In this document: in pieces, positions 1 through 64,000 of the stretch | Numbering within the stretch: position 1 is the first letter of the stretch | Layout of the letters: the number at the start of each line of letters is the position of its first letter | From: Dillenia suffruticosa | Lineage: Eukaryota; Streptophyta; Magnoliopsida; Dilleniales; Dilleniaceae | DNA length: 64,000 bases | Direction of reading: 5' to 3' | Assembly (NCBI GenBank): GCA_033439265.1 | Contig: JAVTVX010000031.1 | Span: 14,545,001 to 14,609,000, forward strand | Translations under genes and position numbers: made by a program | Notes under the pieces: model-generated | Told to the model about the DNA's origin: nothing | The model's input: only the letters and a program-made list of their open reading frames with translations | Database searches by the model: none

Positions 1-525
1 ACACCCGCGGGAGCAGGTGTGTGAGGTTCATGCACGCTGAGGTGCATGAACGAGGCTGGGCGGTCTAGGTCAACTTCGACCCGGATCCACGTCCGAACCG
101 CGTCCCAACCTGGGATGCGACCCAGGTGCGTGCTAGACACACTGCGCATCTAGCGCATGCAGCAGCTTGTTGCCGGTGTATGTATGTAGAATAAATTTAG
201 ATTATTTAATTTTTCACACCTCCGCATGCTCATACACGCAGAAAAAATCTAACACATGGCATTTATCATTTTTTTCTTTTCCTAGACATCATTGAAATTT
301 TCAGGAGAAGGGGGTGACCAGATTTCTTATCCCTTTCACACAGTGAATTTGAGGGAATCCCTTCAACAAAATCCCAATTTTCTTCATCTTTTCCTTCTTT
401 TATAGATTAACTAGAAATCATAGGGGTTGTTGCAGAATATATGTCTATATATGAACTGGGGTTCTGATGAGGATTTCATTGAACTTAAATCTTTATTATC
501 ATTATTGCATCTGGGTTTCTTATTC

Positions 526-581
<56 letters not shown>

Positions 582-2456
582 ACAAGGTTATGCTGTGAAA
601 ACATGATTAAGTCGATTATTATAAGAACATTAGTTTGGTTTGCTGGTTCAAAAAGTGACAGATTTCCATTTCCTCTGTAATGTCTCTAATACTTTGTGAT
701 CTTCCCATGTTGTGACGGACCAAACAAAACTGTCCCAAACTTGTAATACAAAAGTTATTAAATAGGCAAAATCAATGATATTTAATTATATTTGGGAAAA
801 TTGTGAATGAGTTTTATTGAGTTTTAGGAAAAACTCTCAAAGAAATTATATTTTTAATTATTTTTAGAAAAAAATTAATTTTTACTTATAAAATATTTTT
901 ATTATAAATTTTTTACTTTTTTTTAAAAAAGAATTATAAACAAAATAAGATAACATAAATACAAATAAGAGCAAATTCAACTCAGTTGAGGTTTTCAAAT
1001 ATGTGTGCGAAAGCTTATATTGCACCCAAGATATATATAGGGGTTGGAGAGAAACTTCATGAAATTACTATCTTCAACTTAAATATTAAGCATGCATGTG
1101 GAATTAAAACACATTGTGAGACGGTCCCTCTTCGCAAGAAAGAGCACACATAGAAGATTGATTGAGGGAGATATGGCTCCTGCCAATAAAAAAAGTTTTG
1201 ACTTTTTTTTTTTTTGGTACATAGAAAGACTTAAACTTGTAACCTTTAAAGAAAAGTGAGTTGATATTAATTGAGTTATAATTTATTGACAGAAAAGAAT
1301 TTTCAGGACACTTGCGTGCAAAAAGGAATTTTCGGGAAATAGAATATGTTTAATATCATGATTAGGGACAGATTATATCGATTTTTGGATCTCATGTTGT
1401 ACTTTTTTGACCAAGTAATTAGATAACCAAAGTTCAAATCCATAACTAACTAGCAAAGTATGAAGGCTAACATGAAAATTTGATGTTTAAAACTTGAAAT
1501 TTTATCTTATGCATCTACCAACAAGTCATTAAAAGCTATAGAACCATTTTTATCACTCATTCAATAGCCATCACAAGGATTTCTTGGAAGTGGTGGAAGG
1601 ATGACAATTTCAGCTCTAAGTTTAATTTTACTGTTTATCTGGTGAGTTTATTTGTGAAATTTCAATTATGATATTAAAATTATAAATAATTCATACTTCA
1701 TTTTCAAACTATTTTCGGATCATATGGGTACAACATATTAATGGTAAGACCCTCTTGACCAAAACAAGTTTACAAGTATATAGAGGTGGCGTTGGTGTAG
1801 CATCGAAATATATTTGTCATGTGTTGATATAAATAATTATACCCTTTAATTAGAAATGGTATGACAATAATGCAAAGTAAGGATTATTTTTCATACAATA
1901 ATTAAGATTTTTTTATCCTATTATAATTGTCTCAACCAAGTATTAATAGTATAATATTTACTTGAAATACCACAAATTTGACACTAAACAATTTTAATTA
2001 TTATTATTATTATTATTATTTTACATAAACATGTTCGAATTCAAGAACATCATATGAGAGGAGGAAAATGTTGCTCATTGAGCCATTATTAGCTAATTAT
2101 TTATTATTATTATTATTATTATTATTTTTTGATTTGCATCATCGGTATCCGAATTCTATTCGACTAATCTAGTTCAAATATTATGGAGTTCATTTTAAAA
2201 ATTGAAATTCTCAGATCATTTTTCACTATTTCCAAAACTCATACTTAAAATCTTTAACTAAGAAAGCAGAATAATCAATCACTCAAACAAAAAAGAACAT
2301 TCTAAACATTGATGTAAACATGGGCTGAGCAATTACGTCGCCCGACACGCCTAACTACCCTTTTGGATGATTTTGGGCCACCTGTTCTAGACACCAACCT
2401 TGTCAATGACAAGGTTTACAAATAGTTTTTTTTAAGTAGATTATTTGTTACTATTT
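1..2456. repeat. Left part of segmental duplicon A (TOM1 upstream flank)
   Basis: This stretch matches 19803-22080 along almost its whole length with small indels, for example the shared GGAGCAGGTG...GTGAGGTTC block near the start and the shared stretch ending in a diverged GACACCAACCTTGTC motif. It is the 5' flank of a truncated TOM1 copy whose remainder resumes after a 5.3 kb insertion. The left limit lies outside the window. I see no gene here. The block starting with the GC-rich first 170 bases looks repeat-derived, but I cannot assign a family. Confidence 0.85.
531..577. repeat. (GA)n microsatellite, long allele
   Basis: About 23 GA units. The matching site in the second duplicon (about 20366-20391) has roughly half as many units, so the tract changed length after the duplication. 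Confidence 0.95.
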
Positions 2457-5400
2457 TGTAACTCCGAAAAAAAAAAAAAAAAAAAGAGTGAGGAGGTGTT
2501 GCGTTTTAGAGTAAAACGCATAGGACTTTAAGCCCTAATTCTCTCTCTCTCTCTTCGTCTCTCTCTTTCTCTCGCTCTCCGTCCCTTCCTCTCCCGCAGC
2601 CGCGCCCGATCACCGCCGCCTGCACCGCCGCTCGCCACTATCGTCATTGCACCCGGCCGCCGCTGCTCCTTCCTTCCAGTGAGCGCGCCATAGCCACCTC
2701 GCTTTCTTCCCGTGAGTGCTGCCCCACCGCGAGCGCAACTGTAGCTCCTCCGCCGCAGCGCGATCCTCCCCGCACGAGCCCAGCACGCGGTCGTCCGTGA
2801 GCGGCGCCTTCCTCCTCTGCACGAGCGCAAGCGCCCCTGCGCGATCCCTGCATGAGCTCTAGCGCGCGACCCACTGTGTGAGCGCGCCCCAACACGAGCG
2901 TGAGCGTGCGTGCCTCACAGCGCGCAATCCAGCTCACGAGCGGAGCACTAGCTCGTGAGTGCTCCAGCCCACGAGCGCCCTGGCTCGCAAGCGCGAGCCC
3001 TAGCCCGTGAGAGCCCGCAGGCCGCGAAGCCCACTACTGACCCACGAGCCCACTGCGGACCGCGAAGTCCATTGCAGCCAGCAAGTCGGGCTGCGAGCCC
3101 ACGAGCCCACCAGCGGGCCAACCCGCCAACCCACCAGCCCGCAGGCCCACGAGCCTGCGACAGCCCGCGAGTCCATGATCGGTTTTCCCCTTAAAGAGCT
3201 CACCTGCATCTTCACTGCAAGTAACGACTATGATTTGGTTGAATTTTTAAGATTTGGTGTTAGAAATTTAGTTGTTACTAATCGTTCAAATTTGAAAATA
3301 TTATAAGTTTTAGACTAATCCGACGGGCGAATGATAGCTAAATCTGAAATCCAAGAAATTCTAGGTGAGAGAAACGCATTCACTTCAAAATTTGAATAAA
3401 TTTTGTTGATTTTATATTAAATATAAAATCGGAAGATATATATCTATTCAGAAATGTGTTAAATTCGAGAAAAATTAAAGAAAATGAGAAATATTGGAAA
3501 TTTGATCATTGGCAAGCCAAATTATTCGAAATTTAATGAAACGAGAATTTAGATATGATTGTATAAATTAAGGTTATATTAAATTGGAAAGAAAAGTTGA
3601 AAATCTCTTATTAGGGTTTTATTTGATATAAAATTTGATAATTTGATTAGATTTATCTTTTGGGAAACTCGAAAAGTTAATTGGATTGATTTGAAAAATA
3701 AAGAGTGACCACCCTCCCTAAATAGGTGAGTGAGACTCTAATCTTTTATATAAAATAGTAAAACGTGTTTTTTGTCGTGTTTTAGATAAAACATGCTTTT
3801 GATATGCATTGATTTGACGTATGACATTAAAGTTCAAATCTGTTTGATGATTATTGGAGTGTCTTAAATTATGTTTACGTTAACTATGCATTTATGGTTT
3901 GAAATGAAACAAAAAATGTGCCATTACTTGAAAATTGAAAATTTCCTTTTCTACCGTTACATTGATATGCTATTTTGAAATGATTTGATGAAACGTATTG
4001 GTACGCAGATTTGAAATGCTTTGATGAACTATGTGGGTTGGATGCTCACTAGTTATGCAATAATATGATTTACTTGTGGGACGTTGTGCTCTGGGACGTT
4101 GTGCCCTTGTGATACTATGATGATGACATTGATGATTCCGTAACTACGAAGAGCGTTTGTAGAGACACGGGTTGCCCGGATACGCTTCTGCAGGAGGTAT
4201 CCGCAAATGTCATTGATTTTAAAGGTTATAGGTGAGGCCGGTTGAACCCACGTAGGGGGAGGACATGTGTGACGCCACCGTCTACCACCGGACGGGGTCC
4301 TATACACGATGATGAGTTAGCTCTGTAATACCCAATTAAAAAAAAAAAAAAAAAAAAATTAGGGCTTAAAGCCCAATTTTCTCCTCTCTCTCTCCCTCTC
4401 TCTCTTTCCCCCTCTCTTCTCTCTCTCTCCCTCTCTTCTCTCTCTTTTTCTTCTCTCTTCTCCCAATCCCCCGCCGCCGCACCTCTCTCTCCCGCTGCCG
4501 TCCTCCGCCGAGCGCGATCGCTGCACCACCGCGATCGCTGCACCACCGCTAGCGCTGCACCACAGTGAGCGCACCAGCGTGCGCTGCACCACAGCGAGCG
4601 CACCAGCGTGCGCGACAGCGCCAGAGTGCACGGCAGCGCAAGCCCTGCGCGAGCTCAGCACGCGAACCCAGCCTGCGCGTGAGTTAAGCGCGAGCAGCGC
4701 GCGAGCCAGCGCGAGCAGCGCGCGAGCCAGCACGAGCAGCGAGCGACCTGCAGGCCTCTGCACGAGCCCCTGCGCACCTCCAGCACGAGCGCAAGCGCTC
4801 CAGCGTGCGACCCACTGCGCGAGTGCTCGATCCAGCTCGCGAGCGCGACCCTAGTCACTGCGGCCCAGTCCAGCACGCGGCCTAGTCCGGCCCGCAGGCC
4901 CACCAGGCCCGCCAGCCTATCAGCCCACGGCCCGCGACGGCCCGTGACAGTCCGTGAGCCTATGCGAAGGTAAATGACTCTAAGTTTCGATTTTCGCACT
5001 TGGGTTTCGAAATTCTTTAGTATTGGACTTAAATTGTTCGCAATTGTTTCAAATTTGGAAACATTCAGGTTTTACACCAAACCAATGGGCGAACGAAAGC
5101 TAAATTCGAGATCCGAAGAATCCTAGGTGAGAGAAATGAAATCTCTTCAACCCTTGAATAAACTTTGTCAAATTAGGTAGCATTAGTTGATTTGTTTATA
5201 AATTGAGGAATTTAGGGTTCGTACGAAATTAAGAAAAACGATAAACCCTGAAATAGTCAGAAATTGATGAAAATCGTGATGACTTGATTAGGTTGGCTTT
5301 CTTGGTGACTCGATTGAGGGGCGCCTTGTTTTGCGTATTTTGGTGTCATTGGGGAGTGCGCTACCTTCCCCAAAACTGTGAGTGGGATTTATTTCAATGC

Positions 5401-7751
5401 TTTTGTTTAATATGTAAATCCTGTTTTACAACATTTTGATAATGAGCATGATTTGTCGTATGTTGGAAATGTTTTGACTGGTTTTAAAATTGACTTTTGT
5501 GAACCGTTGGAGTGTCCAAAAACTGTATTGAATTATGAAATTATGCATCCATGTGGTTGAAATGTATAATGTGCCATTTTATGCTATATGTTGCATTGGT
5601 TTATGAACCTGATTTCGGCACATTTTGATATGATATTGGTTTTGGCCTTGAGAGCTTTGATATGTATTGTTCCGTAGCTACGAAGGACACCGTGAGAGGC
5701 GCTTTGGTGGCGTCCGGATATGCCTAGGCCTGGGGTATCCCACGAGTTGTCGTGATTTGATTATCTACACGGTACTAGCCAGGTTGAACCCGAAAGGGGG
5801 AGGATTTGGATTTGGATTGGATATCCTCTCCAAGTCTAGCACCTGGACGAGGTTCGTCGCCAACGCTGGGGTAGAGAGCACTTTAAAGAAATTTGCATAT
5901 AACACCCCCGGTGCGCCTGTCATAGGTCGCGGTAGACCTCTGCCAGGACATTTTTGGCTGGCAGCTCTATGATTTTAATGACAGTGCTTTGGATGCATAT
6001 TTGACTTGAAAATGCGTGAAATGATATATTGTTGAAATAAAGAGCATGATGATTTGAAATATGATTTATATACTTATGTTTTGACACTCCAGTTTCACAC
6101 TCTATATTTGACGATTGCATTGACCCACTCACTCACTGAGTATTCTTTCCCGAGTACTCACCCCTCATTTCCCTTTTGTTTCAGAGATAGTATTTGACAA
6201 GGAGTGTCGCTTTTAGGACGCTCAGTTTCTTTGGGAGATCAGGCCTGGACTTGAGGAATTATTATATATTTCCGCTGCAATTTGTATTGGTGATGTATTT
6301 GTATTCTGAGGTCTATAGATGACCATTTTTATAATTCTGGGATGACTGTATAAATATGGACATTTAAATTGTGGAACTCTCATGTCACTGCATGACATTG
6401 CATTGAGGCATTTCTTTTTCGTTGCGTCTGTATTTGGGAATGTGTCATGTCTTAGAATTGTCCTCTAGGATCGCTCGGTGCCTCCTCTAAATCACAGGAG
6501 GGGCGACTGGCGGCTGTCCATGCCTTTGACGGGGGCATGGCAGTAGAGGTCTGTGGTTAGGACTGTGGAGAATTGTTTGTTAGCCTTGCGTTGCCCTGGA
6601 TTGTGCAGTATGATGATCTGATTTGTTGTTGAGGATAATATATGCATTTTGAGGCCGGGATGGCCCCTTTTGGACAGGTAACAGGTTTATTTTAATATGG
6701 GAGACCTCCGATATATGGGGAGGTTCTGTCCGATTTTCTGTAAAAATACAGCCGGCATCCAGGGTAACGGGCGGCTGCTCACGATCCCGGGTCGGGGCGT
6801 GACAAGCTCCAACGAACTCATGGCCAACGTCGAGGTAGAGAGTGATTTTAAAGTCTATGCATAATAAAATCCCCGATGCGCTTGTTCTTGGTCATGATTG
6901 ACCTTTGTCAGAATTATCTTTGACTTGCTCTACTATTATTTAATTTTTAAATGGATGCATACATGCTAATATCATGTGATTGATTTAAATGATTTCAAAT
7001 TGCTAAACATATTATGTTTTGTTGCGAAGTGTAAATTTTTGTTTCAAATGATATTATTTGACACTCCAATGGTTCACCCACACTATTTATACTTCATATT
7101 ATCCCCCTCACTTATTGAGTATCTTCCTATGATACTCACCCATCTCTTTTCCCTCAAACAGGATTATTATTGTATTGGAGCAACGTTTCAGATTTTAGAG
7201 ATTTTGGTAGATTTGAGTAATTCACGACGATGAGATTTAAGTTTAAATTTGAAAGATGAATTTCGTAATTTATTTTCAACCCTGCGAGGTTTTAACATTG
7301 AGTTCCGTAGTTGGCTATGTATTTATTTTGGGATGACTGTATAATTTATATATATTTAGTTGTGAAACTCTCATATTTCATTTGCATTGAGACGATTGTA
7401 CGTATTTGAATGTTATTTGGGAAAATTATTGTATATAAGATAAAAGTTAGGTCCGCTCGATATTGCGGCTGTTCATCCTCTAGTTGGGCATAACAATAGA
7501 GGTCTGTTGCTAGAATTGTTAGAAACTTTATAGTTTTGCGTTATTCTGGATGTAGGCTATAGTATTTGTTGATTTTGGAGAGATCGGGTTGACCATTTGT
7601 TTATTTTACAGGATGAATGTGATATACATGTGAAATTGTACATAGAAAACCCCCGATTTATGGAGAGATTTTATCCGATTTTTCATAAAAAATATAGGCG
7701 GCATCTAGGGGTAACGGGCGGCTGTTCACGATCCCAGTTCGGGGCGTGACA
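2457..7751. mobile_element. Solo LTR (long-LTR retrotransposon), interrupted by a nested solo LTR
   Basis: A fossil LTR, about 2.8 kb once the nested insert and its target repeat are discounted. It begins TGTAACTCC, ends GGGGCGTGACA, and is flanked by the perfect 5-bp target duplication TATTT (2452-2456 and 7752-7756). No internal gag-pol region is present, so it is a solo LTR left by recombination. It contains a C/T-rich tract, a GC-rich GCGAGC-type low-complexity stretch (about 2580-3180) and a distal AT-rich part. It is absent from the corresponding site in duplicon B. It is related along its length to 56336-59034 and more distantly to 4324-6804. A Ty3/Gypsy origin is plausible for the terminal sequence but is not proven without an internal region. 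Transcriptional orientation is unresolved. Confidence 0.92.
4324..6804. mobile_element. Nested solo LTR inside the 2457-7751 LTR
   Basis: A 2.48 kb LTR starting TGTAATACCC and ending GGGGCGTGACA, flanked by the perfect 5-bp target duplication AGCTC (4319-4323 and 6805-6809). The related LTR at 56336-59034 runs through the equivalent point without interruption (GAGTTAG then the CGAACTCATGGCC block), which independently confirms the insertion. No internal coding region is present. It belongs to the same superfamily as its host LTR but is clearly a different subfamily. A possible TATA motif (TATAAATA near 6351) may belong to the LTR promoter. Confidence 0.92.
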
Positions 7752-7756
7752 TATTT

Positions 7757-8842
7757 GATATTTGGCTTTTATCGATTAATTCGGTTTGAATACTATAAAA
7801 TTCTCTATAAAAGAATTAATTTTCTCAAATCCTATTTTTTCTATTTTCATCACTCGAATTCAAAATTTATGATTAATACAATATAACCCTACTAACCACC
7901 GAAGGGGTTTTACAAATTTGTATAATACTGAATTTTGCTCTATATATATTTCCCTTTTTTAGCAAAATTAAGAATAAAGACTTAAGCCTAAATATACCTA
8001 ATTTGCTTACATTCAAAACTATTACATTAGACTATATACTAAATTTGGAAATAATAAAATCTAAGAATTTCAAGCATAAATAAAAGAAAATGTAAGCTCA
8101 GGTTAAACTGATAGTGAAAATTTGTTTTTGTTTTTGGCCCAACTCTATCATGATATTTCTCAAGTGAGATTAATGTATTTAAAATGTTATAATTAAACTA
8201 AATTGATTTATATAAAAATTACAAATATATGATATTTTTATAATATTTTAGACAAAAAATTATTATAAACAAAATAAAAATGAGTTAAACAAATTGAGTT
8301 CAGGCAGGAGAGCCTGTACGGGAAACTATTTTGAAATCAAAAACGGATAACTATCATCTGCAGTTTCCAAGTCCAACAACCCAAATTCTCACACCTCAAC
8401 TTTCGCCCGTCAAACTCTTACCGTGGAAGCTTAGGTGAGAGAAAGAGAGAGAGTGAAACACCCGCCTCTCAGAAGACCGTCTGGTGAGGACTGATTTCTT
8501 GCTATCAAATCTCTCCTCTCGCTCTCTCTCTCTCAAATCAAAATATAACACCCTCTCTTTCAAAAGCCAGCTCAGCTCAGTCACGTATCAGAGTCTCAAA
8601 CTCTCTCTTTCTCTCTGGATTTTGACTTTGTTTATTTGCAGAGCTTGCTACTGTAGGAGAAGCTAAGGTCTGGGAAAACGACGAGAATGCCATTGAACGT
8701 CACCTCGACTACGTCAATGGAAATTACTTCTCTAATTTCAGATTGGTGGAAAAAGATCAATGAATCCTCTACTTGGCAAGATGGCATTCTACTTTCTCTG
8801 TGCTGCTTACGGGCTTGTCTCCTCCGTTGCTCTGGTTTGTTC

Positions 8843-8885
<43 letters not shown>

Positions 8886-9024
8886 GTCTATACATTTGGA
8901 GATGTTTACATTTTGGAAGTGGAATTTGGGTGCAGATTCAATTGATAAGGATTGAATTGAGAGTTCCAGAACATGGATGGACGACGCAGAAGGTTTTTCA
9001 TTTGATGAATTTTATAGTGAATGG
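7757..9024. repeat. Right part of segmental duplicon A, ending at a breakpoint
   Basis: This resumes the match to duplicon B (22110-23202) after the LTR insertion. It includes the TOM1 5' leader with its C/T-rich tracts. About 180 bases (roughly 8120-8300) are present here and absent from copy B. Similarity stops abruptly at 9024, inside TOM1 exon 2. The following sequence (GGCTTCCGCTTTCGAG...) is unrelated to the gene. Confidence 0.88.
8678..9024 (+). pseudogene. Truncated TOM1 copy (exon 1 and part of exon 2)
   Basis: Exon 1 (8678-8834) and the first 89 bases of exon 2 (8936-9024) match the intact TOM1 gene at 22868. The intervening intron is also conserved and carries an expanded (TC)n tract. 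The start codon of the intact copy is ACG here (8678-8680). The GGCATCTTCTAC stretch of the intact copy reads GGCATTCTAC, a 2-nt deletion that shifts the frame. The gene then ends at the duplication breakpoint. Exons 3-10 are missing. It therefore cannot encode a TOM1 protein. A downstream ATG (8687) could open only a short frame. The 5' leader is still well preserved, so transcription from the copied promoter is possible. Confidence 0.93.
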
Positions 9025-9186
9025 GGCTTCCGCTTTCGAGAGTGGATCCATAAAATCGTGTCGATAATGAGATTATAAAAATATTTAGAATGTAGATTGG
9101 TATTCTAACAAGTATAAATGCATGCTATTCCTGATCCATATGGCACACAATGCAAACATAACAAGGTAAAAGCTTTTTATGCCCTG

Positions 9187-9468
9187 TTAGTCAACAGATC
9201 GGTACTCATGTGACCAATTAAAAGTCTTGATCATCGAGGGAACAGTAACATTCCATATGAGTTTAGCAACACAAAAAGGAAGATTGTTAGATTTTGTGAT
9301 CAGATAATCTAATAGAACTATGGGGAAATCTAACATGCTGAAACCCATATATGGGGACCAGAAGATATCAGAAATATGGCCAAGAGTCCATAAGGAAAGC
9401 TCCACTTCCTTTCTTTTATTGAGATTCCTGACGCGCGTAGTAGGTGTTCCATGAAAGAACAAGATCAC
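9187..9468 (-). pseudogene. LINE-type zinc-binding reverse-transcriptase (zf-RVT-like) remnant
   Basis: A 93-codon open stretch contains a LITKSNN...AKLIWNVTVPSMIKTFNWS segment. This resembles the conserved 'fxLW...P.KvktFxW' core of the plant zf-RVT domain found at the C-terminus of L1-type LINE proteins. The zinc-binding Cys/His cluster that normally follows cannot be found. The assignment rests on one short motif, so it is tentative. No other LINE parts are visible nearby. Confidence 0.45.
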
Positions 9469-9818
9469 TATACTATCTAAAAAGAGAAATCCTGCTTCAA
9501 TGTCCTCAATATCCTCGAAGAAAAAAAAAAATAGAAAGAAAGAAAGAAAGAAATTTTTTAACCTACCCTATACTCCTTTTTTTTTTTCCTTGATTGTGAA
9601 TGTTACTTCCTTTTGATAATCTTTTGACTAACTTTGTTTTCTTTTCTTTTTCCCCCCTTGGTTCTTTTGATTCTTGTTAGACATCACCCATTTAAACAAG
9701 AGTTTCTTTCTCTTTTCTTTTGTTTTTATTATTATTTTTTTAATTTTTTAGTGTTTTAAGTTTAGATTTTGTCTACAAAGATTTTAAGATTTACAAAAAA
9801 AAAATAAATATTTACAAT

Positions 9819-9848
9819 TAATTATTATTATTATTATTGTTGTTATTA

Positions 9849-9921
<73 letters not shown>
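9819..9921. repeat. (ATT)n microsatellite
   Basis: About 100 bases of ATT units with a few GTT interruptions. Confidence 0.95.
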
Positions 9922-9922
<1 letters not shown>

Positions 9923-9971
9923 AATAAAACAATATAATTATTTAGAAATAAAGTTCAGATATTAGCTTGTG

Positions 9972-10145
9972 GTAGAATTCTGAATTGCTTAGGACTCTAT
10001 TCCTCCCAACCCTATAAATACCTCCCAACCCTGTAAAGTGATGATCCCACAATTATTTCACATAGAGAGAAAAAGGCATCCGCCAAGAAGGAGGGAGGGT
10101 TAGTACTCTTGATTCGACTCGAGATTACTTTATTGCATGTGTTCC
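9972..10145 (+). promoter_or_regulatory. Promoter/leader-like module, copy 1
   Basis: The module has GAATTCTGAATT, then CCTCCCAACCCTATAAATACC (TATA box near 10011), then AGAGAGAAAAAGGCATC, a purine-rich AAGAAGG and a TACTCTTGATTCGACTC element. The same order recurs from 10385. Its shape suggests a core promoter with 5' leader, from a lost gene or an LTR. No open reading frame follows. Confidence 0.5.
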
Positions 10146-10384
10146 TTTCTGGGTGCCTTGATGTCTTCATTAGGATATTTTACTTCACTGTTATCTTGCA
10201 ACGTGTAGTAGCGTAGCATGCTTTATTTTATTTTATTTGTTTGAGTTTCCTTGCATTAATACCGTTGATCAACTGCTGATTCCAAGTTCTTTATTCCTAT
10301 CTTCCTTCCTCTTTGATTCAGATTAAAATCATCATTAGATCGGAAAAAAAAAAAAGAAAGAAAGAAAAATTATTTTACTTGTAA

Positions 10385-10640
10385 TAGAATTCTGAATTAT
10401 TTAAAACTCTAATCCTCCCAACCCTATAAATACCCCTATTTCCCACGGAGAGAGAAAAAAATATCAGCTAAGAAGGTAAACCCAATTCTTTCCCTCGTTT
10501 TTTTTTTCTTTTAGGTTAGATTGGTGTTTTTTCCATTTTATTTTTGCAAGTGTTGCTTATCTTGAAAACACGAAGGAAGCATCTTTGTTTGCAAGAGTAC
10601 TGTTGATTCCACTCAAGATTACTTTCTTTCATGTACGCTT
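10385..10640 (+). promoter_or_regulatory. Promoter/leader-like module, copy 2
   Basis: A diverged second copy of 9972-10145, with GAATTCTGAATTATTT, CCCTATAAATACCCC, AGAGAGAAAAAAATATCAGC, AAGAAGG and, further on, GAGTACTGTTGATTCCACTC. The distance between the last two blocks is longer than in copy 1, so the sequence between them has changed. No gene is recognisable downstream until 11260. Confidence 0.5.
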
Positions 10641-11211
10641 CATTATTTTTAACCCATCACCATTAAAGAATGGTCAAAGTCTGCATTAAGAGATTCTTTT
10701 TTTTTTTTTTTAATTTCAAATAATATAATAAATTTAAAATTTAGATAAGAAAATACACAAGTTTTTTTTTTTTGGCTAATTGTAAAAGGTGTTCTAAATA
10801 TTAAATTAATTAAATTAATCATCTCTCATTTGGGCCGGTTGCCATATTATGGGCTATAATAAATTGTAGGATAAACCATCAGCAGCAGCACCATCATAAT
10901 ACAAAAATAAAATAATATTATAAATATAGATAAAATAGACTACACGCTTGGGTAAAATTCCTTTTAGCATTATCTCTTAGCACAAGTTAAAAAAGTGCCT
11001 ATAAAAATTTTAAATGTAAAAATAAATAAATCATGCTCTACTTTACACTCAATAAATTGAATAATAGTTCTAATAGAATTATAATTACTCCGTAATAAAC
11101 AATTTTAAAATTCTTTAGGAATTATATCACAAGTAAAACAAAATTCTGTTCTGAACACTTATGAAATCAAGTCCCTTAAACTATTGCTATTTTTCAGATC
11201 TAAAGCAACTG

Positions 11212-11213
<2 letters not shown>

Positions 11214-11257
<44 letters not shown>
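11214..11257. repeat. (GA)n tract immediately upstream of the 11260 start codon
   Basis: About 22 GA units ending three bases before the ATG, so the tract lies in the presumed 5' leader. Three other (GA)n or (TC)n tracts in the window also sit in gene 5' leaders or upstream regions. Confidence 0.9.
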
Positions 11258-11259
<2 letters not shown>

Positions 11260-11261
<2 letters not shown>

Positions 11262-11942
11262 GAAGTTTCTGAGTTGCATTTCTTGTTCATGTGGTGCTGT
11301 CAAAGAACCGGAGCCTTCGGAGCCTCCGGTTCTCAATCTTGAAAGAGATGCCTTGAAGCGGAGTGAGACTCGGTGGCCCAGTGAAGTGAATCGCCAAAAG
11401 AGGAAGTGGCGGCCTTCTCTTGCCACCATTCCTGAGGATGAGGTTCTTGCTAACTCCAATCATGGAGTTAATACTTTGGCTCATGGGGTTGACACTCTGA
11501 TTGTCAACAATGAGAAAAAACATAGGTAAAATTTGATATTTTCCAAAATATGTTATAAATTTAAAATAGTAGCAAAAATCATTATATTTCACTTTCTTTC
11601 TTTTTTTTTTAATTTTTGGGAAGGGTGAATCATCAAAAGAAGAAGTGGTGGCCTTCTCTTGCCACCATTCCTAAGGATGATGTTGTTGGTGACTCCTATC
11701 ATGGGGCTGTCAACAATGAGGAAGAACATAGGTAAACTTTGACATTCTTGACTATTAAGAATTTAAAATATTTTAGTTATTTTGTGTGATCATGCGGTGC
11801 AAAAGCTTGTCCTTGGACTTGCTTTTCAATGCTAATTGTTTTATTTGTGTGATTTATATGTTATTAAGCGTATAATAAATTTGGCAGGGTGAGGAGATCC
11901 TCTATAGGGTTTGTGGACGTTCCATACTTTGCATACATATAG
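11260..11942 (+). CDS. Small three-exon protein with a duplicated middle exon, unknown function
   Basis: Proposed exons are 11260-11525, 11624-11731 and 11888-11942, all joined in the same phase at AG|GTAA donors and AG|GGTGA acceptors, giving 142 residues. The protein starts MKFLSCISCSCG, is proline- and charge-rich, and contains RKWRPSLATIPEDEV. Exon 2 (exactly 36 codons) repeats the end of exon 1: VNHQKKKWWPSLATIPKDDV. Exon 3 encodes a short C-terminal tail, VRRSSIGFVDVPYFAYI. The Cys-rich N-terminus, KW(R/W)PSL.xI core and hydrophobic tail recall small plant proteins annotated as syringolide-induced 14-1-1-like. That resemblance is from memory and weak. The start follows a (GA)n tract (about 11214-11257). 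Skipping exon 2 would keep the frame. The function is unknown, and it could be a decaying gene. Confidence 0.6.
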
Positions 11943-12371
11943 TCACTTCTCTTCCTATGGTAAGACAAGGTTAGTCCTTACTTTTTACCTCATACTATTT
12001 ACTCAAACAAAACAAATAGTAGTAGTAGTAGTAATAATAACAATAATAACAATAATAATAATAATTTACAATCTACCATCGACATTTAGTAGCTTTTATT
12101 TCAAAATATGGTCTAAATTTTTTTTTTCTTTTCCTAATTAGTTAAATCGTGTTTAGGGACCTTTTAAGAAAAAATTCCTGTCTTGGTTAGAGTTTTCCTG
12201 CAATAATGTTTATTTCATAGCTATTAATTTATTTAGTTATTTACATATATTTATACATTTATATATTTTATATTATATGTATATTAAAATGACTTTCTTT
12301 GGTATTTTTTACATTTATTGAGTAGGTCTTGTTTCACCCATTTAAGTAACTTTTTACCGTAGATTAAAAGT

Positions 12372-13420
12372 ATGTTTGGCATGACTTTTTTTTTCTTATT
12401 TTCTCCTTTTAAAGAAAAGCAAAATTTGATTTCTTTTGAAAAAAAGTTAAACGTTATTTGACATTTTTATTTTTAAAAACTGCTTCATTACTCCTTTTTA
12501 TAAATATTATGTTTTACACAACATTTTTTCTAAATTCTATTTTTAATAAAATTATCAAAAAGTGTGTATATATATAATATAATTTTTTCGTCCTTACTAT
12601 CAATTGATTAAAATCAATACATCTACATTTTAAAAACAAAAAGTATAAATACTAATAACTAAAATAAAAATAAATTAATTATTTTTCTGAGCTATTAAAA
12701 TCAAACATTTATAAATATGAAATCATTTTTATATAACATAAAAAACTAAAAAAATAAAAAATAACATAAGTCATCTATTTATGAACACCCAAATTATACA
12801 AATGGGATAAAAAATATATATAAATATATTTGGAATTTATGAATATATTTGAAATTTATTAAAAAATATTTAAATCCACCCGAGTTATATATTTATGAAC
12901 ATCCAAATCATATAAATGAAATAAAAAAATATTTATGAATATATTTGAAATTTATAAAAAAAAAACACCAAAATCATATATTTATGAACACTTAAATTAT
13001 ATAAATGGAACAAAAAAATATTTATGAACATATTTGAAATTTATAAAAAAAAATATTTAAACCCACCTAAATCATATATTTATGAACACTCAAACCATAT
13101 GAATGGAATAAAAAATATATTTATGAATATATTTGGAATTTATAAAAATATATTTAAATTCCACTTAAGTCATAACATTTATGAACACATTTATGGTATA
13201 GACATATTTGAAATTTCACATTATTCAAGTGAAGATATAAGTAGAACAAAAAAATATATAGTTCTGAAAAAGTTGGAGTATTAAAAAAAATGAGAAGAAA
13301 AATCTCAAGAGTTTCTTCTTTAAAACTACTTTTTCTATTTTTTTCAATAAAAAAATTACTTTTAAGAAAAAATTTTATTTGGTAGGGTTTCTCCTTATAA
13401 AAAGAAGAACGGACACTAAG
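12372..13420 (+). repeat. Dispersed AT-rich repeat, long copy
   Basis: The left end (GTATGTTTGGC then T-rich, CTCCTTTTAAAGAAAAG, and TACTCCTTTTTATAAAT) and the right part (TCTCAAGAGTTTC, CTACTTTTTCTATTTTTTTC, TTTTATTTGG) match the reverse complement of 43863-44501 in the same order. The centre is expanded by a tandem array (12771-13230). The ends of the partner copy carry a short inverted TGTTTGG motif, so a MITE-like DNA element is likely. Target-site duplication and right boundary here are not clear. Confidence 0.55.
12771..13230. repeat. Degenerate ~90-114 bp tandem array
   Basis: Five diverged units, each holding a TTTATGAACA motif (at about 12781, 12895, 12984, 13082 and 13181) followed by ATATAAATG..ATAAAAAA, TATTTGAAATTTAT and AAATCCACC. 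The open frame across it is an artefact of the repetition. It lies inside the dispersed repeat 12372-13420. Confidence 0.85.
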
Positions 13421-14830
13421 ATAACAAATTTTTTTTTAAAAAAAAAATACTATTTCCACTTGCATTATATTAGGGTAGGAAAAAGGTAAAAGAAAATCAT
13501 GAAAGAGAAACAAAGGAGCTAGAATTAGTCATTCGGCTTGTAATATTTGGTTCATTGGGAAATTTAAGGAATAGAAATATTAGGGTTAGGAGAAAATAAT
13601 TTCATTTAAAATGCTACTTTGTCACACAGGTTCTCGTTTGAATTTATATTATAGGATTACAAACAACCTCTGGCTATTTCATTTTCAATATATATAATCT
13701 TTGGTGTTATAATTATAGGAAATTATTTAAGTAAAAGATTAAATACTTGTATATCAAAAATTTTCATACTTTTATAATTAAGCTTTCTTTAGTCCCATAG
13801 TCCCATAATGTATTTTCTTCTTTTGAGCACCTTAAGGGCATGGGCAGGATAATAATTAATTCGCTTCAAAGTCTACAAATCTATTTTTGCATTAGACTTG
13901 TTCGTTTTCAACAGTTAGCAAGCCAATTGAATTACAGTCAAGTGGTCTTGTAACAAGTAAACAAATAAATAAATAGCCCAAATCCTTAATGGTGCAACTC
14001 TGATACAAGCATAGAGTGATTGGCAGTGTTCTTGTTTGATCATATTCACACACACACATTATTGCATTACACATTCAAAGTCCTGACAATTTTTAGCTGC
14101 AAAAAGAGTTCAAGCCTTATGCCATGAGATGCGAGTAAAATATACAATTCTATACCTCATTTTATAGGATCAAGTAGAACACCTTAAGTATCTTTTTCAT
14201 GTTGATCGACAATTAAAGAGCTCTTACAAGCAGTCAGTCAATACATACCCAAAAGCCAGCAGATGATCACCATGGTCTTACTCCGGGTTCTGCGGATCCC
14301 ATTGGGTTGCGAACCAATAAGGAGTGATTGTAATTCTCCTCGGACCCAGAAAAAAAAAAAGCAAAGGAAAAAAAAAGCAAAAAAACAACAAAAGCAAAGA
14401 AAAAAAAAAAGAAAAAAGGCCCCAAAAAAGAAAGGCCAATTGGGACAGCGAGGCAAAGCCGAACGCAGCAAGGAGAAAGTTATCATGGTGTGAAATTTGA
14501 CTTGACTATTAAGTTGTATTGCAGCTTATCTTTCGCAGTACATTGTCTCAGACGTAAAAAAGATCCAATTTAAACAGTTCGAAAAAAATCCTAATTTAAA
14601 AAATCTTAGAATGTATGATTTTGCTACAAATTTCATGTGTTAAGAGCTATGGATTTCAGCACGCCTCTTTATGTAGGACTACCTCTAATAATGCATTTGT
14701 TCACATATGATCATAACAGGGCACTATCACTAGCTCCATCTTAGTCATAAAGGGTTCTATAAATCGAGCACTGCACTTCATTATTTTTTGGGCTCATTAA
14801 AACCACAAACGCTAAAAGATAAGAATAAAG
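13421..14830. other. Intergenic, no gene recognised
   Basis: AT-rich sequence with a short CA run near 14048 and an A-rich stretch at 14349-14440. The lysine-rich open frame across the A-rich stretch is low complexity. I see no conserved motif. Confidence 0.6.
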
Positions 14831-14840
14831 CACGAGCAAT

Positions 14841-15026
14841 GGTGACCGAGTGAACGCCACAAGGGGGACTGAGCGACCGCGAGGGGGACCAAGCGAGTGC
14901 TCATGAGGGGGACCGAGCGATAGCCGCGAGGTGGACCGAGTGAGTGCCGTGAGGTGGACCGAGCGATTGCCGCGAGGTGGACCGAGTGTGCGCCGCGAGG
15001 GGACCAAGCGAGTGCGAGCAAGGGCG
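14841..15026. repeat. GC-rich minisatellite, about 8 units of 19-26 bp
   Basis: Units follow the pattern GGACCGAGCGAtTGCCGCGAGGt with point changes and small length changes. The tract is strikingly GC-rich in an AT-rich setting. Reverse-strand open frames across it are shadows of the repetition. Confidence 0.92.
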
Positions 15027-15828
15027 AACTCTAACTTGTGTGGCTTTTCACCTTATAGGTTTTTAAGGTACATTAAATTTTTTATTTAGTACCATGAAAA
15101 TATATTTTTAGCTTGTGAACCTCATAAATTATACAAGTTAAAATTATCATGTGGTCTTTGGAGCAAACAAGCTTTATGTTCTCTAAACCTTGCCCTTGGG
15201 GGAGCTCAAACATTTTTCATCACTGGGACACTGGTGACCTTTTTTTTTTTTTTTGTTAACATCCTTTTATAATAAAGAGGAACTTAAATCATTCCAAAGA
15301 AAAAAAGAACTGCAGAGATTTTTTGACAATTATATTGTTGGAAGTTGAATTTTCATGAGGTATATAACACATTGAATTTGATAATTGAGGAGAGAAAATT
15401 CTATTTGAAGATTGCCTTGATATTTTGAGATATTTTATGATGAAAGTATATCTGTTAGTATGGAGGACAAAAGGGCCTAAATTTGATTTCCAAATTTATT
15501 TTCTTCTTAGGTTGAACCTGTCATGTTCCCTTTGGTGGCAGCCTCTTAGCTCTTTAGAAAATAGGATGAACAAAAATCTTTAGGCATAAGGATATGAAGT
15601 TGAGAAAATAGGATTTGATGGCATAAGAGAATAAATAAACATATTTATTTCTCAGGTTTGACATTTTTACTAAATATAGTTCTGAAATCTCAAATTTTTT
15701 TTTGTTATTTTTGTTGGTTTTATTTTTTTCTTTTTCTTTTTTTTAAATGAATGATTTTTGTCTTTCTATTTATGTTTTATAGTCTCTGATAATTTCTTTT
15801 TAAGGTTCACATGCCTCATATTGAAAAG

Positions 15829-15929
15829 TGGACAATGAGAATGCTTTCTAATTTTGAGGTACTTGGATGAGTTAAGATTTGAAAATGACTCAAAGTGGAC
15901 AATGAGAATGCTTTCTAATTTTGAGGTAC
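15829..15929. repeat. 66-bp tandem duplication
   Basis: GTGGACAATGAGAATGCTTT and what follows recurs 66 bases later. A further partial copy of the GATTTGAAAATGACTCAAAG part lies at about 16222-16250. Confidence 0.85.
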
Positions 15930-18900
15930 ATTCACCATTGGAATTTGATGAATGAGGGCACTAATTCCACTTTGAATATTACTATTGCTTTTGATGACTT
16001 TTATATAATGAGGAGAGATTTAAATGAAATTGTTAGTAGAAAAAAAACATGTGGTGACTAGAAGAGAAAAATGATATGAAGATCATAGAAAACATTGGTC
16101 ATTGGTGTCAAAGAAGTAAGTCACAACAGAGAGAAGTATTTGAATGGGCAACTATGGGTTCTTTTTTATTATAATTTTTTCGATGTGAGCTAGATATATA
16201 TATATATTTTTTTGGGGGATGAGTTAGGATTTGAAAATGACTCAAAGTGGACAATGATGAGAAAACATGGGGTGATTAGCTGAGAAAAATGATGGGAAGA
16301 TTATAGAAAACATTAGTCATTTGGTGTCAAAATTCAAGGTCATTGTTTGGGACTTTTATGAAAAGTACTATGAATTGTTAGGAAAAACTGATGTGTTTTG
16401 AAAATAAATCGAACACAAAACGCACGATAAATCTTTCTAAAATCTTTACAAATTCTTATATATCAAAGGTTCCATTTCTTAATTTCTTTTTTCTTTTCTG
16501 TATTTGTCTTATATAAAAATTTATTTGTTACTTTTATATAATTGGATTGAAACACAATATAAGAATCTGTACCGTAGAACTTAAGTTCCCAGTCAAATCT
16601 TCAAAAACTTCCCATGCTGCAAAAACTCTACTAATATGAGAAATTTCCCTCATGATCCATCTGCAACAACCATGAACTCCACCATGAAACTTACTTTTCA
16701 TGGATGGCCTAAACCATAAAACTCTAATACTTGTTTGCTAGTATAAAATTGCTTTTGTCCAATTCAAATCTCTTTTGTTTATAAGAGTAATAAAACTTAC
16801 ACATCAAGCAAATATCCTTATAACATCTTTCCAACTATTTGTATATCAAATTCCTTTCATAACGTACTAATTTCTTTTCTTTTCTATAATTTTCTTACGC
16901 AATAGATTACCTTCTATTTTTATGTATTTGGCTTTTGGATCAAAATAACTCTATTAGAAATTTGGAAGAGGGCATTTATAGATCTAAGAAACGGAGTGAA
17001 ATCCTGTGAATTATTGAGTAAATGTCCATACAAAATTGTTTGAACATTTATATTGAAGTTTGTACAGCTATTTTGGTTAATGGAAGACCTAGAGAACAAA
17101 TATGGATGAGAATCTCAAATTAAGAAATGGTGCTATGCGGAATTTTGAAGGCATTGATAGATCTAGAAGAAATAAAGTCAGTAACAGACTTATGGATAAT
17201 TTTTTTTTGAGTTGAGAGTAATGACATGATGGATTGAATTTATCATAGTATATTGAAATTTTTATTATGAGATACATCTTTAAAGTTGTGGGACTAGAAA
17301 TTAGGCTATTTGAATGAACTAGCAGTATGATCTCCCTCCAATTGGCCCACGGAATCACCTCTTGTGTTACTTTGCCTCCCTGACAAATTCTAAAGACAAG
17401 TAGAATGTTTCGCAGGGAGGTAAAGATTAAATCCATTGATTTGGGGTCCTGATTAATTTCTTAGTCATGTGTACAGGTTTAAACTTTTAGGGCACATTGC
17501 AGATCAGAAAAAGGTAACAACCTGTTTTCATTTATCTCATTTGAGGCATGATGTTTCTAATGGATGGCCGAGCTGTCTTTGCATATAGTTCGTATTTTGC
17601 TCGTATTAGGATTCATATTCAATCAGGTTGAGCCACTCCAAAGACTAAGACAAGGAGATTGTGGAGTCATCTTCAATCATGACCTGCTCAAAACCCCTTA
17701 TCCAAACCTTTATCAAGCGGGCCCGTAGATTTCCACCAGCTGGTTGTGCTACAGGTAATGCAGGTAACTCTTGGGCATGGATTTATTCAGGTTGGACAAT
17801 GAGTCCTTGGCCGGATGTGTCAAGATCGTAGCTAAATTTGCCAAGTTTGATCAAAGCATGATTTTCAATAATCGAGGACATATATTTATGTCCTTGCTGA
17901 GCCACTTCTACAGGGAAGGTGACAAATGCATATGGCTCTGCCTAATTTGGTGCGATGGAGGGAAACTGAAGAAGATACACTCACCACCGGACCAGCGCAA
18001 GCTTTTCCTACTTGCGCGATGAAGCCGGAGATATTTGCCTTGGCCGTGTAATGCACAGTGTACTACTTCTAACCTAATATCTCTAATTCATTCTTATTTT
18101 GCGTCTAGCCTATAGGATATTTCTCTAACACATGAACCCACTATTACCAATTACTCCTCTCCCTCAAATTGGGCAGAAAAACATAATAATTTTGTTGTAT
18201 TAATAAATACGAGCCAGTTGTTACATAATTGCTAATTTTATTAATTAGTTTGCCAATGGACTTGTCCAAGCTTTTGGCTTTCTTGTTTGCTCTGATTAGT
18301 CTTCTTTTCTCTTTGTCGGATGGCTATGTCGGCCTCTATTTTGCATGGCTACTTGTGTTAGGCCTAATTAACTCTTGCTTGACACAAGTTTAATTACACT
18401 CAATTGTTTTAATTTTTTAATTTTTTTAATTTTTTTGGAATAATAAAAATCATGAAAATATACATATTCATAAAAATTTAAATACAAAATTTCGAAAAAA
18501 AAATATTTGAATAAAATTTTTTTATCACTCAAATATTCCTACAAGACACACCCCAATTGTTTAGTAAGCAAAAGAAATGCTCATGTTTCGCCTTCCCATG
18601 GGATTAATTAGGAGATTTTTTTTATTGTAGGATCTCAAATTAATAAATTGTTTCATGTCTTTAATTACACCCAATTATTGATAATTGTTAAAGCACCGCA
18701 AATTTTTTAGGTAGACAAACTCAATTTTAGAAAATTAAATAGTATGGTGTTGGTTAATATGTCTAAAAGTTAAAATTTAATTTAAATTTAAATTAGGGAT
18801 AATGGGTGTTATCCATTATCCCTGTCTCCCCTAAAACATCTCTCGCTCTCTCTGTGAACTACTACGCGAGTTAACTTTGGGAATTAATGTTTTCAACTAT

Positions 18901-19140
18901 CATCTAACATGAGGGTGATGAAAACATTGTTGAGAGAAGTGAGCGATAAATACATTTTCTAGAGTGAAAAATCTATCGAGAGATTGAGAAAATTTCGAAT
19001 AGAAAATTTTTTCATATTATTGTTCCACCAAATTTAGGTTTGAGACGTCGTGGTGTTATGATAGTGGTTCGATTATGTGATCACAATCGATCGAGCAACT
19101 TGTATGAGAGTTCGCAATCACAGATTTTTTAAAATTTATA
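15930..19140. other. Intergenic, no gene recognised
   Basis: Mostly AT-rich, with no recognisable domain on either strand. An 83-codon open frame at 17771-18022 (+) lies in a more balanced stretch (17500-18050) but resembles no family I know and has no visible splice partners. Confidence 0.5.
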
Positions 19141-19142
19141 CA

Positions 19143-19802
19143 TTGTGATACGACCCGAAAAAATTCAATGATTTAATTTTTCACGTTTTTGCATGTGTTT
19201 ATACGTAAAATAAATCCATCATTGGTATAAGGGTATATTTAGATTTATTAAAAAAAATTTAGAATTTTTTGGATATAAAATATATAAGATAAAAATTTAC
19301 AATCTGAAACATGAATGCGTTTCGTGAATCCGAAAATACCAGGAGATTACCTATTATCATAGATCATGAATATGATTTTTATTTAATTTTTCGAGCATGT
19401 TTTGACCATTAAATCTCTGGTCGAAGTTTTCGGTCATGATATAGACCATTAGAATTTAGATCAATCGAGATTAATGATGAATTGATTTATAAAATGATAT
19501 AATTATGTTCATCATTTTCTAATTTACATTTTGATGCATTAATGGGTTTTCCAGGCTGCAAAGGGCCATGATAAAGGTAGTTTGATTTGCAAATTTTAGG
19601 GGCTTGAATTCTATAAAAATCGAGTTTATAATGGTTGAAGGAAGTCCTATTTCATATTCCAGGTGAAATCCAAGTTGAACAAGGCCACAAAATGGGTTTT
19701 TCAGTAGTCGGGTCAAGATGACCCGGTTGTAGGCCCGTCGGACAAGGATGAACGGTCCCAGACCCGCTAGCGTGTGGCGTGCACGGCGCTAAAGGCACAT
19801 GA
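19143..19802. repeat. Unclassified repeat-like sequence upstream of duplicon B
   Basis: A block starting TGTGATACGACCCG contains ATGATTTAATTTTTCACG and TTTTTGCATG. A diverged copy of this block recurs inside the duplicon at about 19998-20040 and at about 205-235. The TG start and the direct repetition suggest an old LTR-type element, but I could not define its ends. The 19690-19800 part is GC-rich. Confidence 0.35.
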
Positions 19803-22693
19803 CACCCACGGGAGCAGGTGCGTGAGGTTCACGTGCACTGAGGTGCATGAATGGGATCGGGTGGTCCACGGGATCGGGTGGTCCAAGTCGGTCGTCAGAC
19901 TAGCGTCCCAACCCGAGTGCGCATTAGTGCTCGTGCCAGACACGCTGTGCGTCTAATGTGTGTAGCAGTTTGCTGCCAACATGTGTATGTAGAATAAATT
20001 TCGATGATTTAATTTTTCATATTTTTGCATGCACAAACACGTAGAATAAATTTAACACATGGCATTCATTATTTTTGCTTTTTCAAGACATCATTGATTT
20101 TTTCAGGTGAAGGGAGTGACCAGATTTCTTATCCCTTTTACACATTGAATTTGAGGGAGCCCCTTCAACAAAATCCCAATTTCCTTCATCTTTTCCTTCT
20201 TTTATAGATTAACTAGAAATCATAGGGGTTGTTGTAGAATATCTGTGTCTATATACGAACTGGGGTTCTGATGAGGATTTCATTGAACTTAAATCTTTAA
20301 TTTTTTTTTTTTTGGTACTGAACTTAAATCTTTATTCTTATAATTGCATCTTGGTTTCTTGTTCAGAGAGAGAGAGAGAGAGAGAGAGAGCTTGACAAGG
20401 TTATGCTGTGAAAACATGATTAAGTTGATTATTATTCGATCATTAGTTTGGTTTGCTGGTCCAAAAAGTGACAGATTTCCATTTCCTCTATAACGTCTCT
20501 AATACTTTGTGATCTTCCCTTGTTGGGACGGACCAAACAAAACTGTCCCAAACTTGTAATGAAATCAATCATATTTAATTATATTTGGGAAAATTGTGAA
20601 TGAGTTTTATTGAGTTTAGGAAAAACTCTCAAAGAAATTATATTTTTAATTATTTTTAGAAAAAATTAATTTTTACTTATAAAATTTTTTACTTGTTTTT
20701 TTTAAAAAAAAATATAAATAAAATAAAGACAAATAAGAGCAAATTCAACTCAGTTGAGGTTTTCAAATGTGTGCGAAAGATTATACTGCACCGAAGATAT
20801 ATATGGTGGTTGGAGAGAAACTTCATAAAATTACTATCTTCAACTTAAATATTAAGCATGCATGTGGAATTAAACACATTGTCAGGCGGTCACTCTCCGC
20901 AAGAAAGAGCACACATCGAAGATTGATTGACAGAGATATGGCGCCCGCCATTAGAAAAAGTTTTGACTTATGTTTTTTCTTTTTTTTTTTTTTTTTTGGG
21001 TACATAGAAAGATTTGAAGTTGAAACCTTTAAGGGATATGGATCGATACTAATTGAATTATAATTTATTGACAGAAAAGAATTTTGAAGAGCTTGCATGC
21101 AAAAAGAATTTCCGAGAAATAGAATTGTTTAACATCATGAGAAGGGATAGATTATATCTATATTTGGATCTCATGTTGAACCTTTTGACTAAGTAATTAG
21201 ATAACCAAAGTTCAAATCCATAACTAAATAGCAAAGTATAAAGGCCAACATGAAAATTTGACGTTGATAACTTGTAATTTCATCCTATGCATCTACCAAC
21301 AAGTCTTGAAAGCTATAGAACCATTTTTATTCACTCATTCAATAGCCATCACAAGGATTTCTTGGAAGTGGTGGAAGGATGACAATTTCAGCTCTAAGTT
21401 TAATTTCACTGTTTATGTGGTGAGTTTATTTGTGAAATTTCAATTATGATATTAAAATTATAAATAATTCATACTTCATTTTCAAACTATTTTCGGATCA
21501 TATGGGTACAACATATTAATGGTAAGACCCTCTTGACCAAAACAAGTTTAGAAGTATATAGAGGTGGCGTTGGTGTAGCATTGAAATATATTTGTCATGT
21601 GTTGATATAAATAATTATACCCTCTAATTAGAAATAGTATGAAAATAATGCAATGTATTATTTTTTATACAATAATTAAGAATTTTTTTATCCTATCATT
21701 ATTGTCTCAACCAAGTATTAATAGTATAACATTTATCTGCAAAGAGTGATTTTTAAATACTACAAATTTGACACTAAACAACCCTAATTTTATTATTATT
21801 TTTTAACATAAACATATTTGAATTCTTGATCATTCAGGAGAATGACGCTAATTGAGCCATTATTAGTTGATTATTTCACCAAAGGAGAACATTATAAACA
21901 TTGATGTAAATATGGGCCGAGCAATCCGCGTTGCCCGACACGCCCACCTACCCTTTTGGATGATTTTGGGCCATCTGTTCTGGACACCAACCTTGTCGAT
22001 AACAAGGTTTTTCCCGTACCAAAGAAAAAAACAAGGTTTTTTTTTTTTTTTTTTTTACAAGGATTTATAACGAGGTTTTACAAATATATATATATTATGT
22101 GGGTTACCTGTGATATTTGGATTTCATCGATTTATCTGATTTAAATACTATGAAGTTATCCATAGTAAAGGAAGTTGGATCTCTCAAATCTTATTTTTCT
22201 ATTCTTATTATTTGAATTTAAAATTTATGATTAATAAAATATAATGCTCTAATCACGGAAGGGTTTTATAAATTTATATAAGAATGAATCTCGTGATATA
22301 TGTTTCCTGTTTTTTAGCAAAATTCAGAATAAATACTTAAGCCTAAATATACCTAATTTGCTTACATTCAAAATATTAAGTTAGACTATATACTAAATTG
22401 GAAATAATGAAATTTAAGAATTTCAAGCATAAATAAAAGAAGAAGTAAGCTCCGGTTAAACTGATAATGAAAATAGCTTGGATGAAAGTGAGAGCCTGTT
22501 CGGGAAACCATGTTGAAATCAAAAACGGATAACTATCACCTGCATTTTCCAAGTCCAACTACCCAAATTCTCATACCTCAACCTTCGCCCCTCAAACTCT
22601 TACCGTGGAAGCTTAGGTGAGAGAGAGAGAGAGAGAGTGAAACACCCGCCTCTCAGAAGACCGTCTGGTGAGGACTGAACTCTCTCTATCAAA

Positions 22694-22730
<37 letters not shown>

Positions 22731-23202
22731 AAATATGACACCCTCTCTTTCAAAGGGCAGCTCAGCTCAGTCATGTATCAGAGTCTCAAACTCTCTATTT
22801 CTCTCTGGATTTTGACTTTGTTTATTTGCAGAGCTTGCTTCTGTAGGAGAAGCTAAGCTCTGGGAAAATGACGAGAATGCCATTGAACGTCACCTCGACT
22901 ACATCAATGGAAATTACTTCTCTAATTTCAGATTGGTGGAAAAAGATCAATGAATCCTCTACTTGGCAAGATGGCATCTTCTACTTTCTCTGTGCTGCTT
23001 ACGGGCTTGTCTCCTCCGTTGCTCTGGTTTGTTCCTACTCTCTCTCTCTCTCTCTCTCTCTATGTCTATACATTTGGAGATGTTTATATTTTGGAAGTGG
23101 AATTTGGGTGCAGATTCAATTGATAAGGATTGAATTGAGAGTTCCAGAATATGGATGGACGACGCAGAAGGTTTTTCATTTGATGAATTTTATAGTGAAT
23201 GG
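19803..23202. repeat. Segmental duplicon B (contains the intact TOM1 5' region)
   Basis: This is the full-length counterpart of 1-2456 plus 7757-9024. It lacks the LTR insertion and the ~180-bp extra segment of copy A. It has a short (GA)n tract near 20366-20391 and a T-rich insertion near 20300. It reads without interruption into the complete TOM1 gene, so it represents the ancestral arrangement for the gene. Confidence 0.88.
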
Positions 23203-26200
23203 AGTGCGTGCTGTTGTCTTTGGCTTTCACAGTCAAGTCTTCAACTTGACCCCCAAAGTGAGTGACTTTCCCACGATGCGTTGCCATTTTGTTTACCAAA
23301 AATGGGAGTTTGCTTTATGGATTAATCTAGATTTGTATGATCTAGAGTTTCTATATTCGAGTGTTTTTCATGCTATTTATTCTATCCCATTTGAGAAAGA
23401 TCAAAATTAATAAACTTAGTATTAGAGGTTGGTTTTCTATAGCAAGAAAGTTTGACATTGCTGGGATGGTGTAGTTATAGGGAAGGAATTTGTTGTGAAC
23501 TTGCTACTAAAGCAAAGCCTAGGAACTCCTTAGTGCATAACTACATAAAAGATGAACGAACTTCAATGAACTTACAGTTCATAGGTGGGTTAAGAAATAT
23601 TACCTTAACACAAAAGTGCACCGCATTCCTTTCCATGGAATTCTGGATGTGATCTTGAAAGGCTTGTGCTATTAGCTTTATGATTAGATTTTTTACCTTA
23701 CTATGTGCAAAAATAGGTGCAGATATAGTTTGAAACATTATATTGTGGAACATATATCTAAGTAATTATATTGTAGCAAGAAAATTAGACTTTGCAGAAT
23801 GCAACATATTGTCCAAAATATCAGGACAGATCATCCATGATGTTCAACTAACATGTTCTACATGACAAATTGGAACTGGATTTCATGAGAATAGAATCAA
23901 TTGTGCAGTTAGAAGGCATCATAGACCTATAAGTTTGCATTGATATGAGGCTGGTGAATCTTGAAACAGGTGCTGATTCTAATATTATTGGGTCTTCCTG
24001 GGCTTCTTTTCTTCTCTACATACACACTCCTTGTTCTATTTTGGGCTGAGATCTATCATCAGGCAAGTACAGGTGCTTCTTTTTTCTTTTTGGCATATAT
24101 ATTCTTGTCTCGGGTGCAACACTGATTAGCTAACTATTTGACTCCCTAACCTCATTAATGGACAGGCAAGAAGTCTACCTACCGACAAACTCAGGATTGT
24201 TTATCTTTCAGTTAATGTTGGACTTTATCTTATCCAGGTTTGGTCCATCTTTCACCGTCATGATTTTTTTAAATTCCATCATGATTATCTTAAATTCCAG
24301 TTTGAATATTTAATCTCTATAGATCACGCTTCTTTATAACTTAGTGTTTACTAGCAGCAGTTGAAATTCTTGTCAAATTTGCTAAATTATTAGTGACATT
24401 TGTTTCAGTATCTTTATTAGTCCATCATGACAGCAGTAACTGTGCCCCGGATTGAGCAATGTTTTCTTTATAATTTGTTATTTTCAATTTACAAAAGTTA
24501 AATTATATAGCATGATGGTTTGCACCATGAAATGGGTGGGCAATGCAATATATGATGAGAGGCAGAACCCCTGTAGGAAAAAGGCAATGAAAATACGTTA
24601 CGAAAACTTTGGGCACCTTGACAATATATGATGAAGCTTACCCAAGAGTTGTTGGTATCAGATTGGCATCTGGTTATACCTTTGGATGGATGACAGCAGC
24701 ATTGTAGAATTCATTGGAAAGATATTCGTTGCAGGTTAGACCTTGATGCCAGTGAAATGATTTGAAATTCATCTTCTGCACACCGTGTCATTTTGTTCAC
24801 CATGCATCAGTTCATATGCTTGACAAAGCATTTTAATGTTATTCTTTTCTAATTTTCAGTGTATTCAATTGTTGCTTCATTGGGATTCTTACTCTATGGA
24901 GGAAGGTGTGTTTAGAAGAGAACTTTTGTTTTGTATAGTCCATAATTACTTCAATTTCATAACTCTGCTTGCTCTGCAGGTTCTAATCTAACTGATTTTG
25001 AATAAACTTGTTGGCTGCAGGTTATTTTTCATGCTAAGACGCTTCCCCATCGAATCTAAAGGAAGAAGAAAAAAGCTCCGTGAGGTTTGTGCTTTCCATA
25101 TCTGCTTGCCCTCATGGATGCAAATTTTTAGTCCACTTTATGGCCATTCTGCAATAAAATTACATGTATCAGCAACTCTAAATCAAGAACTTACATCTGA
25201 AACTCATTGGCTGCCTTTAGAACAGCTTTATTTTGGGAATCATAGAGATCACTTATTTATTTAGTTTCATGCATTGCATGTTGTGCTATGTATATAGTGT
25301 ATCATGAAAGTTGCATGCAATGTATGAGCATGAAAACCAGCCGTTATATTCAGATTATGCGACTGGATTCTTTCTTTGGTAGTTCTATTGATCTTAATTG
25401 GATTCATACGTTAGAATATTTTTCTAGTTTTCTCTGGTCCAATCCAAATTGAACTCTTAGAGAAGCCTAACAGTATTCTTTTTTTAATTAAGAAACTAAA
25501 TTGGACCCCTTGTTTAGGTTTTGTATTTGCTTCTTCATTAACTCTGTAGTTGTATTTAGTACATATCTACTCAAAGCTACCCAAAAAAATTGCCACTCCA
25601 TTTGGCTGGAGAGTCTCAGTTGCTTAAATACAGCAGAACATGTTGCAGTGGTCAATGTATGGCCAACTGCACATGTTATTTGCAAAATTTTATGAGTGGA
25701 GTGTCTCATCAATCAGCTGCCCCAACCCCTGGCCTTCTTAAATACCTCATCATTAACTCAGGAAAATTATGCTGAAGAATCATATATGAGAGTTCCATGA
25801 TCTGATTAGGTCAACACTAGTCCTAAATTATATTAATTTTCTATTTATACAAAAGCCTTTCTTAATATCTACTCCATTTTGATGTACATGTCAAGATTAT
25901 GATGAACCACTCTTGTTATTGATAACATCTCTGAAACGGTATAGAGTGGTAACTGAACACAAGTTCAAGTTCATTCATTTGAACTTTTTTTCTTTTTATC
26001 ATTGGCATTAATTCTTTCCCGGTGGTGAGAGGGGCCAAAAGAGAGAAAAAAAAAGCCAAGGGCAGACCCTCAAACAGCCCCTCCATTTTTAATACTAAAT
26101 GAGACAGAGCTTGGCCTCCTAGAAAGAAGCCGACTTCTAAAAACACAACATTGAAGTTTGACAAAAGAAAATAAGAAAACAAGACTGGCAGAAAAAAGAA

Positions 26201-28403
26201 TGAAGCATATATCCCAAAATAAATACATGAATTAATCTTTCACGTTGGACCATGTTGCTTAACCAAACATTCTTATTCATTGCAGGTGGGATCTGTTACA
26301 GGAATATGTTTCACCTGCTTTCTTGTGAGATGCTTTATGGTAAGGCTTTCCACTTGTACTTCTTAATAATGATGATATTGCATCCTTTAGAAGTATGCAA
26401 AAGAATCCCAACTTTCAAGTAAGCCGGTATTAATCTTTGAAAGTCATTATACTACATCCTTTATCGGAGACTTTTTGTGCAATATGGTTGTGACTATTTG
26501 CTTTTATAATAATCAGTTGATTAAATCTGTAAGCATAAACATTCATATGCGTCATTAGGTATCAGACTGATCCTCATCAAACCAGAAAATTACACTGCAG
26601 CAAGTACTGCGGCCTAAGCTGCAGGGGGCTCCCTGGTCAATCCCTGTTTTCTTTTTTTGTTTCTGATGTACAGTATAATTTTGGCCAACCAAGCTGTATG
26701 TTTACCCAATTTTCCATCTATGGGGAACTTTAATTCCCACAACCGTAAGACTACAATTTTTTTTCTTAATATTAAATAGCAATGACTGGATCAATCCTTC
26801 CATCCTATCAGTATACAAATTTGTTCATCACTTTCTCTTGATTTTTACCATCAATGTCCAATTAAGCTTCAGCCTCTGCTCTTGCAGATAATGGAAAATA
26901 ACATATCCCACAACAATAAGGATATCCGCATGAAGTTGCTGGTATTTTCTGTCCACCTATGTACAGTAAACCCTTTCTTCTCTGAAGAGAGCCATCTTTA
27001 ACACCATGATTGCGCTACATAGACTGGACTCCCAGTAATGTCTAGGTGGATCACCAGAACAACTGGGCAAGGAAATTTAAATGACTGACACTTGCATAAT
27101 TACATCACTGCTTGATAATTTCTGACAAGTATCCAAAATCATAAAAAGTGAAGTGAATCCTTCCATGTAGACATGGGACCAGTCCGGTTCGGGCCCGTTC
27201 TGGTCTGATTCCTGGACGGGCCCGGGAACCACAGGCTGGTTCAAAAAAATATGCTTGGAACGGGCCCTGCCCGACCAGGTGAACCAGGCCCGTTGAACCG
27301 GGCCGTGCCGGGTCAGTCCACTTCAATGGTTTTTCAGAGTAAAAAGTTTCAAAAAAGTAAAAAATCAGCTATTGGAACCGGGCTGATTCCGTGCTGGTCT
27401 GGTTCAAAAAACGAACCGGACCAGCCCGGATTCTGTAGTGGGTCAGTCCGGTTCAGGGTTACTGTTGCCCCGGTCCAGAACTGGCCCAATCCTATCTCTA
27501 CTTCCATGTAAACATTTATAAAGTATGTTTCCCCAACAATTGTATGCATTTTTTTTTAATGAGCTGGTGTGTTCAAGAACAATAAGAAGTGAAGCTTACT
27601 GTTTTCATGAGATACATTTGACTTTCGGGATGTCTTTACTCATATACATGGCCTGTATCTCACTTATTATGATGCAAGAGAACAGTATTTAGAAATGTTA
27701 GGCTTCAGTCTTAAAATACTTAAAATAATCAGCTTTAGAAATATTTATACAAAACTAAAAGCCAAGTGATGCATAGTTTTTTATTAATACCTTTGCCTCT
27801 TTTTTATCCTTCTTTTAATCCTGAGATTTGGAACGAGACTAGCCCCGGTGTTAGAAACCATGCCACTCAAGGTGAGACACTTGAACAACCATAATGAGAC
27901 TCAGGAGGGAGACATGCGGCCTTTCTGCCTATCACTAATTTTACCATAGAAGGTCGAAAAGTGGCTTATAAGCTGGACGGTGATCTGCATTAGTATCAAG
28001 TGTAGCAATATTCAATTTCAATTCTAGAAGTAACTTGTGTATAAACATCAGCATTCCATACTTTGTGAACTTTACGGATGTCTTCTTCAGTTTACATCTA
28101 ACAAAGTGAGCAGACATTTATAGCATCTCCATAACCATTTTTCCACCTGCAGGAAGTTTTATCAGCTTTTGATTCAGATGCATCACTTGACGTCATGTAT
28201 CACCCAATTCTAGATTTAATTTACTACACGGTATTCTTCTAAGCTTATACTTAAAAGACTGCCACCCATATTTCTGATTGTGTTGATAATTCATTTTACT
28301 TGATCATCAGCTGGTTGAGATACTACCCTCAGCTCTGGTCCTCTACATCTTGCGTAAATTGCCTCCCAAAAGAATATCAGCGCAGTATCACCCAATCCAA
28401 TAA
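22868..28403 (+). CDS. TOM1: TOM1-type tobamovirus multiplication protein (multi-pass membrane protein)
   Basis: Ten exons join in frame to 291 residues: 22868-23026, 23114-23257, 23970-24062, 24166-24237, 24662-24734, 24860-24905, 25021-25084, 26286-26339, 28153-28230 and 28311-28403. Recognised family blocks, in order, are MTRMPLN, the [21 protein letters not shown] membrane segment, [92 protein letters not shown], and the tail [14 protein letters not shown]. Length and the seven-helix pattern fit the Arabidopsis TOM1/TOM3 family, tonoplast proteins that anchor tobamovirus replication complexes (known from the family). Intron 3 starts with GC (CAG|GCAAGT), since only that junction gives [14 protein letters not shown]. 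The first ATG fits the family start. The gene looks intact. Its 5' end is duplicated and dead at 8678. Whether it is closest to TOM1, TOM3 or the THH1 paralogue is unresolved. Confidence 0.95.
27168..27500. mobile_element. hAT-type MITE in TOM1 intron 8
   Basis: A 333-bp element with imperfect terminal inverted repeats: TAGACATGGGACCAGTCCGG at the left and, reverse-complemented from the right, TAGAGATAGGATTGGGCCAG. It is flanked by a perfect 8-bp target duplication CTTCCATG (27160-27167 and 27501-27508), the length expected for hAT transposons. It is GC-rich and built of GGTTC/GGGCC motifs. It has no coding capacity and is non-autonomous. Confidence 0.93.
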
Positions 28404-30224
28404 CTGTAGTGGATAATTGTTCATGATATTATTATTCTTTCCTACTTAGAAGAGGTTTTTCCAGAAATCGGGAGTTAGTTGCAGCTTGAGTTGAGCAAAA
28501 GAAGCCGGGCCAAAGAAGTTTTTCATATGATTTTGCTTAGTATGGCTCTGGCATCAGCGAGAAAATCTTTTTCTTGTACATCATGGAATAATTTCGGTTC
28601 GCTGAGATTAGCTTGCATTTGCATTTGTGCGATGATTGGAGACTGGAGTAGGGAATGGTTCAGATGCATCTTCTTATTTGTAGGAGGAAATCCTCAACCA
28701 AATATTGTTTTGTAGGTTGTGATTTGTTTTTTGTCCTTTTAGGTCTCTTTCTCATTTTTTTTCTTTTTTTCCCCCAAAAATCATGTAATATGGTAAACAA
28801 CCCCCTCTTGTATGAAGTATACTCTGTTTTTTTATGAAAAGACTTTCTTTTTCTATTTTTTCTAACATAGCATTTGGTTCGCAGTAACAAGTTAGAAGAG
28901 GCCAAACAAGACGGAAGGGCGGGATAGAAATTTTAAAAATAGAAAAAAAAATTATCAAATTTTTTGTTTTGATCTCCCTTTTTTTTTTTAATCACTATGT
29001 CTCAATAGAAATTTGATTCATTTTTGTCTTGAAAACACAGACAAATTCAATTGTCTCCCACTCTTCAAATATATATATATATTTTTTATTTTGTATATGT
29101 CCTTTTGATCGCCGTATATTATTCCCCTGCTTGCATTTTGTTAAAATTTCAGTATGGCATTTACAAGTTTGTGAAATGGATCTGCATGTTTAAGTTTTGT
29201 TTCCCATTTTTCTAGGGAAGCAAAAGAAAGCTCTCGAATTGTAGTGCTAATTAGCCCAGAAAGACACAAATTTGAGAAAATCTTAGGTAACACGATCTCA
29301 TTAATTATTGGCTATTTAAAGGAAAATATCAAAGTACAATGTACTAGTACATTCTTGGACTAAACAATACCACTCAGTTTGGATAGGAGGCAAATCCTAG
29401 ATTACTTTTGCCCCTTGATTTTCACCTTTGATGTTTATTTTCTACATTTTCCCTCTTTTTTACCCATGCATCCTGGGCAAAGTTGAAGCAACCTTGTAGT
29501 GTAGGCATGGTAGATATTAACTCCATAGGTTTATCAAGTGAAGAAACCATGTCTACCCCATAAGAGGCCAAAATCAACCAAATCTAATGAGATAACAAAA
29601 CCGGAAGTTTCTCTGAGAAACTTCCAATATGCCAAGTTGAGGGGGATGATAATGCTTTTTCTTCTTTAAAGCATCAGCATTTCTGTCCATTGCATTCACC
29701 AAGTAATCGCAATAGCTGGATACAAGAGACTGCAAACTCAGTGCATAATAATGCATGAATTCCACAATCTCAACACAAATGCCACCCAAAATTAGGAAAG
29801 ATCAGCTATCTACAACTTTTCTTCCATTATTGAAAGGTTCCCAAGTTGATCCGGTCAGGGAAAATAAGAGAATGTTGTAACGAGGGCAAGGAACCAAGAA
29901 GAGGGCAAGACGGCATTTTCCCAAACTTGGGCATGTCCATATTTGCAAGGTTTCTTCAGTCTAACAAGCCTCAGAAGCACCCTGTGCCTAATTGAGAGTA
30001 TACATGTATAATAACTCAGCTGTAAGACTAAATAGGCATGGCAACAGCATCATTACAAGTTAAGCTGCTGCAACCTGTGACACAAGAATTTCAAAACACA
30101 AAAAAGGATCCACTATTCTCTGTCAGGTCCCTTCCACTCAGTTCTAAGGTTGATGAAATCAAGTAAAATCCAACCATCTGTCTCCAAAGCTCGGTCTGCC
30201 CAATAATTCATCAGTCTTGGTGAA
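28404..30224. other. Region between convergent genes, 3' flanks only
   Basis: It holds the presumed 3' untranslated regions of TOM1 (+) and the Derlin (-). No coding exon was recognised. A partly open frame at 28479-28715 follows the TOM1 stop but resembles nothing known. Confidence 0.6.
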
Positions 30225-33200
30225 CTAGTCTTGATGAACTTCATCAACAGGTGGGGGAGCAAATCTGATATTTGCAGGCCGAGCAATTACAACTGCCTCA
30301 TCTGCAAAAAGTGCTTTAATGAAAGCTGGTGTCCTTAGGGGTCGGCGACCAGTCATTTGCGGGTATACATCTTCAAGAAAATAGTAAGCATGACCAGCTA
30401 TCATTCCCTGAAGCGTAGAAAGAAATCCAAACGAAACATAAGCATAAAAGGAAGAAATGATCCACACATGAACAAAAAATCCAAGCACTAAACTAAGTTC
30501 TAGAAAGGAGCCATGCTCATCCAGACAATTGCAGAGAAGACCAAACAACACCTTGAGGAAATACACAAGTCAACTGTGTCCACAGTGTCAAACACTTCTT
30601 TTTCAACTATTACATTTAGTTCACTTCTAGGAAACCCATTGCAACGTCAACACAAGAATTTATATTTGTGGTCTTATATTAGAAGGTCCAAAACAAGAAT
30701 GTAATAAATATCGTAGCATGAACAGTTGTCCACCCAAACTGAAGGCAAGAGAGATATAAGGCATAACTAAAACTATGAACTGATAATTTTGTTTATTACT
30801 TGATTTGACATATCAGTTAGTATTAATTCAACTGCAAAATATGTTTTAGTTCCTGTGCATGTTTGTGCTATATTTTGTTCGTGATTTCTGACTTTGCTGC
30901 TATCTCTATATTGTGTCCATGCCTCATGTTTGGGTCCATGACTCACAAGATACTCAAAACCAGTCTACAGGATGCTTTTATTCTTTGGTGACAAAATTTG
31001 ACTTAATTGGAACCCAATCCGGAGGGAGAGCTAACAACCAAAACCACCAGACAACGAAAGCACAGGAAGGCTACACCACATAAAACATCTGAGCAGCAAG
31101 CAAAGAAATAGGCTCCAAATCATCCTAACAAACCCAGCCCTAGGCCAAAACCACAAAAAGGAGATGTTCAAGAACAGAACTTTAGACACACCCTTGCAAT
31201 TTTTGCCCTCAGAATTTTCTCATAGTATTTAGAAAATGTTTGTGTTGAGATTCATGCATGCGAAACCTTGCAAGAGCTGTATCCAAGGTTTCATTCTCGA
31301 AGTGCACCTTTCGAGATTTGATGGCACAAGCTTGGTAGAAGGGAGTCACAAAAATCACACAACCTCCATAAACAACTGAATAACAAATAGTTAAAAAGGA
31401 TATTTCTATACTGATGCACTGTCATAGATGCAATATGAGATAGAGATCATAACAAATCAGGTATGGCAAGCGTAATGCAATGCAGATCATCTATCATGGA
31501 TTGATGGGTTTTCCGCTTTGCGCAGCCGTTGCAACTAGTTGCAGCAATAACGGATTTATTGCAGCTGTCACGGATCTGTCACTGAAGGGAGGAGGATATG
31601 TTAGACTCGATCTCAAACCTCCCCTTCTCGACCTCAGATCTGTCCTCTCGACCTCAGATCTGTCCAACCACGGAAATACTTCTTACCTAGCTAACTTCAG
31701 ATCTACCTTTTTTGGCTCGGATCTACCTTTCTAGCTCAGATCTACCTTCGGCCCAGACCTACCCCCATCTCCCTTCCCCGCTCACTCTCTCTCGCTTGCT
31801 TCTCGCTCAAATCTACCTCTCTCCTCCTCTCCCTCGCGCCCTTTATCTTTCCCGCTACCAGATCTGTTCTATCTGAGACCATCCCCTTTCAATCTTTCCC
31901 TACCCATCTAACTTCAGCCCTACCTTCCCCGGACGGACAGACCTACCTTCGACTCATCTTCCTCACTCGCCCGTTCTCATCTCTCTCCCTCACTCTCTCG
32001 CTCAAATCTACTTCTCTTGTCTGCTCAAATCTACTACCTATTTCCTTTCTTCACCGCTAACCGAAACCACACCCCCAGATCTATCCTCCAACCTATTTTC
32101 CCTCTGCCTTCTTTGTTCACAACATCCCTCTGTCGAAAATACTCTTTACCCTAACAATGTGTCTCTCCCCCGTCTATTCCTCCACCGAAGCCAGATAAGA
32201 CCCATTACCTTCCACTGCCACCTACATCTCCTCCTCTCTGCATTCATTAGTAGTAATATTAACTTAATTACTATTAGTATTGGCCGACATTCATCATCAT
32301 CGGTATTGTTATTCCTAGTGCCTACATTAATATTATTACTATTAATATTATTAACATAACTATTACTAATATTACTGATCATTACTAATATTATTACAAT
32401 TAGTGTTATTTACTATTACATTACTATTATAGATATATTTATATTTCATTTTAATTTATTTATTTATATTTCCTTAATTCGTTTTAAATATCTTTCTTTT
32501 TAAGAACTCCGCCATAGCCGGTCCCAAGCCCGAGTAAAAGAGTAGGTTTGCGGTAGATCGACAGCCAGCGTAAAATCTTTGTCAAATGAAAAATGAGAGA
32601 CAAACAAAATAATTTACAAACTTTTGGGGTGTTTCCCCCCTAGCGACGCATTACATCGAATCCCGGGTGTAGCAACAATTAACAAGGGATCCTAGGATGC
32701 AATTAAATAAGTTAGTCCATGACGATAGAATTCGTCTAGCCACTTGAAATATAGGATATTTGATCGGCAAGTTAGGAGAGATAAGAAAAACAATGAATAG
32801 ACAAAAGATTCATATCATGTGTTTTCAAGAAACTAAATGGGTGGGGGAGAAGACTGAGGTAGTAGAACCTTATGGTCATAAATTTTTGTATACATGAAGA
32901 GATAGAACTAAGAATAAGGTAGGAATAATTGTACATAAAGATCTACTAGAGGGTGTGATAGAGATAAGAAGAAAGGAAAATAGAATTATACTTGTCAATT
33001 TAGTAGATGGAGAAAACGTAGTTAATATAGTCAGTGTATATGTACCCCCAAGTAGGTATAGATGCAATTAGTAAAAGATAATTTTAGGAGGATTTAGATG
33101 AATTAACACAGATACAATAGTAAAAGACAATTTTGGGAGGATTTAGATGAATTTACACAAACCATACCTAGTAAAGAGAAGTTATTTATTGGAGGAGATT

Positions 33201-36200
33201 TAAATGGACATATAAGAGAGAGGAATGAAGGATTCGAAGCCGTACATGAAAACTTTAGATTTAGTTGTAGGAATGAGGCGGGAGATACCATTTTAGAGTT
33301 TGACACAACATTTAATTTGGTACTTGTAAACACCATATTTAAGAGAAGAAAATGCACACTTAGTTACATTTAGAAGTGGATCTAATGCTAACCAAATAGA
33401 TTTCTTTCTCACTAGGAGAGGTGATAAAATGATCCGTAAGGATTGTAAGGTTATACCGGGAGAGAGTGTAGCAACTCAACATAAACTTCTGGTCTTAAAT
33501 ACATGTGTACCTAAAAGGCAAAAGAAGTGTCATCCATTTGTGGAGCCAAGGATTAGGTGGTGGAATTTAAAAGGAGAAAAGGTGAACACCTTTAGAGATA
33601 AATTAATTCAAGTAGCAAATTGATCCACTAATGGTGATTTGGAAACAATATGAAAAGAGATGTCTACTGATATTAAAAATATAGATAGAGAGATTCTTGG
33701 TGTATCTAAGGGTCAAGCCCTCATAGGCAAAGAATCATGACGGTGGAATGAAGAAATAAAAACTGCTAGTCGAACCAAACGAGTGTTATAGGAATCTTAA
33801 AGGTAATAGTAATAGCGATACATATGAAAAATACAAAGGTGCAAAAAAAAGAGATAAAAAAAGATTATCCAAAAAGTAAAGAGTAAAGTGTATAATGAAA
33901 TATATAAGAGACTAGAGACTAAAGATGGAGAAAGAGAGATCTACAGAATTACCAAACTAAAGGAGAAAAAGGGAAGAGATCTAAATGGTGTTAGATATAT
34001 TAAGAGCGAAACAAATAGTATACTTGTAAAGAATGAGGACATAAGAAAACGTTGGAGAGATTATTTCAATCATCTCTATAATGTTAAAAACACAACTAAT
34101 ATAGAAAATATTAATATACCTGTAGAAGAGATTAATAGAGACTTTAAACGTAAGATTCATCCCAATGAAGTTAAGGAGGTTTAAAAAAGAATGAAAAGTA
34201 ATAAAACCATAGGATCAGATGGTATTCCCATAGAAGTATGGAAATATTTGGGTAAATTTAGTATATTAATACTAACGGATATTTTCAAAAAAATTTGACA
34301 AACTAAGAGAATACGCCAAATATGGAGAGAGAGAGTATAATTGTACCACTATATAAGAATAAATGAGACATACAAGATTGCTCAAACTATCGAGAAATTA
34401 AACTTATAAGCCATATGATGAAATTATGAGAAAGAGCGATAGAACATAGATTGAGATCGGAGATAAATATATCTCAAAATCAATTTGGATTTATGCCGAT
34501 TTATGCTGAGAAGATCCACCACGGAGGCAATTCTCTTGTTAAGACATTTGATGAAAACAGATAAAGCACATAAGAGAGACTTACATATGGTATTCATTGA
34601 TCTAGAAAAAGCATATGAGAGAGTAAAATTGTACCACTATATAAGAATAAATGAGACATACAAGATTGCTCAAGCTATCGAGAAATTAAACTTATAAGCC
34701 ATACAATGAAATTATGAGAGAGAGTGATAGAATATTGAATGAGATTGGAGATAAATGTGTCTCAAAATCAATTTGAATTTATGCCGAGAAGATCCATCAC
34801 GGAGGCAATTCACTTGTTAAGACATTTGATGGAGACAGATAAAGCACATAAGAGAGACATATATATGATATTCATTGATCTAGAAAAAGCATATGATAGG
34901 GTTCCTAAAGATATAGTGGTGTGCGCTAATGAAAAAAAGGATCTCCTTGAAATACATTAATCTCATTAAAGATATATATGATGGAGTTATAACCAATGTA
35001 AGAACTTGTAGAGGTATGAGCGATAGTATCCCCATTAACATTAAGCTCCATTAAGGTTCAACATTAAGTCTCATCCTTTTTGCAATAGTGATAGACGAAA
35101 TCACAAAAAGCATTCAAAATGAAATACCATAGTGTATGTTTTTTTACAGATGATATAGTGTTGGTTAATGAAACTAGAGAAGGTATTGGTGCTAAATTAG
35201 AGTTATGGGACACATCGGAATCCAGAGGGTTTAGATTAAGTAAATCGAAAACTGAGTATATGAGATATAAGTTTAGCAACAATAATCAGAACGATGAAAA
35301 AACGATTAGGTTAGATGGACAAAATGTACCAAAAAGTGAACGATTTAAATATCTTGGTTCTATCGTTCAAAATAATGACAATATAGATGAAAATGTGAAT
35401 TATAGGATTCAAGCGGTTTAGATGAAATGGAAAAAAGCATCCGGAGTTCTTTGTGAACGCATGATGCCACTACATTCAAAGGAAAAGTTTTATAGAACTG
35501 CAATAAGATATGCACTATTATATAATACTAAGTGTTGGGCAATTAAAAAACAAGAGGAACAAAAAATGACGGTAGCAAAAATGAGACTGATTAAGTGGAT
35601 GTGTGATGAAACTAGAGAAGATAGAATTAGAAATGAAAAAATTCGTAAAAAATTAAGAATTAGTTTAATTATGGATAAAATGCAAAAGTGTCGACTAAGA
35701 TGGTTTGGGTATGTGCAAAGAAGACCCGAAAACGCACCAATTAGAAGAGTAAAAAACTTGAATATAAGAGATCTAGTAAAACGTAGAAGTAAACCGCTGA
35801 AAACTTGGATACAAATTATCCGTATAGACATAATAGTTAAAAATTTAGACAAGAGGATGACGTTTGATAGGAATGAGTGGCATAGAAGAATCCACACAAA
35901 TTAAGTTATCATATTTATTTATTTTTTACCTATTTATTTTATTTTATTTTATTTTTTTAAATCCCCATGCTTATCTCTCAAATAGCTAACCCCAAATTAT
36001 TGGGATTAAGATTCAGGTTGTTGTCGTTATTGCTGTTGTTGCCCCGATAATAAATTGTGTCAATTGCAATTGGAGCCATTATGCCATATTTTAATTCCTC
36101 ATATAATGTCAAGTTGCACCTTGCACTTTAGGAATTGTTGTAACAGTACCGACTTCGCGATTCCCCTACTGAGACAATTTCTCAAGAGGCATCTTCATCA

Positions 36201-39200
36201 CTCATTATAAAACTTCTTACTTGTGAAAAAATGCAAAATTAATAGTACCACAAACTTCGCTGAGTTAAAGCTACAGTTCATAGTGGATGAGAAGATAGGT
36301 GGAAAGGGAAAGATCAAAACATTAGACAGTTAGCGCAGGAGGCGTACCAATAGATCCACCCAAGCACTTGCTCCAACAAGGATAGAGAAACCCAAGAGAA
36401 CCTGCAAACAGATAAGGTAAATGTCATTCCACCATCTTCAGTGCTTATATTTTCAAAGATGCAAGGGCTGGACCCCCTTCGTACTTCATAAACAACATTT
36501 AATGGCATATCACAAGTAGCCAACTAAGAAACTGTGTGAATATATAGAAAGTCTTCATTTCAATTGTCTTACCAAAGCTAACAGTCTATCAAGCAATATG
36601 AAGCACAGAAACACGGACACATGAAATTTTCGAAAGGACTTGGACATGGCTAGGACTCTTCACAAAATAATATTACAATAATTTGTATGGGTATATAATT
36701 TAGATAGCATCAACGAATTTCGACTATAAGTGTTACAAAATTAATATACATACATGCAATTTTCAAATATCACAATTTACTATTGAACAAGAGACTCTTG
36801 TAAGTATATTGTTCTATTTTTAATAATAATAACTATATAAATTGTCTTTAGAGTGTTTGAAAAGTATTCTATAAGTGTTCAAGAAGTGTGCATTATATAA
36901 GAGAATAAACCGAACATGTCACTTGGAGTATCTTACATGTGTTAGATGAGCGTTAGCATCCAACACATGTCGAACGCAAGAATGGCTATCATTTTTAACT
37001 GATATACTTAACATTTTGATTCCAGATCTCTTATCTTGCATTTTTAACTGCTGTTTTATTCAACTGTTTTACGCATTTATTTGTCTTTCCGATCCTCTAT
37101 ATGTTGAACCTTTCTTAGTGGAGTGAATATTGAAACAGATTTTACCTCACATATTCAGCTTTGAGCATATATTAATATGTAGACTACTTTAAAAGATTAC
37201 ATTCTACCAAAATGGTTACTTATGTATTCATCTTGCCATATTAAACATGTTTGGAAAACCTTGGCTATATATGGAGTCAAACACAAAATTTTAGAAGCTT
37301 TTTAACAAGGCTCACAGCACTTTACATTTTGGAATCACTAACATTGGCAGGCTGTCAAAACTAGATCTCAAGGCTAATTCCAGGGCTATCAGATGCTTCC
37401 TTCTAATTGAAATTAATAAAAGAAACATGAAAGTTAAACATGCAGTACCCACATCAGACGAGCAGGTATTTAGTCGGCTCAGCCTAGCTCAACTCAAGCA
37501 CGCTCAAACATCATTTAAATCAGGAAAAGACGTTCTGTAAGTTAATCATGAAGAGATGTTCTCTCCATAGAAAACTCACCACGTTTTAGAGGTTAAGGGC
37601 AAAAATATCTAAGCCATACAGAGAACCAGTAATAACATTTCAAGAATGGCTATATCAAAACGGATGTCAGCGACCATGAGAATCCAACTAGACCCAGCAG
37701 AGATTCTCATAAAATTGTAAAAATGACCTAGCACACTATATGAAACGAAGCATTGGCATATTAAAAATGAAGAAGATGAGTGTGGCTACAATTAAAATGC
37801 TTTGATGGATGGAGTGAGAAGGGAAATAACCAGAAGTACATTGAAGCAAACATAGAGGTAGCCCCAACTAGGAGGTAAGATGAAAGCAAACAGATTTAGG
37901 TGGCTCGATCATGATAAAAGAAGACTTTTAATACTCTGAAAAGGAACCAATAGCATATAAATTTAAGGTGTTCCAACGACTAAAAAAGGCTAAGAAGATA
38001 TGTGGACTTTAAACTTAATAATTGAAACCGATTCATATAACCAACCCCTATCAAGTTCATTGCTTAACGCTTAGTCGAGTTGGAAGATCTAAATTTCCAA
38101 TTTGTTATGCTTCTAGGAACCCTAATATCTTATTCACAATCACAACAAAAGCACGTACATGCACCACCCAAGTTGTTTCCATCTTTTACAAAATGTCTTT
38201 CTGGAAAAATTGCTGACTGTTACGACTGATCTGGGAGACTATACAGACCAATTGCATTAGGCTAACAGATAAACAAGCTTCAATTTTTAGAACCACCATA
38301 AAACAGTGCATAGTTGTCTTTATGAAAAGCAATCTTCTATTCCATATTGCTACCCACATTCCTATGGAAGGCATGACTAACCATTTATCATATATTACAT
38401 TGATTTTTTTTTTAAGTAATGCTCAATTCTTGCATAAAGTACTGTTTCTCAAGAATTACTTTGTTCCTAAACAATCTAGAATATTTAGGTAGCATTTTTC
38501 TAGGTAAAAGGCAGTTTAAAGGTCATTTTAGTAACCTTTTACCCCCTTCTCCATATTTGGAATACAAAATTCAACTTGAGTATAATATGGTAGAGGTAAT
38601 AGCATTCCTAAAGTGTGTAAAGCATACCCATTTTTTTAAGAAGTTAAAAGCATTACCATCTGCCAAAATAAAATTATAAACTAAATCAATTCTTTTAGTT
38701 TTAGAGAGAAAAACTAAATTTGATTTTTTTTATATAGAGAGACAATTAACAAAAAATAAAGCGTTTAGAAAAAGATAATCTAAATAAATTGATTCCTATA
38801 GAGACAAAAATTAACATGTTTAGTTTTAGAGAAAGAAAAATTCAATTTAGCTTTTCTTGAGAGAGAAAACTTAAAATCTATGAGTTTAAAGAGACAACAA
38901 TTAAAATAATTTAACTTTTTAGAAAAAGAAAATTAATATGTTTAGTTTTATAAAGAGAAAAAATTAATTTCATTTTTTTAGCAAGAGAAAACTCAAAATC
39001 AATATATTTGAATACAGAAAAATTAAATAGATTGATTTTCTTCAAAAGAGAAAACTATGTGTTTAGTTTTAAGGAGAGAGAAACTAAATTTGGTTTTATA
39101 GAGAGAAAAAGTTAAAAGTAATGTGCTTAGAGATAGAAAATCTAAAACAAATTATTTCTCAAGTGCAAAATAACAAGCATAGCGTTAAAAAGTCTAGAGT

Positions 39201-42200
39201 GAAAAATAACAAGCATAGCTTTAAAAAGTCAATGCATTTAAAGAAGGAATATAAATTAAATTATTCCTTTTAAAGAGAAATCTAATTTGTCTGATTGAGA
39301 ACGAATCTAAATCAAATTGAATTTTTTTGATAGAAAAAGTAAATTGGTTTAAATTTGGAGAGAGAAAACAAACTAAAATTACTTTTGTGGAGTACGAAAA
39401 CTAATGTATTTAATTTGAAAAGGAGAAAAATACAAATAGAATTTCTTTTTTAGGTAGAGAGAACGAAAAACTAAATTCATAGTTTTAGAAAAAGAAAACT
39501 AATATATTTAGTTTAAGAAAGTTGATAATTCATATTTGGTTTTTTTTTTAAGAGTGAAGGACAATAGTTAGATTATAGAGGTGTAAAGTTTACCCATGAT
39601 TTAATGTTATTACCAAACATAAAGAAGGAAAAAAATATTCCCCATTATTATTTTCCCATCTAACCCTTTACACTATACCTACTCTAACTTAGCCCTTGCA
39701 GCAAAGATAAATCCCTTCAAGGTCGTGTTCAAGATCAAGTGTGTAAGGTACTTTCCTACAAAAGCCCAAATAGGGAAACAACAAACCAAGTTTTTGTTAG
39801 GGAAAAATGAACCACTAAAGCTGGATTCACACCTTCACTAAACCCTTCACGGATTCTGACAGCCAATATACCAATCTAAAAGGTAGAAATAAATTAAGTA
39901 GCATAATTATAAGAGCATCCAGTTCTTAAAAAGCGGGGGACTATGCTCCTGCAGTTGATCTTTACTATAAAGTGGGAGAATATCCTAGCCAATTGAAGGA
40001 AAAGACAGTATATCACTCCAAATAGGATGTGATACAAGAGGGAAAGATAATAGCATGACGCACAAGTAGGACAAAATCCATTCAGGATTTGTCCAATTTT
40101 CTTACCATGTGCTAAACTTGTAGAGAATGCAAGCAACTTTTTTGCTAGGCTCTTAGGAATCATACTTAGTCACAATATCAGTTTAAAAAGTAGATTTTTG
40201 TCAATAAATTTGTCAGAGGCATACACAACCATGCTTCTAATATAAAGTGACCAAGGCCAAAAGCATAAAATAGTTCCAAATACCGATCTCCAGGGTGCGA
40301 TACCAACATGGTAACATTATTCCTAGAAATGGAAAAATTGCATGAATACAGATTTTCTACCTAAAAGGCTCAACAACGTGGCATTCGCTTCTAAAGCTAT
40401 AAGTGCCATGGAACCATACTTCAGGCACAAAAGAGGCCATTGAACTGTGCATATTGAAAGAATAAGAATAAAGTAACATTGCAAATTTATTGAACTAAAA
40501 GTACAATTAATCCCACTCACCCATGGTAGATAAGCAGCTGTGAAAGTAAACAGCCCCAAGAAACTCATATGTATAAATGGATTCTGCTTGCTCCATACAT
40601 AAACCTGTGGAACAAAAGGAAAGAAGGCTTACAAATAAGAAATATAGATATGAAGGTAAATAAAAAGAAAAGGATAAATTGCACAGAAATTAGGGGAAAA
40701 ACTGACCATCATGAATGTCAATGAATTGCTAAGAAAGATAATCTTTGCAAAAGATTCTGATACGTAAGGTATCATCCCACCAATAAGAACAATCGCAGTC
40801 AACACAGAAGCCCCAAAGAAAAGCATGTAAAAGAAATCAGCTGTCCTTCCTCTGAATGAGTTCTCTTCAAGAAGCTTGCAATATCGCGCTAGGAAGAACA
40901 TGTGAAACAGAAAGTCCAAATCTGGCAATTTAAAAAAAGAACATCAGCACCAAACAAATCTAAGATACATGAATTCGAAACGACAACCTAAAAACATCAT
41001 CCATAGATAACATAGAAGTTAAAACAGAGCTCAGTGTCAATTTATTCCTAGATGAGGCCCAAGATGATGGAGTAAGGTGTTCTAATTATTTTTTTAACTT
41101 AACAGAACTGATTGAAATAAATTAAGCTTCTTGCCAACTCCCAATATCCAAGAAGAATAGAAGGGGATATACTTCCAAACCTTGTGAGACAAAGAACTCA
41201 ATGTATGTAGAATCAGATACCATCTTCTGTGTGGCGTGCATGACCAAATTAAATGTAATGAAGAACTGAATCAAAAACACAAACAATGCTGACAAAACCA
41301 TTTCACCATACACATGATGAACAGGTAAGAACTCATTCTACTAAGATAATCCACAGTATTGCACACCATCAAGGAGCAAAATACAACAATCTATAGCTCC
41401 TAAAGACACATTCATAATGAAAAAAAAAAATTAGACCCTCAATTACAATGCTCTTTTTATGAGGTCATTATTAAGCTCACCAGCTACATGTCTTCTTTTT
41501 TCTTTTTCTTTTTTTGTTTGGGGGGGGGGGGTTGGGGTGATTAAAAGGGTGGAGAGGGCAAACCTATTAGAGGCTCAATTACGGTTCTCTTTTTCATGAG
41601 GTCATTATTAGGTACACCTGCTGCAATTTTTTTTTTTTTTTACTGATTAAATGGGTGGGAAAAGGGGGGCAGCACAGGCATTACCACAAGGGCACCCATC
41701 ACATCCCTACCAAAGTGCTACTGATTCAACACCCAACAGCAAGGTGTGTGGTTCGTGAACTACTACTGCGGTTAGAACTAGCGACTTTGCACTATCTGTT
41801 CAATTGATCGACTTCTAAAAAATGGATTAAATTAATAAATCACAAATCTCCCCAATCCCCTAAGAAAAGCAAAATGGAAAATTATGCAGGACATCCTAAT
41901 ATAGAATCACTTGAATAGAACAGATTTTATCTCCATTCTTTATAATACAAAGAAAGACAAAGTTCATCACTGTCCAGACAGAAACATCAATCGCACTTTA
42001 ATTTAAGTTCTAAACTTTAAATTTAAGCACCCATTTTGCGGAAGTAAAGGAAATTGGTGATAAGACGCCAGAATTGATACTGCTTCACCACAAGCTTAGG
42101 GTTTAGATACAAATGGTATGGAGAAATAATCTGCCAAAACAAAAAACAAAAAAACAAAGAGACTCTATTAGCTTGAATTTTGAGATACGAACGACAAATT

Positions 42201-42437
42201 AAGATTTCCCAATCTTCAAATCCAAGTTAAGGGGATTCTCAATTCCCTCGAACCAATCAAATTCAAAACCGAAATTCAGCACCCCAAATTAAAAGGGCAA
42301 TAACCCTAGAGAGAGAGAGAGAGAGGGATGATACATACATCGAGAGAGCAACCGATGGTGGTGACGACAGCAGCAGTAAGATAGGAACGAGTGATGATCG
42401 GCATTTGCTTGTACCATTCTTCCACTGCTTGAGCCAT
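30225..42437 (-). CDS. DER2: Derlin-2-type ER-associated degradation protein
   Basis: Six minus-strand exons join to 244 residues: 42437-42339, 42130-42031, 40921-40707, 40604-40521, 36401-36348 and 30407-30225, all with GT-AG junctions. The product begins MAQAVEEWYKQMPIITRSYL and contains YQFWRLITNFLYF, LDFLFHMFFLARYCKLLEE, FRGRTADFFYMLFFGASVL, IFLSNSLTFMM and FLGLFTFTAAYLPW. It ends with GHAYYFLEDVYPQMTGRRPL and ARPANIRFAPPPVDEVHQD. These are the hallmark blocks of plant Derlin-2, a rhomboid-fold ER membrane protein that helps retrotranslocate misfolded proteins for ERAD (family knowledge). The length equals the usual 244 aa. Introns 4 (4.1 kb) and 5 (5.9 kb) are unusually long because they hold a tandem array and a LINE. 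A (GA)n tract lies upstream of the start, in the presumed leader. No disruption is visible. Confidence 0.96.
33072..33162. repeat. 49-bp tandem duplication in the LINE endonuclease region
   Basis: TAAAAGATAATTTTAGGAGG at 33072 recurs with three changes at 33121, together with the following GATTTAGATGAATT. It shifts the endonuclease frame. Confidence 0.85.
34341..34916. repeat. 288-bp direct duplication inside the LINE reverse transcriptase
   Basis: Copy 1 spans 34341-34628 and copy 2 spans 34629-34916. Both contain the LYKN..DIQDCS.YREIKL segment through the FIDLEKAYE/D segment. The unit is 96 codons long and so frame-preserving. The copies differ at scattered sites, so the duplication is not recent. 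RTE elements normally have one such segment. Confidence 0.9.
38696..39200. repeat. Degenerate ~122-bp tandem array in Derlin intron 4
   Basis: A TAGTTTTAgAGAGAAA..CTAAATTT motif recurs at 38696, 38821, 38943 and 39063, spacing about 120-125. Each is followed by a run of A-rich blocks containing GAGAGAAAA and TTAAAATnAAT. Weaker copies continue to about 39540. It has no coding potential. Confidence 0.75.
41430..41850. repeat. Local direct repeat and low-complexity block in Derlin intron 2
   Basis: A TTATGAGGTCATTATTAAGC..ACC segment at about 41458 recurs, diverged, at about 41595, each followed by a T-rich tract and a G-run. The rest (41660-41820) is unclassified single-copy-looking sequence. 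Confidence 0.5.
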
Positions 42438-42573
42438 TCAAATTTCACCAAATCACGAACAAAAACCCACAAACAAAATAAACCCTAATTTGGCTAAACC
42501 AATACGCCCCGAGAATCCGAACAAACCAAAGACAAGTTTCGAATTCCTTCACAGTCGAAAGAAGAAGAATTGG

Positions 42574-42579
<6 letters not shown>

Positions 42580-42611
<32 letters not shown>
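42580..42611. repeat. (GA)n tract upstream of the Derlin start
   Basis: Sixteen GA units (TC on the coding strand), about 145 bp upstream of the Derlin ATG, probably in its 5' leader or core promoter. Confidence 0.9.
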
Positions 42612-42614
<3 letters not shown>

Positions 42615-42859
42615 AGAACCTATGTTCGTATCGTATGTAGACACAGCTCAGGATTTTCTCTCCTAATCATGAAGAGCGAGTAAAGGACGAACCACGCGAG
42701 TTTTGTAGCGTTTGGATGACACGACCTAAGTGACCACATGTGAGATGATCTGACCAATCGGGTGATGGCACCTATGAATCCGATTGGTTCACTCCTAAGT
42801 AGGTTGAATGCGTTTCTAGTTTTACTCAAAATTAAAGGTAAACCAGCCCCATCCATCTT

Positions 42860-45800
42860 GATTCTTCTCCTTTAATTTAATTTAAATAAAATCTTAATCA
42901 TAGAATAAAAAAATTTAATAATTTATATTTTAAAATTATTTTTAATTAAGAAATTTTAACCCTTTATATTAATATTGCTCAAGATTAATTTGAAAATGAT
43001 ATGTACATGACGTTAGTTTCATATTTTCATGATTTTGTCTTACTCATTAATCAGTAATATTTAAACTAATTTTGAAATAGGGATTAATTATAATTTTAAT
43101 TGCAAAATTATGATTTCATCTTGAATTTGGATAATTTTTTAAAGAAATTAAAAATTTATATTAGAGAAAAATATGAATGTATTTATAATTATAATTTTAG
43201 GAAATAAGATTATAATTTTAAACAAGTCAAAAATATTTGGGATTAAAAGTTTTAGAGTTGAGGAGAGAGCGCAGGGAAAAGCAAAAACCAAGAGCTCTAG
43301 CCCTAGTCATTTTGTAATAAATCTGAATACAACTATATATATATATATATATATAAGAATATGTTTGGAAATCAGATCCATATATCTCACTTAAAAAATA
43401 AAAAGTAAAAAACACAAACCAACTCGACCCAGATTGATCGGTTCAAGGACCAAGTTATACCATTTGATAAATACTTGATGTCATCTTTCTTTCATTGTAT
43501 ATTTTTTAGGATGAAAATGACAATTGTTATCTGATTTCATTTTTATTCAAATAAAATAATATCTTCTTAAATCGTTATTTCAAAAAAAAAATATAAGATA
43601 AGATAAGAAAAAAACAAAGAGGTGAATAGGCATAAACCTTCTTAATGTGACCAAATATTTCTAAATATATGAAAACTAATTTTTTTTTTCCTTGGCAATG
43701 AGAAGTGAGTAGAGTTAAAATTGAAAACTTTAGCTCATATTATAAGTTAAAACCGCTAAAATAACTATTTAGTATAAATTTTTTCTTGGAATTGAATCAT
43801 ATCCATTTCATCACTGAATAGGTTATCACATTATTGATGAGAAGTCTTCTTGAAATCTAAAATACTTGTTTGGTAGTTTTTTTTTTTTTTTATCAATTTC
43901 TCTTTTCCTTATAAGGAAAAATTTTATTAAATAAAATTTTTTTCTTTTTAAAAATAGTTTTTTATAAAAAAAATAGAAAAAGTAATTTTAAATAAAAACC
44001 TCTTGAGATAAGTTTCTTTTTCTCCTTTTTTATTTTTTTATATTCTCATTTAAATAATATAAAATTTCAAATATATCTGTCTATCACAGTCAACTCTCGT
44101 CTCTTATAGATTTGGGCTCTTCCTTTTTCCAAAGTAGAAACCATATCTTATCTTTCATCTTTTCTTCTTTAGGTTTTCTCTCTCTCTCTTCTAATTATCC
44201 CACACTTGCAAACATATGACCTAATTTTGATAATATATATAGATATATGAATTTTAATTAATCGATGATGAAGAGAAAAAATCATATTTTATGTATATAT
44301 CTTTTATGATAATTTTATTAATAAAATTTATAAAAAAAAAGTTTTATCAAACGGTTTATTTATAAAAAGGAGTATAGAAACAGTTTTTTTGAAAAAAAAA
44401 TATTAAGCAACTTCAAATTTAATTTCAAAGGAATTAATTTTTATTTTTCCTTAAAAGGAGAAGATAAGGAGAGGGAAAAAAAATAACTTTGCCAAACATA
44501 CTTTAAATATGTTCAAAATTTGAAAATTTTACCCAAAATTTTAGAGCAAATCCAAATTTCCATTTAAAATTTTAATAAATATATAAATATATGTTGAACA
44601 AATAATATTTAGTCAAAAATTAACATGCAAAAATATTCCAGGAACATAAGAAAACATATATTATTATAACTAATATGAAGGCCAATATAAATAAATAAGA
44701 ATAGCTATCCAAAGATTTAATGAAGAAAATCACACTAACTAGTGTTGGTTGATTGATTGCGTCTTCTTTCCAATGAGTTTCGTTGTTAATTAACGATAGA
44801 AATATTCCTTTTATCATATATTTTGCAACAAATAGCGACGATAATTTTAGTCATGGATAATCTCTAAGTTTTTTTTTTTTTTTTTGAGAAGTGGATGCCT
44901 TGGATAAGTTACTTCATTTTATTTTTCTCTCTCAAAAAAGTCATGATTGTTATTTTCTTTCACAAATATTCAATAAGATTACAAGGCTGAGAATCGGATC
45001 AAAAAGAGTAATGAGCATAATCGAATATTGTAGCACTAAGGTCAACCTAAAATTATGAGTAAAAAACCTACTAAAACACATATATATTTATACCATCATT
45101 CATTGACGCAGTTAGTCAAGGGAGTTGCGTCTCGTCTTCATGCCTAAATTCAAGTTAGTATGGGAACGAGAAAAAACCAATATTGAGAGACCTCCCACAA
45201 AGCAGACTTTATAACGGATGGTTCAAATTTAATCGAGATAAAATTTTAGATACTAGGCGGTAACGAAACTAAAGTACCAAAATATATATAAGAAAAAATG
45301 TATTTGAGATAAAAATTAAATAAAAAGGTATTTAATTTTTTTTTTTTAAAGTTATTAAGGAAACTAGAATATGATGAACATAGTGACGGTAGGATTATCT
45401 TCGATAACCTTTTAGACCGGTGAAAAAGTTCCAAAGGTTATGTTTGGTTAGCATTCAAATATTTGTCGACACATTTTTATTTTTGAAAAAAATTAGGGAT
45501 AGGTTTTTTTATTAAACACATTATAATTTTTTGGGGGAGGAATATTATTTTAGGTTATATTTTTTATGTTTGGTATATAATTATCCATATTGTTGACTTC
45601 ACTTAACAGAATAAAATCACTTATCATATAAAGAAACTTAACAGAATAAAATCACTTATCATATAAAGAAGATAATTATGTAAGGCTATATACGATATAA
45701 AATAAAATATTAGGATTTTGAGACTTTGAAAGCCAGGACTTATTAGTTTATTTGAATGTGTTTACGTGAAACTAGGCTTTAAAAGGGCAAATAAGTCTGG

Positions 45801-46500
45801 AATGGACTTTTCCAACAGGTGAGATTGAAATTAGATTTTGGCCTAATCATGGTAAGAAATCAATTTTTACAATACGATCCTTGCTTACAAAGCCTAACCC
45901 AACTGACGACCAATAGTCTAGTGAAATAAGATATTAGATTTTTTAATCAAATCATGAATTCAGAATTTATGAATGAAAAAAACTACGGTGGAAAAATCAT
46001 TTCATAAATAAAATTTATATATACATTCGAATCAAATTAATTAAAATATTATTTCAGATGATGATGAGAGGAAAAAAAATAAGCCTGACCCAGCCAATTT
46101 CCATATGTAGTTGTGAGGAAGAAAGTCCGAAAGGGGTTCCAGGAAAGGATAATTTTTTGGGAGGACACCCTCGTGCTTCTTCTCATTCACCATTGGCTTT
46201 CCTGATGATAAGAACTTAATTACTCCATTGCCTTATTTATCAATTGTAAAAGGATTCATAAGGGATAAATATAGTTCATTAGTCTCCTTATACAACATGT
46301 TTCTTAATTATAACATTAACACTTCCTGCCATATAAACCATGTGATTTTTTTAATTTTTATTTTTGGTTACTCGCATAAATCATGTGATAATTGATTTTT
46401 CAATATAAAAAAGGAAAATAAAAATTTTTCTTCTATAGAAGAAATTAAATCAAAATAAGTAGTTAATATATATTTCCTTTGATCTTGTATTTGTGAGGAA
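42860..46500. other. AT-rich intergenic region
   Basis: No gene recognised. It contains a short (TA)n run near 43333, the dispersed repeat at 43863-44501 and a 35-bp tandem duplication (ACTTAACAGAATAAAATC..., about 45602-45671). Open frames here are short and low complexity. Confidence 0.6.
43863..44501 (-). repeat. Dispersed AT-rich repeat, short copy
   Basis: About 640 bp, the inverted and shorter relative of 12372-13420. Ends are TACTTGTTTGGTAG at the left and, reverse-complemented, GTATGTTTGGCAAAG at the right, suggesting short imperfect terminal inverted repeats of a MITE. The ~100-bp tandem array of the long copy is represented here by about one unit (AAATTTCAAATATATCTGTC near 44062). 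No target duplication could be fixed. Confidence 0.55.
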
Positions 46501-46532
46501 GCACCAAAGAATCCATTGAATGCTTGCTCTCT

Positions 46533-46540
46533 TATAAATA
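46533..46540 (+). promoter_or_regulatory. TATA box of the plantacyanin gene
   Basis: TATAAATA lies 77 bp upstream of the ATG. A start of transcription about 30 bp downstream would give a leader of roughly 45 bases. Confidence 0.75.
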
Positions 46541-46616
46541 TCCAAGTGTTGAACCCATTTCAAGCATCACAAATTCTACTCTAGCATTTTTTTTCTTGGG
46601 ATTTGGAAATCATAAG

Positions 46617-47102
46617 ATGGCTTACCAAGGAAGAGGCAATTCATTCAAGGCTCTAGCCATAGCCACCATTCTTCTTGTTTCTCTAGCACTCCACTTGAAG
46701 ACTGCTCAAGCCACTGATTATATTGTTGGTGATGATAAAGGCTGGGGTTTTGGTGTCGAAGGGTGGGAGAAGGGGAAAAGTTTCAAAGCCGGCGATAATC
46801 TTAGTAAGTTTTAGTTAGAAAATTTGTAATTATGTGCTTGCAATTCTATTAAAATCATTGATCCTATGGTTAAATTAATGACTTTGTGTTCTTATGATGC
46901 AGTATTCAAGTACAATCCTCAAAACCATGATGTGGTTAAGGATGATGCCGATGGATACGATGCTTGTATGCCGTCACCAAACTCACCCATATTTACCAGT
47001 GGAAACGATAAAGTCACATTATCAAAAGGATCTAATTATTTCTTCTGTACTTTCCCAGACCATTGTGAAAGGGGTATGAAGATTGAAGCTATAGCTTCTT
47101 AG
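46617..47102 (+). CDS. Plantacyanin / basic blue protein (phytocyanin)
   Basis: Two exons (46617-46803 and 46903-47102, GTAAGT donor and GCAG acceptor) encode 128 residues. Residues 1 to about 32 form a secretion signal (charged start, then ATILLVSLALHL) with probable cleavage after AQA. The mature part follows the phytocyanin pattern: YIVGDDKGWGF, then FKAGDNLIFKYNPQNHDVV, then the C-terminal copper site. Type 1 copper ligands are H71, C111, H116 and M121, and the expected disulfide is C84-C117. Met as the axial ligand and a mature length near 96 place it with plantacyanins rather than stellacyanins. There is no GPI-anchor tail, so a secreted apoplastic protein is expected. FPDHC replaces the usual FPGHC. 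The intron position is typical of the family. A polyadenylation-like AATAAA lies at 47148. It appears intact. In vivo role unknown. Confidence 0.95.
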
Positions 47103-47159
47103 TATATTTATTATTATTATTAAAAAAATATATGCAAAAGCTTTTGGAATAAAATGTTG

Positions 47160-48770
47160 AGACATAAATGATATTGGGCATGTTGTATGTTGAAGGCTAT
47201 TTGGAATAAATACCTAGCTTGATTCAAGTTCTATCCTTTTGCTAGTAGAGTCAAATTGCTAAAAGTATTTTATTTATTCACAATTTTTAAAATTTTTCTC
47301 ACCCTAATTTTATGAAGTGGAAAATATTCAAAACGAGTTTATTTTTAAAGTGAGTCGAGTCGAGATTTTTTTTTTTAAACACTTATAAACAAATTAAACC
47401 TTTTATTCAAATTCAACTCTTTTGAGAAGTTGTGGCTGCATATCATGTCCGGCAAATTAAATTTAGGAAGCTGAAAACATTCATTTGACCTGTCGCGAAG
47501 GCCTTATTTCTACTACAATCGAACAAGCTCTTCAATGACTTTTTTGGTATAAATCATCGATACAGGAACCATAGCCTCAATTAAATTGATTCAAGTTGGT
47601 TGGAATTATTAACAGACAAAACTCTACAAATATCTATTTTCTTTATACACAAAACTCGAATCCAAAATATTATTTAAGGAACCATAGCCCAACCACTTGA
47701 CCAATTAAGTGTTGGTCTTGTCGATGATTCCTAATTCGCGATAAATTATTTGATCATTAAATTCATTAATTTCTCTCAAAGTCCGAGTTAATTTTATTAC
47801 CAGAAATGAAATTTAGAAAGTATATTGTAGATAATCTAAAATGTTGGGGGAATTTTCTCATGTTTTATTAATATTCTAATGCCACAAAGACTTATGAAAA
47901 AAAATTAATGAAAGAACCAATTTTAGTATAATTCAAAGTAGGCATTAGCCAAAAAAAAATGGTTAATAGACCATTTTTGACAACAACCTAATGGGAGAGA
48001 TATGAAAGGCCATGAAAAATAAGGAGATGCCACTTATTTCAAAAGATAGGCGTTTGAGTTTTCTTTATTTTAATAATTTTAATTTATTTTGGTATATAAT
48101 TAATAAGTTAAAAACTCTAGAGGGATTAATGAATTAATTACAAATTTTATTTTTTAAGAAAATTAAATTAAATTTTCACAAATTTTTCTTTGACATTTTT
48201 GTAATAATATTAATTTCTTTAATTATTGAGATTATAGCTATAATCAATCAGATTTATTTTCATTTTATACCATGATACCATGATACTTTTTTGGTTATAA
48301 AAAGATTTTAGCTCAGAAGTGAATTTAAAAAAACATATTTTATTCAAAATTGATAAGTGATTCAATGTCTAATATGATAAAATTGCATTTCCGCCTCATA
48401 TATTTTGTAATTCATCAAAATATAATTAAAATATTTAAAATAAATAATTACATGATTTTTTTTTATCTTGACCAATCGTGTCCAAGTTATCGGACAACAC
48501 TCTGGGGTCAATTTAAATATTAACTCTTCTGATACTTGTTTTTTCATTCTGAAAATTCAAATTGTTAATTTAGCGTTCTGTCCGTTAACTTATATTAATT
48601 GAATAATTGCATTGTTATACTTTCTAATAGCATATTTTCAAACTCCATTAATTTAGCATACTAGAGTGTCTTTTAAAATCATTATTTAAAAATTAAAAAA
48701 ATAATTATTTAAAAAAAATAAAATTTATTAAATTATATTTTAAAAAGGTAATTTTATTAATTAAAATTAA
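47160..48770. other. AT-rich intergenic region, no gene
   Basis: No domain or structured repeat recognised on either strand. Confidence 0.6.
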
Positions 48771-49499
48771 ATATTCAGTGAGAGTATACAGACACCTCCT
48801 CCGTCCCTACCCGCGCACGCACACATTTTATTCCTGTATTAAAGAAACACTTCGAGACCCACATACCCCATTTCTCAGCTCCCGAATTTCTCCCTCTACA
48901 CAAATGCCGAGAAAACAAAAGAAGAGAAAGACCCAACACACGAAACCCCGAAATGGGTCAATCAGTCGGACAAACTGGGACGGTTTATGCAGAGACTTAA
49001 TGCTAAAGACACTCACAACACTAAATCCAGTGGACTTGATTTTTGGAGCTTCACTTGTATGTCATTCTTGGAGATCCTTGTGTTGGGAAGTCTTATTCGT
49101 GAAGGAAAACAACACCTTTGATTTCACTGTATTGAAGTTCTTGAGTCGTTTTGGAAAAGGTGCTACAGGTTCTGATGTAATGGCTTGGTTGAGAATTTTT
49201 GAGAATGTTATGGAGTCATACCCTGATGTTGATGATGATGGGGTTTGTTCGGTTACTCCCATAATTTTCCCTTATGGGCTTCGTTTGTTTGACAATCATT
49301 TGAGAGTCACGTACTAAATCAAACCTTAAAAAAAAAATTTAAACAATCTCAAGTTAAAAAAATTCAGAAAATAACATCATTTTATCGAGAGTTGGATCCA
49401 CGACACCACGTGACAACATCCAATTGACGGAGGTCACGTGTCGCGTCTTCAAGACTCAACAGTCCGCTTGGCCCCGCCACTCGCGAGCTCCTGGGACCT

Positions 49500-49681
49500 C
49501 TCCCTCTGCTGCCCGCAGTGCTCCTCTCTCCCTCCCTCTCCCGCCCATGACTCTCTCTCTCCCTCCCTCCCTCCCTCCCCCGCCTATGACGCTGCTCCTC
49601 ACCCCCTCCCTCCCCCCGCGGCTCTCTCCCTCCCTCCCTCCCCTGCGGCTCTCTTTCTCCCTCCCCCCGCCGCCCGCGTTA
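49500..49681. repeat. C/T-rich minisatellite, left half
   Basis: Loose units of CTCTCTCCCTCCCTCCC plus CCGCCCATGA or CCGCGG. The same pattern continues at 51199. The open frames (Pro/Leu/Ser-rich) on both strands are repetition artefacts. Confidence 0.85.
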
Positions 49682-49686
49682 CTTCT

Positions 49687-51198
49687 TGATAGAACTTAAA
49701 TGTGTGTAATATTTGTGATTGATTTTGTATTATTTTTGAATAAATATTACACTAATATTTATGTTTTGTAATATTTGATTTAGGAGAAAACTTATTATGA
49801 GAAAAGAATAAAAATAAGTAAAATTGGAGCAATTATGCAAAAATGAAAAATTGGATAGCAATACTCTTTCATTAACACGTGGACATGCAGATTTCAAGAG
49901 ACAAGTAAGAGATTTTGAAGATTTACTATAGTAAAAATTTCCTTTCTCAATTGCACATTCAAGAGAAAATTAGAACGGAATCGAAAATATTGAAAATTTT
50001 GAAAAATTTTATTTCATTCCTAATATTTAGGAAAATGAATTTTTAAAAATATAAATCTCTTACGATATTATCTTTTAGGAAAGTTACTTTTTATTTTATT
50101 TTTATTTAGTAGTAATCTAGGGTTACACCCCTATATATATATAGAAGTGTTTCATATTATTGGGAGACAACTTTTGTATAGTGTGCAGTCCCAAAAGGGC
50201 TGCAGCCGGCAGCACATGGAGGAGATCCACATATCATTTGTCTCGACTTGGAGAGGCACATAATGGTGGAAGAAGGAAGCAACCAAGAAGCACCATGTAT
50301 CCCCAACTTTTTCCTTTAATTTTTATTTATTTAATGAGTTTTCTTTTTACATATTTTGTTTTTAATTTATTTTTCTGGTTGAAAAGTTATTATAATCTTG
50401 ATTTTCAATAATTGTAAAATCTAATTGGGCATATTAATTCAACATATTGTAGTTATTTATTTAATTCATGTATTTCATGGATTATGATTTTCTAGAATTT
50501 ATTGAATTGTGGTCAATATTTAACATATCTAGAATAATCTATAATTAATTAAAACGGTAAATCCGTAATTATTTGTTGGTTTTAATAAAGTGGTAATTGA
50601 CATTCGTGTCATAGAAATAACATTCGTGTCATGGGAATGATATTCGAGTCATGGGAATGACATTCGTGTCATGGGATTAAATGATCTAATTTAAATGAAC
50701 CCGATGTGTGTTTGTTAATTACAATTGAATCTCTCTAAATCTTAATATTGTTGAGACCTTCAATCCTAAAACTTCTCTAGGGTTGACTTTCGATTAGAAA
50801 AATAATTAATGAGCTTCTCTTAATTATTGACGAAATAAAGAGAGATTAGTCGTTGAGCATTTGTCGACGACTTTAACCAATTTATTTATGGTTGTTGAAA
50901 TCTTTAGATAGGTCGATAATCAATCGAATGAAATCAAAGTGGATATAATTCCTTTGACTAGATTTTATTCTTATTGATATTTTCTTTTTTAGTAAGTATT
51001 ATTTATTTGTCTTGTTTTAATTGATTTTGTTGATTTTTTTTATTAGTTTAGTTAAACTCAAAAACTCATATTTTTGTTTTATTTTTGTTTTTTTTAAAAG
51101 AAATAAATCCGTCATTTATTGTGAATTCGACACTACTCACCCTAAACTTCTCTATAGTAAAGTAGGTATTTTATTTTTTGTTATTTGACGACACACCA
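49687..51198. mobile_element. Candidate solo LTR splitting the C/T-rich minisatellite
   Basis: A 1.5 kb AT-rich block with TG...CA termini (TGATAGAACTT at the left, TTTGACGACACACCA at the right) and a near-perfect 5-bp target duplication (CTTCT and CTCCT). The right part (GAATTCGACACTACTCACCC, then AAAGTAGGTATTTTATTTTT) resembles the end of plant Ty3/Gypsy LTRs of the Athila/Tat kind. It contains four 20-bp tandem units (GACATTCGTGTCATGGGAAT, 50599-50680). No internal region is present. It is a fossil; its old age is suggested by the mismatched target repeat. Confidence 0.6.
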
Positions 51199-51575
51199 CT
51201 CCTCTCTCCCTCCCTCCCCCGGCCGTAGTGCTCCTCCCTCTCTCCCTCCCCCGCCCACGGCTTTGCTCCTCTCTCCCTCTCTCCCCCACGGCTATCTCTC
51301 TCTCTCCCTCCCTCCCCCGCCACCTGCGGCCCCTCCCTTCGCCACCCGGGGCTCTCTCCCTCCCTCCCCCGCGGCTCTCTCTCTCTCCCCAACCGTGGCA
51401 CTCCTCTCCCTCTCTCCCTCCCTCACCCGTGGCACTTCTCTTTTTTTCTCCCCCGCGGCACTCCTCCCTCTCCCTCCCTCCCCCACTGCCGCGGAAGCCC
51501 TCCCCTCCCTCCCCCACAGCCACGGGAGCACTCTCCCTCCCTCCCATGGTGGGCTATGTTGTGTCTGTCACAAAC
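51199..51575. repeat. C/T-rich minisatellite, right half
   Basis: Continuation of 49500-49681: CTCTCCCTCCCTCCCCCG units alternating with short GC-rich words (CGCGGC, CCACGGC). It ends just before the candidate F-box exon 2. Confidence 0.85.
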
Positions 51576-52853
51576 GGAATTATTTTTCATCAAAGGTTAT
51601 TTAATTTTTTTTTTTTGTTTAGATCCGTACATGTCTCAATCATTTGGTCTATCTCGCTCAAAGGTATGATTCACACCTCAATTCCTTTCTGCTGCAATTA
51701 ACCCCAAATTGGGTTTCGATCATATGACGTTTGGTACATTAGATTGTATAGGGGTTTAAGTGAAAGGTAACTGGTAGGATATTAAAATGGTATGGTCGTG
51801 TTTGTTGTTTCTCGTCACATTGATGAGTTCCTTTGTTTCTATTTTACCCAAATTTTAGATTGAACCGTAAATGGAAATGGAATACATAAATACAGTGATC
51901 TTACTTCAATTTGCCTATGATAAACAGTCTCTTTTTATGTGCTATTTAGGTTGATTGATTTGAAGATTTAGTATAGCATAGCCTATAACATACTCCAGCA
52001 AGCGGTCATACTTCTATTGATTATTGTGTGTATCCCAACCCATTTAGAGTCGGACTAGTCCCACGAGTCATTGTAGTCCTCCACCCCACAAAAACCAGAT
52101 CATTACTTAGATATTTTGTTCCTGATGTGGCCCCGTGAGGATTAATTATTCTGCAGGGTTTTGAACTCTTTGACTTACACTAGTGCGGTGCTTATTGAGA
52201 CTTAGCATGTCGCTGGGTTAACCCCAACTTCACTGCAGATAAAATTTAGTTTAAACACCTGCATTGATTTGAAGATTTATCAACAAAAATGATATTTAAA
52301 TATTTTTGACTGCTTGTTTTAGAATATCACTGGTCATATGATGTAAGTACCAGCTCAAATTTGAAGTTCCAATGTTGTGGCAACTGCATTAATTAATCAA
52401 CAACAATTTTTTTATTATTAATCAATGACTGAAGAATATGAAACGATTTCAATGTCAGTCTTCCCTGATACGTAAAATGATTTTTTGTATCTTTTAATGT
52501 AATTTCTTCCACTTTTTCGTTTCCCTATCAATGTCTTGTGCATCATTAGCTTTGCCATAAACATGATACTCAGCTTATTGTTATATCTTTTGTGGTGGTT
52601 GCTTTTGCTGGAAGCTTTTGAATCATTCAAGTTCAAGCCGGCATGAGATAGTTTTTGGTTGTTTTCATTGCAGCAATATCATGGAGGTTGAAAACTATAT
52701 GGTGATGGCAGCTGCAGCAGTAGTTGTGCAGTAGCTAAAGCTATTTGTGGAGAATATTCCCCCCCAAAAAAAGGATTGATTTGTTGGGACTTTACATTCA
52801 GAGTAGAGACTGTCATTTTTCTCATGAGGGAGGCATCTTGACACATTTATTTT

Positions 52854-52870
52854 GGGGGGGGGGGGGGGGG
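52854..52870. repeat. G17 homopolymer
   Basis: Seventeen consecutive G in the last intron of the F-box pseudogene. A second G-run lies just upstream of exon 3, near 53203-53211. Confidence 0.9.
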
Positions 52871-53881
52871 AGGAGAAGCTGTGAGACTATGTACCTTCCT
52901 ATTGCTGATCTGCTATAGATTATTGTGCCCTAGATATTACTAGGAATCTTGTCATGGCTTTTCTTTTCTCTCTCTTTTGCTTCCCTCCCCTCCACAATTA
53001 TTGTTGAGCAATAGCCAAATGATTGCTTCTATTATATCATATTGTCATCATTGTTAGAACATAATTATCATTTTCAACCAGAAGGGTGGTCATGTGCACA
53101 TTGTGAAAGGCAGTAGTGCATGCATTCGATGAGACAAATAAATCTTGAGTGGTGAAACAAATAGATTCCTTATAACTTGAACTGCTAATTAACCTTTTTT
53201 TTGGGGGGGGGCATGTCCGTAGGTCATCAAAGCTCAAAACACTCTCTATGCCTTGTTCAACAAAAATCACTGGGAAAGGATTTTCAAGGGCAATCCGCAA
53301 TTGGAAAGAACTTGAAGAAATTTTAATAGGCCCAATAGAAATTAGCTACATCGATCATATTTTCCAAGAGATGGGCATAAACTGCAAGCAACTAGAAATT
53401 CTGTGTTTATCTCAAACCAGGCTAGATGAATACACAGCCATTGTCATAGCTAAGAATCTTCGCTAGCTGAAGGAAGTAAGATTACATTGCCTTACCCTTT
53501 CAAAGCTTGGCATAGGTTCTCTTATCAAAGTGTACAAAGCTTTGGAAAGTGAACTTCAAGTATTGTGAATACTTCGTAAGAGTAGGAGAACTGAAGGAGG
53601 TTATCAAGGGAAGTGATGCCATGTGGTCCATGGACACCCGAGCAGAATTATACTGTTTAAAAGATATAATTAACATTATATGGAAATAGCTTCTCAATTC
53701 TTCTTCCCTTTACAACCATAAAATAATGTAATATGTTCTTATCAAATTATTTGTTGATAAGCACTTAATGGGACTAGAGTGTTTCATGTTTTTGTAACAG
53801 TTTGTCTAAAATATTTAACTCCTTGTGATGTATGGATCATTGGTACCTAATGTCTTCTGCTGCTTGGATATATGATTCCTA

Positions 53882-54209
53882 GTGCTACTCCTCGAAGCCC
53901 GTTCTCCTCTAATGGCAGGTATTGTGGTTTGTGCCATTCTGAATGCATTTGAGCAAAGTGCAGGTTTAGCTGTCAGCATGCTTGTTCTTGCAGATACAAT
54001 ACATCTAGTTGTTAAGATGTTAATGGCTTCATAAAGTAAGTTGTTCACTTTTTTTTTTTTCATTAAGTCATTAAGGCTGTCTGGGTTCATGTATGTGACA
54101 TTTGGTATTGATTTTAACAGGTTCTAATTTGAAGGCCGTGAAAATGGACAGTGCTACTGTAACCAATGGTGAGGCTATCTCTGAAATGTCTGGTCTATGA
54201 CTTTTGGTT
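53882..54209 (+). other. Unidentified exon-like coding segments
   Basis: An open stretch at about 53870-54034 reads LLLEARSPLMAGIVVCAILN followed by AFEQSAGLAVSMLVLADTIH and ends LVVKMLMAS then TAA, two bases before a GTAAGT donor-like site. After a TTTTAACAG acceptor-like site (54120), a second stretch reads SNLKAVKMDSATVTNGEAIS then EMSGL and a stop at 54197-54199. The composition looks like real protein and the splice signals are well placed, so this may be the 3' end of a decayed gene. I do not recognise the family. The reverse-strand frame covering the same bases is the weaker reading. Confidence 0.3.
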
Positions 54210-54610
54210 TTTAATATGGGTGCTGATAGTTAGTGTAAGTTCATTGGAGCCGGGAAGAAAAGGTGACTAGAAGCATCAGTAGCTTTTTTTTTTTTTTATA
54301 TGGAGTACCTATGTAGTGGTAAATATCACAAGCCTTACTCATCATCAACAAACCATTTCACCACATTGTGATGGCGCTTCTGCTCGATTTGGATTGATAG
54401 TCCCTGATTAAGAACTGGCATTGAATCTCTTCTGAAGGAAATATCTGCGGTACCCAAATTCCACCTGAATTGAGTCACCAAGAAGTGAAATGATTTTTGC
54501 AAACTCATTTCCAGGACACATCTATGGACCTCTTTTGAATGCTACAAAGCTATATCGTGGTGCTGTTGCCTGCTTATGTCATATCAGGTCAAACTTGAAT
54601 GATATGGGAA

Positions 54611-56278
54611 CACTACAAAAAAAACAAACTTTTAGCCACAAATTTAGCGAAGAAAATTTAATAAAAATTCATCGCTAAAAATGTTAGTGATGAAAAATTT
54701 TTCGTTGCTAATAATGTATCGCAAAAATTTAGCGACAAAAATTAGAAATTCGTCGCTAAATCGTTAATTTAGCGACAAAAAATTATTCGTCGCTAAATTT
54801 AGCGACGGATAATTTTTCATTGCCAAATTCATTACAAATTTAGCGATAAAAAATTATCTGTCGCTAATTTAGGGATGAAAAAAATTCGTCGCTAAATTAG
54901 CGACGGATATAAATTCGTCGCTAAATTAGCAATGAAAAAAAAATACACTCCCTCCTGAACCCGAGCCCACCCGCCCGAGCCAGCATCCGCCCTCCTGCCC
55001 GCCCGAGCCAGTGCCCACACGCCCTCCCTCACTTAATTCGTGAAAAATCCCTCAGCTTTGCTTCCACTATGGTTCGAACCCCTGCGTTTCTGTAAACTTT
55101 TAAGATTCTATGACAACCAAACTAAATGTTAGTATCTGTTATAAGTTTTTTTTTTTTACTTATTATTTTTTCTTCACATTTTTCTAATAATAATCAAATA
55201 ATATAAAATAACAATTTATTATAAAATAATAAAATATTTGTTTAAAATAAAATAATAAAAGATATAAAAAAAATAATACTATTTTTTAAAAAGATAAAAT
55301 AAAAATAAAATATAACATATTAATTAAAAATAATAAATATGATAATTTTTTTAAATAAAAAATAATAAATATATATTAATATTTTATTTTATTTTATTAT
55401 ATTTCAAATTTAGCGACAAATTCTGAAATTTATCGCAAAATTTGGCGAATTAAGAATTTGTCACCGAATTCGTCCTAAATTAGCGACAAATTTCAAATTC
55501 GTCGCTAATTTTGAAATGAATTATGAATTCGTCGCTGAATTTTTTGTAAATTAGTGACGAATTCGAAATTCGTTGCTAAATTAATTTATTATTTAATAAT
55601 ATATATATTAATATTTTATTTTAATTAATTATTTTCAAATTTAGCGACGAATTCCAAATTCATCACTAATTTTGCGACAAATTAGAATTCGTCACTGAAT
55701 TCGTCACAAAATTAGCGACGAATTTGTAGCGACGAATTAGGAATTCGTCACTAATTTTGTGACAAATTCTAAATTGGTCGCTGAATTCGTCACAAAATTA
55801 GCGACGAAATCCAAAATTCGTCGCTAAATTAATTTATTATTTAATAAATATATATTAATATTTTATTTTATTTAATTTTATCAAATTTAGCGACGAATTT
55901 CGAAATTCGTAACTAATTTTGCGATCAATTGAATTCGTCGCTGAATTTGTCACAAAATTAGTGACGAATTCCGAAATTTGTCGCTAAATTAATTTATTAT
56001 TTAATAAATATATATTAATATTTTATTTTATTAAATTATTTTTCAAATTTAGCGATAAATTCCGAAATTCGTCGCTAAATTTGTGACAAATTCAAATTCG
56101 TCGCAAAATTATCTACGAATTTCCAATCATCGCTAAATTAGCTACGACTATTTTTTCATCGCAAATTTCATTACAAATAGCGACGAAAAAAGTTTTCGTC
56201 GCTAAATTTATCGCAAAATAGCAACAAAAAAAAATTTGTTGCTAAATTTCATCGCAAAAATCGTGTTTTTTTGTGGTG
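54611..56278. mobile_element. Non-autonomous CACTA (En/Spm-type) element
   Basis: A 1,668-bp element beginning CACTACAAAAAAAAC and ending GTGTTTTTTTGTGGTG, an imperfect terminal inverted repeat with the CACTA signature. It is flanked by the 3-bp target duplication GAA (54608-54610 and 56279-56281), as expected for CACTA elements. The interior is mostly alternating inverted AATTTAGCGACGAA / TTCGTCGCTAAATT motifs, likely subterminal transposase-binding repeats spread through the whole element, around an AT-rich core (55140-55420). It encodes no transposase. A GGTTCGAACCCC word at 55071 resembles a tRNA B box but no tRNA fold is present. Confidence 0.92.
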
Positions 56279-56335
56279 GAAAATATTTTCATCCATGTGT
56301 GTTGTAGCTAATGTCCAAATAATCTAATGATCACA

Positions 56336-56350
56336 TGTAACACCATAAAA

Positions 56351-56417
<67 letters not shown>

Positions 56418-59034
56418 TAATAAAATTTTGGGATTTGGGCTAAAAAGCCCCAATCTCTCTTTTTCCCTCTCTCTCTCTTTCTCTCTCTTTTTCTCTCTCT
56501 CTCCCTCTCTTTCTCTCTTTCTCCTCTCCCTTCCGCCACCCACCACAGCTGCTCCACCTTCCTCCCGCAATCGCCACCGCTGCAGCGCCTCCTCCCTCCT
56601 CACGCGAGCGCACGGTCAGCCAGTGAGCAGCGCCTCCCCTCCTGCACAGTGCGCACTCGCGCGCGATCTCCAGCGAGCAGCGCGCGACCCAGCGCGGGCC
56701 AGCGAGCTACCCCTGCTCGAGCCAGCGCGCAATCTCCCGCAAGCCCAGCGCACTACCCCTGCTCCAGCCAGCGCGCGATCTCCCGCGAGCCTAGTGCGCG
56801 ACCCAACGCGATCCTGCGAGCGACACAGCGCGCGAGCCAGCGCACGAGCCAGCGTGCGAGCCTGCTCGAGCCAGCACGCGAGCCTACGCGCAACACCTGC
56901 GCCAGCCAGCGCGACCCTCTGCGAGTGTGAGCCCTAGCCTATGAACGGGCCAGCCCACCAGCGGCCCAAGGCCCAGTCCAACCGCGGCGTACTGCAACCC
57001 GCAACCTATTTCGGCCCGTGCACCCACTGCTGACCCGCGAGCCCACTGCGACCAGCGAAGCCCGCTGCGGCCAGCAAGCCGGGCTGAGAGCCCGCGAGCC
57101 ACCAGCGGGCCAGCCCGCTACCCGCCAACCCACCGGCCAGTGAGCCCGTGAGCCCGTGACGCCCGCAAGCCCACAACCGGCTTTCCCCTTCGAGAGCTCA
57201 CCTGCATCTTCTGTATTGTAGGTAACGACTATATTTGGTTGAAGTTCTAGGATTTGGTGTTAAAAATTTAGTTGTTTCTAATATATTTGAAATTTAAAAA
57301 TATTACAGATTTTAGACCAATCCGACGGACGAACGACAGCTAGATCTGAAACCCGAGGAACTCTAGGTGAGAGAAATGCACCCACTTCGAAACTTGAATA
57401 AATTTTGTTGATAAAATCCCTTATTAGGGTTTTAATTGATATAAAATTTGACGATTTGATTAGGTCTGTCTTTTGGTGATTCGTTGAAAAATAGGGAGTG
57501 ACCACCCTCCCTAAATATGTGAGTGGAACTCTAATTTCTTACATAAAATAGTAAAACGTGTTTTCTGTCTTATTTTCGATAAAACATACTTTTGATATGC
57601 ATTGATCTGACGTATGATATTGAATTTCAAAATCGTTTTGTGATTATTGGAGTATTTTGAAATATATTTACGATGACTATGCATCCATGGTTTGAAATGA
57701 AAACAAAACTTGTGCCATTATTTGGAAATTGATAAATTTTTTTTTCTATCGTTGCATTAATATGCTATTTTGAAATGATTTGATGAAACGTATTGGCACG
57801 CAAACTTGAAATGTTTTGATGAACTGTGGGTCGGATGCCCACTAATTATGCGATGATGTGATGATACTTGTGGGACGTTGTGCCCTGGGACGTTGTGCCC
57901 TTTGTGATACTATGATAATTCCGTAGCTACGAAGGGCGTTTGTAGAGGCACGGGTTGCCCGGATGCGCTTTTGCAGGAGGTATCCGCAAACGTCATTTAT
58001 TCTAAAGGCTATAGGCGCGGCCGGTTGAACCCACGTTGAGGGAGGACGTGTGTGACGCCACCGTCTAGCACCGGGATCCTATACACGTTGATGAGTTAGC
58101 CCCAGCGAACTCATGGCCAACGTCGGGGTAGAGAGCGTTTTAAAGTTTATGCATAATAAAACCCTCGATGCGCCTGTCCTTAGTCACGGTTGACCTTTGC
58201 CATGACCATTTTTGACTCGCTCTGATATTACTTTATTTTAAATGGATGCATATATGCTTGTTATCGTGTGATTGATTAAATGATTTCAAATTGCTAAACA
58301 TATGATATTTTGTCGCGAAATATAAATTTTTGTTTCAAATGATATTATTTGATACTCCAATTGTTCACCGATACTATTTATGTTTGATATTATCCCCCTC
58401 ACTCACTGAGTATCTTCCCATGATACTCACTGAGTATCTTCCTATGATACTCACCCCTCTCTTTTCCTTTCTCAGACAGGTTTATTGTGATAGAGCGACG
58501 TTACAAGCTCTAGAGCGGATTTCTTGATGACGACGGTGAGATTTATTTTAAATAGAAATTGAACTCTTAATTTAGTTTCGACCCTGTGAGATCTTGACAT
58601 TGAGATCCGTAGTTGGTCGTGTACTTATTTTGGGATGACTGTATAATTTAACTCTCATATTTCTTTTGTATTGAGGCGATTGTACATATTTAAATGTTAC
58701 TTGGAAGAATTATTGTATCTTACATAAAATTTAAGTCCGCTCGGTGTGGCGGTTATTCATGCTCTAGTTGTGCATGACAGTAGAGGTCTGTGGCTAGAAC
58801 TGCTAGAAACTTATAGTTTTGCGTTGTTCTAGATGCTGGCGGTGGTGTTTGTTGATTTTGGAGAGGTCGGGATGATCATTTATTTAAATTACAAGTTGAT
58901 TTTGATTATACAGGTTTAATTGTATACGGGAAACCTCCGATTTATGGGGAGATTATGCCCGATTTTTTGTAAAAATACAGTCAACATCCAATGGTAACAG
59001 GCGGCTGTTTACGATCCCGGTTTGGGGCGTGACA
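56336..59034. mobile_element. Solo LTR, third copy of the long-LTR family
   Basis: A 2.7 kb LTR starting TGTAACACC and ending TTTGGGGCGTGACA, flanked by the perfect target duplication TCACA (56331-56335 and 59035-59039). It opens with an (AAAT)n/(AAT)n tract, then a C/T-rich tract, a GC-rich GCGAGC-type region (56560-57180), and a distal part ending in a 'GGTAACAGGCGGCTG' block. It is clearly the closest relative of the outer LTR at 2457-7751. No internal region. The open frames over the GC-rich part are artefacts of biased composition. Confidence 0.93.
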
Positions 59035-59039
59035 TCACA

Positions 59040-60330
59040 ACACCGCAAGCAAGTACTCTATCTCTCCCTTAAGAATAGCTAATCAATCATAGATATTCAT
59101 GCATTTAAATTCAACTTTTAAGGGACGATGATGTGCTACCTTTAGCAATCATCTCTAGGAATATATATTACGTGACTCCCATATACTGTAAATTGTCATA
59201 TTTTTAACAAAAGTGGTATCTTAAAAGGACACAATATTTTATCATAACTAAAACTTTACAATAGTCTTTCACTACTTACACATTTATTTGTACCTTATAC
59301 CTACATAATGTGTAGGAAGTGAATGACTATAGTAAAGTTTTATTTCAGAAATATAGTAGATGGTGATCTTTGATAGATATTCACGTAGAAATGCCATGAA
59401 AAGTACACATATTCAAATGTTTTTTCTCCAAAATCTTGGAGAGCACCCTCGGCTCCACCCCTGTTCGGATGAATGTGACCTATTTCACTCTTGTATGAGC
59501 TTCAACCCTTGGCTTTAAATCACTCGGTATTTAAAGCATCCTATTAAACACATATGATCCGAGTGGACATGTATACAGTCTCATATTTCATATATTTTTA
59601 TTAAGAGGAGCACGTTTGATCTATTAAAGTTGAGACTTCTAGTAACCACAGGTGAAGAGAGGGGCTTGCCTCCTAAAATTTTGAGAAAAAGAAGAATTAA
59701 TAAGTTTTTGTCACACTTTAGAAAATACCATTTAAAGTTTTTGAAATGCTGCAAAATTTCTTAAAAATATCACTAAAATCCTGTAAAATGCTATTTGTCC
59801 CCACTGTCCCTACCCCTATGCATATGGCATTTCGCCCGCCTAGTATAAATTTCTCGCTTTGCCAATGATGTAAAAAACTTAACTATCAAGTTTGATGCTT
59901 GCCCAGAAGGCAAATAATAGCGGAGTCTGACAGTGCTCAAAGCCTACATATGGTCTCTTTGAACCTTAAGGAACGAAGTTCTTTATATCTTCATAGCCTG
60001 TTGTGTTACAATCCTTTTCACCATGCTAATTCCGGAGACAAATCAACAACTGTTCCAATGTTACCTCACACTCGCAACAGTGTCTTCAGAGAGGGTTGGT
60101 TAATTTTGATGGTGCTGAAAGAGGACGTGCAGCAATTGGTGAGGAGCTAAGGGATTTGTAGGCGAGGAATATGGTGCATATTCTCCCAGTCAATTGGAAT
60201 TTCGAAATCTAACAGGAGCTGTGGTTTTGGGAGATCAAAAAGGTTTTAGACCTTTCCAATGTTCTGTAAATCTCACAACCTTCCAGTTGAGAGCGACTCA
60301 AAGATAAAAAGGGCCTTCAAATATGTGCTT
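59040..60330. other. No gene recognised
   Basis: AT-rich sequence followed by a more balanced stretch (59890-60330) that may include further decayed P450 sequence on the minus strand, but I could not align it to the family. Confidence 0.4.
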
Positions 60331-60339
60331 AACATCAGA

Positions 60340-60800
60340 GGACTGTTGTTTACCTTGACCTCCTATTTGCCATGCCAATATATCTCAAGGTGAATTCTGT
60401 TTTCTTCATCCATATTCCCAACATTGCGTTTGCACTTCAGGCTTTAGGAACGAGACAAGCATCCCTCTTAACTTGCTTGAAATCATCACCATTCGACTCT
60501 TACATCTTCTGTGCACCCATGACATGAGCCTTCTGGTGGATGCCAGTTGCTTGTTGGAAAGCATACTTCCATCACATGTATATATGAAGTTGTTTCCTGC
60601 TAGTCCTTGTAGAAAGACTGATCGGGTACCAAAAAAAAAGTACTAAGTCTCCAAATTGGTCCGTGTTTCTTTGTTCTCTCCTGAACCCATTCCTCAACTG
60701 TGTTGACTGTCATGGATCTTAAAAGGCTAAGGATTTGGCCTTTTGTTGTTAGGCCAAGAGACCCTAGAGGTTCTCTCTTGTCATACCTGTTAGGACCGGA
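60340..60800 (-). pseudogene. Cytochrome P450 fragment (CYP85-clan-like), broken
   Basis: Three minus-strand pieces match the N-terminal half of plant P450s in order. The first (about 60770-60642) reads PLGSLGL...GQILSLLRSM then NTVEEWVQERTKKHGPIWRLS. The second (about 60470-60426) reads MLVSFLKPEVQ. The third (60413-60350) reads MDEENRIHLEIYWHGK, a stop, then EVKV. In intact members these are the proline-rich hinge, the GALVSFLKPE helix region and the HW.GK..V segment. They lie in different frames with a stop. The region between the first two pieces is shortened. The heme-binding Cys and K-helix are absent. The pattern recalls CYP716/CYP728-type enzymes, but the subfamily is not certain. Confidence 0.75.
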
Positions 60801-60989
60801 CCAATAGGAAGTCAGTGAGCCTTTTTGACAACTCAATAGACAAATAACAAAAAAACAGACTTTCAACCAACAGGAAAAATAAAATAACATAATGTAAAAT
60901 AAAGAAAGACAAAATTATGTGGTTCGGTCAAATAGACCTACATCCACCGGCAAGGGAGGAGAAGAATTTTACTATAAAAGGGAAGACTA

Positions 60990-62035
60990 TAAATATCTTA
61001 GGAAAGTGTTCTTGGACTCCAATTTCATCATCCAAAAGAGATAGCAAGCCATATTAATTGCCTTTGCCCAAAATTCCTTTACCAAACCTACATTAAAGAT
61101 CATACATCTTGCTTTTTCTAAAAGCGTTCTGTTTATTCGTTCGGCCACACCATTTTGCTAAGGGGTCATTCTGACAGTACGGTGGTGAACAATTCCTTTA
61201 TTTTTGCAAAATTTATCGAATTCACCTTCACAGAATTCCATACCAATATCTGTTCTAAACCGCTTAATCTATTTACCTGTCTGTTTTTCAATTAAAACTT
61301 TCCATTGTTTGAAAGTTAGATAAATATCATTCTTATTTCTAAGAAAATAAATCCAGACTTTTCTTGAATAGTTATCAATAAAGGTTAACATATACCTAAC
61401 ACCACCTTTAGATCGAACACGAGCTAGTCCCCACAAATCTGAATGAATGTAATCAGGACTACCCTTTGTTTTATTAACCACCGGTGATTTGAAGCTAACC
61501 CTTTTCTGCTTCCCAAAAATACAATATTTACAAAATTCTAATAGCCCGATATTCTATCCACATAGAAGACCCCTTCTGCTTAATATACTTAAACCTTTCT
61601 TGTTCATGTGGCCCAATCGCATATGCCATAATTTGGTGATATCATAAATAGACGTTGATAATGAGACTACAACTAAACCAATAACAGTAAATCCTTACAA
61701 AAGATACAATCCACCATACCTGCAAACTTTCATAATAACAAGGGTACCCCTAAATACTTTCATAACTCCACCTTCAGCTATATATTTGCACCCAAGAGCC
61801 TCTAGGGTGCCTAAAGAGATGAGATTTTTCTTCAAATTAGGAATATGTCTAATATTAGTAAGAGTTCTCAGAATACCATCATGTATTTTAATTCGAACGG
61901 TACCCTTACCGACAACATTACAAATAGTATCACTTCCCATCAAAACAATTCCACTATTAACAGATTTATATGAAGAAAATAAATCTCTGTTGGGATACAT
62001 GTGATAAGAGCAAGCCGAGCTTATATCAAAGAGTT
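60990..62035 (-). mobile_element. Ty1/Copia remnant, protease-flanking and integrase region, broken
   Basis: A fossil. Minus-strand stretches show the Copia hallmarks SACSYHM and NLISLGTLEALGCKY (the gag-pre-integrase neighbourhood), then HSDLWG with a downstream TFIDNYSRKVWIYFLRNK (integrase core), then NGVAERINRTLLEKAR. Reverse transcriptase is not seen on this strand. The copy is interrupted in several places and clearly inactive. It abuts a Copia piece of opposite orientation at about 62035. Confidence 0.85.
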
Positions 62036-62502
62036 ATTGCTATTCACTATGATAGACGAAGTATCATGAAAGCATGAAACACATTGATGTGAAATTTCAT
62101 TTCATTCGGAATATCATTGCTGAGGGAAAAATTCTTATTCAGAAAATTAGTCCCAAGGATAATTCTGCTGACATATTTACGAAACCTCTTTAAGTTAACA
62201 AGTTCAAGCAATATTTGGATTTAATTAGTGTCTATTGCTATTGATTAGGCCATTGGGCCTTTTGCGGAGAAGGTGAAGCTATTTGTTAATAATGGGACTC
62301 GCCAAGTTGGAGATTTGTTGTAGCTTGTCCCACATCGAATAGAGAGAATGGACTTTCTCCCTCTCATGGTCCAAATCATACGTCCCACATTGATCTTTTG
62401 TGAGGCCAACCTCCTCAAATGTATATATAAATAGGTGGTTTGGGTAAAAGTTTAAAGTATCATCACTTTTTGGTTGGCAAAATAAGGCCAATATATTAAC
62501 CA
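62036..62502 (+). mobile_element. Ty1/Copia remnant, RNase H end plus 3' LTR start, broken
   Basis: A fossil. The plus strand carries the end of a Copia RNase H (KHIDVKFHFIRN, then SADIFTKPL), then a purine-rich stretch and a presumed LTR start at about 62316 (TGTTGTAGCTTGTCCCACAT). The LTR includes a TATATAAATAGG promoter-like motif near 62423. The LTR is cut by the Helitron end at 62503. Confidence 0.8.
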
Positions 62503-63284
62503 CTAGGAGGTGTACACCGCGCGATGCGCGGTGTAGTGCTTTGATTTTGGCTACAAATCGAGGGGAGTTGCCCGGTGTGGTTTAATAAAATTTGCATTAA
62601 TTTCAATTTTGATTTTGGCTGCAAATTGAGGGGCTAAATTTTATAAAATTTATGAATGGCAACTGAGCAATATTATATGATGTTTGTTTTGTACATTCAA
62701 TCAAAATTCGTTGATTATTTTTAACATTCAATCAAAATTAAAAATATTATAAAATATTAAATTGAATATTACATTAGTTTGGTAGTTTTGTACTTGGCAG
62801 AATTATGTTAGTACCTGTGGGGAACAATGAGTTGGTTCTGTACTTTGCATTTTTGAAATATAAATTTTTGTAATATCATTAGATGAAACGAAAATATTTT
62901 TATAGATTCATTAAGAGTTTTATGTAATATTAAAAATCTGGTTATTGTAAAATTTTGTTATATATAAATTTTAGCATTAATATTTAATGTTGTACGAATG
63001 AGGATTGGTAAATAATAATATTTAGATATTTAATATCCGAATATCAATTTAAATGGTTGTATAAAATGTAAAGAATGTTAAACGATAAATCAAAACAAAT
63101 TGATAAATACTTCTGTGTAGTTTAGAACTGTATAAGAATAAAAATTTTTTGATAGTTAGTTTTAATATCTGCATATTTATTTAGCATTAAATATATTATA
63201 TTAAAATGAGAAAAAAGATTGTATAATTTTATATCTATATATTTAAATATAAGCTGTGCTGGGTTGGAAAAGTCGTAAATTCTA

Positions 63285-63445
63285 CTATGTAGCAGAAGTA
63301 CATAGTTCTGTTAAACAGCAGAACCATGATATTTTGTTATAGTTCTGCTAGATAGTAGAACTATGAAGTTCCGCTAGTAGAACTATGAAGTTCTGCTAGA
63401 TAGCAGAAGTATGAAGTTCCGCTAGCAGAACTACATAAATTGCTG
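63285..63445. repeat. Palindromic tandem repeats of an AGAACTATGAAGTTC-type word
   Basis: Several units alternate GTTCTGCTAGATAGCAGAAC-like palindromes with TATGAAGTTCCGCTAG spacers, within the Helitron body. They could form successive hairpins. Confidence 0.75.
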
Positions 63446-63837
63446 GTAGTTTTGTGAATTTTAATTTCTGTTTTTTTTAATCTGAACATATTTGTAAAAT
63501 AGTTGTTTGTTAGTATTTAAAAAAATATATTTTTTCTTATTTATAAGAGTAAATGGAAATATTTGTATATATGCACTAAAAATTTGTCATAACATTATAA
63601 TAAAAATATGAATCCTTACTAAACTTGAAATTGATCGAACACCGTATAAAATGTATACGGAACTCAATTTATACGGGAAAAAATGTATTTGTGGAATGTT
63701 ATGTTGAGAGCATATAATGGTTTTTGGGCAGCTGTATCCTATTGTTTTTTTGTTGTAAGGCGTGATTGTGAGATCGTTAGAAGTTGGGTGTGGGGGGCTG
63801 CAGGTATAAGCATTGTTTGTGTGATTGGTGGAACTGT

Positions 63838-63945
63838 TGTGGTTCGGTAGTACGGAGAAGCGGTGGTGGATCCTGTTGTGGTTGTGCGGTTGGTAGAATC
63901 GTGTTGTGGTTCAGCAGTGCGGAGAAGTGGTGGTGGATCCTGCCA
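63838..63945. repeat. 67-bp tandem duplication, GT-rich
   Basis: TGTGGTTCGGTAGTACGGAG with the following GGTGGTGGATCCTG recurs 67 bases later with a few changes. Confidence 0.75.
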
Positions 63946-64000
63946 AGGGAAGCACCAGATGTTTGTGGTGCCAGTTGTGGTTTTTTAAAATGGTAGTTTT

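Follow-up and report, generated by a model that had tools for sequence, protein, structure and literature searches.

The window analysed here, a stretch of 64,000 nucleotides from Dillenia suffruticosa, contains at 2457-7751 a solo LTR that is nested within another solo LTR. Both derive from insertions of Ty3/gypsy elements, each has its own exact TSD and lacks an interior, and the nest is found only in copy A of a duplicated segment, copy B being without the insertion. The structure is confirmed as real and well ordered, with coordinates that are correct to the base. It is probable that the segment was duplicated, that the outer element then inserted and collapsed, and that the inner element inserted and collapsed in turn. 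The reading of nested solo LTRs in the initial annotation is supported in nearly every point.

Structure of the Nested LTRs

The features of the nest, and of a third LTR in the same window, are:

2452-2456: left TSD of the outer LTR, TATTT
2457-4323, + strand: first part of the outer solo LTR, 1867 bp, ending in AGCTC (4319-4323), which is the left TSD of the inner LTR
4324-6804, + strand: inner solo LTR, 2481 bp, with TG...CA ends, of a young chromovirus family
6805-6809: right TSD of the inner LTR, AGCTC
6810-7751, + strand: second part of the outer solo LTR, 942 bp
7752-7756: right TSD of the outer LTR, TATTT
56336-59034, + strand: third solo LTR, 2699 bp, of the same broad family as the outer LTR
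56331-56335 and 59035-59039: TSD of the third LTR, TCACA

All three LTRs start with TGTAA and end with GTGACA, and an exact 5-bp repeat is found outside each of them. Given the base composition of the window, the chance of an exact 5-bp match is about 0.0015 for one element and 3.7e-9 for the three LTRs together. The TATTT repeats around the outer LTR and the AGCTC repeats around the inner one had both been placed exactly to the base in the initial annotation. The repeat finder picked up the structure only in pieces.

Once the inner LTR and one AGCTC are removed, the outer LTR is 2809 bp long and is identical to the third LTR at 2000 of 2536 aligned sites (78.9%; K2P 0.253, 39 indels). The alignment of the two outer halves with the third LTR, which had been proposed together with a count of the substitutions, crosses the junction of the inner insertion in register, at about 58102 in the third LTR. 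The inner LTR does interrupt the outer one where the third is continuous, and a failure of the LTRs to align across the junctions was looked for and not found. Identity is uneven along the alignment, being 50-73% in the first four steps of 200 columns and 72-91% in the later twelve, ten of which exceed 82%.

The inner LTR is only 59.2% identical to the outer LTR (2398 aligned sites) and 57.2% to the third (2244 aligned sites), and it is for this reason assigned to another family than these two. The stretches it has in common with them include the LTR ends, and judged from such comparisons the two families are separate ones of a single lineage. The earlier description of the inner LTR as related to the outer one is thus correct as far as the lineage goes, but at this identity it is a separate family. 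A single family comprising both was set aside at 59% identity.

Loss of the Interiors

The outer, the inner and the third LTR are all complete LTRs with TG...CA ends and matching TSDs, as used to define solo LTRs. Neither a PBS tag (at most 2 mismatches) nor a PPT tag (at most 3 mismatches) was found on either strand in 2400-7800 or 56000-59400, and the flanks of the outer LTR align to duplicon B, not to internal element sequence. Two-LTR relatives are found in the genome: at least 12 pairs for the inner LTR, one degraded pair (L036) for the outer, with more pairs among the matches scored, and for the third several matches in pairs 6.7-7.6 kb apart. It is well supported by these sequence features that the outer and the inner element each became solo. 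Their separate, matching TSDs and their membership of different families call for two collapses, and from these features it follows that the interiors were lost independently, as claimed earlier. At this site neither insertion was met with in its complete form. Loss by intra-element recombination would preserve the TSDs (PMC2672092), and recombination between the LTRs would be the route by which the interiors were lost.

The Duplicated Segment and the TOM1-like Gene

The duplication comprises the following parts:

1-2417, + strand: duplicon A, left arm, which extends a further 455 bp past the left window edge
7756-9024, + strand: duplicon A, right arm; at its end lies the beginning of a TOM1-like gene, which lacks 2 bp by comparison with copy B
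19358-23202, + strand: duplicon B, without an LTR insertion at the matching site around 22.1 kb
22847-23407: TOM1-like open frame in duplicon B

A self-comparison of the window, listing matches of at least 100 bases at E 1e-10, shows four matching pieces that pair 1-2417 and 7756-9024 with 19802-22010 and 22111-23202. The duplication reaches 19358 in B, which in A corresponds to a point 455 bp beyond the left window edge. No LTR match within duplicon B was listed at these thresholds, and when the flanks are aligned with one another duplicon B is without an insertion at the site matching the outer LTR. Opposite the TATTT of A it reads CTGT; as there is no exact TATTT here, the pre-insertion site is matched via its surroundings. 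Remnants of the insertion in duplicon B were looked for both in the alignment and in the self-comparison and none were found, in agreement with the proposal that the outer element inserted in copy A only. Because duplicon B lacks it, the outer insertion is placed after the duplication. An insertion before the duplication was set aside, copy B having no LTR match at the thresholds above.

K2P between the duplicons is 0.133 in the left arm (2190 sites), 0.192 in the part of the right arm adjoining the LTR (374 sites), and 0.040 in the gene-start part (703 sites). Expressed as identity, the gene-start part (8308-9024 against 22490-23202) is 96% and the adjoining 7757-8307 83%. Constraint, gene conversion and uneven mutation are alternative explanations for the uneven identity across the right arm.

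The Pfam domain THH1/TOM1/TOM3 is found in B (4.8e-33), and as a fragment in A (1.5e-19). The domain confirms the naming of a TOM1 region, but the gene in copy A lacks 2 bp that B has, and its match to B ends near 9024, a limit that applies to matches of listing size, exons of less than 100 bases further right falling below it. As copy A is a fragment and frameshifted relative to copy B, we do not expect the insertions to have affected a functional gene. An effect on a working TOM1 gene was set aside on the same two features of copy A.

Two further repeats were noted. Just left of the duplication, 1151-2536 of L038 and 49683-51116 of the window are 71-75% identical in reverse orientation, and 12363-13408 and 43901-44508 form an inverted pair with 74-76% identity.

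Genomic Relatives of the Inner LTR

The genome (596 Mb) was searched with the last 205 bases of the inner LTR, and 40 matches out of 3078 first-look candidates were scored, the counts given being lower bounds. These 40, which include the inner LTR itself, have 99-100% identity to the query. Twenty-four of them form 12 same-strand pairs 6.6-8.1 kb apart, so the genome holds at least 12 pairs. All 12 were retrieved, three of them whole, two nearly whole, and seven mainly as interiors. A PBS tag, which we take to be of the initiator-Met type in the complete relatives, is found downstream of the 5' LTR in 12 of the 12 pairs, and the PPT tag or its end lies directly before the 3' LTR in ten (L029 and L033 are outside this count).

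Six of the 16 unpaired matches among those scored are solo LTRs with exact TSDs, namely the inner LTR and L012 (ATAAC), L017 (GATTT), L023 (CGAGA), L024 (GAGTA), and L025 (ATGTC). In eight others (L014, L015, L016, L018, L019, L020, L021, and L026) the two flanks do not match, one being GTTGG or GAAAA, the five bases next to the LTR in complete copies; because of these flanks the eight probably belong to larger elements. L013 and L022 are in neither class.

The interior of L027 contains gag, and L030 contains protease, RT, RNase H, integrase, and SH3_Tf2-1 in the Ty3/gypsy order, all by Pfam, the integrase core of L030 scoring below the cutoff (29.1 vs 32.6). A zinc knuckle is found just below the cutoff in interiors of the inner family. 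Chromo matches are found in L027 (E 3.9e-5), L011 (3.7e-4), and L034 (2e-4) at the expected protein end, the end of pol, with scores of 20.8-23.9 bits that lie below the curated Pfam cutoff of 25.1, while none was reported by Pfam at E 0.001 in the third piece of L030. The genome search for full-length elements with the same LTRs, suggested earlier as a way of naming the family, has in this way led to two-LTR copies that point to Ty3/gypsy chromoviruses, and the inner LTR family is read as such from its domain content. We assume that it most likely belongs to the Tekay/Del clade, judging from the long LTRs and the integrase wording. A study that also gives the clade names reported chromodomains for 94% of its chromoviruses and for none of the remaining groups of LTR retrotransposons (PMC6317226).

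Genomic Relatives of the Outer and the Third LTR

For the outer LTR 40 matches were scored of 6374 first-look candidates, and among these the best other match is 90% over 552 bases. The one pair retrieved, L036, is a degraded two-LTR pair of the outer family with a PBS tag and the same PPT tag. Its LTR ends differ at 71 of 579 sites, and Pfam finds pieces of gag, RNase H, and integrase; RT was not found in the four frames scanned. L037, the top-ranked relative of the outer LTR among the scored matches, is 81.6-82.0% identical over 2613-2672 sites. No LTR start can be recognised in it, and the first 600 bases do not contain a repeat of its 3' flank.

The search with the third LTR gave 5651 first-look candidates, and the best other match among those listed covers 555 bases at 93% identity. 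An inverted and tandem repeat array rich in TTAGCGACGAATT-like units immediately adjoins the third LTR on its left, at 54761-56259.

Age and Decay

The nearest two-LTR copies of the inner LTR are L009, L010, and L011, and it differs from their six LTRs at 16-27 of about 2480 sites. When only the four LTRs of L010 and L011 are considered, the differences are 16-19 in 2479-2480 sites (99.2-99.4% identity). Within each copy the two LTRs differ from one another at 18 of 2506 sites (L009), 1 of 2482 (L010), and 2 of 2516 (L011). The identity of the inner LTR is 99.0% to L012 and 98.9% to L014, and 88.6-92.6% to the nine other LTRs compared (L016 to L028). Being this close to L010 and L011, in which the two LTRs of a pair differ at one or two sites, the inner LTR is judged to be young.

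Private changes are found in the inner LTR at 13 of 2439 sites on which seven close copies are in accord (six or more of them having a letter; the 3' LTR of L009 was left out), in the outer LTR at 106 of 1606 sites where the other three agree, and in the third LTR at 153 of 1653 sites, an uneven comparison in that the outer LTR is judged against three distant relatives and the inner against seven close ones. Of the 106 changes in the outer LTR, 78 are C>T or G>A, as is expected where a copy is methylated and silent; of those in the third, 52 are of this type. An assumed substitution rate of 1.3e-8 per site and year, which is not this plant's own, would give the inner LTR an age of very roughly 0.4 million years from its private changes. 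For the outer LTR the private-change figure is an upper bound on the change since insertion, since part of it may predate the insertion.

A Possible Non-autonomous Subfamily

L009, L010, and L011 have 4131-bp interiors that are 99.6-99.9% identical to that of L011, and they look like a recently copied, non-autonomous subfamily. Among the frames listed, which were those of L011 only, its interior has no forward open frame of more than 154 amino acids. L030-L032 have open frames of 493 and 1148 amino acids and have the LTR end, the PBS tag, and the PPT tag in common with the inner family; in the aligned pieces, identity between their interiors and the L011 interior is only 67-80%. We tentatively suggest, as a possibility that falls a little short of even chances, that the inner LTR stems from a polymerase-less, non-autonomous chromovirus subfamily, copied very recently by a partner, whose copies collapse quickly to solo LTRs. 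If so, the genome would hold an active pair of parasite and parasite of the parasite, side by side with fast removal.

Order of Events

The history that we consider probable begins with the duplication of a segment that included the first part of a TOM1-like gene. A chromovirus of the Ty3/gypsy superfamily, most likely from the Tekay/Del clade, then inserted into copy A and duplicated TATTT, after which recombination of its two LTRs of 2.8 kb would have removed the interior. At a much later time a chromovirus of the second, recently active family inserted into the remaining LTR and duplicated AGCTC, and recombination between its two 2.5-kb LTRs would have left 4324-6804.

The nesting itself places the inner insertion after the outer one, and the order of duplication, outer insertion, and inner insertion given in the initial annotation stands. 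Its further statement, that each element was reduced to solo form after its own insertion, goes beyond the evidence if it is taken to mean that the outer element was already solo when the inner one arrived, although that is the likelier course. The present sequence keeps no record of whether the outer collapse or the inner insertion came first. The outer element may still have been complete when the inner one inserted into one of its LTRs, and may have collapsed only later by a crossover on the side that retained the inner element; the final structure would be identical, and the long LTR stretches on either side of the inner one (1867 and 942 bp) leave room for such a crossover. This is nevertheless unlikely, because the outer LTR looks much older and is more decayed than the inner (106/1606 vs 13/2439 private changes, some of those in the outer LTR perhaps predating its insertion), so that the inner element probably arrived after the larger share of the outer one's residence in the genome had gone by. 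The outer element was likely already solo by then.

An assembly artefact joining separate LTR copies is conceivable given how numerous these LTRs are (3078, 6374, and 5651 first-look candidates for the inner, outer, and third LTR). It would however have to produce two different exact TSDs in their correct places and an outer LTR whose two parts stay in register with the third copy on either side of the gap, and we regard it as very improbable. Slightly less credible still is that both LTRs inserted as single-LTR DNA, with no collapse of complete elements. Beyond the absent interiors nothing was found in favour of this, and it sits poorly with the two-LTR copies that have the inner LTR end in common (at least 12 pairs among the 40 scored matches) and with the usual meaning of the term solo LTR (PMC2672092), namely a product of intra-element recombination that preserves the TSDs. 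The early collapse of the outer element, followed by insertion and collapse of the inner one, is accordingly the account preferred here.

Comparison with Known Systems

The events are of an ordinary kind and a known type in plant genomes. The locus is a clean example of element turnover, with duplication, insertion, collapse, second insertion, and second collapse at one place. As a local history, and for testing annotation programs, it is of use, but it changes no general view. A search of the open literature with few terms found neither this locus nor a solo LTR inside a solo LTR, which is weak evidence of absence.

The LTRs resemble solo LTRs of Tekay/Del elements in their TG...CA ends, 5-bp TSD, and length of about 2.5-2.8 kb, and their complete relatives have a PBS and, below the cutoff, chromodomain matches at the end of pol. 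No difference is seen beyond family-level sequence, the clade name itself coming from the long LTRs and the integrase wording. Dasheng/RIRE2 and BARE2 are non-autonomous LTR retrotransposon subfamilies mobilised in trans. L009-L011 are similar to such subfamilies in their near-identical interiors, with no long forward frame listed in L011. The difference lies on the side of the helper: L030-L032, with their longer frames, reach only 67-80% identity to the L011 interior in the aligned pieces. Nested elements and solo LTRs have been treated in 15 plant species (PMC7251063). The present locus is like the nested plant LTR retrotransposons described in having a younger element inside an older one, which gives the order of events, and unlike them in that both levels have collapsed to solo LTRs.
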